Shown here: positions 1-64,000 of the stretch, piece by piece | Numbering within the stretch: the first letter of the stretch is position 1 | Layout of the letters: each line of letters begins with the position of its first letter | Assembly (NCBI RefSeq): GCF_009389715.1 | Contig: NC_052409.1 | Span: 7,551,605 to 7,615,604 of the forward strand | DNA: 64,000 nt | Source of the DNA: Phoenix dactylifera | Lineage: Eukaryota > Streptophyta > Magnoliopsida > Arecales > Arecaceae | Direction of reading: 5' to 3' | The notes under the pieces: model-generated | The model's input: only the letters and a program-made list of their open reading frames with translations | Database searches by the model: none | Told to the model about the DNA's origin: nothing | Translations under genes and position numbers: made by a program

Positions 1-2341
1 CGTGACACCATCCCTCTAGTCTATGCCCGATACTAAACTCCAGAGAGGAGCAATCCCTACTACGCAGCCGCTGACCTGAGAGTGGGATTTCCAGGTATAT
101 CAATGCGCCCTTCTACTCACCCACCCCCAAAATCTTCAGAATAGAGTTCTTCACTACCAATCTAGTCTTCGGCTTGAAACATATAGCTGATTTAGACAAA
201 ATGACACACTGACCCGACACTGCACAATGGTCCCGGAGGATTCTGCTAATGACTTTCATGGCCTGCCGAGACGACTGGGCTAGCAATAAACAATCATCGA
301 CAAAGAACAAGTGAGAAATCGGAGCAACCCCCTCCATTGACCTGTAAACCTCTAACTCATGCATGGACACAACATGGCTAAAAGCTCTCGAGAATGCATC
401 CGCATAGATAATGAAGAGCAGGGGGGACAGGGGACATTCTTGGCGCAACCCTCTAAAAGACTCAAAGAAACAGGATGACGTTCCATTCACCAAAATGGCG
501 AAAGAAGCACCCCGCACACATCCCATGACCCAGCTGATCCATCTCTCGAGAACGCCATCCAAATCCCTGCAAAGACTGCTGCACAAGATCCCATCTCATC
601 CTGCCGTAGGCCCTCTCCATATCAAGCTTGATTCCCATCAAACTCCTCCTCATCGGGGCCCTGCGAAGGTCAAACATAAACTCCTGAGCAATAAGCACAT
701 TATCTGTGATACTCCGTCCTCCCACAAAAGCCCTCTGCTCCGGACTAATCAACCTCGGAAGAATGTCCCTCAACCTAACAGCAAGTATCTTTGCCGTAGC
801 CTTGTACAGGGTCATGCACAGGCTAATCGGGTGAAAATAGCCCGGCTCAGTAGTATCCTACCGCTTCGGTATCAATGTGATGAATGTCCTCTGCCAGTCA
901 GTAGACAGTGTAACTGTACTGAAGAACTGTTGTATGACTGTCATCACATCTTGTCCCACAATCGTCCAATACCTCTAAAAGAACAACAGAGGAAAGCCGT
1001 CCGGCCCTGGGACCTTGTCCCCCTCAAGGGACCAGACCGTCTCCCTAATCTTCCTCTTCGATACCGGTCTGATGAGTGCTGCAGTCTCCTCCTCCGTCGC
1101 CCCAATCATAGGCCTCGGGGTATCCACTAGGCTCCCACTCCCTATCTTCTCAGTCCACCTAGCCCTAAAAAAAATCTCCAAAATCCTCGGAATCATATCT
1201 GAATCCTCCGACAACTGTCCATCCTCACCTCTGATGACTCTAATCATGTTCTGATGCCTTCTGATCAATGTCGCCTGATGGAAGAATCTGGTATTCCGAT
1301 CCCTCTTCAAAATCCACTGTACTCTTGACTTCTGTCTCCAAAGTATCTCCTGCTGTCTGAGAAGGAAATATGTAGTGCCAAGTGTGATTTGAGCTCCCCC
1401 ACCTCCTCCGATAAACCTCTACTCTGTACCTCTTAAGACTGTAATCTGGTAATGGCCTCCTCTGAGTCCTCAATCCTTTTGAAAATATTCCCCACCTCCT
1501 CACGGTTCCATCTTCTCAGCCGCCTCGTCAATTCTAGCCTCTGGGATATCCGGTACATAGCATCTCCCTTGACTGGTATCCTCCATGCCTCACTAACCAT
1601 CTTCCAGGATCGCGGATAACCAAGCCAGAACTTCTCAACTCTAAAAGGGAAACAGACAGGAATAAGCTCCTTAGTACTCACTAGTAATGGACAGTGGTCC
1701 GACGCTATCCTCGGTAGGTGTCTAACATGATGATCTGAAAAGCACTGAACCCACCCAGCAGTAGCACAAGCTCTGTCTAGTCTCTCCCACACTCGAGCCC
1801 GTCCCTGCTGATTATTGCACCAAGTGAACCTCGGGCCCAAGAAGCCCAGATCAACCAATCCATTTGAGTCAATAAATTTCTGAAACTCCTTAATCTTCTT
1901 TTTGTAAGTGAATGGTCCCTCCCCCATCTTCTCCTGAGGACCGACAATGTAGTTGAAGTCACCTGCCACCAACATCGGGTGACCCTGACTGATTATTTGG
2001 GAGGCCTCCTCCCACAAAATCCTCCTCTCCCTAAAATTAGTGCTAGCACACATAGTTGCAAGGACCCATAGTTGCAAGGACCCATGGAGTGCTACTACCT
2101 TCCGAGATTACCATAATCATCTCTTGAATACAAACATTGAAGACATCAATTCTATACTTGCTCTAAGCCCAAGTAACAATAATACCTTCTGACAAGCCTT
2201 GAGACTCCACTGCATAAAAATCCCACGACCTCGGCACCGCCCTCTTTGCCTTCTGTAGATTACTCCCCGATAACCGAATCTACAATAAAACACAAATGTC
2301 TTGGTTGTGTTATTGGACCAACCTGCAGAAAGCCGGGGCAA
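1..2341 (-). pseudogene. LINE ORF2 (endonuclease and reverse transcriptase), broken and cut by the window edge
   Basis: ORF2 supplies target nicking and reverse transcription. Seen on the minus strand: an APE-type endonuclease C-terminal half at 2077-1433 with GDFN and SDHCPL motifs; a linker at 1503-975; and reverse transcriptase at 815-113, with QRAFVGGRSITDN, the palm-domain KLDMERAYGRM segment, and FVDD where plant L1 elements usually have FADD. The endonuclease N-terminus lies between about 2341 and 2077 in poor condition. The frame changes at least four times. Sequence 1-112 still reads as LINE (the segment after the catalytic domain), so the element continues to the left. Confidence 0.85.
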
Positions 2342-2666
2342 AGGAAGGCTTCCCCGCTCTTTGGCAATTTCATATGAGCAACTTCATGATGCACTCAACG
2401 AAGCGGCACGGCCCACTTCCCCGAAACTGCTACCACAAGATACCTCCACGCTCATCTCCCCTTCATTCACCACAACATTGTGATTTGCCTCCTTTGCAGA
2501 AGCCATCATATGGAGCAATAGTTGAAGATGCCTCCCTTCATTGTTCACCTGTGCCAATTGGCACGCCAGGTCTACAGGGCCCTTACCACAGCCCTCTGAT
2601 CCCTCTTGTTGCCCTCCAACAGGCATTCCTCTTCCACCACAGTCGAGCTCCCCTCTCTACACATGG

Positions 2667-4751
2667 TGTTGCCCAGTAGATACAACCCAAGAGGGGGGGG
2701 GGGGGGTGAATTGGGTCTTTTAAATCTTTTAACCTACTTCTTAAAGTTTTTGATTAATTATGCTAAGTTGTATAGATGCACAGTGAAAGTTAAACTTAGC
2801 AACAGTTTGATGTATAGAATGTGACTTGATTGAATATGCTTGCAACTAAAGGATGTGCGGATAAGAGTTAAGCAAGCAATTTATCTAAGTAAGTAAGTGC
2901 GTTAGTTAGACAATGACAAGAGGCATTACAAACACAACAAACATATAGTGGTTCGGTGCACCCCAGCACCTACATCCACTCCCCAAGACCTCTTGGGAAT
3001 TTCACTATAATCCTACAGATTACAGCCGGTTGTTTTACAAGCTCACAACCCAACTTGTTGTTTTACGAGGTCACAACGAACTCGGTCGGTTTTCCCAGGC
3101 TCACCGACTAGAACCACCCCGATTGTTTTTCCGGGATCACAATCGAACCCTTACACCGTTGGTTTCAACCTAGGCTCACCAACAAACCTATTACCGTTGG
3201 TTTTTCCTTTGGCTCACCAACAAACCTTAACCCCTTGATTTAATCCCTTGATTGAATCAAGTTACAAGATATTAAAACAAAGGTTTAAAAACAAATCAAA
3301 GCTTCTTAAACAAGCAAATATAACAATATAACCAAATAGAGTAAAGAGAAGCCCTCAAACGAGTTTTGAAGATGAAGGAGCTCGGCTTCTTCTTTACTTG
3401 ACCCTCTTCTGATTTGGCACGAAGTAGAGGATCACCGAGGCAGCACACGGATGGAGAGGAAGCTTTGGGATTCGCTTGGATGCTCTTCTTCTCTCTATTT
3501 CACTTTGGATGGCCCTTTTGTGCTTATGAGAGATTTCTCTTGTAATCTCTTTGAGATCTCTTCTCTAAATGTTCTTTCCCACTTCCATAAGTTCTTCCCT
3601 AGCTCTCTTCTTGTTTTTATAGCTTTAGATGGCGTGGAAACAAGAATATAGCCGTTAGAGACAAAAATAGAGCCGTTGGACATAGTCTGCACTTCCTGAC
3701 AATATTACCGTTGGGATCGGAGTCGACTCGCGCGATCAGGAGTCGACTCGTCTGTTGCAGGAGTCGACTCGTGCTTTACTGAAGACGACTCGGCCACTGT
3801 TCCAAATTTGAATTATTGTGCATCCTCGACTGGGAGTCGACTCGTCTTAACCTGGAGTCGACTCGCCAACATCTGGAGCTGACTTGGCATCTTCGGAGTC
3901 GGCTCATCCCATGAATTCAGAGGACATACTTTCTGATTTTCTTCCTCGAGTCGACTCGGATTCTCTTGGAGTCGACTCGGCTCTCAGAGCCCGAAAACTG
4001 ATCCTCTGCATTTTTGGCTTGTCTGGTCTTGGAGTCGACTCAAACTGTTCCGGAGTCGACTCGGCTCTCAGTTTCCGAAACACAGCCTTCTGCCATTTTG
4101 GTGTAGCGCTGCCTTGGAGTCGACTCGAGCTGTCTGGGAGTCGACTCGAATCTCAGAGTCCGAAAACTGTCCTCTGATTTTTTCTTTGTGTTCCACTGAG
4201 AGTCGACTCTCGCTTTCTTTGGAGTCGACCTGCCAACCATTGGAGTCGACTCGCATTCCACAGGAGTCGACTCGAATCTCAGGGTCGAAAATCGCTCTCT
4301 GACTTTTGCCTTGTTTTCCTTAGGAGTTGACTTGCCAGCTATTGGAGTCGACTCGAGTTCTTTAGGAGTCGACTCGCCTCTCAGGGTCCAAAATATCTTT
4401 TCTGTCTTTCTGTCTGTTACTCCCTGGAGTCGACTCGTTCTACTCTGGAGCTGACTCGACAAGCATCGGAGTTGACTCGAATTCCTCAGGAGTCGACTCG
4501 AAGACTATTCTTTTGAATTTTCCTTTGAATTTGCTCCTCCAAATTGAATCCTTTGAACTTGAAACTTGGGCCAATAATTTGTAACTTTCTTCCAACTTTT
4601 CTTGAGAGCTTTGGAGGCCTTCTTGTGTTCTTCCAACTTGCTATGTTCCTTGCAAAATAAATATCTTTCTCCTTGCAACACAAACATTAGTATTTATACT
4701 TCAAGGTTTTGTGATCATCAAAATCAATCTTTAAATCAATCTTTGGGTCAT
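2667..4751. mobile_element. 2.1 kb non-coding element inserted in the LINE, flanked by CACATGG
   Basis: The segment separates two parts of the LINE. It is bounded by the 7 bp direct repeat CACATGG (2660-2666 and 4752-4758). When the insert is skipped, the LINE reading across the join stays open locally on the minus strand, which supports these ends. The insert starts with a short AAC-CCAAGAG motif followed by a run of about 13 G, contains several GGTTG/GGCTCACCAAC-type short repeats at 2940-3240, then a palindrome array at 3716-4502. No coding capacity is visible and the ends do not form an obvious inverted repeat, so I cannot assign a superfamily; the exact ends are an inference. Confidence 0.6.
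3716..4502. repeat. Array of about 24 GAGTCGACTC palindromic units
   Basis: A 10 bp perfect palindrome, GAGTCGACTC, usually followed by G, recurs about every 20-60 bp; I count roughly 24 units of which about 17 are perfect and the rest differ by one or two bases. From about 3970 onward a longer unit of 85-125 bp is superimposed: two palindromes plus a spacer beginning TCTCAGRGTCCRAAA (near 3978, 4072, 4153, 4277 and 4379). Reading frames through the array repeat the tripeptide VDS on both strands, which is a by-product of the palindrome and not a protein. Confidence 0.9.
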
Positions 4752-4843
4752 CACATGGCCCTCCTTTGCTAAATCCCCCTGCATTGTGCCCTGTGCCAAA
4801 TGGCACGCTACAGGGTCCGGGGAGTTTGATGCAGGTTGGTTGG

Positions 4844-6791
4844 TCACCGTGGCCGCTGAGGAGGAATGAAGAAAGGGCCACCGGGTGGAGCCTTCAGCAC
4901 CCGCATCAGCATCCCCAGGTTTGCCATCGACGTCGCCATTGTTTGGATGTCATGCCAACCGGCACGCCTTACCCAATGAAATCCCATCCAATCCACTTGT
5001 GCCATCCCCCACTCGTTGCTCTTCATCCCTTCCACCCACAGATAGAGACCTCCCATGTCCGGAAAAAGTAGGCTCGTCTGGCCCGGAGTCCTGCCCGTCG
5101 CCGTCCGCTTCCTCCAGCCAGTCGTCACTGGCATAGCCTGAGACACCCCCCTCCAAGGCTTCTTTGGGGTCCTCGGTTTTCGGCTCTCCTCGGCTTCGGT
5201 TACTCCGATCCGGCGGCTGCATGTTGCTGCCAGGGGTGGAGGCGAACTTCGGCTCCGCCGGCGAACCCCTTCCACCCCGCGCTGTCACTCGGAGCTTGTA
5301 ATCGGGCGGGAGATTGCCGGACCCAACACCCCTGGGAGCAAGGGCCTGAGCGAAGATGAAGACGTCTGGCCATCCAAAGCCTGGGACGAATGGGCCTTGG
5401 AGAAGTCACTAGGCCACTTGAGCGAGCTTGCATCTGGGCCGGCCCGTTGGACTCCTTCGGTAGGCCAACTGAAGGGCCTCTCCCAATAGGTGCCTCCCGT
5501 TGGGCCTCTACTAGGCCCTTCCCAGCCCAGCCTGAGTGGGAGACCATCGTCCCAATGGTGCCCCCGCCCACTGCAATCCCGTTCGAATCCATGATTCCGC
5601 CTGCTATATCGCCTACTATTGGCTTCTCCGACGATCGCTGCTGGGCCACTTTGGATGGAGTTTGCCACCCCTCCAGGTCTGGCGGTGAGATGGGTAGGTT
5701 CGACCCTTTTCCACTTGGGTTCGGAGCCAAGACAGGAGGGCCCTGTGCCAAGCCGGAGCTGGTCGGGCCCTCAGGCTTCTTCCCTCCCTTTCCGGCCATC
5801 CAGCTTGGGCGCCCTTGCATGCTCGATGCGGTGTAGCCAGCCATGGGCCATACAACAAGTTTCCTTCCTTCTCAGATTCCGTTCCCCCCACCGGAATGGT
5901 GGTCTTCAGTGGTGTTCTCCCTTCTCTGGCGCTTCCGTCTCCGCTACTTCCTCTTATCTCCTCCTCAACCGCCGCCGCACTAGGGTTGGACACACATTTT
6001 GCCCTTCTATGGCCAACATGCCCACATCTGAAGCAAAACTTAGGCATGTTCTCATATACGAACGCCTGCCAGAATTTTTCCTTGCGACCCTCCACAACAC
6101 CATTAACAAACATGCCTGGCTTAAGGGGAGCGTTGATATCTAACTCGATCTTCACCCTAGCGAATCCCCGCTTCTTCCCCTGATCCGTGACACCGTCCAA
6201 TGCTAGAGGTCTCCCTGCCCTGGCCGCCATGCGGAGTATTATCTCCTTCTCCCAATAGTCCAGGGGCAAACGGGGAAGTCGTAGCCACACCACCACTCTA
6301 CCAACCTTGGATGCTCTGGTGATGTAGTTTGGCCTCCATCTCTCCATAACAAACAGTTGACCGGCCACCAGCCACGGACCACTCATCAGGGCGGCGTCTC
6401 GATCCTTCTCGCAGGCAAATCGGACGGTAAGAACACCATCCGACATAGTAAAGCATTCCACCTCATAGGCCAGATTTTCCCTCCGTCGTACCTCCCTCGC
6501 CACCCAGTCGACCGGTACCTTCCTTCTGATGCTCCACATGAACACCGTCGTGCTCTGCCATGGTCTTCTTATCTTCTCCAACAGCTCTGCTGGCACCTCG
6601 AAGATCTCTATAAACGATCTCTGTAATGCTTCCAACTCTTCATTGGAGATCCGATCGTTGGTCCACAATGTGTGCCTCGTCGGGCCCTTTGCCACATTCT
6701 GGGGAGCTTGGCGCCTCACCTCCTCCAGCCTTCCTGTTTCCAGAGGCTCCTTACCCTTCGACCTGCTTCCAGGCATCTTCGCATCCCACAC
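4844..6791 (-). pseudogene. LINE ORF1 (DUF4283 plus zinc-knuckle RNA-binding protein), broken
   Basis: The first 391 codons (6791 down to 5616) are open. They contain a DUF4283-type domain at about residues 55-215 and a CCHC zinc knuckle, CFRCGHVGHRRAKC, near residue 265, the standard layout of plant L1 ORF1 nucleic-acid-binding proteins. The start at 6791 follows the CT-rich leader and gives the full DUF4283 domain. From about 5840 the Gly/Pro/Ser-rich C-terminal region continues in a second frame (5844-5200) and then a third (5288-4950), so at least two frameshifts have accumulated. The reading then meets the inserted element at 4751 and resumes beyond it near 2660. Confidence 0.8.
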
Positions 6792-6880
6792 CTATTCGGC
6801 GAAATGCCTCAGATCGCACGATTGTTGACGCGGCTCTCTCTCTCTCCTCCCTCTCTCTCTCTCTCTAGCGAAAAAGTTTC

Positions 6881-7960
6881 CTCCTAATATGTTTTGAAGC
6901 TCCAATATTGTCGCTGCACAATTTATTATGAATCATTTTCCAGGGCAAACTTACATTCTTATAAACTGCACAAGGATCAAAAGTTACATTTTAGAGGTAT
7001 CTAATCTATAGTTCTATACATTTAAGTGGATAGAAATACATGATTTATATCAATTTAATGCATTATAGCGAATACTATGACTGCTAATTTGAGAATTCGC
7101 TCTATTGTTAATGAACCATATACCTTAAAAAAATGTAATAACCAGAGTCCAAGCATATGTTTGTTTCTGAACCATAAATGACCTCACAACATTTCACCGT
7201 GTCATTAAATCCACTTATATTTCATTCCATCGACATATCCGGGACCTTAAACATATATAAGAACTGAGAACTCAATGGCCTCTGGCATTTCTAGTAGTGG
7301 TGGTGTGTGGCATTATCTGGGAGCTCCTCTCTCTGGAAAACAAATCATGTTTTTTTTTTTACTTTGGTTATTCAGTGGACAAGATTCATGGCAGACTTGA
7401 GAGAGATAAGATTCATGGCAGACTTGAGAGATAGAAATGGCGTCAATTCCTTGATACGCTGCTGCAAGTGTTTCAGTGCGAGTCAGTGTTGGCTAGAACA
7501 TGAGCTCTTTTTTTATGGGGTCTTTCTTTCTGACAAAAAGGAAATAGCATTTGGTCGCATGCGATTCTACATGCAAACCCAAACATGTTGGAGGACTTGG
7601 ACTTCATCATCTAAGAACCAGATGAACAGCTCTCTTAGCTAAAGCAGTCAGTCAGCTAGTCCTTCATCTGATACTTTGTGGAGCCAAGTAGTAGGATCGA
7701 AGCATAGATTTAGAGGCTCTCGGGATGGTTACAGACGGGGTAAATGTTGTTCAGCTGTTTGGATGCTGCACCTATTATTAAACAGTTTCATCTGGATTAT
7801 TGGATGAAGAAATGATGGCAGCCTTTACGACCAACTGTGGTTCTCATGCAATGCTTGACACTCCCTTCGAGCTTCACTGAATTCACATGACTACCAAAAA
7901 GTAGGGGATATGATTACAGCTGAAAAAACCTGGGATTTCCCCAAGTCATCTTCTATGTTA
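6881..7960. other. Intergenic, no supported feature
   Basis: An open frame at 7307-7642 (+) has no recognisable domain and includes a perfect 22 bp tandem duplication near 7380-7425. I see no gene, RNA or complete repeat element here. Confidence 0.5.
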
Positions 7961-8758
7961 CCTCCTGAAAAGCCGGTATAGCAGATTGATGTCTCAATCT
8001 GGTATGACAATACAAAATTTGATATAGCAAAACAAAAGCTGACATGACAACTTAGAAACTGATGCGGTAGATCAAGAAGCTAGCGTAGCAAACTGATATG
8101 TTTGGCATTGCTAACGTAGCTAACTGACACAGTAGACTAATGCGTCTGCTGAAATGACTGACTAACATAACAAACTGGTATATCTGTTGATATGTTTGAC
8201 TAACAGGACAGACTGACGTGTCTGTCAATGTGGCAAATTAACTTGTTTAATGATGTAGCAGCGAGAAGACATATAGAAGATGATAGATGTAGTAGAGATA
8301 GAGCTCAGAGAGAAAACAATCGAAGATCGACAATCCTCGTATATAGAGATATGATGAAAGAGGAGCAAAAGATCTTGAACTGGATGCTGAAGGAGCTGAA
8401 GGTAGCAAATGAAATGGGAGATACAGAGAAAGGGGTCGAGCGACGGTGAGAAAAGACGACTAAAGATCTAAAGGCGAGAAAAAAAAATAGTAGAGAGGAT
8501 TTGCGGATCCATTAGAAAATAAAAAATCTTTGGATATTAATCTATCAAAAATAGATGATATGTAGATCTACTAATAAGATCTTCGAAAGTTGATTCATTA
8601 AAAAATAAAAGATCTGCAGACCCACAAAAAAATAAAGGATCTTCGGGTGTTGATTTACTTGAGAACAATGAGAGTCTTCAAAGACATGCCAACGACGGCC
8701 ATAACAAAGATAGAAGAGATGGTGGCAACAGATTAAGTGATCGGTAGCTCTAATACCA

Positions 8759-9084
8759 TGTTAAAATATTTGCAGAAAAAAATAAAAGACAAAGTGAGAG
8801 TGAAAAGAAATTTTATTACTCTATTCTAGTATATTCGATATATTTCAGGGATTATATATACTCGTGTAGACTCAATACAAAAAAATAATATAGACTGATA
8901 TAAGATTATGCTAATAAAGAAAAATAATACTCGCTCATATAAGTTGTTATGTGATCCTTAAAATCACTCTAATAAGATCATACTAACAAAAAATAATAAT
9001 ACTAATCAATACAGGATTGCACTAATAAAAAAAAAATTATGGGCTAATACAGGTTATTATGTGATCCCTAAAATTACGCTAACA
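8759..9084 (-). repeat. LTR of the TRIM-like element (copy 1)
   Basis: 326 bp, plus-strand ends TGTTAAAATATTTGC and ACGCTAACA. A purine-rich stretch lies just beyond 9084 and the primer site lies just before 8759, which fixes the orientation as minus. Confidence 0.65.
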
Positions 9085-9424
9085 TCTCTGTCAAATTCAA
9101 AATGGTATTATAGGTGCCAATTTGAGTTATAAACCAGATCACGAATGCATCCAGAAACTCATGTACTAGATCAAAAGCAGAAGTAGTAGCTTAGAAGCTG
9201 ACGTGATAAATTAGGACTGAGCAATATAGAGACTGGTGTGGTAGTAGATTAAGAGCTAACATGGCAGCATAGAGCCTAATGTGGCAGAACATAAACTGTT
9301 ATAGCAACTTAGAAGCTGATGTAGTAGATTAGGAGTTGATATAGCAACTCAAAATCTAATATAGCAAACTGATGTGTCCAGCTGATATGATAATACAAAA
9401 TTTGTTATGGTAGAACAGAATGAT

Positions 9425-11014
9425 TGTCACGCCATCAGGTCTAGCGCGTGGGGGCACGCCGCATGGACGCTCGGTCCAAGCTTCGGCCGTGCGCAGGTGG
9501 CACGGCAGGGCCGGGCGCGACGGAAGCTGTGTGCAGGTGGCACAGCGGGCATGGATGTTCGGCCCATGTTTTGGCCGCGCGCAGGAGGGCGCAGCAGGGT
9601 CGGGCAAAAGGCTGTGCGGAGGGCGTGCACAGCCGGCATGGGCACTGCCCTGCGCGCAGGACAGATGCCTGCCAAAGGCTGGCCATGAGGAGACCAAGTC
9701 GGGCTTGGGAGCATCGGCGCGCGGGCGAGCGTGTCGAAGTTTGGCCATGCCAAGGCCAGGCGCGCGCAGGGCGCGCACACAGAGTTGGCATGGGGCTGGC
9801 CTGGCGCACAATACGCGCGCACACAGGCCAGGCCGTGCGCCCGCGCATACACGACTGGACGGCTTGAACGGATGGCGCGCGCAACGCGCGCGGACGGGCC
9901 GGATGGCGCGCGCGGGCGACGCGCGCCGACGGGCCGAATGGCGTGCGCGGGCGACGCGCGCGGATGGGCCGGATGCGGCAAACCTCGCCGAGACCAAATG
10001 GGGCTGCACGCAGGCGCGCGCGCAGCCGACCGCCGTGGCAATGATGAGCGCGCGCAGTCCGAATGCCGTGCGGTGCCTTGGTGTGACAGCTGACCAGGCT
10101 AGGCGACAGCGGCCTGGACTGCAGCCAGACCGCAAGACACCCAGCCAGACCAAGCGACATGGGGCTGCCGGCTGATCTGGACACGCGGGCGGACAAGGAA
10201 CCAAAGGTGCTGGGCGGACAAGGCCATGGCTGGTTGGCTGACTTGGCTGATGACACATGGGCTGAGCCTAGAATCAAGAAACGGTTGCAACAGCTAACCG
10301 AAGTCAGTTGGGGGAGTTGCAACCGACTCAACTGAAATAGTTAGGTGGTTAATTGGTTAGGCGGTTGGATGGGCTCAACTACCTTGTAACTGCCTATGTA
10401 ACCGACCCAAGGGATGCCTATAAAAGAGCTTGGGTTCTGGCCGGTTGAGAGAAGGAAGGAAGGCTCTTAGGCTAGCTTGTGAAGGGCTTGGTTGAGAGCT
10501 GAAGTTGGAATTCCTGTGGAGTCTGAGAGAGCTTAGGCTAAGGTGAGCTCGGGCACTTGGAGGATTTCTGGGTGCAGGCCGAGTGTGGGACTCCAAGAAA
10601 AAGGGTTTGCCTTGAGGGATTCCATCGGCCAACACTTAGGCCAAGTGTGGCTAAGTGCAGGCCACGGCCAAGGGGTGTTTGGCCGAGCCAATTGTGTGGG
10701 CTGGAAGGGTTTTTCGGAGCATCGGAAGCTAAGCTATTCCCTCGGCTTGTGAGGGAGGATTTTGCAATGATAAGTGGAAATGAAAGGCTCCTTTCCCTTC
10801 ATCCTCGTGCATCTCTGAGATAGGGTGTGTGAGTGATTGGCTAAGTGTCCAAGGGTTGGGCCGAAGGCGTGCCGGGTTGATCTTAAGCTGTGAGCAAGTG
10901 TGGAAGGTTGACTGAGGCTTTGGCAGGGGCATTGCCTTAGTGCCGCACACCAAAAAGAGGGAGAACTTAAGAAAAATTTGGTTACTCCATTCCGACCTTT
11001 TCAAGGGTGTGACA
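9425..11014 (+). repeat. 5' LTR of the gypsy chromovirus
   Basis: 1590 bp, begins TGTCACGCC and ends GGTGTGACA, giving a 6 bp terminal inverted TGTCAC/GTGACA. The first half is extremely GC-rich with a GCGCGC-based minisatellite at about 9850-9990 (units of 31-35 bp). A TATA box (CCTATAAAAG, 10417-10426) marks the likely transcription start region. Confidence 0.9.
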
Positions 11015-14000
11015 GGTGGTATCAGAGCCTTGTGCACTGATTCGGTGAATTCTTGGAAGTTCTTGAGCCATGACATTGACCGAGAGGGTCGTGCGGCTGG
11101 AAGAACTAGTGGGCAACCCGGGTGAAGAAGAAATTCTAGATTTGGTTTCTATCTACACCGAGCATCATAAATGGTTAGTTTCCTTGGAAACTTCTCTTGA
11201 TGATTTGGTCCAAGACGTGAGCGTGCGGGCTGAGCACTAAAGGGCTGAGCATGCCAATTTGGTGACTTCGCTGACAGATCGGATGCGCGCCTTGGTGGAG
11301 AAAATCCTGCTGTTGAAGAGGGCGTGCTGAATGCTCCTTCGACATCCTCCAACCCGGAGATAGGGGGAAGAGTTAGGGTCCCGGAGCCCAAGAGCTTTGG
11401 CGGATCAAGAAATACCAAAGAGCTGAAAAATTTCATATGGGATCTTGAGAATTACTTCAAGGCAATGAAAGTACCCGAGAGAGACCAAGTGGATATGGCC
11501 ACTATGTACCTAAACTCGGATGCCAAACTGTGGTGGCGAACCCGAGTGGCTGATGACATGGGCGCGGGGCGTCCGCATGTTGATTCTTGGGCAGCCTTGA
11601 AGAAAGAGTTGAGGGATCAATTCTTGCCTTGCAACACCTCGTGGATTGCAAGGGAGAACCTCAAAAAGCTTCGGTTGACAGGGTCTACGAGGGAGTATGT
11701 CAAGGATTTCAGCTCCCTCATGTTGGATATCACCAACATGTCCGAAGAAGATAAGTTGTTCAGTTTTCTGAGCAGATTACAGCCTTGGGCACAGACCGAA
11801 CTCCGACGCCAAGGAGTTCGGGATATTCCTTCGGCCATGGCAGCTGCTGAGGGGCTGGTGGACTATCGTGCCTCCAACTCGAACAGTGGGCCGAAGAAGG
11901 CAAAAGACACGGGTGCCAAATCGGCCAAGACATGGCCAAAACAGAAGAAGCCTTTTGCTGCCAAAAAGAATAAAGCACCTGCTGCTGGGCCGAACCGAAA
12001 GCAGCAACAGGAGAAGGGCAAGGCTCCATGGGGCTGTTTCATATGTGGCGAGCCCCATCTTGCTAGGAATTACCCAAAGTAAAAGACTGTCAATGCCTTG
12101 CCGGTGCAGGATTCTGCAGTGCCAGAGGAAGGCACGCCGAGAGTGAACCCACTGCAGGTGGTCAGTGCGCTCACTGCTAAAAAGGTACCCCCTCTTTACT
12201 CAGGCTTGATGTATACCCAGGTGAAGATTAATGGGGTGAAGGTCCGAGCCATGCTGGACACCGATGCGACAAACAATTTCATGTCGCAGCGGCAAGCGAA
12301 GTTGATGCGGCTGAAAGTGGCCGACAGTCCCAGCAAGATCAAAGTAGTGAATTCGGGGGCTATGCCGGTCAAAGGAGTGGCCGAATGCACCCTCGAGCTC
12401 GGGTCTTGGAAGGGGGCATGTTCTCTGATGGTTGTCCTCCTTGACGACTTCGATTTGATACTTGGGATGGAATTTTTTCCATCGGCTAAGGCATGCTTGA
12501 TGCCTCCTTGAGGGGCGTCATGTTGGGCGACGAGAGGGTGCCATGCTTTGTCCCGACAGAAGCATGGGCGCTGGCTGAGAAAGGCAAAGGCACTATGATC
12601 ACAGCCAAGCAAGCCAAGAAAGGCTTGAAGCAAGGCGAGAGCACCTTCCTTGCTGCCTTGCGGGAGGTGTAGATTGAGGAACCGCAGGAAATACCTGCAG
12701 TGGTCCAGAAAATGCTGGGTGACTTCGTTGACATCATGCCAACGGAGCTGCCAAAGGAACTTCCACCGAGACGGCCGGTGGATCATCAGATCGAGCTGAT
12801 GCTAGGGGCTATGCCACCAGCTAAGGCCCCTTACCGAATGGCTCCCTTGGAGCTGGCGGAGCTGAGGAAGCAGCTTGATGAGCTGCTGGAGGCCCGACTG
12901 ATTCAGCCGTCCAAAGCACCATTTGGGGCGCCGGTGCTTTTCCAAAGAAAAAAGGACGGGTCCTTGAGGATGTGCATCGACTATCGGGCACTTAACAAGG
13001 TGACGGTAAAGAACCATTATCCCATCCCTAACGCAGCGGATCTTTTTGATAGGTTGGCAAAGGTGTCCTATTTCACAAAGCTCGACCTACAATCCGGCTA
13101 TTGGCAAGTGAGAATTGCCGAAGGGGATGAGGCCAAGACCACATGTGTCACGAGGTATGGAGCTTTTGAATTTTTGGTGATGCCCTTCGGGCTAACCAAT
13201 GCACCGGCCACATTTTGCAATCTAATGAACGATGTGCTTTATCCCTTCTTAGATAAGTTTGTTGTAGTGTATCTAGATGACATTGTTATTTTTAGCAATT
13301 CTTTGGAAGAACATCTAGAACACTTGCATTATGTATTCAAAGCTTTGAGGGACAACAAGTTGTATCTCAAGAAGGAGAAGTGCCAATTCGGCCAAGAGGG
13401 GATTTCCTTCTTGGGACACTGAATTAGCAAGGGCCGAATTTACATGGAGGAAGACAAGATTAAGGCCATTCAACAGTGGCCGGCTCCAACCAAAATTAGT
13501 GAATTGCGGGCCTTCTTGGGACTTGTAAACTACTATCGGAAGTTTATCAAAGGATATTCCAAGATCGTGAGTCCCCTCACGGATCTCCTAAAGAAGGATG
13601 TGGCTTGGGCGTGGTCTACCCGATGCAACGAAGCCTTTGAGGAGCTAAAGGCCTCAATCTCACATGAACCGATGCTTGCACTCCCAGATTTTGAGAGGCC
13701 ATTCGAGGTAAGCACTGATGCTTCTAATGTTGCAATTGGGGGTGTTTTGACACAGGACGGTCATCCGGTGGCATTTGAGAGCCAGAAGCTCAATGACACG
13801 GAACAAAGGTATTCGGTGCATGAGAAGGAGATGACGGTAGTGATCCATTGCTTGGAAAAATGGCGTCATTACTTGTTCGGGACATGCTTCAAGATCATCA
13901 CTGATAATGTGGCCAACACTTACTTTGCCACTCAAAAGAAGCTTACACCCAAGCAAGCCCGATGGCAAGAATATCTTGCTGAGTTTTGCTTCGATTGGGT

Positions 14001-15568
14001 GCACCGACCGGGCAAGCAAAACCTTGTCGCCGACGCCTTGAGCAGAAAGCATGCAGAAGGGTATGTGGCTGCCCTCACTGCATTTCATAGCACTTTCAGG
14101 GCTCAGCTGAAGGAGGCAGCGGCCAAGGATGCAGAGTATGCTAAGTTGCTGCAAGAAGTGCAGGCGGGCACAGTCCAAAAATTTTGGATTGAGGACGGGC
14201 TGCTGTTGGCTCGTAGGAAGAGACTATTTGTGCCAAAGGGTGGCGGCCGTAGAAGGGCTTTGCTGAAGGAAAGCCATGACCCACAGTGGGCGGGTCATCC
14301 AGGAGCCGAGCGCATGATGGCGCTCTTGTCTCGGTCCTATTATTGGCCAAAGATGGAGGCCGATGTGGAGCACTTTGTGAAGACTTGCCATGTGTGCCAA
14401 ATAGATAAGGTAGAGAGGAAAAGAAATGCCGGACTGTTGCAGCCACTGCCTATTCCAGTGAAGTCGTGGGTGTCATTGTCCATGGATTTCATCACTGGGT
14501 TCCCGGAAGTGAGGGGAATGAGATCGGTCTTTGTGGTGGTCGACCGTTTCTCCAAATATGCAGTCTTTATGGCTGCGCCTTTCCCATGCCCAGTAGACAT
14601 TGCAGCAAACTTGTTTTTCAATGGCGTGGTGAAGAACTTCGGTGTGCCTGGCGATGTGGTATGCGACCGTGACCCTAGGTTCACAGAGAAATTCTGGGTG
14701 CAACTCTTTAAAACCATGGGCACCGAGCTGTACTTTTCCACCGCATACCATCCCCAAACAGATGGCCAAACGGAGAGAATCAATGGGCTGTTAGAAGAAT
14801 ATTTGAGGCATTATGTGACAGCCAGCCAGAGGAATTGGGTGGATTTGTTGGAACCGGCACAATTCAGCTACAACATCAACCGGACCTCCTCCACGGGGAT
14901 GAGCCCAGCCGAGTTGAGCATGGGTTTTCAGCCCGTGTCCCCTTTGGATGTGGTGCTGCAAGATGAGACAAGCGAATGCCCAGCTGCTCATGGAATGGCA
15001 CAAGACAAGGAGGAGTTGATTGAGAATGCCAAGGAAAGCCTTTCCAAGGCAATCCGGACGATGAAAAAGTTTGCTGACCGGAAGAGGAGGCCATTGGAAT
15101 TTCAGGTGGGTGATCTTGTGTTGTTGAAGATCACGCCACCGATTTGGAAGAAAATAGGCAAGGTTAAGCTTCACCGAGGACTTATGCGAAAGTATGATGG
15201 ACCTTTCAGGGTGACGGCAAGAGTTGGGGCAGTGGCCTATAAGCTCAAATTGCCGGAAAGATTGAAGATTTACCCCACTTTTCATGTAAGTTTCTTGCAG
15301 CCTTACCATGTGAGTCATGATGAAGACCGGGTGGTTCCTAGGAAGGAGCCACTGACTATTGGCAAGGAGTACCCTAAGGCTATTGACAGGATACTTGAGC
15401 ACTGCAAGGTGGGGAAAGATACGGAAGTTTTGGTGCAATGGCAAGGCGAAGGCGTGGCGGAGACTACATGGCAGCAAGCGGCTAACTTGTGGCAGTTGGA
15501 GGAGCAGATTTTCTCTTTCTTGCAGGAGGAGTCGACGAGGGCGTCGACCACTTCGGCCGGGGGAGGAT

Positions 15569-17168
15569 TGTCACGCCATCAGGTCTAGCGCGCGGGGGCA
15601 CGCGCGCATGGACGCTCGGTCCAAGCTTCGGCCATGCGCAGGTGGCACGGCAGGGCCAGGCGTGACGGAAGCTGTGCGCAGGTGGCACAGCGGGCATGGA
15701 TGTTCGGCCCATGTTTTGGCCGCGCGCAGTTGGGCGCGGCAGGGCCGGGCAAAAGGCTGTGCGGAGGGCGTGCACAGCCGGCATGGGCGCTGCCCTATGC
15801 GCAGGACAGACGCCCACCAAAGGCTGGCCATGAGGAGACCAGGTCGGGCTTGGGAGCATCGGCGCGTGGGCTAGCGCGTCGAAGTCTGGCCGTGCCAAGG
15901 CCAGGCGCGCGCAGGGCGCGCACACAGAGTTGGCATGGGGCTGGCCTGGCGCGCAAGACGCGCGCACACAGGCCAGGCCGTGCGCCCGCGCGCACGACTG
16001 GACGGCTTGGACGGATGGCGCGCGCAACGCGCGCGGACGGGCCGAATGGCGCGCGCGGGCCGAATGGCGCGCGTGGACGGGCCGAATGGCGCGCGCGGAC
16101 GGGCCGGATGCGGCAAACCTCGCCGAGACCAAATGGGGATGCGCGCAGGCGCGCGTGCAGCCGACCGCCGTGGCAATGATGAGCGCGCGCGGGGCGCGCG
16201 GGACTGAGCACGGGCGTGCGCAGCGGAGCGCGCGCAGGCCGAATGCCGTGCGGTGCCTGGAATGCAGCCTGGGCTGCAGCCAGACCGCAAGACACCCAGC
16301 CAGACCAAGCGACATGGGGCTGCCGGCTGGTCTGGATATGCGAGCGGACAAGGAACCAAGGTGCTGGGCGGACAAGGCCATGGCTGGTTGGCTGACTTGG
16401 CTGATGACACATGGGCTGAGACAAGAATCAAGAAACGGTTGCAACAGCTAACCGAAATTAGTTGGGGGAGTTGCAACCGACTCAACTGAAACAGTTAGGT
16501 GGTTAATTGGTTAGGCGGTTGGATGGGCTCAACTACCTTGTAACTGCCTATGTAACCGACCCAAGGGATGCCTATAAAAGGGCTTAGGTTATGGCCGGTT
16601 GAGGGAAGGAAGGAAGGCTCTTAGGCTAGCTTGTGAAGGGCTTGGTTGAGAGCTGAAGTTGGAATTCCTGTGGAGTCCGAGAGAGCTTACGTTGAGGTGA
16701 GCTTGGGCACTTGGAAGATTTCTGGGTGCAGGCCGAGTGTGGGATTCCAAGAAAAAGGGTTTGCCTTGAGGGATTCCATCGGCCAACACTTAGGCCAAGT
16801 GTGGCTAAGTGCAGGCCACGGCCAAGGGGTGTTTGGCCGAGCCAATTGTGTGGGCTGGAAGGGTTTTTCGGAGCGTCGGAAGCTAAGCTATTCCCTCGGC
16901 TTGTGAGGGAGGATTTTGCAATGATAAGTGGAAATGAAAGGCTCCTTTCCCTTCATCCTCGTGCATCTCTGAGATAGGGTGTGTGAGTGATTGGCTAAGT
17001 GTCCAAGGGTTGGGCCGAAGGCGTGCGGGCTTGATCCTAAGCTGTGAGCAAGTGTGGAAGGTTGACTGAGGCTTTGGCAGGGGCATTACCTTAGTGCCGC
17101 ACACCGAAAAGAGGGAGAACTCAAAAAAAATTTGGTTACTCCATTCCGACCTTTTCAAGGGTGTGACA
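15569..17168 (+). repeat. 3' LTR of the gypsy chromovirus
   Basis: 1600 bp, same ends as the 5' copy and the same TATA box (16571-16580). The pol reading frame ends about 20 bp inside it, at 15588. Its GC-rich minisatellite (about 16010-16110) has units of 31, 18, 22 and 22 bp, unlike the 31, 35 and 35 bp units of the 5' LTR. Confidence 0.9.
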
Positions 17169-17768
17169 GGTGGTATCAGAGCCTTGTGCACTGATTCGGT
17201 GAATTCTTGGAAGTTCTTGAGCCATGACATTGATCGAGAGGGTCGTGCGGCTGGAAGAACTAGTGGGCAACACAGGTGAAGAAGAAATCCCAGATTTGGT
17301 TTCTATCTACACCGAGCATCATGAACGGTTAGTTTCCTTGGAAACTTCTCTTGATGATTTGGTCCAAGACGTGAGCGCGTGGGCTGAGCACCAAAGGGCT
17401 GAGCATGCCAATTTGGTGACTCCGCTGACAGATCGGATGCGCGCCTTGGAGGAGAAAATCCTGCTGTTGAAGAGGGCTGTGCTGAATGCTCCTTCAACAT
17501 CCTCCAACCCGGACCAAGGGGGAAGAGTTAGGGTCCCGGAGCCCAAGAGCTTTGGCGGATCAAAAAATGCTAAAGAGCTGGAAAATTTCATATGGGATCT
17601 TGAGAATTACTTCAACGCAATGAAAGTGCCCGAGAGAGACCAAGTGGATATGTCCACTATGTACCTAAACTCGGATGCCAAACTGTGGTGGCGAACCCGA
17701 GTGGCTGATGACATGGGCGTGGGGCGTCCGCATGTTGATTCTTGGGCAGCCTTGAAGAAAGAGTTGAG
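17169..17768 (+). mobile_element. Second partial internal region (primer site and gag start) after the 3' LTR
   Basis: From 17171 the primer site TGGTATCAGAGC and the following leader and gag start repeat those after the 5' LTR, nearly identical until 17768, where similarity stops and the surrounding TRIM-like element resumes. The arrangement LTR-internal-LTR-internal means two elements shared an LTR, as expected after recombination between LTRs of neighbouring copies; the third LTR is not present. Confidence 0.85.
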
Positions 17769-18496
17769 CTTAGAAACTAATGTGGCAAATCAGAAAGCTA
17801 ACACAACAAACTGATGCATTTGGCAATACTAACATAGCTAACTAACGTGGTAGACTAATGCGTCCACTAACATGACTGATTAACATAGTAAACTGATATA
17901 TCTGTCGATGTGTCAGACTGTCAATGTGGCTGATTGACTTGTTGATGATGTAGCAATGAGAAGACACATAGAAGATGGAAGTTGCAGCGATGATAGAGCT
18001 CAGAAAGAAGAAAACCAAAGATCGACGATCCTCGTAGACGACGGTACTATGGAAGAGGAGCAAAATATCTTGCACTGGATGGTAAAGGAGCCGGAGGTGG
18101 CAAATAAAATTGGAGATACAGAGAAAGGGGTCGAGCGACGGTGAGGAAGGATGACTAAAGATCCGAAGCTGAGAAAAAAAGTAGTGAAGAGGAGCTGCAG
18201 ATCTATTAGAAAATAAAAAATCTTCGGATATTAATCTACCAGAAATAGAGGATATGCATATCTACTAATGAGATCTTCGAATGTTGATTCACTAGATTAT
18301 AGAGGCTCTACTGAAAAACAGAGAATCTATGGATTCACCTAGAAATAGAGGATCTTTGGGTGTTGATTCACTTGGGAACAGAGATCAATAGATCGGTAAT
18401 GGGAGTCTTCAAAGCTTTTAGACATGGCAACGACGGCCACAACAAAGACAGAAAAGATGGTAATGGCAGATTAGGTGATCGGTAGCTCTCATATCA

Positions 18497-18837
18497 TGTT
18501 AAAATATTTGCTAAAAAAAAGAAAAACAAGAGATAAAGTGAGAGAGAAAAGAAATTTTATTGCTATGTTCGAGTACAGTCGATACATCTCAGGGGTTACA
18601 TATACTCATGTACAGACTCTATACAAAAATATATATATATATAGGCTGATATAGGGTCATGCTAATAAAGAAAAATAATATTCGTTGATACAAGTTGTTA
18701 TGCGATCCCTAAAATCACTCTAACAAGATCATGCTAAGAAATAAGACTAATACTGACTGATACAAAATCACACTAACAAAAAAAAAAATTTATAAATTAA
18801 TACAAATTGTTACGTAATCCTTAAAATTATGCTAACA
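18497..18837 (-). repeat. LTR of the TRIM-like element (copy 2)
   Basis: 341 bp, alignable along its length with 8759-9084 and ending in the same TGTTAAAATATTTGC and ATGCTAACA borders. It is the outermost right boundary of the nested complex; sequence after 18837 is unrelated. Confidence 0.65.
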
Positions 18838-19119
18838 ATATTAAAATGTCAGTAAGCATCCTCTCTTTGGAATAAATTCATTAGTTAGAACAACATTCAG
18901 TTACCTACTGACTCTTTTGATCATCTTCTCCGGTTTCATTCTACTTGGAACCTAAATGAGAGCATTAATCTACCATTTTATACATTGGTTGGTTCATCTG
19001 GTCAATCAGAAAAATAAAGGATAGGAGCTTTAGCACTGCTAGTATACTATGAAGAAAAACTCATTTCCTTGTCAAAGAATTCATGGCAGCTCATTAGAAG
19101 GAAGACTTCATCCTTTTGA

Positions 19120-19550
19120 CCCCCCTTCAAACACTAATTTGGTAACTTGGAACCCCCAAGCCCTTGGAGTAGTGAAGCTAAATTTTGATGGATTTGTGAA
19201 GAATTTCGGGTGTGGGCTCTTTACTTCGAGATCACAAAGGCCCATTAATTGATGCAACCAACTGAAGAACTTATAGCATCTTGGGAGGGACTTTGCACTG
19301 TAGTATATGTGTACAAAGCAACATAGACTTGGATGGAGGGTGATTCCTTGACTGTAGGGCAGTGGACTAGTAAAAAACAGCTTAAACAATCCCAATCATC
19401 TACCTCTTCTCCGGGACATTTGGCAATTCAAAAGTGCACTCAACTTCTCACCTCTTTTAGAGAAGGAAACCAGTCTACTAATTGGATGGTGAACAGAGGA
19501 GTGGAGAGTGACATGGACTACCTGGTTCTGATTGCAGATACTTATGGATT
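19120..19550 (+). pseudogene. Decayed LINE RNase H domain fragment
   Basis: Plus-strand frames give VKLNFDGF...FGCG, then further on EGDSLTVGQW, and near the end REGNQSTNWMVNRG. These match in order the N-terminal strand, the catalytic-helix region and the C-terminal REANxxADWMA segment of the RNase H domain found at the end of plant LINE ORF2. Frames shift between the three blocks. An A-rich tract follows at about 19620, which may be the tail. Confidence 0.6.
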
Positions 19551-20517
19551 TTGATTGTGTTTCATTGTGCTGGGTCCTTTGGTTATTTCTGTTCAAGGCT
19601 TGCTAACCTGCAAATGTACTAGAAAAAAAAAAAACAAATAAAGAAAGAAAGAATATCTTCCCTTTTGTGCAACAGAGGAATTTAGGACTGGCCAATTGCA
19701 TTTTCCAACAGTTAGGATTTTTTCTTAGGGGTCTGTTTGGATAATTGTACAGAGCTAAAAATTCTATAAAAATTGGCCCGTTGGCCCATCTAGGTAGCAT
19801 CTTTTACAAGCCTGTCCAAATCCAGCTCAAATCTTAATCTTTAGGCTGCAGGAATAAAAAAAAATCTATAAAAGTCTCTTTTTTTTATTTCTATGGTATG
19901 TGGGTTAGGTGGTGTTTGATTGATACAAGCTCATACTTAAATAGACAATTCAATGTACAATTGCTATCAGATTTGCTGGAGTATCCAAACATGCCTTTAT
20001 TTAATGCCTATGAAAATCTTTTTCCTTTTTGTCATTCTCATGGCTCCCACCCAGCCTTTTTTTTTAACCTGGAATCATTGAGGGGTTGGGATTGGATGAC
20101 TTTCAGGGCCAAAATGATAATATCGCCATCAAATGTTCACCAAAGAACAGCTTCTCCAAGTGCACATTTTGGTGCAAAAGGAAAATTTTTCTCTCTTTCC
20201 ACCTACTAATTGTAGACCCCATATATTTTGGATTTCTGAATCTTGTCCCTAGCTCCATTATTTGCCAACAACATGCATGTGACTTCAATCGAGAAGTAAC
20301 TATTTAGCATAAGGACATACTCATCCTTTTGTTTTGTCTGCTCAAGGATGCCAAACTGCTGTTGATGATTGTTCCATGTTATCATGACAAAGTGTAACTA
20401 AAGCAAACTTCCAAAACCATATGGACACAAGCAATACAAAGCCATGCAGGTATGAGAACCATAAATTTAAGCTACCAATCCAAAAGACTATGCAAAAGAA
20501 CTAATGATCAACTCTCA

Positions 20518-20795
20518 TGGACGGTAAAAAAACATAAAATATATAAATAAATTTATTTCATCATATCAACTTAAACTTTTATAACAAGTAGTGATTTTAA
20601 TTTGGTATCAAAGCAGAAGTTCTGAGTTCGAACTGTCTCTGCACTTTTTAACTTTATTATTAAAACTTTCACACGTTGGGCTCATCCATTAAAAAAAAGT
20701 CCGCCTACATGTGAGGAATAGTGTAAAAAAAAATAAAATATATAAATAAATTTACTTTATTCTGTCAGCTTAAGCTTTTGGGTCTGATCCAAATC
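20518..20795 (+). mobile_element. Very small LTR element (SMART-like)
   Basis: Two direct repeats of about 55-60 bp containing AAAATATATAAATAAATTT (from about 20526 and from about 20727) flank a core of about 140 bp. The core begins with a tRNA-Met-type primer site TGGTATCAAAGC (20603-20614) followed by TGAGTTCGAAC. This layout and the sequence style match the SMART class of minute terminal-repeat retrotransposons known from rice and other plants. The two repeats are clearly diverged, so it is an old copy; borders are approximate. Confidence 0.6.
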
Positions 20796-20799
20796 CACA

Positions 20800-21135
20800 A
20801 TTTGATTGTTTGAATTCGTTTGATAGATGTGTGATAGTTGAGAACTGGATGTAGCTGGCAAAAGATCTCTCTCAAGACATAATTAACTGCAGATGTCACC
20901 CATAGATCAGCATGCAGCAGTAGACAATTCTGATCTGTATCAGGCCTCATATCTTCCCATCTGCTCATCCAGATATTTAGGGGAAAGGAATATATGGTAT
21001 TTGCAAGTGGTGTGACAAATAACAGCACATCCTGTGAGATAGTCCTTCTTGAAAGAAACCAAAATGGCTTTGTAGTCTGCATCAAATGAAAACGCAAGGC
21101 CAAAAATACTATTTTTTCCCCTAGGCACTCCTGTC
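20800..21135 (-). pseudogene. Possible F-box-associated domain remnant
   Basis: On the minus strand the frame from 21128 reads SIFGLAFSFDADYKAILVSF, which resembles the start of the F-box-associated (FBA/kelch) domain of plant F-box proteins (pattern GFGYDPxxDDYKVVxV). The rest is in shifted frames and weakly matching. No F-box can be recognised nearby. This is a tentative reading. Confidence 0.25.
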
Positions 21136-21159
21136 TAATAAGATATGATGGAGACAAGA

Positions 21160-22790
21160 AATGACATAAAATAGGTCAGGATAAAAGCTTAATGCAGTTA
21201 TTAGGTGATTTCTAGAAGGAAGAAATGAGGATAAGGCTTTGCTTCTGCTACAAGCCAAATTTCTTGCTAGAATGTGAAAATCTCCAAGCTAGGACCCGCT
21301 AAGAAAGTCACAAAAACCATTGAGGAAGCATCCACATCCCTTTCCCTTGCCAATAATAATGTACATAGAATAATATAAACTACAAAGGGCCGACCTGATA
21401 AAAAGTTTTATATGTTCTAGGAAATGATTAGAAATGGTGAAACAGCTAGCAAGAAAGATTAAGATGAATAAGTAAAAGCATCCTAGGATGTATCAGCTCT
21501 TGGAAACAAGAAGGTTATAAATATAACAGACCGTTGGCAAAGAATTATTGAATCCTGCAGCTGCTAAATCTCAAGCAGGAAGAGTTTGTGAGATGTTCAT
21601 ATTGCAATTGGGTATCTGCATCATACCTTTCACCCTCATAATTCCACCATGCCGGCAATTAGTTGTTCTGATTGCTAAGCTTCAGCAGCTTTACACAACT
21701 ATAACCAGCATCCTATCAGCACCTGCACCCATCTGGAGACGATTGGTGAGGCTTGACTCTATGGTTTTGATGCCATGACATTAAGGTGGCCATCATAAAT
21801 ATTACAGGTACATATCTCAGCTGCATGCATGCATAGAGGGTAAATGTTCAGAAAGCTTGTTTTAATCTCTGCTTGTGTAATGAAGGACAACTTGTGGTCG
21901 TGCTTTCTGGTTTTGAATCTCTGCTTCAGTGAGTGGTTTTGAATTCGACAAGCAAAATTCTTGCGAGATGTAACGCACCTACCAACTTGAGATTCCCTGC
22001 GATTCTCCAGCGACAACCGATTATCCCAAGTATCAGTGCTGATGAAACTTTCGTGGAGCAAAACATGTGATATCCACTGAAGGAAAATCACACCAGGCCA
22101 TACTCATCCTTGAAGGGGATTGTTGCTGGGTCCTGCGAAATTGGGCATGCATGGAATCTGAGAGGAGGTTTTTGTGAAGTAAGTCCATCTTTGTTTTATA
22201 AGTGGAACATATGTCTGTATTTCTTGAAGAAAGGAAGAAGGAGAAGTCTGCAAGAAACTTATATTTTCTCTAGACGAACATTTGAAAGGTTTGGCGATTA
22301 TCCCGTGTCTCAAAATTGAAAGTTCTCGCAGCCTACTGGTACAACCAATAGAAGTGCAGTATATCATCAATCCTCCAATCTTCCCAGAATTTGACAGCCA
22401 AGCAAGAAAAGTAGACCTCATGTCATACATTTCTCTGCTCTCATCACCTCCCATATTTTCTTCATCTTTTCTGTTGTAAAATGTGGTTACCAGGTAACAA
22501 ATGTGATGATTTTTGGAAGGCCAGGGAGTCCCACTCAGAAGTTTCCAATAATTAAGATGGATAAGGCTAGGAAGGCCCACTTAGACCTGCATCTACCAAC
22601 CCTTCTTATGTGGGAGGCTGCTTCTGCTGTTCTTCTGCTTTGGTTGCTAATCAAGTAAATGATAGGTAAGTAATGGATAAAATTCACAGTAAAAATAGAT
22701 AAAAAGCTATTGCTTAAAATTATTTGTGTAGTGTTAGAAAATTTTAAAATGGTCATGGTATAAGTAGCTAGAGGAGTTTATGTATAATCT
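21160..22790. other. No supported gene
   Basis: Contains minus-strand open frames at 21759-22091 and 22104-22580 without recognisable domains. They could be further remains of the possible F-box gene at 20800-21135, but nothing specific supports this. Confidence 0.4.
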
Positions 22791-23499
22791 CTCTCTGCCT
22801 CTCAAAGTATTTGTAGAAAATGTTAGGCATTACAATTGTCCCACCTCAAATCCATCACTCAGGTCAGCCACATAACACAGCTGCATAAATCCTAGAGTGA
22901 TACCCTAGAGATCATGCAAGATCTATAAGATGAATGAAATTTCCAACAGCACCAAAATAATTAAATTAATCATAAAATATAACAATGATAGTCTAACTAA
23001 ATAAATCCATCACAAGCAAAGTTTACTCAATTACAAAATTCAAAAATTTATCTGGGATCAAAAAGAAAAATCAACTCTCTAACCAATAACTTAATTGCTC
23101 GAACTCCATGCCCAACTTATCCAAGACTAAGCATCCTGCAACTCTGAAATAAAAAGAGAAAAGATGATGTGAGCTTTATAACCTAGTAAGAATCTCCCAC
23201 ATTCACACCAATATAGAAAAAATAAATTTTAAAAAAGATTAGCTATATACCATATAATAATGATGCAGAAAAGAAATTATGAAATATAATACCGACTATT
23301 CAGTATAGCTCAAATAAATCTATATGGATATGCAAATACAAATGTCCATCATCAAAAATATATCCTATTCAAGAAAATGTATCAAATATATCATCATCCT
23401 AAAACTTTTGTTGAATAGTAGTTTTATATATCTTTTCTTCTTTTACTGTCCAGATTTTCGAACAATAATTATCTTTCTGATTGGACTATTTACGGTTAT

Positions 23500-23700
23500 G
23501 CTTTGACCCATGACTAGCAAATCATAGTCTCACACTTCGACTTGTGGCGGCAAACCATAATATCCACACTTTGGCCTATGGTGGAAAACCAAAATATCAT
23601 GATTCAATCCATAACTAGCAATCCATAATACTTATGCTTGAGCCCATAACGGCAAATTAAAGTGTTACAATTCGACATGTATATGACAATCCATAATATA
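23500..23700. repeat. Degenerate minisatellite, about four units of 45 bp
   Basis: The phrase CTTGTGGCGGCAAACCATAAT and variants (CCTATGGTGGAAAACCAAAAT, CCATAACTAGCAATCCATAAT, CCATAACGGCAAATTAAAG) recurs about every 45 bp. The surrounding AT-rich sequence 22800-24100 has the look of an old transposable element, but I cannot find its ends. Confidence 0.5.
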
Positions 23701-24296
23701 GCTAGTCCAAATTCTTTTTACTCAGCAATCAAGTTATTCAATTTCTTCCATGTCAAAAAAAATATAATTTTATATTATATTTCTTACCAAATTCAAAACT
23801 ACCAGCATCATATTCCAAACAATCAAAATGATATTCCAAGTAACCAAAATTATGTTTCAAGCAACCAAAATCATTGATATTTGCTATGTATAAACAATAA
23901 AGAAATATATACTTATATATTCATATTAGAAATTAATCAGAAATCATGCGTCAAATATTACAAAACCAACCATCAATTCATGTTATAAAAATACATATAT
24001 CTATATAGATAATTGTGTATAGAAATTCTTATCTCTATCGGTGACAAACTCAACTAAATACTGATCCACCCTTCAATCTATGAACACGGAGACAAAGTAT
24101 CATGCTGAACACCTTCTTGCCGAGATGGTTGCTTACCAATAGAATCGGATCTCAATATTAAAATAATTGTAACTGACCATGAACAATAGAAGATTATAGA
24201 AATATATGGTAGATGATTGTAACAAGATCGGGCCAACACCGCTCTTAGGGCTACATAATGTCGACCCTAAACTCCTCCTAGGGACAACCTAGATGT

Positions 24297-24719
24297 TTGG
24301 ACCCTCCACCAGTCCATAACACATATAGAGAGAGAAAGAGAGTGAGCAGAGGAAAGGGGCAACCTTGTTTGGATCAAGATGAAGGAAATCTCGAGATGGC
24401 GGTGGCGAACATCCGCCCAAGCATAGCCTCAGACGAAGTTCACAACGGCAACAATGGCCATGTTGGCGAGAGTGGAGAAAAGAACAAAGGAACTAATGAT
24501 AGATCGGCTCAAAATAGGGATAAACTAAGGTATTTTGCCTCACCGACCGGTAGCCGAAACTCTATTACGGCAACAGAGCTCACCAGGAGCTTGACTGAAG
24601 CTTCGGAAAGAGCCTTGGACCCAAATCATGGTGGAGCAAGTGGCACCATATTAGAATGGGAAAAAGATAGGAAGAGTGGTTTGAGGTTCATTACCTTGTT
24701 TCCGATGAGGTATCGATAG
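24297..24719 (+). other. Open frame of 140 codons, unrecognised
   Basis: A hydrophilic protein rich in Ser, Asn and Gly with no domain I recognise. It sits just upstream of a MITE and in a region resembling repeat debris, with no upstream exon that I can find. It may be chance or the relic of a transposon gene. Confidence 0.15.
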
Positions 24720-24874
24720 TGGCTTATAGAGAACTGTCAATGGAAATCTAAGGGAACTCGACAGAATTCGCCAACGATTGATTGGGGTTTGGGTGCGAGA
24801 TGATTAGAGGAAGAAAAGAGGGGGCTTTCGTAGACCAATTCCTATGGCATTGTCGGAGTTCGATGGACCCTAGA

Positions 24875-25666
24875 GGGGCATTTGGTATGGAATGATCATC
24901 TACAGATCAAGGATGACATGGGTGGAAATGATGAGATCACTGCATGTGGTTATACTATAGTGATCCTACATGACAGTGATCCCAAATTACCTCAATCCCT
25001 CAAATCATGATTTAACCCAGTGATCGGATTTTCGCCTTTGAGGTCGGAAATCCAAGACCACTCCAGGGCGATGATCATGGGTTGAAAGTCGACAAGAAAA
25101 ATGCCTCTCGGTCCAACAGAAAAAATTGGTATGTCAATATACCGTTAATATATTATATCAATATTATATTATATTGATATCATATATTATATTAATAATA
25201 TATTATTAATTATATTATTATATTATTTTTCTAATTACAATAATTATTTATATTAAAAATAATATATTATAAGTATAAAATAAAAATAATAATTCTATAA
25301 TAATAATTAATATATCTTTATAGGATTGATAATTTATAAAACTAATAAATATATATTTTATAAATTATAGTAATGATTAATGTGTAAATAAATATATTAA
25401 TATTTTATTATAGCATATTTTATATGAATAATAAATATATTTTTATGGAATATATCAGGGTAATTTGGCATTATATGGTGAGTGATTTTGAATTTTCGTG
25501 GAATACCAAACAGGTTACTCATAGATACCTGAAAATTCTTAATCACTGAAACATAGCATACCAAAAGTGTTGATCTTAAATAATCAGGATTAGATTATTC
25601 CGAGATAAGGATTGCTGGTGATCTAAGATCACCTCAGTGATCCCATTTGGGCCACCAAATACCACC
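24875..25666. mobile_element. PIF/Harbinger-like MITE
   Basis: The ends form an imperfect inverted repeat: GGGGCATTTGGT at the left and ACCAAATACCACC at the right. Both are bordered by TAG(A), consistent with the 3 bp target duplication of PIF/Harbinger elements, although TAG departs from the usual TWA. The 790 bp interior is non-coding, with an AT-only core (25140-25440) between more balanced arms carrying repeated GTGATC motifs. No transposase is present. Confidence 0.6.
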
Positions 25667-26267
25667 TAGAAGTCTATGTTTCGACGGGATCGGGAAGAAG
25701 GGCCGGTCATTCGGACCAGGCTCTTACAGTAGTAGAAGAGTGGGAGGCTTCTTTTGCTTACGCCTATGTGGGACTAAAATATATAACAACAAATTTCTGT
25801 GGACTAGAGCATTACAATTTAGCATCTCTTAGTATCGTTTAATGACTACGTCAAGTAATGTCATAAATCCATATAATAAACTAAACAAACATAGTTGGAA
25901 GTTGTCATTTTTTGAATTGTGTCAAATTGGTATTACATTTTCATAGTATAGAGTGAGTAGAATCATTTGCATATGACATGCTAACTTGGGAAAATACTAT
26001 TTTCTAGTTGAAGCTATCTACGATCCAACATTTCCGTTCACCACATTGGCTAATAATTACATCAATGCAATAATAACTCTATATGGTGAACAAAAAGGAT
26101 ATAGCTAATAACATTCACATGTTTGAACTCATTAAGATGATCAGAGATGCTCCTATTCTAAAAAATGGCCCAATAGTTCAGGATGCTCCTTTTGCTTTAG
26201 CAGAAGAGAGTCCATCCTCCAACTTTTGCTGCAAAGCTGCAGAGCTCTAGCAAAAAGACCTTATCAA

Positions 26268-26282
26268 ATACCAAGTGGTCTG
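26268..26282. repeat. Left target-site duplication of the 26.3 kb LINE insert
   Basis: ATACCAAGTGGTCTG, repeated exactly at 26698-26712. Confidence 0.85.
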
Positions 26283-26697
26283 CGGCATGGGCAGGCCTTT
26301 GACATGCCCGGCTAGATTTGCGAGCTCGCTTAGTCATCCTGGAGGATGACTTGACCACGGTTATCAAATGGATCCAGGGGGCCCGGAGGGTGCGGATGAT
26401 GACCACCCTTTGCTTCGTGACATCTGAGCCATGACGAGGGATGGAGTGGCCTTTCAGGCCAAGCATGTCTTCCGTGAAACTAATGGGGCTGCGGATTGGG
26501 TGGCCGCCTATGTGGCCAGCCATACGGGTAGTACCGTATAGGCTGAGATGGGGAGCTGCCTCGGGCACTCCGAGATTTTTTATTCTTTGATTTTATTAGG
26601 TATATTCATATTCGTCAGATATGAATCGCCCGTCCTAGCGCAATATGTATATGTATATGTATACGTATATGTATATGTATATGTATATATTATATAT
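26283..26697 (+). mobile_element. 5'-truncated LINE 3' end with perfect target duplication
   Basis: A 415 bp remnant containing the end of the ORF2 RNase H domain: a decayed EDDLTTVIKWI block, then [18 protein letters not shown]. It is followed by a short 3' untranslated part and a (TATATG)n tail at about 26645-26697 in place of poly(A). A 15 bp perfect duplication, ATACCAAGTGGTCTG, flanks it (26268-26282 and 26698-26712). Frames are disrupted. The C-terminal block resembles the LINE at 31345-32902, so both belong to related lineages. Confidence 0.85.
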
Positions 26698-26712
26698 ATA
26701 CCAAGTGGTCTG

Positions 26713-28185
26713 GGACTAACTCGGCTACCATGGTTTGCTATTCCATTTGGAAAGAAAGAGGGACATGATTTCTCCCCTCTAAAACTACTTTCTTAGTAAT
26801 TCGCATTCCGTCTCCCCTCTCATCCTCTCCCTCACCTTCGGCCATGCGCCTGCCTCCTTTGCATTTCCTTTCCGCTCCGGTTACTCAATGAGGCATCAAG
26901 GTGGTCCAAGATTTTTGGAGCATTGCAAGTGTGCAATCATTATTATTTACTTGCACATACACAAAATCTATTGTTTATCACTTTGTGTTAGCCACATTAA
27001 ATGACAATTACATCATATAAGATTATAAAATCGATGAAGTGATAAGGATCATATCTAATGCAGCAAATCACATAACACAGCAAATGAAGACAAGAAGATG
27101 AATAGTACAGAGAGAGATCCGAACTGATCTCTTATAAGAAATTATACTCTACATTGCATACACCATATGGTTATGCTTGTAGACCACAACCATTCATTTT
27201 TATAGTGGTGTATCGAGATGAGCGTTTGATGAATGGAGTAAATAAGAACAAGCAGCTATGATCGGTTGTGTACTGCTAAAGGTGCATGCAATGTAGGGTA
27301 CAATTTTTTGATCTCTTATTTCATCGTTTTACTCACATGGCACAACAAATCATCAGCACGTACGACGTAATTAAGGCAAGCCGTGCATGTGTAGTATTTT
27401 TCTTTTTAAAGCATTACAACCTTCTCAAATCTTTTCTCCATCACAAAAAAAATAAATATCACAACCTACTTAATGGTTGAAGTCACTTGCGACATGTCAA
27501 GTTAATATCGTAAAGTTCTAGTTCTAATCAAATTTCACGTGCACTTGACACACTGCTGGATATTTATATGAACCATATAATAATGTCGCCATTTATTTAA
27601 ATTTCAATGTGGCGGTCCAAAAATTTTTAGAGGGTATTTACACATATGCAGCCTATGGATTGTCCTCTCATTGGCGTATTAAAATGGAAAAATATCACTT
27701 TCTAGGTGGATCCACATGCCACTTATCCACCATTGGACATATATATTAACCATATTAAGCAATAAATATATCAAACAACATTACAACGCTATATAATGAA
27801 CTAAGTATAGCTAAATGTGAATAATAATAATAATAATATTCTAATCTAACTAATGTCAATCTTTGAGATATTTGTCATACTGTACGTTGCCATATTTGTA
27901 CCCAATCGATCCTTTCTTTCCCAAGTCCTTGTGATTCATAGAAATCACAAATTCTCACACCAAATCTTTCCATAATCACCCCCAGCCAATCCGGATAAGA
28001 TAATCTCAACCGCGACTGCATATACTCTGAGTATATGCTGCCACGTGGACGGTCGACGTGGACTGGCCATCCTCCCTCCCCCAGTCCCCTTACGTTAATA
28101 TGCATATATTAGCAAGAATTATGGCTTCCTCGCCGAATTTTGCGGACGCCTTCCTTTGTTCACCGAATCCGACCCAAATTTAGGG
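26713..28185. other. Intergenic, upstream of the MYB gene; no supported feature
   Basis: AT-rich sequence with no open frame of note and no recognisable repeat ends. The last few hundred bases presumably include distal promoter sequence of the MYB gene. Confidence 0.4.
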
Positions 28186-28192
28186 CTTGCAG

Positions 28193-28199
28193 TATAAAT
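28193..28199 (+). promoter_or_regulatory. Candidate TATA box of the MYB gene
   Basis: TATAAAT lies 65-71 bp upstream of the ATG at 28264. A second A/T motif (GATAAATT) follows near 28230. Assignment rests on position and sequence only. Confidence 0.4.
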
Positions 28200-28263
28200 T
28201 ACCCCGGAGGATTAATTTAGGGCTCGCAGGATAAATTTAGCCCTAGAAATTCCCCCCCGGGCC

Positions 28264-31200
28264 ATGGTCGGATCAGCCTCGGGGAGTGAGAGGGGGCGGG
28301 AGATGACGAGGAGGTGCTCGCACTGCGGCCACAACGGGCACAACTCGCGGACGTGCCCCAACCGCGGGGTGAAGCTCTTCGGCGTGCGCCTCACCGATGG
28401 GTCCATCCGGAAAAGCGCCAGCATGGGGAATCTCGCCCACTACGCCGGATCCGGCTCCGGGTCGCCGGCCGACGGCCCCCCCGCCGACCACGGGGCCGCC
28501 GACGGTTACGCCTCCGAGGATTTCATCCAGGGCGGGCGCGAGCGCAAGAAAGGTGACGCCTTTGTCTTTCATCGCTTGTTATATGTTAGTATTTGCTTAA
28601 CTTCTTCAAGCTGTTAGAAAGATTGGATTTTTTTTTTGCTAGAGGATGTGTAGGAGTTAATCGTGGTATTGGTTATTTTTGGAAATGTTTGATCTTTTTG
28701 CTTTTGGGGTTTTTGATTTCTCTGGAAGATTGTGAATGGGAATATTTTTGAGCTGACAAGAGATGCTATGATGGCAGATAGTGATCTTTTAGTTAAACAA
28801 CATGTCGTTTGTGGTTTGTTTGAACTTCGGTACTGTCCTTATGTAGTGATCTCTGGATGTGCTATTCTTGTTGGTTCCTGTACTGTATGCAGCTTATGCA
28901 AGTAGGGTCTGTATGGGTAGTAATTGGTAGTTCTGTTTCCGCACTCACTGACAAGTTGTAAATAGTTTAGGATGGGTCTACTGTTCGATTCGTGCACAGG
29001 TCGATGTGAGTAGGAGTTGCTTTTCTTGGAAAGCATCCGTCTTCAATTGAGGGGTGTGATCTTGCTTTAAGACCAAGTAGATCCTCTTCCTCAAATCAAT
29101 TTTTAGGCATGCATGACCACAACAGTAATATGGCGAAAGAAAGATCGATTGTAAGGAGAATAGTGTACTAGCCAGGGAGGCGAACTATGATGATTTGCTG
29201 TTGACTTGGAGTGATTGGCAGTTTATCATTAAAGGTTCTTTTAGTTGGGTTTAATTTTCAAAGGAGCTTTAACTGGTATACTGCAAATTGAATAGTCTAG
29301 TTCGAACAGTCAGTCACTTCTTGTTCTCAAAAATCAGTCTTAATGTTTTGTATAATCTGCAATGACAAAAGAAGTTATATTTCCTTTTCTCTGCCCTGGA
29401 AGTCTGCTTGTATATCAAATGTAATAGGAAGTAATTAGTTAGGGGGGAAACCTAGTTGAAAGATTTTGATATAACTGAGCCATCTTGATACTAATCTGAA
29501 TTCTTTGTCATTGAAACCTTTGTTGGGCAGATGAACCATTCTTCACAGTAAGGGCTTTTAATTTTCTCTCTCCATTTTGGCATGACTACCTTTCCAAGTT
29601 AAACTAGCAAATTAAATATTAAATTTCACCCCCTCATATTTTGGATATTGTTTATGGTTCACTTGAGCCCCCTCTCCTCTTGTTCTAATATAAAATCTTG
29701 CCATTTGTGTTAATGTGTCTTCACTTTGGTTGCATTGGAGTGTTGACACAGGGTATTAGTAAGCTAGTGGTAGGAATGGTGTTGGCACAGTGCAGGAAGA
29801 AGGTTATACGATTTGAATTTGAGTTTGACACGATAACTTCGGTGATGTTCTGTCATGGGATATTGAGCTGTGGACACAACATGTGATTCAATTTGTAGAT
29901 AAAAATGTTCAAAATCATATGAAATTACGAAGTATTTTTTTTTAATGTAAGATTTATGAATAAAGGTTTAAGCACACAAATTTTATATACACATGTACAT
30001 GCATAAAATGTCACTCATTCTGTTTTGTATGTTGGACTTGCTAGATTACTGTATTTGACTTAACTTAATAAGTTACTGTTGTTGGTAAACGGAAAACAGT
30101 TTAAACCAGTTTTTTGCATGCTTGATGTGTGCTAGACTTTTTTTTGGGGCGGACTATCATGTTAAATCATCTCTATTCTGGAGACCATGTTATTATTGTA
30201 CTCATAGTATTTCAGCTTTGTGATGATCATTTCATTTATATGATAAGATTCCTAATTTAACCTATTTAGATGCTAATAGGAATAAAGAAGGAATGAAGAA
30301 GTTAAGAGAAGATTAATTTATTTGCTTTATATATATATACATGTCGATATATGTATATGCATATGTGTATGTAGTTTATAGTTTCAAAAAAACAGTTGCG
30401 TAAAGCAATTAAGAGTGAACTGGCTTCTGCAATCTTCGAACTATATTGAGTTATCTAGATGTGGTATCAGTTATTGTTTTAGATCTCTTTCTTCCAATCA
30501 CCAGATAATTGCTAATTTATCAAGATGAAGGTATGTTTTCACTATTCTGTACAATAATCTGGGTTTGAAGTATAAAGTCCATGAAAGGTATCATAATTCT
30601 ATGTTAATGTTTGAACCATTTTTCTGGTACCATAAGATTTATAACTTTTTTAGTCAATCCACTATTTTCCCTCTCCCACAATTGAGACAAATATGGTTCA
30701 TTCTTCCTCATAATTCATTTCTATTATTTCTAGAAGTCCAGTAATATCTAATATGATTGAGTTTCTGTAGTGTGAATCCTCTATTTCCCTGACTGTATAT
30801 TCATAAATGATAGATAATTCTTTTTTTTGCATATTATTCATCAAGGTATTTTGCAGTTGCATTGTTGGAATAGCTTGTCCACAGGATACAAGAGTACCTG
30901 ACATGGAAGACTTGTGTTTGTTTGTGTATGAGAAGAACAATTTTGTGCGATTCATTGTGAATTTCTGCCATTACATTTGTTGGCATAGTTTCTCCTTAGG
31001 ATAGAGGAAAATTGGAAGTTCTTAAAATGGAAGACTTGTACTTGAGTCTCTGTATGAAAAGAATGATGCTGTCCAATTCTTTTCATTATGAACCAATTTT
31101 GGGGTATTTGCTATTCCTCATAACCACAATGACCCCTGCCTATTGATGTAATATTGGAGAAGAGAAATTGGTGGAGCTTTCCTTCTGTTAGTTATTTAAC

Positions 31201-34200
31201 TAATGGGCTCTCAATTGATGGTGCAGCGACTGGTGTAAAATTGAGATTTTCTTGGAAACCCAAATTTTCTTTTGTTGGTGATTTTGTGAAAGGTCATGGC
31301 ATATGAGTATTACTGAAATTTGGGTGTTCACTCTCTGATCGAGCGCAGGGAGATACTATCGACCAGGCTAGCAGTCAGGTTTCTTCTGGAGCCGACGAGT
31401 TTATGGGGCGCTCTGATGAGGGCGAAGTATGGTGACCCAATAGCTCAGGACGCCATGCGCCCTGGATGAGGAGCATCTTTTATATGGCGGGAGATTTGTG
31501 CGCATGTCCCGAGGGTGTTATCAGAGACTAGATGGGAGATCGGGGATGGCCAGACAGTCAGAATTCTGGAGGATAGGTGGTTAGTTGAGGGCACACTGCA
31601 GGATTGGCCTACCATAGTTGATCACAGATGGTTGGAGGGTCGGAGGGTATGCGAGCTCATCGTCAGAGGAGAGCGCAAGTGGGACACGGATCTCGTTGGG
31701 CGCGTGTTCGGGGAGTAGTTGGCTGAGCGGGTTCTAGCTGTGCCCATCTCGGAGAGGGCGACAACTGACAGGAGAGTGTGGAGCATGTCTGGGTCGTCGA
31801 TGGTGAGGTCCCGAGACCTCTCGGGGCTGGTCCCAGGTCTCTCGATCCGACAGATGGAGAGCAGATGGATCTGGAGGTTGCGCATTCATCATCGGATCAC
31901 CTTATTCATCTGGAAAGTGGCTTGGGGATACTTGCCCACTAGAATTGTGTTGGGAAGGCGGGGTATGAGAGTCCCTGTAGACTATGTGTCTTGTCCGGAG
32001 GTGGAGGAGACCATTTTCCACGCCCTCATAGACTGCCCGCGGGCCAGATAGATATGGTGTTATGCTTCGGGTCAGCCAGATCAGTGGCAGAGGTGGTTGT
32101 CTATCGAGGAGTTTCTACGATTCCTGAAGGACTCAACACGGGGATCTGTGTTTGAGAGGGGGACATGTGCTGCCTCTGGCCTACCAGTGTTGGCTGGATA
32201 AGAATGCCCGAGTCTTCGAGGGAGTCAGCCCTCACCCAAGGGTGATAGTGGCTAGAGCCCTTATGCAGGCGGCTGAGATCACCGGCATTGCAGAGGTATC
32301 ACCTGAGTTGGCTAGGAACATCTGGGGCCCTTATTCTGCTCACACAGGGTCCAGGACAGTTCTTGTCTCCTGGGTGCCCCACCCTTTGGTTTTCTCAAGG
32401 TGAACTTTAACGACAGTGTGGATAATTAGGGAAGATGCAGTGGCGTGGGGTTCGCTATCCGAGATCACAACGCCAGATTAGTTGCGGCAGGAGGCCGGCG
32501 GACTTTTAACTTGTCAGTAGTGTGTGCCGAGCTCAGAGCAACCTGGGAGGGCATCTTCTATGCGAGGCGGATACTGGGTGCGGATCGTATTATTCTTGAG
32601 GGCGACTCGGCCACAGTGGTTGAGTGGATTCGGGGACGGGGACGCACTGCTAAGGATCGGCCGCTGATTCTTGAGATTCGCAGGTTGATGAAGGAGTGCG
32701 ACTCCCACCAGGCTTCACACATGTTCAGGGAGGCCAACGGGGCGGCCGACTGGGTAGCCTCCTATGCGGCCCACCACTATGGTAGTTTTGTTTGGATTGG
32801 GAGTGGGTCTGTTCCAGGACCATTACGTAGTATTTTATTTTCTGATTTTGTTGGCCGCATTCACACCCGCAGTATGTGAGCCGCCGTTGCACCAAAAAAA
32901 AAATTATTCCTTGTCTTTTTGGTTACTGGTAGAGGTGGGCCTTGGTGCAACGATAAGGTTGTTCTATGTGACCAGGGTGTGGTAGGTTCGAAGTATGGAA
33001 ACAACCTAGCTGCATATGGAGGTAAGGTTTTGTACACCTGACCCTCCCTACACTCTATAGTAGCACAAGCCTCGTGCACAGGAACATCCTTGTTTTTTGT
33101 TTACTAGAACTTTTGTTTTTTCTTGGATGGTTTTTTACGATGATTAGAATATAATTATGGAGATGTTGGACATGGCATTGTTAAGGAAATAGACCTAGCA
33201 ATTTCTACATATCTTGAATATAACCAAATCCAATTGGATATGGTGTAAAAGGGGTGGAATTTCTAAAATTTGTTGCTATCTATGTGATAACTGTATCAGA
33301 AATAATTACTAAATGTTTGACGGGAGGGTAATATGTTGACAAGATTATTGTAGGCACTTAATGATGGTATATGTTGAGAGCAATTACTATTTGAGTGTGA
33401 TTTTGATTTTTTTTCTTCTTTTGAGGTGACTCATATTATCTGCATTCTATTACCATGATTCTGAAACATTTGTGGGATGTTGAGTCTAGGCTTATTTCTT
33501 TACATGTTAATTCTTGGTCGTGTTTCATACCATCTTATAATATGAAGGGTTGTTATATTATTTTTTTAATATTATTAACATTTTCCCTTATACTTTTTTC
33601 CCGTGATTCTTTATACATATTTGTGTATTCATTTTAATATTTGCAAAGAGATATATTGGTGTATGAGCTACAAATCCTTATATTGATTTGTGAAGTTTAC
33701 ATTGTATTGCATAAGCTGCTTCTTGGAATAAGTAAATTTATGTAAGTTGGTTTTTTCTGGTATAAGTATTTTTACAAAGTTATCTACCAAGAGGCAAAAA
33801 GTGACATCTTTGGTAGAGGGTCCAAATGCCTCCCACCTTCGTCCACAAGCCTACCAACCATCTTATCTTCTGCTAATAAACGAAGTATAATTGGTAGAAC
33901 ATGATTAGTAATGATTCTAGTTTGTCCTTGTGATCTTTTTTTTTTTCTTCTCTAGTATCTGTTTATAATAGGGAATGGTCATATATCATAACTAGTGCTT
34001 TAAATTAAGATTTAGGTTGTTCAGTTATAAAGACAATAGAAGATCGATATTCATTTATGTTCTTTGAATCAGTCTTCACTTGTTGAAACTATAATTAATA
34101 TTACATTAACTTTTTGAAATGGATTTGAAACAACAAAATAATTGAAATGCAGAACATTAAGACATGTGCTATTTGGATGGTCATTGGAAGTTTTTTAGAA

Positions 34201-36174
34201 GGTTTGCTTAGGCAGTTATGGAAGTTTGGAATTGAAAGATGAAAAATTCCTAGATTACTTAATTTTTGAAGTTGGTGTCGTGAGACAATGAGATTTACAG
34301 GGAGGAGCTTGTGAACGAGAGATTATCATGGTCCGCCATACTAGTGCGCGCTACCCAATACTAGGATACCGTACCAGTAGTGAACTAATACTCTGTAAGG
34401 GTATAGGGTACCGGCTATGAGTACCAAAACTGGTACTATGAACTATGGAGACTATCAAGGTATAGGGTAGAGGATTGGACTCTGCAAATAAGGATAATTG
34501 TTATGGCAATCTATTTTTCAGAGTTGCACTAATGCTCTTTTTGTCACTTCTGTAATGCTTTGTGTGGATACAATGGAGAGGAGAAAAGAAGAGAAAATGG
34601 AAGAGAGAAGACAAAACAAAATAACCTTTTCTTCCCTTGTTTGGGGGAAAATAACTGTCCAGTTTTGGGTCAAAAAGAGGAATTAAAAAAAAGCTTATTT
34701 TGAGCATCTGGTTTCTTTTCCCTCCAAACCTTTGCGCTGTTGGAGGGAAAATATTTGTGGGTTTGGAGAGAAATTATTTGTCTCTGTCTTGTTTTCTCTT
34801 CACTTCGTCCCTTATTTTTCTGACCAAATGAGAGAAACTTGATTTCTCTGCTCACTCTCTTTTCTCCATTACTCTCAATACAAACAAGGTGTAAGAGTAG
34901 GCCATGTACTTGTAAATTCTATTTCTTAGCTAGACCTGTAGCTTTCAGCAACTTCTGCTAGAAGTAGGTGATCTAACACAAACAGTAGAAGTCGCTGATC
35001 TAACACAAATGATGTTCTTATTGATAACCTGCCACCAGCACCTATTTCTCCTCATTTTCTTCCTATTCTGTTTGTCGGTAGTAGAAATCGCTGCATAATG
35101 TGCACCTAGTCCAGGACCTTTTGCAAAACCCTGCTTCAACACTTGGTTCCTAATGTTTCTACCCTCATCATCATCTACTGTTTTGTTCATATTTGGTGAA
35201 AGTGAGACCTAGACTTTATTGGTTCAATTGTATATTATTTTATTAATTCGTTAGAATTACCATGTCTTGTATTTCTTTAGGATGCAGCAAGTAATGACTA
35301 GACTTCAGTAGCATGATTACGTTTACTGTTTCTGATAGCTATTTGGTAGGCAATTCTCTCTTCTTAATGAGGGAAAGCCCAACCAAGTTAAGGATAAAAA
35401 AAAATACAAGGTTGAAACCAGTAATGACTTGTCCTTTGAGTTACTTTGAAAATAAAGAACATGTTAATCATCCATAACATGTCTTAATCTATACTAAAAC
35501 TAAATTTCCTCTTCAATAGAAATTTATTACTTGAAATTAATGTGTAATTTTTTTAATGCTTACTCTTTTGCTCTTTTATTTTAAATTGCAATACTGGCAT
35601 GTAATGAACACTTTATTTTATAATACTTTTGCAATTTTATAAGTTGGCAGATGGAATGAGGGAGAGTTGGGGGATTTTGTTATATATTTGATTGATTTGC
35701 AACCTCTCCACCCCCACCCATGAGAGATTGATCTCATAAAACGTGAGGCAATTTGGGAGGTTGTAATCCTTTTAGATGAAAGTAGCTAGCATCTTCTACA
35801 TGAGGTGGAACCCCCAAAGTATCCTTGGCCTCTCTCGCCCACACTGTTTTGAATGTGTTATAGAAGATGGTTGCTTGGTTAAAAAAAAATAAGTAGGATA
35901 TTTCATTTTAAGTTTCCTAGCGGATGAGAAGGGGAGTATGTATATATCTTTTAAAAAGAAAAGGGAGGGAATTCCTCGAGAGGAGTGTTTGTATGTTGAG
36001 CATATGGTTTCGTATTAATCTTGGTTTGAGTCATTTAGAGGTGGTTTACATGTAGGTCACCTTTGCAAATTCCATGTTGGAGACATTTTTATCATGTTGG
36101 TGCCCATTAAGTATTCTCACCAAAGACAAATGCATTACATTTTTTTCTTCAATCACCTTACAATCTTTTTAAAA

Positions 36175-36219
<45 letters not shown>

Positions 36220-36785
36220 TATATCATGCATCTTATCTAAGGTGATATCATTTATTCTTTTGGTAAAAAGTTGATATCATTTATTTAGAATACATTTTGA
36301 GCATTATTAGTTGACTAAGTGTCAAATAAATGCTTTGTCACACACATTAAAGCATACTTTTGATGAGTTATATGATATAAGTGATGTGCACAAGCAGTGC
36401 GTTAACTTTTGGATTGCACTTGTTATGCTTGGGTAACATTTTTAAATTATTGAACTACAGAAATTGTTGATCTGTTTTGCAGCATGCTTTCATCTCACTG
36501 TAGCCTCATTTGTACATTCATTTGAACAAAATTGCTCATTTTCATATCTTTTGCACGATCTTGGATTTTCAGGAGTTCCATGGACTGAACATGAGCATAG
36601 AATGTTTTTACTTGGACTGCAAAAGTGTGGCAAAGGTGATTGGCGGGGGATATCTCGTGACTTTGTAGTAACAAGGACATCTACTCAAGTTGCCAGCCAT
36701 GCTCAAAAATATTTTATCCGTCAAACCAATGCCAGTAGAAGAAAAAGGAGATCCAGCCTTTTTGATATGGTTCCCGATGAAGTTA

Positions 36786-36846
<61 letters not shown>

Positions 36847-37578
36847 TTATTGTGGAAAAGTAATACGATATTTAGTCCTGTTTTCCTTTTCTTTGTGAAC
36901 AAAGTATGGCCAGCACTCTATTTGTATGCTTTACCATATATGTGTGTGTGCTTTCTCATATGTGTGTGTATACGTGTATGTATGTACGTGCATGTACATT
37001 ATGTATGCACACGTATGTGCGCACATATACCAGCCTGTGTATGAGTTCTTTTGCTGGCTTAATTAATGTTATGTGTTGTTATATCTCAGCCTGCCGATGG
37101 TCAGCTTTATCCCATGGTCTCCCATGAACCAGAGGCACAAAGCAACAACCCACTGCCAGCACCTCCAGCTCAGGATGAGGAATGGGAGTCCATGGATTCC
37201 AATTCCAATGATGGAGAGGGACCTGTTCCGAAGCCAGAAAGTTTGCCATGCAGTTATCCAGTTTTCTTTCCTACCTATTTCTCGCCAGTCTTTCCATTTC
37301 CCTTTCCATTTTGGCCAGGTTATGGAGCAGTAGATACTGTAGAAAAGAGGCATGAAATTGTTAAGCCAACAGCGATGTATTCAAAGGTTCCCATCAATGT
37401 GGATGAGCTTGTGGGCATGTCACAACTGAGCCTAGGAGAATCCAGTGGTGAGACAGGGTCTTCATCCTTGTCATTAAAACTGGTCGGCAGGTCAGATAGA
37501 CAATCTGCTTTTCATGCTAAAGCCCCCACAAATGGTTCGATGGTGGATTCAAATACCAGTCCAATCCATGCAGTCTAG
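28264..37578 (+). CDS. KUA1/MYBH-like single-MYB (SHAQKYF) transcription factor, three exons
   Basis: Exons 28264-28552, 36573-36781 and 37090-37578 join to 328 codons plus stop, with GT/AG introns in phase 1 and phase 0. The order matches the KUA1/MYBH group: CCHC zinc knuckle C18-C21-H26-C31, repression motif KLFGVRL (37-43), one MYB repeat (about 97-150) with SHAQKYF at 138-144, basic RRKRR at 152-156, Pro/Phe-rich FPTYFSP, the conserved PINVDEL segment, and an EAR-type LSLKL at 293-297. Known members are nuclear repressors that bind TATCCA-type sites and affect cell expansion, senescence and sugar or hormone responses; I infer the same here. Start 28264 has a good context (GCCATGG), but the in-frame ATG at 28303 (MTRRCSHC) is where relatives usually begin. 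Intron 1 is about 8 kb and contains a LINE and a SINE. Confidence 0.93.
31345..32902 (+). mobile_element. 5'-truncated LINE in intron 1 (zinc-binding RVT and RNase H part of ORF2)
   Basis: Same strand as the host gene. It reads [17 protein letters not shown] (31515-31718), then the zf-RVT region [20 protein letters not shown] with [18 protein letters not shown] (31719-32051), a linker, and an RNase H domain (32445-32879) with [11 protein letters not shown] and [17 protein letters not shown], ending in a stop. A short trailer and an A9 tail (about 32894-32902) follow. Stops or frame changes separate the blocks. I could not identify a convincing target duplication; the left end is approximate. 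Confidence 0.85.
32931..33090 (+). mobile_element. Au-type SINE
   Basis: The tRNA-derived head begins AGAGGTGGGCCTTGGTGCAA, has an A-box-like TGGTGCAACGATA and a B-box GGTTCGAAG (32985-32993), continues with the diagnostic TGGAAACAACCTAGCTGCAT, and ends GCCTCGTGCACAGG with a T-rich tail, the signature of the plant Au SINE family. Flanks are similar T-rich stretches (about 32911-32928 and 33089-33105), an imperfect target duplication. It sits just after the LINE tail. Confidence 0.85.
36179..36222. repeat. (TA)n microsatellite in MYB intron 1
   Basis: About 17 uninterrupted TA units with an imperfect continuation, 350 bp upstream of exon 2. Confidence 0.9.
36788..36846. repeat. (TC)n(TG)n compound microsatellite directly after the exon 2 donor
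   Basis: About 20 TC units followed by about nine TG units, starting six bases after the GT of the exon 2 splice donor at 36782 (GTTAGT). Length changes here would not alter the coding sequence but lie very close to the donor. Confidence 0.9.
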
Positions 37579-37646
37579 TAATCTGACAGAAAGGCTCGAA
37601 ATCTGGAGCTGTGCCCACTGGTACAAAGTCTTGTTTATACAGGAAT

Positions 37647-37652
37647 AATAAA
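37647..37652 (+). promoter_or_regulatory. Candidate polyadenylation signal of the MYB gene
   Basis: AATAAA 69 bp after the stop codon. Plant signals are loose, so the real site may lie further downstream. Confidence 0.35.
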
Positions 37653-37659
37653 CTGCAAA

Positions 37660-39235
37660 CTCAACTTATTTTCGAATTCTTAATAGTGACTGCAGTCTGT
37701 ATTAGATTTTTAAGGAATGTCTTCTCAGCCTCTGTATGGTCATGTCCCTGATCCTATTATGCAAGATGGTTTAACTTATGTTTTGAGTTCTCTCTCTTTC
37801 CCCCCTTCTGCTCCATCGGTGGGATTAGATCTTATATTATTTGGCTTGCTTCTCTTTCAAATTCTATAACTATCATAAAAATGAAATAACGCATGTACCT
37901 CTGCTAAATTTATCATCTCATGAACTGATATTAATGTTAATTATCTCTGTAGTTAACTGAGCTTAACATTATCTTGATTTGCTAACTTTGTCCGCAGGCA
38001 GTTCTGAACGCTATTATCTGAGTGGTGGTTGAGCTTATGTCATCCTATATTCTTTCTTATCTTATATAAGCTTCTTCGGTTCCTTCAGGTTTTAGTCTGG
38101 CCGAACCAAGGTTCTAGGGAAGGGCACTACATAATATGTGCATATCTTGCCAGGTGTTCATCTAGGTTCAGTTTTTCAGGCCTTGTTCAATGTTCTGCAG
38201 GGGGCTTTTTCAATGCTCTGCTGGCTTTGATGCCTGTTGCATGTTAGCAATAGCTGAGCTCTCCCCTGTATAAAATGCTGCTGCTATTTCTTTTTTTTTC
38301 TGCCATTCATTCTAACCTTCTATTTGAGTTTCAACCTAGTGATTGCGAGGTTGGATCAACATTGGACATTAATAATAGCACCCGATTTTTTGCATGTTCT
38401 TCAGATTATCAACCTGACAACTATGTTTCGCAATTTTATGGCCTTTGGTAATGATTTTTTTTCTCCCATGTTGGCTTGGTTTATATACATATATACACAC
38501 ATGCAAACTTATGTATTTGTATGTATATGTACGTATGTATATATGTATATATATGTGTATATATGTGTATGTGTGTGTGTGTATATATGTGTGTGTATAT
38601 ATATATATATGTATATATAAGTGTATGTGTGTGTGTATATCCATGTATGTATATGTATGTATGTATAATACACAACATGCATTCAAAGAATGGTAACTTA
38701 AGAACACATTATGAATAAAAACAATTTGGTGTTCGCACCATGGTGAAGCAATGTGCATCCTAAATATTGTAAAACTGCTAAATAGACCGCGCATATCCAT
38801 TTGACAAGGACAAGTTGAGATTCATCCAGAGAATATGTAAGCCATTCTTAAGTTGATGCAAATAATAGTTTAATTGCAGCAGAAATTATGATTGGTTCAG
38901 TTGCAAGTCCATTGAGTTCGGATTAGATTAATGTACATGAAATAGCAACCGTGGGACATATGCACATTTCTTGAATGTGGTCAAGCTATTGCCTGATTAC
39001 TAAATATTCAGCTCTGTTTTAGTTTTGAACTGCTAAATTGGAAAACTTATATTTACCTGGTGACATGAATTCTAGATTATAAATAAGAAAGTAATCTAAG
39101 TCTAAAATGTGATACATAATTCTGCATTAATACCTACCTTAAAAAAGGACAAAGGGAGAACCCAAGTCCTCAAGATGGCAAAGCATGAACAGAGGCAAAT
39201 AACAAGCCTACTTCAACCACATTGCTCTGCCCCTA
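37660..39235. other. Downstream of the MYB gene; no gene supported
   Basis: Presumed 3' untranslated and intergenic sequence, including the microsatellite region at 38480-38670. No other feature is recognisable. Confidence 0.4.
38480..38670. repeat. (TATG/TGTA)n microsatellite region
   Basis: Imperfect alternating TA, TG and TATG units over about 190 bp. Tyr/Val/Cys-rich and His/Ile/Thr-rich frames on the two strands arise only from this repeat. Confidence 0.85.
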
Positions 39236-39239
39236 CTGA

Positions 39240-39500
39240 TCTATTCTCTAAATGAAATATCCCACTTTAAACCCCAGGCAACCCAAAACCAACATCAGAT
39301 GCACACATCAAAACCATGACCATGTATGTCTAAAGCTCGACTCACTCCACCATCGTCTCTGAGCTCCGTCGACATTACTGCATCGATCATTACATGTGCA
39401 ACAAGCATTCGAACTCCTCCAATGACAAATAACGCATGTCGACCAAATCTATTAATCATCATCATTGCCATGATGATGGCACCAGTGATTTTGGATAAGT
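39240..39500 (-). pseudogene. Monosaccharide (STP-type) transporter fragment
   Basis: Minus-strand translation near 39490-39330 gives INRFGRHALFVIGGVRML followed by a hydrophobic stretch and a DDGGVS-like loop. This matches the part of sugar transporter proteins of the MFS/STP family where a V-DRxGRRxLF-xGG-QM motif precedes a transmembrane helix and a short loop. A further shifted block near 39250 resembles the AWSWGPLGW motif (here CWFWVAWGLKW). Only this fragment is visible, with frame loss, so it is debris and not a gene. Confidence 0.5.
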
Positions 39501-39862
39501 ATCAACAGAATAATCCAGCATCTGCCTCCCTAAGCACTTCAAGTGCCACTGTATTTTATGTCAAAAAGGCCTACAAGAAGCTTAGGTCGCAAATGAGAAT
39601 TATATCCAGACCTCTCAATTCTCATACTCACCAAAAGAGGCTTGCATCATGTAAGTAACAAAAGACACGCAAATCACAGACAATGTGATTATGTAACACA
39701 AAAATTTTTCTGACTAGTAGAAAACAGAAGGACTGAGCTCAACTCACAGACAAACTCAGTTGCCTTATTTAAACACAAGGCTAACACTGACATGGCATAA
39801 GGCATGCTTTAATTTGGAATAAGCTTCTCTCCATAGCGACTTCACAGAGGTGCAGACCTGCT

Positions 39863-40420
39863 CTAATCCTTGCGGATGATGAAACGAAGACCTTACCCCT
39901 TAAGCATGTACTCAAAGGCCTTGTCGATTTCAGAGAAAGGAACACTGTGGATGATAAACTTCTCCAATTCTAGCTCCTGCACCATTAAAGAATGCAAATA
40001 TACTTGGTCATTTTTACTTAGCAGAGTAAAGCAATAGAACATTAAGCAAGACAAGTTAGAATAATTTGTTTACCTTGTTCATATACTTCTCAACAACTGA
40101 AGGAAGGTTAGAGCACGGTTTTGCAGTTCCCAAAACGGGTTCCCTTATGAGTCATCTCGTTGAGTTCATAGGGTGGGTTTTGAACTCGGTTTTCTTTGTG
40201 AGGCACCCCAACCCTGAGGCAGTCAACATTTTCAGATTGCTACCTTATACGAGCCTAGATTAATGGATGGAGTCCAAAATGCAAGCTTGTAAAGGGAGAA
40301 AGAAGTTACATCACAAACACATTTAAATGAAGATATCATGGCATTTACGTAGCCAGTGCATGCAGCGCTTCCATCAACTCCACCATCAGTCATCTCAGCA
40401 ATCACCTGATAAATGTTCAT
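39863..40420 (-). pseudogene. Alcohol dehydrogenase (class P ADH1-like) 3' fragment with introns kept
   Basis: Three exon remnants on the minus strand. 40420 to about 40320: [12 protein letters not shown]...[15 protein letters not shown]. About 40245-40074: VGVPHKENRVQ...GTRFGNCK, with shifts, ending at a GT donor. 39976-39863: [20 protein letters not shown], then KAFEYMLKG, an in-frame TAA where the family has a glutamate (KGES/KGEG), then LRFIIRKD and the normal stop. These are the last exons of the zinc-dependent ADH family, in order and separated by introns, so the origin is a DNA-level duplicate or a decayed gene. The catalytic domain is absent. Confidence 0.8.
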
Positions 40421-40429
40421 TCTTTACAG

Positions 40430-41770
40430 CCTTGAGAACTGCATCAGGAAAGTTTGGCACGGGCTGGAGCCAACCTATGTGAGCATGGAAAGGATCAGCT
40501 TGGTGCCCGACATACGAAAATGGTATACAAATTCTATTTTAGATTATAGTTAATTATAGTATCTTGTCTAAAATGTGTTAAAGCTATACATTTTTGCACT
40601 AATTTGATGCATTAGATTAATACTAGCAAAATTTAAAATTTTGGTTTATAAACTTTTTAGTGGTGTGGATCATGATAGACAGTATAGATTGTCAATTACA
40701 CATGCATATACATATATACATACATACATACATATCTAAATATATAGCATGCACATAAATTCATAGACAATCTTGGGCAACTTACATACATGCATGCATG
40801 CATATATTTACATATGATTTAGGAAAAGTCCTCGTCTAGAACATTTTGAATGCAAGCAGTCTATGATTTTGAAAAGTATTTTTAAACTATAAAATAAGTT
40901 GTGATGAACATGTGGACCATAATCCAAATCTATCTTCTTGGCTTTTCTTTTCATGTAAGATTTAAAATTTACCAATGAAATACAAATGAACTCCTGTTCA
41001 TTAGTAGTAGAGAAGTCAAAATGCGTAACATTTTCTTTACTCATATGGCGACTTGCAAGCCAAATATTGTCGACATATCATACAATTGATGTTTAATTTA
41101 TACTAATCAAAGGTAGATCCTGGGGTACATGCAAAAAACACTATTTATCGACAAAAGGTTGCTATTACTAAAATATCACGATTTTTTAATCGTTAAAAAT
41201 ATGTAATAAAAAATTGATTTTTGGATCATATGAAGCAATTTTCCTCTCGTAAGCTCTCGAACGTCCGGTGGGTTTTATGAACTTCTTCCAGATGCATTAC
41301 TCGGACCAATTGCATGAATAAAGTCTCATACTAAAGTTTTACCATGTCCAGTTGATAGAAAAGCGCTATTGGTTTCAAACAAGCAAGGGTCAGTAATTAA
41401 TATCCATGGTTCTTCACCAAAAAATATATTAAAGGGCTTTAATGCCTCATATCTTTGGGTTTTGTCTACACGAGTACAACCAAGGAAGGTCGTGATGCAT
41501 TTAAACGCATGAGAAGGCCATAGTAACAGCCCTTGAAATCTCAGGCGCACATATATTAACGAATGAATCCTGTCAGCTGTTCCCAATTACCCTTATTATT
41601 TAATCAGATAAAGTAGCAACGTATTTGGTGCATAAACTGTTTTAGTTTTTTATAAGATAGGCTTCCATTGATTATGAGGTGATTTTATTTTGTTTGATTA
41701 TGTAATAAGGGTTAAATTGTTGTCTGAATGAATATTTAAGGATCTCATAATTAATTTATGAATATATGAC
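40430..41770. other. Intergenic, no supported gene
   Basis: Holds imperfect (CATA)n tracts at about 40690-40815. A minus-strand reading near 40440-40510 gives the plausible peptide HIGWLQPVPNFPDAVLKA, which I cannot assign. Confidence 0.35.
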
Positions 41771-41951
41771 CCTACAGTAAAAGAGAGAAAGCCGACGCTA
41801 GAGAAAAGCGTCGGTAGGTTTTGCTCCCGCGCCAAATTTTACCGACGCTTTACGCACGCTTTTGAGAGCGTTAAGAGAAAACCTACCGGTGCTTAAAAGC
41901 GTCGGTAAAGACTAAACAAAGCTCCGGGATATATCCTTTCTTTTTGTAGTA
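41771..41951. mobile_element. CACTA-like miniature element with GACGCT inverted repeats
   Basis: The ends (CCTACAGTAAAAGAGAG and CTTTCTTTTTGTAGT) form an imperfect inverted repeat like the CACTACAAGAAAA ends of CACTA/EnSpm elements. The 180 bp interior carries four copies of CCGACGCT or its complement AGCGTCGG in alternating orientations, which could fold into a stem. The 3 bp target duplication is not clear, so the outer borders are approximate. Confidence 0.55.
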
Positions 41952-43012
41952 TGGTTAGTTTGGGCCTTATTATCTTAGCTATGTGGTATGGTGAGGATTG
42001 GTGTAGATCTGATTTGGTTAATAAATTCTATAATTGGTGGACCCATTAAATTACTAATTAGGCTACATTTTCACTCCATTCCTATATATATTTATCTCTA
42101 GAGAAATCCTAGGTACTAAAGTTTTTACATTCTGGTTAATTTCTAGTTCTTTGTTCATTTGGTAGCATAATCGCCTGACAAATGAGTTTTAATTTGTTAG
42201 TCTGCTGCAAAGTGATTGCATGCTGAACAGAGCCTTCAAAGTTAATTATATCCCCTACCATGCAACTCTGCCAACTCATGCACCGCAAAGTATTGTACTA
42301 GCATGAATAACTACCACATCATCTATTTTGGAGATGAATAGCTCTCATTTTATGACTTGTCATTGGAGATAGAGGAAAGTCGTGGAATAGAGTAATCTGT
42401 GGTGCAGGGTCATCTTTCAAAAGGCAACGGAGAAATTTATTCTACAGGCAAATTACCCATCGTAGTGAAACCTAAGGCAACTACCAAGAGTTGTGCTTGG
42501 AACTACCACTAGAAAGGTAATTATCGTTAGAGATAATTACTGGAAAAGATGGTTACTATTGGGAGAAACCATCAATAATACGGATCGGATACTAACATAT
42601 CCATATCCATGATGACTATAAACACGGATGCGCATGTTAGTCGGATGCAAAAATTTATATCCATATATATTTTAAACGGATACCGATAGAAATCGGATAC
42701 CAAACATGCAAATATAAATAAGGATGTAAATCGAATAATTAAACTTTATGACCATAGAATCAAAGATATTACTAAATGGATGATAAATCAAGTTAATAGT
42801 ATGTTAATATGATCATTTATTTGTTTTAAAAAAATATAAGTATCATATAAAATAATAAAGTTATAAATAGAACCTAATATTCGAAATGGATTGAATAATT
42901 ATCTATTTATATTTATATTTGAATAACGTTATAAATACACAAAAGGAGGATTCACTTTTCTGTAGATTTCTCTAGCCGAGGGGGCTTCGACGCCTCTTGA
43001 AGTATCTTAGTC
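41952..43012. other. Intergenic; possible decayed MITE near 42590-42900
   Basis: A stretch with repeated GGATACCGAT, ATCCATATCC and related motifs at 42590-42900 resembles the interior of some plant hAT-type MITEs, but no terminal repeats were found. Nothing else is recognised. Confidence 0.3.
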
Positions 43013-43595
43013 ATAGTTTATGGTTTCTTACAGTTCAACTTTTATCCTTAGCTTTGTTTAGTTGACGTGAGTTGATGAAGTCTCTTAGCCGTAGTTTATA
43101 GTTTCTCACAGTTCAACTTTTCATCCTTAGCTTTCTTTAGTTGACGTGACTTGATGAAGTCTCTTAGTCGTTGTTTATAGTTTCTCTTGCGAATGAATGA
43201 ATCATATATGGACGGTCTTCACAGATCGACCAACTGCATGCCCACCTCTTTTTGGCCGAACACTATCATGCCATTCGCAAGTCAGTCGCTGTGCACCCAA
43301 TGGATTTATTGACTGTTGATTACGACTGGGGCTGCACTATCCATGGCTTCCACCCTTCAGTCTGACCACAGATGGTTGGCAAAGATAAGTCGTCGGCCAA
43401 CAGCCCCGCGGCCAATCAGAGAGTAAATATTTTTTAAAATAATATTTTCTTGACTAATTTTTTTGGTGAGATATTGGCTTGTTACAAACGGCTCAAACTT
43501 AATTTCGATATTATATTCATATTTCTAACTACATCTAGATCTTCTACCCTACTTTGACAATTTACCAATTTTGATGTTTATATCTTTGATATGAT

Positions 43596-44175
43596 TAGGG
43601 GTGGCAAAATATGACCCGACCCGTCAACCCGACCCGTGTTCGACCCGCCATAAACAGGTTTGGGTTTGGCCTAAACAGGTTCGGGTCGTAAACAGGTCGA
43701 CCCGTTTAACCTGTTTATTAATTGGGTCGGATACAGGTTTTAGATGTCTGACCCGTTTAAACCGTTTAACCCGTTTAACTGTTGGGCAGGTTAAACAGGT
43801 CTAAACAGGTTAAACGGGTTAAACTGGTTAAACGGGTCTAAACAGGTTAAACGGGTCTAAACAGGTCTAAACAGGTCGGGTTGGGCAGGTTAAACAGGTT
43901 GGATTGGACAGATTAAACAGGTTTAAACAGGTTAAACGGGTCAGGTTGGGCAAACAGGTTAAACAGGTCGGGTCGGATTGGGTAAACAGGTTACCTGTTT
44001 ATTAAACAGGTTAAACGGGTCGGGTCGGGTTACCTGTTTAATAAACAGGTCAGGTTCAGGTTTGTAATTCCTGACCCGTTTAATAAACAGGTCGGGTTCA
44101 GATTTATAGTTTTCTGACCCGACCTGTATTTGACCCGACCTGTTTATGCCTGACCCGACCCGATTGCCACCCCTA
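43596..44175. mobile_element. hAT-type MITE with 8 bp target duplication
   Basis: 580 bp bounded by perfect 12 bp inverted ends TAGGGGTGGCAA / TTGCCACCCCTA and by the direct repeat GATATGAT (43588-43595 and 44176-44183). Copy B of the segmental duplication has a single GATATGAT at 55502-55509 and no insert, which proves the insertion. The interior is an array of AAACAGGTTAAACGGGTC-type units of about 10-18 bp and GACCCG motifs, in opposite orientation in the two halves. No coding capacity. Confidence 0.93.
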
Positions 44176-44295
44176 GATATGATCATATTATGCTCATTGG
44201 TACTTCTTATTATCCAAAATTACATCTAGAATAAAAATTTTCTATTTTCTATCTATTTGCAGCAAGTTTTAGCATAATTCAACGATCGCATGACA

Positions 44296-45035
44296 GTACA
44301 ACCTGAAAAACACTACACTCCCTCAGTAGCCTCTAGATATCGTCTAGAAGTAGATGATTTGTCTCCCTCAGCCCCTCCTGTAGAATTCGCTCAATCACCT
44401 CCGTTGAGTCTCCCTCAAGGATGATACTCCCAGCCTCTAACACACCCCTTGCATAAGAGATTTTCTCCCACGCGACCCTAAGTTTCGCCCTAGGAACTGA
44501 TATCTCAAAGGTACGCCGCCCCCCGCTGCAATCAACCTGGAATCGTGATCCTTGATCGCAAATGCAACTCCAGTGCAACCTACGTCATCGAGCAGACTAC
44601 TATCAAAGTTCACCTTTAAATGGCCAGAAAGTGGGGACTCCCAAACAGCAAGGACATACATGGGCGTTGTAGCAGCAGAGAGGGAGACCAAAATATCCTT
44701 AGCCATCCCAGATGAAACAGCCATAGCAGCCTCAGTGATTTCAGCGATCTAACGGATACCTCTATCCACCACTGATCTAAGGGGAGCCCTTCTATCCTCG
44801 AAGACCTTGTCGTTTATGTCTAATCAGATATGATAAGCCAGATAGGCACCAACAACACCCCATCTAGCAGCACTCAGTGACCGTATGACAGACCTCATAT
44901 GCCGAAGTAAATCCTCTGCAGACTCAATGAACCTTGGCAGGGGAAATGATGCCCGGTTCTAGATCTGTGCGGCTCGTGGGCACTCTAACAGAGCATGACC
45001 GACAGTCTCCACCACCTCCAAATAGTTCACACATG
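44296..45035 (-). pseudogene. LINE ORF2 C-terminal fragment (zf-RVT and RNase H), broken
   Basis: Minus-strand frames 44724-44437 and 44578-44333 carry the RNase H domain: SGHLKVNFDSSLLDD, AFAIKDHDSRLIAAGG, a shifted ISVPRAKLRVAWE block, and ILEGDSTEVIERIL. Upstream (44750-45035) is decayed zf-RVT sequence ending in a LECPRA-like block. At least one frameshift separates the RNase H halves, and both ends are missing. Copy B has about 90 bp of unrelated sequence in place of it (about 55628-55707). Confidence 0.8.
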
Positions 45036-45806
45036 ACGGGGACTTGTCTTCATCTATTAATATATTGTAAAATTATAATCTCAAGCTGATCCAACGATCA
45101 TGCCTAAAAGATGATCTACATTGTATCAAAAAGAAAGCTTTATGGTCCTCTGGGTCCATCAAATTTGTCTCCAATTCATAAACAAAACTAAGTTATATCA
45201 TGATAATGATATAGGTGCTTTTGGAAACAAAAATATGCACATAATTAATCTAAATCTTCTGTTATGCGTCTTTCCACATCCGATGAGATCTCTCTAATTA
45301 ATGCCCCAGATGTATAATTTCTCTTTGACAAACTTATTTCTCCTCTACTTCTTTCCTTTCTAACAACTTCATCCTCTCCAATCTTAATTTATCTCCCATT
45401 TTAAGTTTTATTTTATATCTTATTTATATTTGATATTATTTATTATTTATTTATTTTTACTATGATGCGAGCATGCCCAAAAAATCAAAGGTTTTCCGAT
45501 TTCGAGTTGAAGCCTAATCTTAAATATGCAAGCACGTACAGATGGTGTAGAACAACTCTTTTGCTAACTATTACATTGTCAAATAATCACTAAGTTTACG
45601 GAGGGAACCTCCATTAAAATATTACAACACCAAGAACAAATGGTTTTGTGTTTTCACTGGAAATGGTAGGAACGGTCGAACAAATCTAATTCTGCACATA
45701 TCCAACTTTCAGATTAAACTCTATCGATACGTGGACTCAACGAACAAATAAACCTCACACCGATTCGAGAGACCTCGCGCGAAGGTCTCGTCGTTACATG
45801 GGATGG

Positions 45807-47418
45807 CTAATAATGGATGAATATATTATTAATATTGGTATTGTTGTGGTAAGGATCGAAGGCGGGCTCCTCCGTCAAGCTCTCCATCTCCATCTGGAAC
45901 CTCTCCATGGCGGGTCCCGGCAGACACATGGGCACCAGGATGCCTTCCTCCCCCTTGTTCCTGTGCCAGGTGTAGAAGCTGGCCACACCGGGGACGGCCC
46001 CGACCCCAGCACTGGCGGGGCCGCCGTAGACCCCCTCCCCCCAGCCGAAATCCACCGCCTCGAAGCCGGCCCGGGTCACGTCCGACACGAGGTAGGTCCG
46101 AGCCATGGCGAAGTGCGGCCTCCCGCGGAGCACCATCAGGTCCGCCACCGACTGCATGTACTCGTCCGTGACGCTGGCCTTCGCCTTCCTCACCAGCTCC
46201 AGTGCGTACCCCAGCGGGCTGCGGCTCAGCCTGCCCGCCGCCGAAGAGGCCACCGGGAATGCGAGCGCGTTCCCGTAGTACCCGGACGGCAGGGGCGGGT
46301 TGCGCCGCCCGCGGGCGTTCACGACGAAGAGGACGCGGACCTCGTCGTCGGGGTCGTAACCGAGGGCGGCGGTGCGGCTCCGCCAGACGGACGCGGTGAT
46401 CAGATCGAACCTGGAGCTGGTGGAGCGCAGGTGCGGCGGCGCGTGCTTCCTCATCGCGGAGATCTCCTTGGGGCCGAAGAAGAAGGAGCGGTTCACCATG
46501 TCGGCCGGGGGGGAGGTCGTCAGCACGTCCGTGCCGGCCAAGCACTCGTACTCCGGGTGGGCGTGGGTGATCCGAGGGGGGCTGCGGGCGTTGAGCAGCT
46601 CTCTCTCCCACACCGGCGTCAAGGTAGGGGCAGCTGCACCGCGTGCCATCTCCCCCAGGCCTGTGAGGAACTGCACCACCCCCGGCGCGTCCACGAACGT
46701 GTGGTTGATCCGCAGACCGAAGATGAAGCCTCCGCATTTGAGTCGCGTCACCTGATCACGCATAATTAATTTCAGGAAGAGTAGCAGCGACTATTTAGAG
46801 CTCGCTCATTGGTTTCATCATCATGGAGGAACTCAACACCCTATCATTATCATTTAATTTGTAGTCATCTGCACACTTAACACTAATGTACATACTTATA
46901 TTACTTCTTGCATGAGCTTCCAGTGCGTTCAATCTTTTTATATCAACCTCGGCATGAGCTTCGAAGATTTAATCATGTACCTGAATAAAGAGCAAGGGGC
47001 GGTCGAGGATGCTTCCGAAGCTCTCCGTATCGTAGAGCAGCTCCTCTACGCAAGGAAAGGGTGGACTGGGTGCGTGGCCGAAGTCCTCGAGCCGGACGTC
47101 GGCGTCGGCCTCCACGAACACCACCCCTTCCCCGGTGCACTCCACCACGAGCTTCCTCCCGGGCCATTCCCGGAGCCGGCCAGCGATGGGATAGTAGTGC
47201 ACGAGGACCTCCCCAAGGGCCTCCTTTATGACCGTTGCCGGGTCCCGGCCCTCCTTGGAGGGATCGTTGCGGTAGAAATGGATGCCAGAGCTGTAGAACC
47301 TCAGGCCTTCCTGGTCGTCGATGTCCGAGAGGGGTTTGAACTCGTGCGGTGTGGACTTCGCCGGTGCAACGAGCACGGGCTCCCTCCGGCACACCGTGAA
47401 GCTCAGAGAGGATGCCAT
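45807..47418 (-). CDS. BAHD acyltransferase, alcohol acyl/benzoyltransferase type, copy A
   Basis: Exon 1 is 47418-46981 and exon 2 is 46751-45807, joined by a 229 bp GT/AG intron in phase 0, giving 460 residues, normal for the family. HTFVD (163-167) is the catalytic HxxxD motif and DFGWG (380-384) the structural motif; both are intact. The N-terminus (SLSFTVCRREPVLVAPA), YYPIAGRL and GYYGNA segments match the benzyl-alcohol O-benzoyltransferase/alcohol acyltransferase group, cytosolic enzymes that move an acyl group from CoA to an alcohol to make volatile esters. Substrate cannot be told from sequence. ATG 47418 begins the conserved MASSLSF start. A nearly identical gene lies at 56470-58081. 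Confidence 0.93.
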
Positions 47419-47529
47419 AACGGGGTTGCTACCTTAATTAGGAGGGGTTTGGGCTTAACTGCTGACGCTGAGAAGTTTGATTGCCTGGAGGTGGGAGGTG
47501 ATGCGTGCTCCGAATCTACTAACTGCTTG

Positions 47530-47537
47530 TATTTATG
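47530..47537 (-). promoter_or_regulatory. Candidate TATA box, BAHD copy A
   Basis: ATAAATAC on the minus strand, about 112 bp upstream of the ATG. The same motif and spacing occur in copy B at 58193-58200. Confidence 0.5.
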
Positions 47538-47842
47538 GAGAGGAATTGGCGTGGTCGGGTAGGTAGAGCCATGGCTATTTCGACTGTAATTTTGATACTA
47601 TGGCTTGGGCGTCTGCATGGAAGATACGCGCTAAGAGCACCACGTCAATGTGTTCTGATTGCTTTATTCTAGCAAATTATCGACGTCCGACTCGGTCGGG
47701 ATGCCGGACTTGCTTTTCTGACCCGACTGGATGGGAAAAAGATGGTCCACCCGCGTGCCCGACCTTTCGGCTTAGCCCGGTCATAACGGTTGGTAGTATT
47801 GGTCTCGTTACGTGAAACATGCCCACCGTTTTGAGGACATAA

Positions 47843-48146
47843 TGATAAAGCGTAGGGTGTAATTTAAATTTCAAATCCAAGCCGTTACCGGATCTTTTGC
47901 TTGAACGGGTAGATAGTTGCGTAGTTACAATCTTTGGCAGAAACTTCTGCCGAGATTTCATCCTTTTAGTTTTTTTTTTAAAAGCCTTGTAGACCAGTTT
48001 TTTCAATATAAATAGAGGAGGTGACTGCACTCTTATTTGGCTGAGTACCTTCGAGAGAAAAGTATTGCCATCATTCGTCTCTCTTCTCTTACTCTGTTTC
48101 TTCTCTTCCTCTATCAATCCAAGGTGCTGTGAATTCATTTCTAACA
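47843..48146 (+). mobile_element. Solo LTR with CATAA target duplication
   Basis: Fossil of an LTR retrotransposon: 304 bp starting TGATAAAGCG and ending TTCTAACA, with a TATA box (TATAAATAGAGG) about 140 bp before its end, flanked by CATAA (47838-47842 and 48147-48151). Copy B of the duplication has one CATAA and no insert (near 58500). A lone LTR is what remains after recombination between the two LTRs of an element; I could not assign it to Copia or gypsy. It lies about 425 bp upstream of the BAHD copy A start. Confidence 0.9.
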
Positions 48147-48258
48147 CATAAAAGACGCAAAAATTTTGAGAAGAATTTTCAGTAGGGTTTCGGACAATAA
48201 TTATTAGGAAATTTTAAGAAACTATTGTAATGACACTGATATCTGTCTACCTATCTAT

Positions 48259-48261
<3 letters not shown>

Positions 48262-48350
<89 letters not shown>
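48262..48350. repeat. (TA)n microsatellite
   Basis: About 44 TA units at the right border of segmental duplication copy A; the equivalent place in copy B has only TTTTTATACACGCGCG. Confidence 0.95.
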
Positions 48351-48354
<4 letters not shown>

Positions 48355-49500
48355 TACACCTATTAAATCCATCACACAACAAATTTCTATAAAATGATCA
48401 TCTCAATGTTTCACATCACTCCCTTTTGATCAAAATGTCCATGAATGCTGAGGACGGTGGGAGAGAATTCCGAGGGAACAGTTAGAATTCGGAGGTGGCC
48501 AACAAGACATTCAAATAGGTTAAAAGCAAAAGAGTTAATGTACCCAGCAAAGCTAATATTATATTAATAAAGTTATGTTACATGCATATTGTAGGTAAAT
48601 AAATTTTATTATATGATGGTATAATTTGTCCGTGATTACATTGTATGGAGATCATGTAATAATAGAGATTAATACAGAGAGATATGATACTCCACTTTTC
48701 TTGTAATCTAAAATAGTTCACAACCTAAATAAATATATATTGGGCATATATATTTATATTATGGTTGTCACATGTTATACTACTATATGTGATAGGATGA
48801 TGTGTTTCAATCATCAGAATAGAGATTCTTAGTAAATATGTGGGTATTTGTAAGATAACAAATACTAAACAAGACCAAATATTAGAACACTTTTGGACCA
48901 TAGAATCTGTGAGAATGAAGGAGTAGTTCTAGTCACATATTCATAATTTCTTAACGATCCAAGAATGCTACATAATCTCATGTGGAGTTTGTGTAGCTTT
49001 GATATTATTAACCGTTGATATCTAGTAAAAGATTATACATATACGGACATGTTGGGTTGCATAAATAAAATATGGAGATTTGCGAAGAGTCATGAACATC
49101 CAAAAAGAGAATTCATCATTCCTTAAGAAGGAAAGAATATTCAAGACTGTGTTCCTTAGAATTGAATTTGAAACCCAACGGGTACAATTTTAAGATATTG
49201 TCTAATTCAAATTAAATAAAAGAACACACATGTGAATTACTAATAGACAGTCTTGTGGTGGTTCCATATCAATTCAGTAGTTCATGTGGAATATTAGTTG
49301 GTGAAGAAAATTATGTGGAAATATAATGTGACAAGAGATACTCGCTACATGTTTTATTCTTTGGGTGAGATTGTAGTTTGCAAATAGGCATAATTGCAGT
49401 TGCCAAACCAAATTAGATTTTGGCTTACTAGAGAAAAGAATATCCCTAATGGATCCCACGCAACATGCTCATCCTCTTACTAACTGGCATCCAAAAGGTC
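48351..49500. other. AT-rich sequence, possibly the outer part of a Copia-like LTR
   Basis: No gene. The block leads without obvious break into the LTR end at 50138. A TGTTGGGTTGC at 49050 could be the start of the LTR, but there is no second complete LTR to test this. Confidence 0.3.
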
Positions 49501-49514
49501 GTAATATGAAGAGT

Positions 49515-49838
49515 CATATTATGAATAATCTCTTACTATTCATTAGATGAATGTTACTAAATTTGATTAATTTTTCATTCATTACAATGGAGTGAATATG
49601 GTAGACTAAACATTAGTATATGAAGAGACATGAATAAGAGAGGTTTCATTATAATGAATGCCATTGAATAAGATTTCTATTATGAATAGTATCTTACTAT
49701 TCATTAGATGAATGTTACTAAATTTGATTAATTTTTCATTCATTACAATGGAATGAATATGATAGACTAAATGCTAGCATATGAAGAGACATGAATAAGA
49801 GAGTTTTCATTATAATGAATGTCATTGAATGAGATTTC
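49515..49838. repeat. 161 bp tandem duplication
   Basis: Two adjacent units with period 161 bp (CTTACTATTCATTAGATGAA starts at 49532 and 49693), about 95% alike by eye. They lie inside the region upstream of the Copia-like LTR end. Confidence 0.85.
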
Positions 49839-51912
49839 AATATACTTCCTCTATTAGAAAAAAGAAGAGAGAGAGCAAGTAGAGATGATATACGAGAAAT
49901 TTTTCTCATGAATTAAAAGGGATAGCAAAAGTTGTAGAAGAGGCATTGCGTGTGAACTTAGGAGGACTTTGCATTGTGAAGTCTTTTGTGAGTAATATCA
50001 TCACTAAGGTATGTCCTATGATCACATAAATCCATGTACATCAAACAATGATCTAGACTCCACCAAATTCTCATATTATGAATATGGATAAAATAAAATT
50101 ATTTTGAGCAAGATTCAAAATTCTGCTGCAAACTATCAATGGTATCAGAACAAGGTTATTCGTGAATAATTTTTGAATTATTCGTTCGTTGATTTTTGTT
50201 GATATAATTAGATTAGACTCATTTATCATATGATATGTTTCTTTGAATGTTAAATTCATGCCTTGCTTTGTATATCTAATGTGATCTTATTTTATTTGAT
50301 TTAATGAGATTGTGATTTAGAAATTCTTATAGTTTATATGTATTTGGAATACATTTTTGACTTGTGTAGCATTGCAAAATATGATTTTAAGAATTACACA
50401 AGTTTGGAGTTTTTTTTTTTTTATGGTGATGGATTTGTCTATAGGATAAACTAAACATCTATATCTAATTGTATGACAATTATATGTCCCCTTATTTTAT
50501 TATATCAAGTATGGAGATCGAGATATAATCCTATGAAGATTTTCTCTAAAGGTCTTCCATTGTTGTTAAATAATTGTGATGATTTTAGAAATGAGTCGAT
50601 GCTAAAATGATAAGACTTATTTCAAAGAATCATTGTTACTATTTATTTTATTGGATAATAAATATGTCAGGGCTAGTGTAAGCTGCAACTAAAATGGGGT
50701 TGCTACCAATAGTAATATGATATATTTAGACAAGGAGTTTGTACTTGAACAATGGGAGTGTGACAATCTAAAATGATAGTGGTCAACTCTGATTGGAGGC
50801 CAAATTATAACATGAGTCCTTTAATTGTTATTGGTAGATAAGTAGTATCTACTTCTTGTAAGAGATTTATATATCCTAAAATGGGTTATTGAGTTTTCTG
50901 AATGAAGTTCATGTTACTCACAATAATATTTTATAAAAATATTTTATGCATATGAGGGAATTATTGTTGTAAGAAATAGTGAGTGCACCATTAACATTAA
51001 AAATAAAAATCCCAATTTTAATGGTTATATGCATGTATATGTTGTAGAGTTAATTTTTCTTTTATCTTATTGCATTGTGATGTAGATATCATGTCCAACT
51101 ATACTCCTTTAACAAAGATGTTGGATAACAATCGTTTGAATGGTTCAAACTATAGTGATTGGAAAAGAAATCTGAATATTGTACTTACTTCTGAAAAATT
51201 GAGTTATGTGTTGACTAATGATGTACTCAAAAAACCCGAAGATAATGCTTCCCAAGAAGCACTGGATGCTTATGAGTATTGAAAAGAATATGATTCTTTG
51301 GCAAAGTGTTACATTCTTGCTTCACTTGAAAATAAATTTCAAAAGCAGATTGAAACTTTGCCAACAGCTAAAGAAATGATGAAAAGCTTGAAAGAAATAT
51401 TTGGGCAGCAGAATCGTTCTACAAGGCAAAGTGCTATGAAGTCACTTATGTCTACCAAGATGCTGGAAGGAACACTAGTTCATGATCATGTCATGAAGAT
51501 GATAGTATACATTAATGAATTGGAATCCCTTGGTTCTGTTATGGACAATGAAACTAAGGTGGATGCCATTTTATCCTCACTATCTGAATCGTTCAATCAG
51601 TTTGTATTAAATTTCAATATGAATAATTTGGTGGTGAGTCTTCAAGAACTATGTAATATATTACAACGTGCGGAAGATTTGATGAAACAAAACAAACCAA
51701 TCGTTATGGTATATGAAAGAGGACTGTCCTCTAACCTAAGTCCAAACATAAGAAGAAAAGAGACCTTAAGAAAGTCCAAGATGAACGTAGGAAGCGAGCG
51801 AAGAAGGACAAATCAAATGATGCTTACCATCATTGTGGTAAATATGGTCATTGGAAGAGAAATTGTTTCCAAGACCTGGCTTTTGATATTGCATGATTTT
51901 AGAACTGAATTA

Positions 51913-52651
51913 TGAAACAGAGAACTAATCGAACTTCGACTTTGCTATATTAAGGACCCCACCAATGGGGGCAGATAAGTTGGCAATTGACTGTCCTGAA
52001 TGACTCACCGCAAGAAGATTAGTCGGTGTTGATGACCCTGCTACAGGTAACATGTGGTCATAGTTCAGGATCGACACGATGAATTGAATATTGGAAAGAA
52101 TCCGAATTCGTGAAAAGAATTCTAAGAATTTAAGAAAAGAGTTGATTTCTATCTTAGTACTGCATATGCATTTAATTTCTGCATATTATTACTTGATTTA
52201 TCTAGCTAGAGTATTCATTACTTACTTGGCTGTTAGCTCATTATATAATTTTTTCTTATTTTACAGATTCTGAGAATTAGCCTATCGGGGTTTCAAATTG
52301 GAAGAGCGACTAAAAGGATAGTGGCACAAACTATCTTAGATTGAGATTTGTTTAAGTTGAACTGTTGTCTTGGATAATTATTATGATTGTTAGGCATTGC
52401 AAGGTTTTGTTATTTAAAGAACTAAGTTTTACATGTTAGTATTTTATCGTTTCACTGCGTATTTAGAATTGTGAGACTTTATAACTTGAGTTAGTTAATC
52501 AAATAAGGTAGCATAATATCGATTTAATTATTTCGCTGCATATTTGTGATATCACGTTGAGATGCCTTGCATGCTCGTTGGAAAAGCTCCCTATGGGTGT
52601 GCGGTGGTTGCCGCGACCTCGGGCCCGCGATTTCGGGTCGGGGGCGTGACA
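51913..52651 (+). mobile_element. LTR of a gypsy-type element, inside the Copia-like element
   Basis: The end GGTCGGGGGCGTGACA (52651) preceded by GGTGTGCGGTGGTTGCCGCG and TTGAGATGCCTTGCATGC is the characteristic end of a widespread plant gypsy LTR type (seen in reverse as TGTCACGCCCCCGACC). The left border is approximate and no internal region is attached, so it is a solo or isolated LTR. Confidence 0.55.
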
Positions 52652-52880
52652 CCCTCCCTCATACCAGCCAGAAAATCTTGGACTGGGAGTCTCGGAGAAC
52701 ACTTCCCCTAAGCAAATCGAAATCCCCTTGGACCCCTTTACTCCCCAGTGGCCAGTACTGCTTCCCCCTCCCTCATCGCTAGAAGATCTTGGACTGGGAG
52801 TCTGGGAGAACACTTCCCCCAACCCCAAACAAGTCGAAAATCGAAATCCCCTTGGACCCCTTCAAGCCTGCTCGTGTCCT
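52652..52880. repeat. 113 bp tandem duplication, GC-rich
   Basis: CTTGGACTGGGAGTCT at about 52677 and 52790 marks two units sharing GGAGAACACTTCCCC and AATCGAAATCCCCTTGGACC. The second unit carries a short extra AACCCCAAA-like stretch. It directly follows the gypsy LTR end. Confidence 0.8.
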
Positions 52881-53143
52881 GCTTCAGGTGCTTGCCCCTC
52901 TCCACTTGATCTTTTTTTTTTCTTTGCAAATGTTAAAACATTTTCAATTCAGAGTACTCTTAAATCTTAATTTTTACTAGTTTAGTAGATCATATTACTC
53001 TGCTTCAATTTGAAATTTTTATTTTTCAAACCAAATTTCATTACTATTTGTTAAGTTGCCTCTTTCCCCTTTGTGGAATAACAAAGTGATCTATTCAAGT
53101 CTCACGCTTTCAGATGTTCTCATCACCTAATTGATTCTTCAAA

Positions 53144-54081
53144 TCTCTAAGTTTCTCATCACCTTCATCTATAACTCGCTGCACAAAAAAATAAACATGT
53201 CAGGATTGACATTTTATCTGAATATGCAAAGATTACAGTCTGGTTAGATTAATAAATAGGTGAAGAAATATTATGGAAGCTCTCAGTCTGGGCGACTTCT
53301 ATCTGTACAAATGACACTCATATCTGTACAAATGACACTCATATACTGTTTGAGCGACTTCTAAAATCTAAAACTACTGTCCATGTATCTAGTATCTGCA
53401 TAACTCTGCATGCAGTGAGTGATCTTGCTTTCCTTTCCAAAGACTTCAGAGTTCAGAATGTAGTTGTATTCTGTGATTATTATCAGTTGCATGCAGTGAG
53501 TGATATTGTTTTAGCCTTCTGTGCTTAGTCACATAGTCAGTTGCCTCTGTCAAGTCAATGTCCATCTACGCCAATGTCATGCCTGTTTTGACTGTTCTTA
53601 TTTGTGCTTCGCATATCATTTAATTCACTATATCAGTCTTTTGTAAAATTAGTAGCACCTATTAAACAGTTGGACATATTCAAGCAGATAACTGTGGAAT
53701 CAAGAACCATTTTTCGGCTAAACAATTTGTTACCTTTTTTTGGTTAGAATTGTCTTAAGCATCAGTTAAAAATTGTTTTGTCTCAAGCAGTGGATTTTTT
53801 TCTTTATTATTGTTCTTATTATAAGAAGTTGTTGTTTCATCCATCGTCCATACCTTACATCAGCAGACTTGAAAAACCAACCTATCAACTGGGAAGTCAT
53901 TGTCGACGTCCTTATTTAATTCAGACTATTAGCCCTCTAAGTTTCTCATCATCTTCATTTATAACTTGCTGCACAAAAAAATAAACATGTCAAGATTGAC
54001 ATTTTATCTGAATATGCAAAGATTACCGTCCGGTTAGATTAATAAATAGGTGAAGAAATATTATGGAAGCTCTCAGTCTGG
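53144..54081. repeat. Pair of 147 bp direct repeats 791 bp apart
   Basis: 53144-53291 and 53935-54081 are about 95% identical by eye (both begin CTCTAAGTTTCTCATCA and end AAGCTCTCAGTCTGG). The intervening 640 bp has no recognised gene. This could be a minor LTR pair or a local duplication; no primer site follows the first copy. A 21 bp tandem repeat (ATCTGTACAAATGACACTCAT) occurs at about 53300-53342. Confidence 0.7.
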
Positions 54082-54368
54082 TTTCATGACTTATTAATTT
54101 TTATTATTATTATTTTTTAAAGAAAAAGACTTTCTTTAGTGGGTTCGCCTTAGGTCTTTGAATACATTGGGCCGCCCCTGCGTGTGAACTTAGGAGGACT
54201 TTACATTTATGAAGTCTTTTGTGAGTAATATCATCACTAAGATATGTCCTATGACATGAATCCATGTATATGAAATAATGATCTAGACTCCACCAAATTT
54301 TCATATTATGAATATGAATAAAATAAAATTATTTTGAATAAAATTTGAAATTCCGCTGCAAACTATCA

Positions 54369-54867
54369 AAAAAGGCGGACGTTCCCTCCCTGCAGGGGAA
54401 GCTCCTCCTCCTCTCTACTGTAAGGATGCCCTCCACCACATCCTCGGTGATGCCATCTCCAATTCTATCCAATCACCATCGCCAGCCTATGCGCGTCGAG
54501 TCTTCCTGAATCCCATTACCCTTACTTTGGAGTCTGTGCTCAAGCTCATCTTTCCGAATCCCATCACCAAATCAAGCGTAAGATTTTTAGGATTTGTGCT
54601 TTTCTGCCGGCGAGATTTTAGAGAAGGGTACTGTTGATTGAAGGGTTCGCCAGAGAATAGGTGATCACGGGGTAGGAATGGACAAGAAGAGAGAAAGGGT
54701 TTTGCAGCATTGGGGGAGGGTCGGGAGGTAGAAGATCTGATTGTACTTCTTGCTGGAACAAAATATGAAAGAACCCAAAAAGAAAAGAACTCCGATCAAA
54801 TAAATAATATACCAAGGGCATTTTCGTTCTATAATCACTTCGTGCTGCGATGTGATAATCATGTGAG
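54369..54867. other. Short unassigned stretch before duplication copy B
   Basis: CT-rich sequence with no clear coding potential and no recognised repeat. Confidence 0.4.
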
Positions 54868-56469
54868 TTGATGATTATAGTTTCTTACGGTTCAACTTTT
54901 CATCCATAGCTTTCTTTAGTTGACGTGAGTTGATGAAGTCTTGTGGCCGTGGTTTATAGTTTCTCACAGTTCAACTTTTCATCCTTAGCTATCTTTAGTT
55001 GACGTGACTTGATGAAGTCTCTTAGTCGTAGTTTATAGTTTCTCTTGCGAATGAATGAATCATGGACGGTCTTCACGGATCGACCAACTAAACGCCCACT
55101 TCTTATTTGCCAAACACTACCATGCCATTCGCAAGTCAGTCGCTGTTCCCCCAATGGATTTATTGACTGTTGATTACGACTGGGGTTGCTCCATCCATAG
55201 CTTCCATCCTTCAGTCTGGCCACAGTTGGTGGCAAAGATTAGTCCTCAGCTTATTGGAATTAAAATGCCGTTTTGACCAAAAAAAAAACAGAAAAAGAGA
55301 GAGATAAGTCCTCGGCCGGCAGCCCCGCAGCCAATCAGAGTGTAAACATTTTTTTAAATAATGTTTTCTTGGCTAACCTTTATGGTGAGATACTGACTTG
55401 TTACAATGGTTCCAAACTTTATTTCGATATTCATATTTCTAACTACATCTAGATCTTCTACCCTACTTTGACAATTTACCAATTTTGATGTTTACATCTT
55501 TGATATGATCATATTATGCTCAAGGGTACTTCTTATTATCCAACATCACATTTAGAATAAAGAGTTTTATCATTATTTCCTATCCATTTGCAGCAAGTTG
55601 TAGTATGATTCAACAATCGCATGACATTATTGTTAGTAATTAGTATTGTAAGTTAAATATTCTCTCAGATAAAATGCTAAAAAAATTGTCGTACGCGTAC
55701 CCTCACTTGTCTTCATCCATTAATATATTGTAAAATTATAATCTCAAGCTGATCCAACCGTCATGCCTAAAAGATGATCTACATTGTATCAAAAAAAGAG
55801 CTTTATGGTCCTCTGGGTCCATCAAATTTGTCTTTGATTCATAAACAAAACTAAGTTATATCATGATAATGATATAGGTGCTTTTGGAAACAAAAATATG
55901 CACATAATTAATCTAAATCTTCTGTTATGCATCTTTCCACATCCGATGAGATCTCTCTAATTAATGCCCCAGATGTATAATTTCTCTTTGACAAACTTAT
56001 TTCTCCTCGACTTCTTTCCTTTCTAACAACTTCATCCTCTCCAATCTTAATTTATCTCCCATTTTAAGTTTTATTTTATATTTTATTTATATTTGATATT
56101 ATTTATTATTTATTTATTTTTACTATGATGCGAGCATGCCCAAAAAATCAAAGGTTTTCCGATTTCGAGTTGAAGCCTAATCTTAAATATGCAAGCACGT
56201 ACAGATGGTGTAGAACAACTCTTTTGCTAACTATTACCTTGTCAAATAATCACTAAGTTTACGGAGGGAACCTCCATTAAAATATTACAACACCAAGAAC
56301 AAATGGTTTTGTGTTTTCACTGGAAATGGTAGGAACGGTCGAACAAATCTAATTCTGCACATATCCAACTTTCAGATTAAACTCTATCGATACGTGGACT
56401 CAACGAACAAATAAACCTCACACCGATTCGAGAGACCTCGCGCGAAGGTCTCGTCGTTACATGGGATGG

Positions 56470-58081
56470 CTAATAATGGATGAATATATTATTAATATTG
56501 GTATTGTTGTGGTAAGGATCGAAGGCGGGCTCCTCCGTCAAGCTCTCCATCTCCATCTGGAACCTCTCCATGGCGGGTCCCGGCAGACACATGGGCACCA
56601 GGATGCCTTCCTCCCCCTTGTTCCTGTGCCAGGTGTAGAAGCTGGCCACACCGGGGACGGCCCCGACCCCAGCACTGGCGGGGCCGCCGTAGACCCCCTC
56701 CCCCCAGCCGAAATCCACCGCCTCGAAGCCGGCCCGGGTCACGTCCGACACGAGGTAGGTCCGAGCCATGGCGAAGTGCGGCCTCCCGCGGAGCACCATC
56801 AGGTCCGCCACCGACTGCATGTACTCGTCCGTGACGCTGGCCTTCGCCTTCCTCACCAGCTCCAGTGCGTACCCCAGCGGGCTCCGGCTCAGCCTGCCCG
56901 CCGCCGAAGAGGCCACCGGGAATGCGAGCGCGTTCCCGTAGTACCCGGACGGCAGGGGCGGGTTGCGCCGCCCGCGGGCGTTCACGACGAAGAGGACGCG
57001 GACCTCGTCGTCGGGGTCGTAACCGAGGGCGGCGGTGCGGCTCCGCCAGACGGACGCGGTGATCAGATCGAACCTGGAGCTGGTGGAGCGCAGGTGCGGC
57101 GGCGCGTGCTTCCTCATCGCGGAGATCTCCTTGGGGCCGAAGAAGAAGGAGCGGTTCACCATGTCGGCCGGGGGGGAGGTCGTCAGCACGTCCGTGCCGG
57201 CCAAGCACTCGTACTCCGGGTGGGCGTGGGTGATCCGAGGGGGGCTGCGGGCGTTGAGCAGCTCTCTCTCCCACACCGGCGTCAAGGTAGGGGCAGCTGC
57301 ACCGCGTGCCATCTCCCCCAGGCCTGTGAGGAACTGCACCACCCCCGGCGCGTCCACGAACGTGTGGTTGATCCGCAGACCGAAGATGAAGCCTCCGCAT
57401 TTGAGTCGCGTCACCTGATCACGCATAATTAATTTCAGGAAGAGTAGCAGCGACTATTTAGAGCTCGCTCATTGGTTTCATCATCATGGAGGAACTCAAC
57501 ACCCTATCATTATCATTTAATTTGTAGTCATCTGCACACTTAACACTAATGTACATACTTATATTACTTCTTGCATGAGCTTCCAGTGCGTTCAATCTTT
57601 TTATATCAACCTCGGCATGAGCTTCGAAGATTTAATCATGTACCTGAATAAAGAGCAAGGGGCGGTCGAGGATGCTTCCGAAGCTCTCCGTATCGTAGAG
57701 CAGCTCCTCTACGCAAGGAAAGGGTGGACTGGGTGCATGGCCGAAGTCCTCGAGCCGGACGTCGGCGTCGGCCTCCACGAACACCACCCCTTCCCCGGTG
57801 CACTCCACCACGAGCTTCCTCCCGGGCCATTCCCGGAGCCGGCCAGCGATGGGATAGTAGTGCACGAGGACCTCCCCAAGGGCCTCCTTTATGACCGTTG
57901 CCGGGTCCCGGCCCTCCTTGGAGGGATCGTTGCGGTAGAAATGGATGCCAGAGCTGTAGAACCTCAGGCCTTCCTGGTCATCGATGTCCGAGAGGGGTTT
58001 GAACTCGTGCGGTGTGGACTTCGCCGGTGCAACGAGCACGGGCTCCCTCCGGCACACCGTGAAGCTCAGAGAGGATGCCAT
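56470..58081 (-). CDS. BAHD acyltransferase, alcohol acyl/benzoyltransferase type, copy B
   Basis: Exon 1 is 58081-57644 and exon 2 is 57414-56470, intron 229 bp. Offset from copy A is exactly 10663 bp throughout, so there are no indels in the gene. The encoded 460-residue protein is the same as copy A; I find three coding differences, all silent (two in exon 1, one in exon 2). HxxxD (163-167) and DFGWG (380-384) are intact, so both copies should be functional. Upstream sequence and TATA box are also almost identical for about 400 bp; copy A then has a solo LTR that this copy lacks, which could change expression of one copy. Role as for copy A: CoA-dependent acyl transfer to an alcohol in the cytosol. 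Confidence 0.93.
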
Positions 58082-58192
58082 AACGGGGTTGCTACCTTAA
58101 TTAGGAGGGGTTTGGGCTTAACTGCTGACGCTGAGAAGTTTGATTGCCTGGAGGTGGGAGGTGATGCGTGCTCCGAATCTACTAACTGCTTG

Positions 58193-58200
58193 TATTTATG
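58193..58200 (-). promoter_or_regulatory. Candidate TATA box, BAHD copy B
   Basis: ATAAATAC on the minus strand, about 112 bp upstream of the ATG, same as in copy A. Confidence 0.5.
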
Positions 58201-58612
58201 GAGAGGAATTGGCGTGGTCGGGTAGGTAGAGCCATGGCTATTTCGACTGTAATTTTGACACCATGGCTTGGGCGTCTGCATGGAAGATACGCGCTAAGAG
58301 CACCACGTCAATGTGTTCTGATTGCTTTATTCTAGCAAATTATCGACGTCCGACTCGGTCGGGATGCCGGACTTGCTTTTCTGACCCGACTGGATGGGAA
58401 AAAGATGGTCCACCCGCGTGCCCGACCTTTCGGCTTAGCCCGGTCATAACGGTTGGTAGTATTGGTCCCGTTACGTGAAACATGCCCGCGGTTTTGAAGA
58501 CATAAAAGATGCTGAGAAGAATTTTCAGTAGGGTTTCGGACAATAATTATTAAGAAATTTTAAGAAACTATTGTAATGACACTGAAATCTCCCTACCTAT
58601 CTATCTTTTTAT

Positions 58613-59294
58613 ACACGCGCGTATGTATGTAAAGAGCATAACTCATAAAGAGCATATTCCATGCTCCGTTTCTAGAAAAATCCCAAGGACGGGGAAAAGA
58701 AATTTTCCTTTTGGTAGTATAGATGAGTAACTTGAAGGTACAACATAATTCCATGTTTAAGCATCCTCAAGGAATCATGACAATATTTGGCTGGTAGAAC
58801 GGAGAGCATCAAGAAATAATTGGGTTGATTGAATTACAAGCTTTTCAGGGCAGCCAACCAATATCAAGGATTGCACACCTGCAGGTGCTGTCGACTGTCA
58901 TTACATTGGCAGTTAACTTTCCGTCTATCACCCTCCTTTAACCGCAGACAATCTGAAATATTGCAGCATGGAAATTAAGCTTGGACGTCACTGACAACTT
59001 CCCCTGCAGATCAATTGCTATCAAGTAAGGTTCTAAGTAATAAAAGGGAATTTTGTGCGCATTTTAAGTGCGAAGGTGAGATAACAGAGGTTAGTAAAAT
59101 TCTAGGAGTGGGAAATCATGTGCCTAGAAATGCCTATTGCTAGCTGGCTGTTAAAAGTTAGACTAAATCCACCTAAACATAGAAGAGAATGAATGTGGTG
59201 ACAGACGAGAACCGAATAACCCTTGCCATTTCTCAATAATTCTGACTACAAAAGCATCATATGCAGGGGGTTCCAACCACAGCCAGGATAGGCA
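58613..59294. other. Downstream of the beta-amylase gene; probable 3' untranslated and intergenic sequence
   Basis: No recognised feature; no poly(A) signal stands out. Confidence 0.4.
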
Positions 59295-62200
59295 TCAGAT
59301 CATACCATGCATGCATTTGATGAAACTGTCCAGTTCTGAGAAGCACATTTCTCTTTCCACGAATACAGGAGTCAGCTGTTGGTATGTGAAGAAAGAGAGG
59401 TGGCGATGGTCTGGATCATTTCTCGGTTTTGCATTTTCTATGATTCTAATGTATGTCTCTCGATCATGACATGGAAAAGTGCTCTGAGCAGCTACCGCCA
59501 AACCACGATCCCACGCAGAATTCATCACCTAGAAAATTAAATGCAAATTAAAAGCCATCCTTGATTCATAGCAGAAAAGGACTTACAGCACCCAGAAATA
59601 ATGAAATGGCTGCAGAGATCCAGGAGAAAAGAATAGAAAATGGTTGCAACCTGCCAACTTAAACCTTCTAAGTCAGCCAATGCTTCATCACTTTCCTGAG
59701 CAGAATGCGGTGGCCCATAGCAGACAAATTTCATAGTTGCAGAATGTTTCTTGAGCATGTCAAAGATAGGAGAATAACCATCTTGGTTTGTAGGATTATA
59801 GAATCCTGCTGTAAGCTCTGCAGCATGGCTGGCAGTCTTGTACCACCAGTAAACAGCTGGAATCTGCATTAGTAATATAGTTAATATTATGCTTCCACAA
59901 CCAAATTTCACAGTGGTCAGCAAAATATTTATGTTGGCTTCTACAGAATAACTTCGAGATATGATACAGGAGATTGTTTTCCCATGGATTCAGGTTAAAA
60001 TTGACTCACACAGCGAATGGTGCCACATATGACAAGCATTAATCCATATATTTTAGGTCTTAATTTCTATTAATTTAGGAATAATCAGTTGGTGTAAACA
60101 TTTTCACGCCCTTAAAACATATTATCAAGATATCAAATACATTGTAGCATTTATCAGTCTACTGTAGATGTATTTACTATTAATGTGGCAAGTAGCTTTA
60201 AATAAAGACCTGTGGATGATTAAAATATAGATCCCAAAGCCAAATGCCTACGACTTCAAAATGATCCAGATAATAAGCAATTAAACAAGCTTTACCAGAT
60301 AAATTCCAGTAAGAGAAATGAGACACTTAGTTCTCTAGTAAAAGGATTACCAGAATAATTTAGAGATACCTTTACAATTATTTGTGTCCCTTCAAATGCA
60401 AGGTTTGCAAGCGATAATACTTGATCTGCATGGTCTATGAGGGTTTGTGCATACCAATGAAGGAAAAAGCGTCCATAGTAGCCGTCATAATCACCTCTAT
60501 CACAGAAAAATCCAGTTTCATGTGGCCTTGAATTATAATGCCCAGCATTGTCAGCCCCCCTGGCCCAGAATGAATGTCCACGCGACTTTGCTGCTCGTCG
60601 CAGATTCTGCTGCATGTACTTGTCATAGCACTGCCAAAGACCAAATCAATGAAAAAAAAATAAAGATAACTCCAGTTTCTGATTAATACTTCAATATACT
60701 TTTGTAATGGAATACAATCCACTTAAAAAGACTTAAATCCTTTAATAAATTTTACCAAATATTAAAATCAAAACAATATGTTGAAATCTTATTCTAGGTG
60801 ATGGTGTCTGTTTTTTCAATACTTTACGACTCACCTAACAAGAGCTTATATATGTTAAATGACTCAGAGGACATCTAGATGGTCACTCCACCGTTTACTT
60901 TAGTATACCTTAGGCATCTACAAGTACAATTTGAATTTTAGAAATGGAACCACTTCCTAAAGCTCTAATAAACACTCAACCGAGTTTCTAACCAAGAAGA
61001 TATGGTTGTTTTATGTGGCATTAGCCTTTGCTATCTGTCAAACTTTATCCATGAGTTCAAAGAAGAAATTCTTTTTATCTGTTGATTACTTGACTTAGTT
61101 ATGTTGTGGCAGGAGTTGGAGTATGCTCTAAGATCTAGTTGTAGTTACAGTCACATTGGCCTTGTTTCCTGGATGGCTAGGATTCATTATAGGATTGAGT
61201 TCTCTACCGGCAGGTAAACCTAATTATAGAGAGGATGGATCTAGCTCTTTAATGTGAACTAAATATTACAGAATAAAGTTTGTAACTGTGTATATTGGCT
61301 ATCTTTTGATCTTTCCAATTACTAATTCATCTACAGTCATTAGATATCTGGTTTTGTGAAGAATTCTTGAATGTATGATAATGGGATTGAATTCTGTAAT
61401 TTGTCTTTGCAAGAAAGCTTTAGTAGGAGATTTCTCACGGATTTTTTTTTACACTTGTCATGCATTTGGTAGAAAGTTATGAAAATTTAATAATTCTAAG
61501 GAATAACTAATCAAAATATTCACATAGAGGAGAAATAGAAATGAAGGTTAACCTTAAAACAGATACCTGAAACTCACCGATACCAGGGTACCTCCATCCA
61601 ATTCTTTCTGGATGTGATGGGTATTTCAACTCCCCTGAAGCACCTAGTCCAATTTCAACAGCAGTAATGAAACCCTCTTCGAATAACTTATTGAATTCCA
61701 TACGGAAGCTTCTCATGAAGTCAAAGCAAACCTGCATAAAATAGATTCAAATAGCACAAATGTAAAGACTCAAAACGTGTTCAACCTATCTACACCCAAA
61801 CAATGTCATTTTATGTTAATAAGACGTCAAAATAGCCAGCTAAGAAAAATTGCACAAGTACAACATAAAGCTTAGAACTACAATGAGTGCAAAAATTATG
61901 ATGGCTTCTTATAGAGGCCCCATGGCAGATGAAATAAAAAGGAGTCCATGCAAGCAGGTTTGTGGTAGCAAATAAAAATACAGAAAGAACATGCACAGAT
62001 ATGAAAAAATGCAAATAACAGACATCTACTCCTTATATTTTAATTAATCAGTTTAAGTTTCTCTTTCCATTTTCCTTGGATCAAATTTCAACCAAGAAAA
62101 AGAAAAATTAATAGAACCTACATGAAAAGATATATCAACCGTAAGTACAGTAATGGTAATCAAATACCTCAATGCCAGTTCTTCCTTTTAATACACGTTC

Positions 62201-62362
62201 CTTGTCAATACCCCAAGAAAGACATTCTGTGTTCCTCCTCCCTTCACGATCTGTGAAAAATATATCCTGATTATCTTTTCCAATCTCCAGAACCCACTTT
62301 GGAAGGGAAATTGGCATTTCACCAGATCCATTTCCTCCGCACTCATGAAATGCCATTACAAC
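59295..62362 (-). CDS. Beta-amylase, BAM7/BAM8-like; 3' part only, N-terminus beyond the window
   Basis: Five exons: 62362-62168, 61731-61567, 60630-60370, 59863-59651 and 59528-59295, all with GT/AG borders in phase 0, giving the last 355 residues of a GH14 beta-amylase, the family that releases maltose from starch ends. Landmarks: [91 protein letters not shown]. The general-acid Glu of GEL (codon 61630-61632) is present, but the site of the second catalytic Glu (NFTCxE in active enzymes) is Gly in FVCYGP (codon 59714-59716), so activity is probably weak or absent. The pattern fits the BAM7/BAM8 branch, which in Arabidopsis carries an N-terminal BZR1-type DNA-binding domain; that part would lie right of 64000. 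No coding exon was found in 62363-64000. Confidence 0.93.
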
Positions 62363-64000
62363 CTGCAAAAGTTTAGAAAGAGAAAAGTTACAAGCAATTT
62401 AAGGATATTCAGAACATGCCATCTATGGATTTTTAGATGAAAAATTAAAAATGATTCAGTAAAAAACATCAAAGTAGAGAACAATCCATTTAATGATAGG
62501 AATGTGTTTACACCAGATAGCTAGCTATCACTTAAATGTATGCTTGCTTACATCACTCTGCTCTAAATATTATGGACTAATAGAAAGTAATTTTTCATTA
62601 TTTTTGTCTCAAGTTTATTTTTTTTCTTTTAGACAGATTTATTTCTTACAGAACAAAACAATAAGATATTTTTATGCTGAAAACAGCATCAGTCATATTG
62701 ACTAAGGGTTTTGAAACATATTAGCAGGGTTTTTTTTGTGAGAGAAAAGAACATATTAGCATTCATTAGTGTTCATCCAAATAAAGGTTTGCACTTGCAT
62801 TATTTATTTTACAATGGACTAGAGATGTAATACACAGACTAAATGTTTTGATGATTATGTACTATAAGAACAAATTTTATGAAAAAAATACACTAAAAGC
62901 ACTTTAGTCCATATAAATTGAAGAAGGTGGGGTGGGCAGGTTGGGGGAAGGGGGAGTTGAGGGGTCATTTTTATGGAGTTTCTGCGAATCTTTTCACCTA
63001 ATCATCAACTCGATCAGGTTTCTTTTTGACTAAAGTAATAAAGCACAGTGGGTCTGTCTTTGACCTGATGGTCTCTTCTGTTACTAGATTTCTGAAAACA
63101 ATTTCAAGTCCATCACAACTTACTTCTTTTTTCCTTATTTTAACCATTGATGATGCTTCTTAATAGAACAACCTTCTCCAATGTTATATGATCTAGCTAT
63201 ACTCACACATGAACATGTCCAATATCCCATTTCTACTGTCTCAAACTCTGGGTCTGTTTTTATCTTTACATGTCATAAGAGTCGAAGGACTGAGGTTCGC
63301 TAAGTGTAATGTTACGATCCCCTTTTAACCTGCATCACTTTCAGTAATTAATTCATAGCAGCTTGATCTAGAAATTTGAAATCCTTCTAGTAAACATCAG
63401 CCTCCTTTGTTACCACTAAATTAATTTGAATTTGCTGTCCTCAATCTGTCAATAGTAAACTGTGGCAAAAAAATATTTTTATATTGTTCTTCCGATTTTA
63501 GTTCTTCTATCATTTAATTTAATTTGGCTTTTTGATGGTGCAGTTGCTCTAGTCCAAAGACTCTTTAAGTGGACTGATTTACCAGTCCATTGCAAGGCAT
63601 AGGAGTCCCATGGGAAATATGACATGGGTTATAGAAGAAAAGTCCTACATACAGTCATAGACTCCTTTTAAGTCATAGCTACACAATAACATTTGTGTAT
63701 CCAATTTTCCTCATCTTTCCATTCCCCACTAAGAAATTTTCTTCACTATTTTAGAACACTTGCAAAGACCACCTTAAAAATATCCAATCCTCAAAAATAC
63801 TTTTCTCCTTCCACTTTCAACTATTAAATTCTCCAAGAGTGACTATAAAAATGTTTTGTTCCATATTTTTCCATATTCGTGTCATAAGGAAGCCAAATGA
63901 GGCATCGGATAGCTGTACACATGTATCTTCGATGAAGATCACCAAATATGCCATGTATTGAGGGGTGTGTCCTTCTCGACGGACAGTACTCACACAGTTC
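62363..64000 (-). other. Intron of the beta-amylase gene, continuing past the window
   Basis: The exon at 62168-62362 starts with a clear acceptor (TTTTGCAG on the minus strand). No upstream amylase exon (the segment with VDGVMVDCWWG) is visible, so this intron is at least 1.6 kb. No repeat element was recognised in it. Confidence 0.7.

Follow-up and report, generated by a model that had tools for sequence, protein, structure and literature searches.

Two BAHD acyltransferase genes of Phoenix dactylifera lie within a local duplication whose outer parts have diverged strongly, and the genes themselves are almost indistinguishable. The locus raises the question of whether their near-identity reflects constraint on the genes, a renewed duplication of the gene segment, an artefact of the assembly, or sequence exchange between the two copies. 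We analyzed 64,000 nucleotides of contig NC_052409.1, and the whole of this stretch is referred to as the window. The window looks plant nuclear, containing a two-exon BAHD gene, beta-amylase ORFs, a MYB-domain ORF, and LINE and LTR-retroelement remnants. A preliminary description had ascribed the pattern to gene conversion, or to strong recent exchange, covering the whole gene. Our results support this reading: the low-divergence plateau is sharp, and noncoding and synonymous sites within it are about as low.

Structure of the Duplication

By self-comparison and blockwise alignment, we identified one direct duplication, whose copies A and B occupy 43013-48267 and 54868-58613, respectively. 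Outside the right ends of the copies, 48262-53262 gave no match to 58600-63600, and the comparison of 38013-43013 with 49868-54868 on the left gave a single 67-bp match of 70%. As the neighboring 5-kb stretches are otherwise unmatched, the homology ends at 43013 and 48267 in copy A and at 54868 and 58613 in copy B. Within these limits, an ungapped blastn match joins 45042-47842 to 55705-58505. The outer blocks contain three, four, one, and one gap openings, and the block 45042-47842 is free of gaps, with divergent positions at both of its edges:

43013-44299: outer left homology of copy A, divergent, interrupted by a hAT-like insert; aligned blockwise with 54868-55630
54868-55630: outer left homology of copy B, divergent; from the blockwise alignment
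45042-45173: left edge within the gap-free block, divergent, 8/132 differences
47805-47842: right edge within the gap-free block, divergent, 4/38 differences
48147-48267: outer right homology of copy A, divergent; 6/107 aligned columns differ from 58507-58613 of copy B
58507-58613: outer right homology of copy B, divergent; from the blockwise alignment

The outer left homology differs in 63 of 691 aligned columns (29/359, 18/208, and 16/124 in its blocks). Each copy opens with a tandem repeat of two ~80-bp units (43013-43186 and 54868-55044) that are ~90% alike within a copy; between the copies, unit 2 is closer than unit 1 (2 vs. 9 differences per 100 in the MAFFT alignment). Using tblastn with an E limit of 10, we found neither a further copy nor a remnant of the BAHD gene in the 64-kb window: the two copies were the sole hits below E 1, and five others were short and weak (E 1.0-8.7).

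The two copies carry different insertions. Three inserts had been described before, and all three are found in copy A; copy B has, in addition, a short one of its own:

43596-44175: hAT-like nonautonomous insert, copy A only; terminal sequences TAGGGGTGGCAA, target duplication of 8 bp (GATATGAT)
44300-45041, minus strand: LINE-like RNase H remnant, copy A only; 59% DNA identity to 31970-32631
47843-48146: solo-LTR-like insert of 304 bp, copy A only; ends TG...CA, target duplication of 5 bp (CATAA)
55231-55295: ~65-bp insert, copy B only; poly-A stretch, imperfect target repeat by eye, exact ends ambiguous

Copy B presents the empty site of the hAT-like insert, with GATATGAT in a single copy, and a single CATAA at the site of the solo-LTR-like insert. 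We take 43596-44175 to belong to the hAT class from the hallmarks of that class, and 47843-48146 to be a solo LTR from its termini and the corresponding hallmarks. The segment 44300-45041 is likewise presumed LINE-like from class hallmarks: the sequence that it resembles, 31970-32631, is part of a region whose ORF at 32430-32879 matches PF13456 (RVT_3), and two ORFs of the remnant itself gave no match in Pfam. Opposite this remnant, copy B has 74 bp (55631-55704) with no blastn match to copy A. The differing inserts indicate that the flanks of A and B evolved independently after the duplication.

The Acyltransferase Gene Pair

Each copy contains one gene on the minus strand, interrupted by a single intron:

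45807-47418, minus strand: BAHD acyltransferase gene, copy A; exon 1 47418-46981, exon 2 46751-45807 with the stop; 460 aa
46980-46752, minus strand: intron of copy A, GT-AG, 229 bp
56470-58081, minus strand: BAHD acyltransferase gene, copy B; exon 1 58081-57644, exon 2 57414-56470 with the stop
57643-57415, minus strand: intron of copy B, GT-AG, 229 bp

The two genes have the same orientation and are separated by ~9 kb. Both reading frames are intact and encode identical proteins of 460 aa; the preliminary description had given the proteins as the same with three silent differences, and we count exactly three (GAC/GAT, CAC/CAT, and CGC/CGG). Positions 46221, 47074, and 47317 are the sites of these silent differences. 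The match to Pfam PF02458 is full length (E 2.8e-82, residues 15-437 against profile positions 9-433 of 434). The protein has HTFVD at residue 163 and DFGWG at residue 380, which we take to be the HxxxD and DFGWG motifs of the BAHD family. Among 32 solved relatives, the putative acyltransferase is closest by sequence match to PDB 9uod chain A, a BEBT-like acyltransferase (E 2.9e-140, residues 7-441), followed by two chains named BAHD acyltransferase. Judging from these similarities, the encoded enzyme is likely an alcohol or benzyl-type O-acyltransferase. A search of a plasmid collection gave no near DNA match, and an IMG/VR scan with the exon-2 ORF gave six pattern matches, none of them a relative.

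Extent of the Near-Identical Tract

Difference counts were taken from the blockwise alignment of the two copies in this one assembly, leaving out copy-specific inserts and gapped columns, which gave 3,600 gap-free columns with 90 differences in all. In this alignment the central block has one gap opening beyond 47842 and ends 3 bp inside the solo-LTR-like insert. A global MAFFT alignment misaligned the solo-LTR-like insert against the right flank of copy B and the LINE-like remnant against the 74 bp of copy B, and its counts per 100 positions were used just for viewing the plateau and for comparing the ~80-bp repeats. Maximum likelihood (ML) placement of two breakpoints defined the following tract:

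45174-47804: low-divergence tract of copy A, ML breakpoints; partner 55837-58467
55837-58467: low-divergence tract of copy B; partner 45174-47804, at a constant offset of 10663

Within the tract, the copies differ at 9 of 2,631 bp (0.34%) with no indels. The collinear flanks differ in 81 of 969 aligned columns (71/823 on the left and 10/146 on the right), and the near-identical tract is bordered on both sides by homologous but more divergent sequence. The two-breakpoint model was favored over even divergence with a likelihood ratio (LR) of 164.5, a value reached by none of 200 permutations (largest, 19.7) with sites treated as independent. The breakpoints are narrowly placed, at 45174-45198 and 47781-47825 within two lnL units with the other one fixed. 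The longest identical run, 852 bp, was reached in 0 of 10,000 shuffles, the shuffled maximum being 518. The transposon insertions of copy A lie 38 and 132 bp outside the tract edges.

These measurements agree in most respects with the values estimated by eye in the preliminary description. The plateau, predicted at about 45200-47820 and well under 1% through the gene region, was found at 45174-47804 with the divergence given above. For the outer left part, a range of 10-15% had been proposed, and 43200-44299 differs at 52 of 505 columns (10.3%); the ~4% suggested near 45040-45200 compares with 8/159 (5.0%) at 45042-45200, or 8/132 (6.1%) if counted to 45173. On the right, ~7% had been given, and 48147-48262 differs at 5/102 (4.9%) plus an 8-bp gap. 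The gene and its upstream region had been stated to be covered, and this holds; the gene being on the minus strand, the tract covers the 386 bp preceding the ATG and also the 633 bp following the stop.

Neither the tract nor its flanks are uniform in detail. The first 402 bp of the tract contain four of its nine differences (P 0.036, with the cut picked after the positions had been seen), and given this uneven spread there may have been more than one event. Divergence in the flanks varies as well, with a variance/mean of 1.5 over 19 blocks of 50. Spanning the hAT-like insert, a stretch of 100 aligned columns within 43502-44186 contains one difference and may represent chance or an older small exchange.

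Constraint, Duplication, Artefact, or Exchange

Mutation can be slower in genic DNA than in methylated flanks, and the tract is centered on an intact gene, as expected if a low local mutation rate, or constraint by selection, had kept the copies alike without exchange. Divergence is, however, low at unconstrained sites too. Noncoding positions differ at 6 of 1,248 sites in the tract and at 81 of 969 outside, a ~17-fold contrast (Fisher P 2.3e-23), the flanks being noncoding as far as seen. By part, the tract has 2/386 differences upstream, 4/633 downstream, 0/229 in the intron, and 3/1,383 in coding sequence, and synonymous differences amount to 3 of ~338 sites (0.9%). As divergence in the intron, in the flanking noncoding DNA, and at synonymous sites is at about the level of the whole tract, selection on the coding sequence is not the explanation. 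Selection alone was rejected on the noncoding contrast, and we give constraint or a low mutation rate hardly any chance of accounting for the pattern. The intron, present and identical in both copies, argues against a spliced RNA or cDNA template, and RNA-mediated copying was also rejected.

Among tandem plant genes, unequal exchange is a common route of change, and two successive crossovers in an array could produce the same pattern as conversion. A single event would leave one breakpoint and a shared spacer, whereas here the identity ends on both sides, with two breakpoints and divergent sequence beyond each, and the 5-kb neighbors are not shared apart from the 67-bp match of 70%; a single unequal crossover was rejected on these grounds. 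A freshly inserted gene segment is not expected to lie collinear within older homology that continues past both of its ends, as the tract does, and a fresh re-duplication was rejected as well. The divergent edges of the gap-free block indicate that the older homology runs past both ends of the tract, so that exchange at two points within DNA that was homologous beforehand is needed; they suggest that the tract was exchanged between sequences already homologous, not inserted anew. We consider it very improbable that unequal crossing-over or re-duplication of the gene segment took the place of conversion. Somewhat less remote, though still improbable, is an assembly or polishing artefact, in which reads cross-mapped or collapsed over the gene and one sequence was written twice. 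Cross-mapping would be easiest exactly in a near-identical tract, and the nine residual differences are possibly its leftovers. Against this, copy-specific differences persist up to the tract edges in a gap-free alignment, copies A and B carry different inserts and have different outer neighbors, and, in our judgment, sequence truly 8% apart is not readily homogenized by polishing. With these alternatives weighed, we regard it as very probable that interlocus gene conversion, or a two-sided exchange equivalent to it, recently produced the tract within an older local duplication.

Sequence Context in the Window

The spacer between the copies, 48262-54868, contains a copia-type gag (PF14223) at 51283-51915, two pairs of repeats (49947-50139 and 54179-54369, 90%; 53145-53291 and 53935-54081, 96%), and a 161-bp tandem repeat of two units at 49517-49838. 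It may be transposon filling that parted a once tighter tandem pair. Just past copy B, 4 of the 10 ORFs scanned, in order on the minus strand at 59537-62398, match beta-amylase (glycosyl hydrolase family 14, PF01373). An ORF with a MYB domain (PF00249) and a SHAQKYF motif is located at 36446-36898, its 3' side entering a CT/GT simple repeat.

The left part of the window is rich in retroelements. A Ty3-like retroelement occupies 8051-18837, with reverse-transcriptase-like and chromodomain-like ORFs recognized by eye at 12673-15588. Its direct repeats, 9422-11613 and 15566-17768, are 93% identical, and as the first part of a gag-like ORF is found in both, the right copy exceeds an LTR; outside them lie 8051-9084 and 17769-18837, which are ~77-81% alike. 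This arrangement suggests that the element is nested or recombined. A LINE-like element on the minus strand spans 113-6791, with an endonuclease (PF03372) at 1433-2107 and, by eye, reverse-transcriptase-like and zinc-knuckle-like ORFs. ARAGORN called a tRNA-Pro at 5683-5766 within the LINE-like sequence and a tRNA-Ile at 44003-44083 inside the hAT-like insert. As these calls fall in transposon-like sequence and Rfam at gathering thresholds reported nothing in the window, tRNA included, both are probably false.

Discussion

We propose that a direct duplication arose from a plant chromosome segment of ~3.7 kb that contained a single BAHD acyltransferase gene, after which the flanks of A and B would have drifted to ~8-9% and gained different transposon insertions. 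Much later, a conversion, in which homology-directed repair used one copy as the template for the other, or an equivalent process, would have copied ~2.6 kb comprising the gene in full, the proximal promoter, and the 3' region, and the nine differences in the tract would have built up since. The exchange was presumably a conversion, as judged from its outcome; a different two-breakpoint exchange looks alike in one genome. Both copies are presumably expressed.

The exchange appears recent relative to the duplication. The Jukes-Cantor distance is 0.0886 outside and 0.0034 inside the tract, a ratio of ~26. At assumed substitution rates of 4.5e-9 to 1.3e-8 per site per year, the flanks would date to 3.4-9.8 My and the tract to 0.13-0.38 My, ages that are no better than the rates themselves.

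The conversion of duplicated plant genes is well established, and the present case is one more, long and well bounded. Conversion lengths among rice paralogues are given as 4-1,237 nt with a mean of 130, and intra-chromosomal conversion as declining with distance, with a peak below 5 kb and few cases beyond ~35 kb (PMC2277409). The locus shares with rice an intra-chromosomal conversion between duplicated genes, here ~9 kb apart, but the tract of ~2.6 kb includes an intron and both flanks and is about twice the longest rice tract reported in that survey (PMC2277409). A tract that runs into the flanks would be seen in part by a survey of gene sequences alone. As the tract exceeds the rice range, several overlapping events or an assembly effect are possible. 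Genes converted over their full length are reported among rice and sorghum paleologs, a likeness to the present pair; the paleologs are polyploidy pairs, whereas here the duplication is local and direct and the tract extends into noncoding flanks (PMC3924838).

At the Arabidopsis RPP8 tandem pair, exchange between copies is described as low, so that tandem position alone is no predictor of exchange (PMC6771003). The Capsicum AT3-1/AT3-2 locus is also a tandem BAHD pair in which recombination of paralogues was detected by sequence methods; there, recombination resulted in a chimeric gene with a frameshift, and one of the partners is a pseudogene, whereas here both genes are intact and the protein is identical (PMC6343889). 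Like duplicates under concerted evolution by gene conversion, the locus shows an older duplication in which exchange would have kept divergence low; dosage selection is proposed for some of those cases, and the present one, by comparison, is known from the sequence of one assembly (PMC3924837).

A more specific scenario is that one step of ~2.6 kb converted the whole gene, replacing promoter, exons, intron, and 3' region of one copy, was retained for a useful double dose of the acyltransferase, and was bounded by the flanking transposon insertions; we consider this combination unlikely. The recent two-sided exchange, most probably a conversion, has a consequence for the dating of the pair. Its gene-based age, from a synonymous divergence of 0.9%, would differ from the age of the duplication, from flanks at 8-9%, by about an order of magnitude, which calls for caution in the Ks dating of tandem duplicates. 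The locus is also a possible test case for whether gene-adjacent transposon insertions limit conversion.
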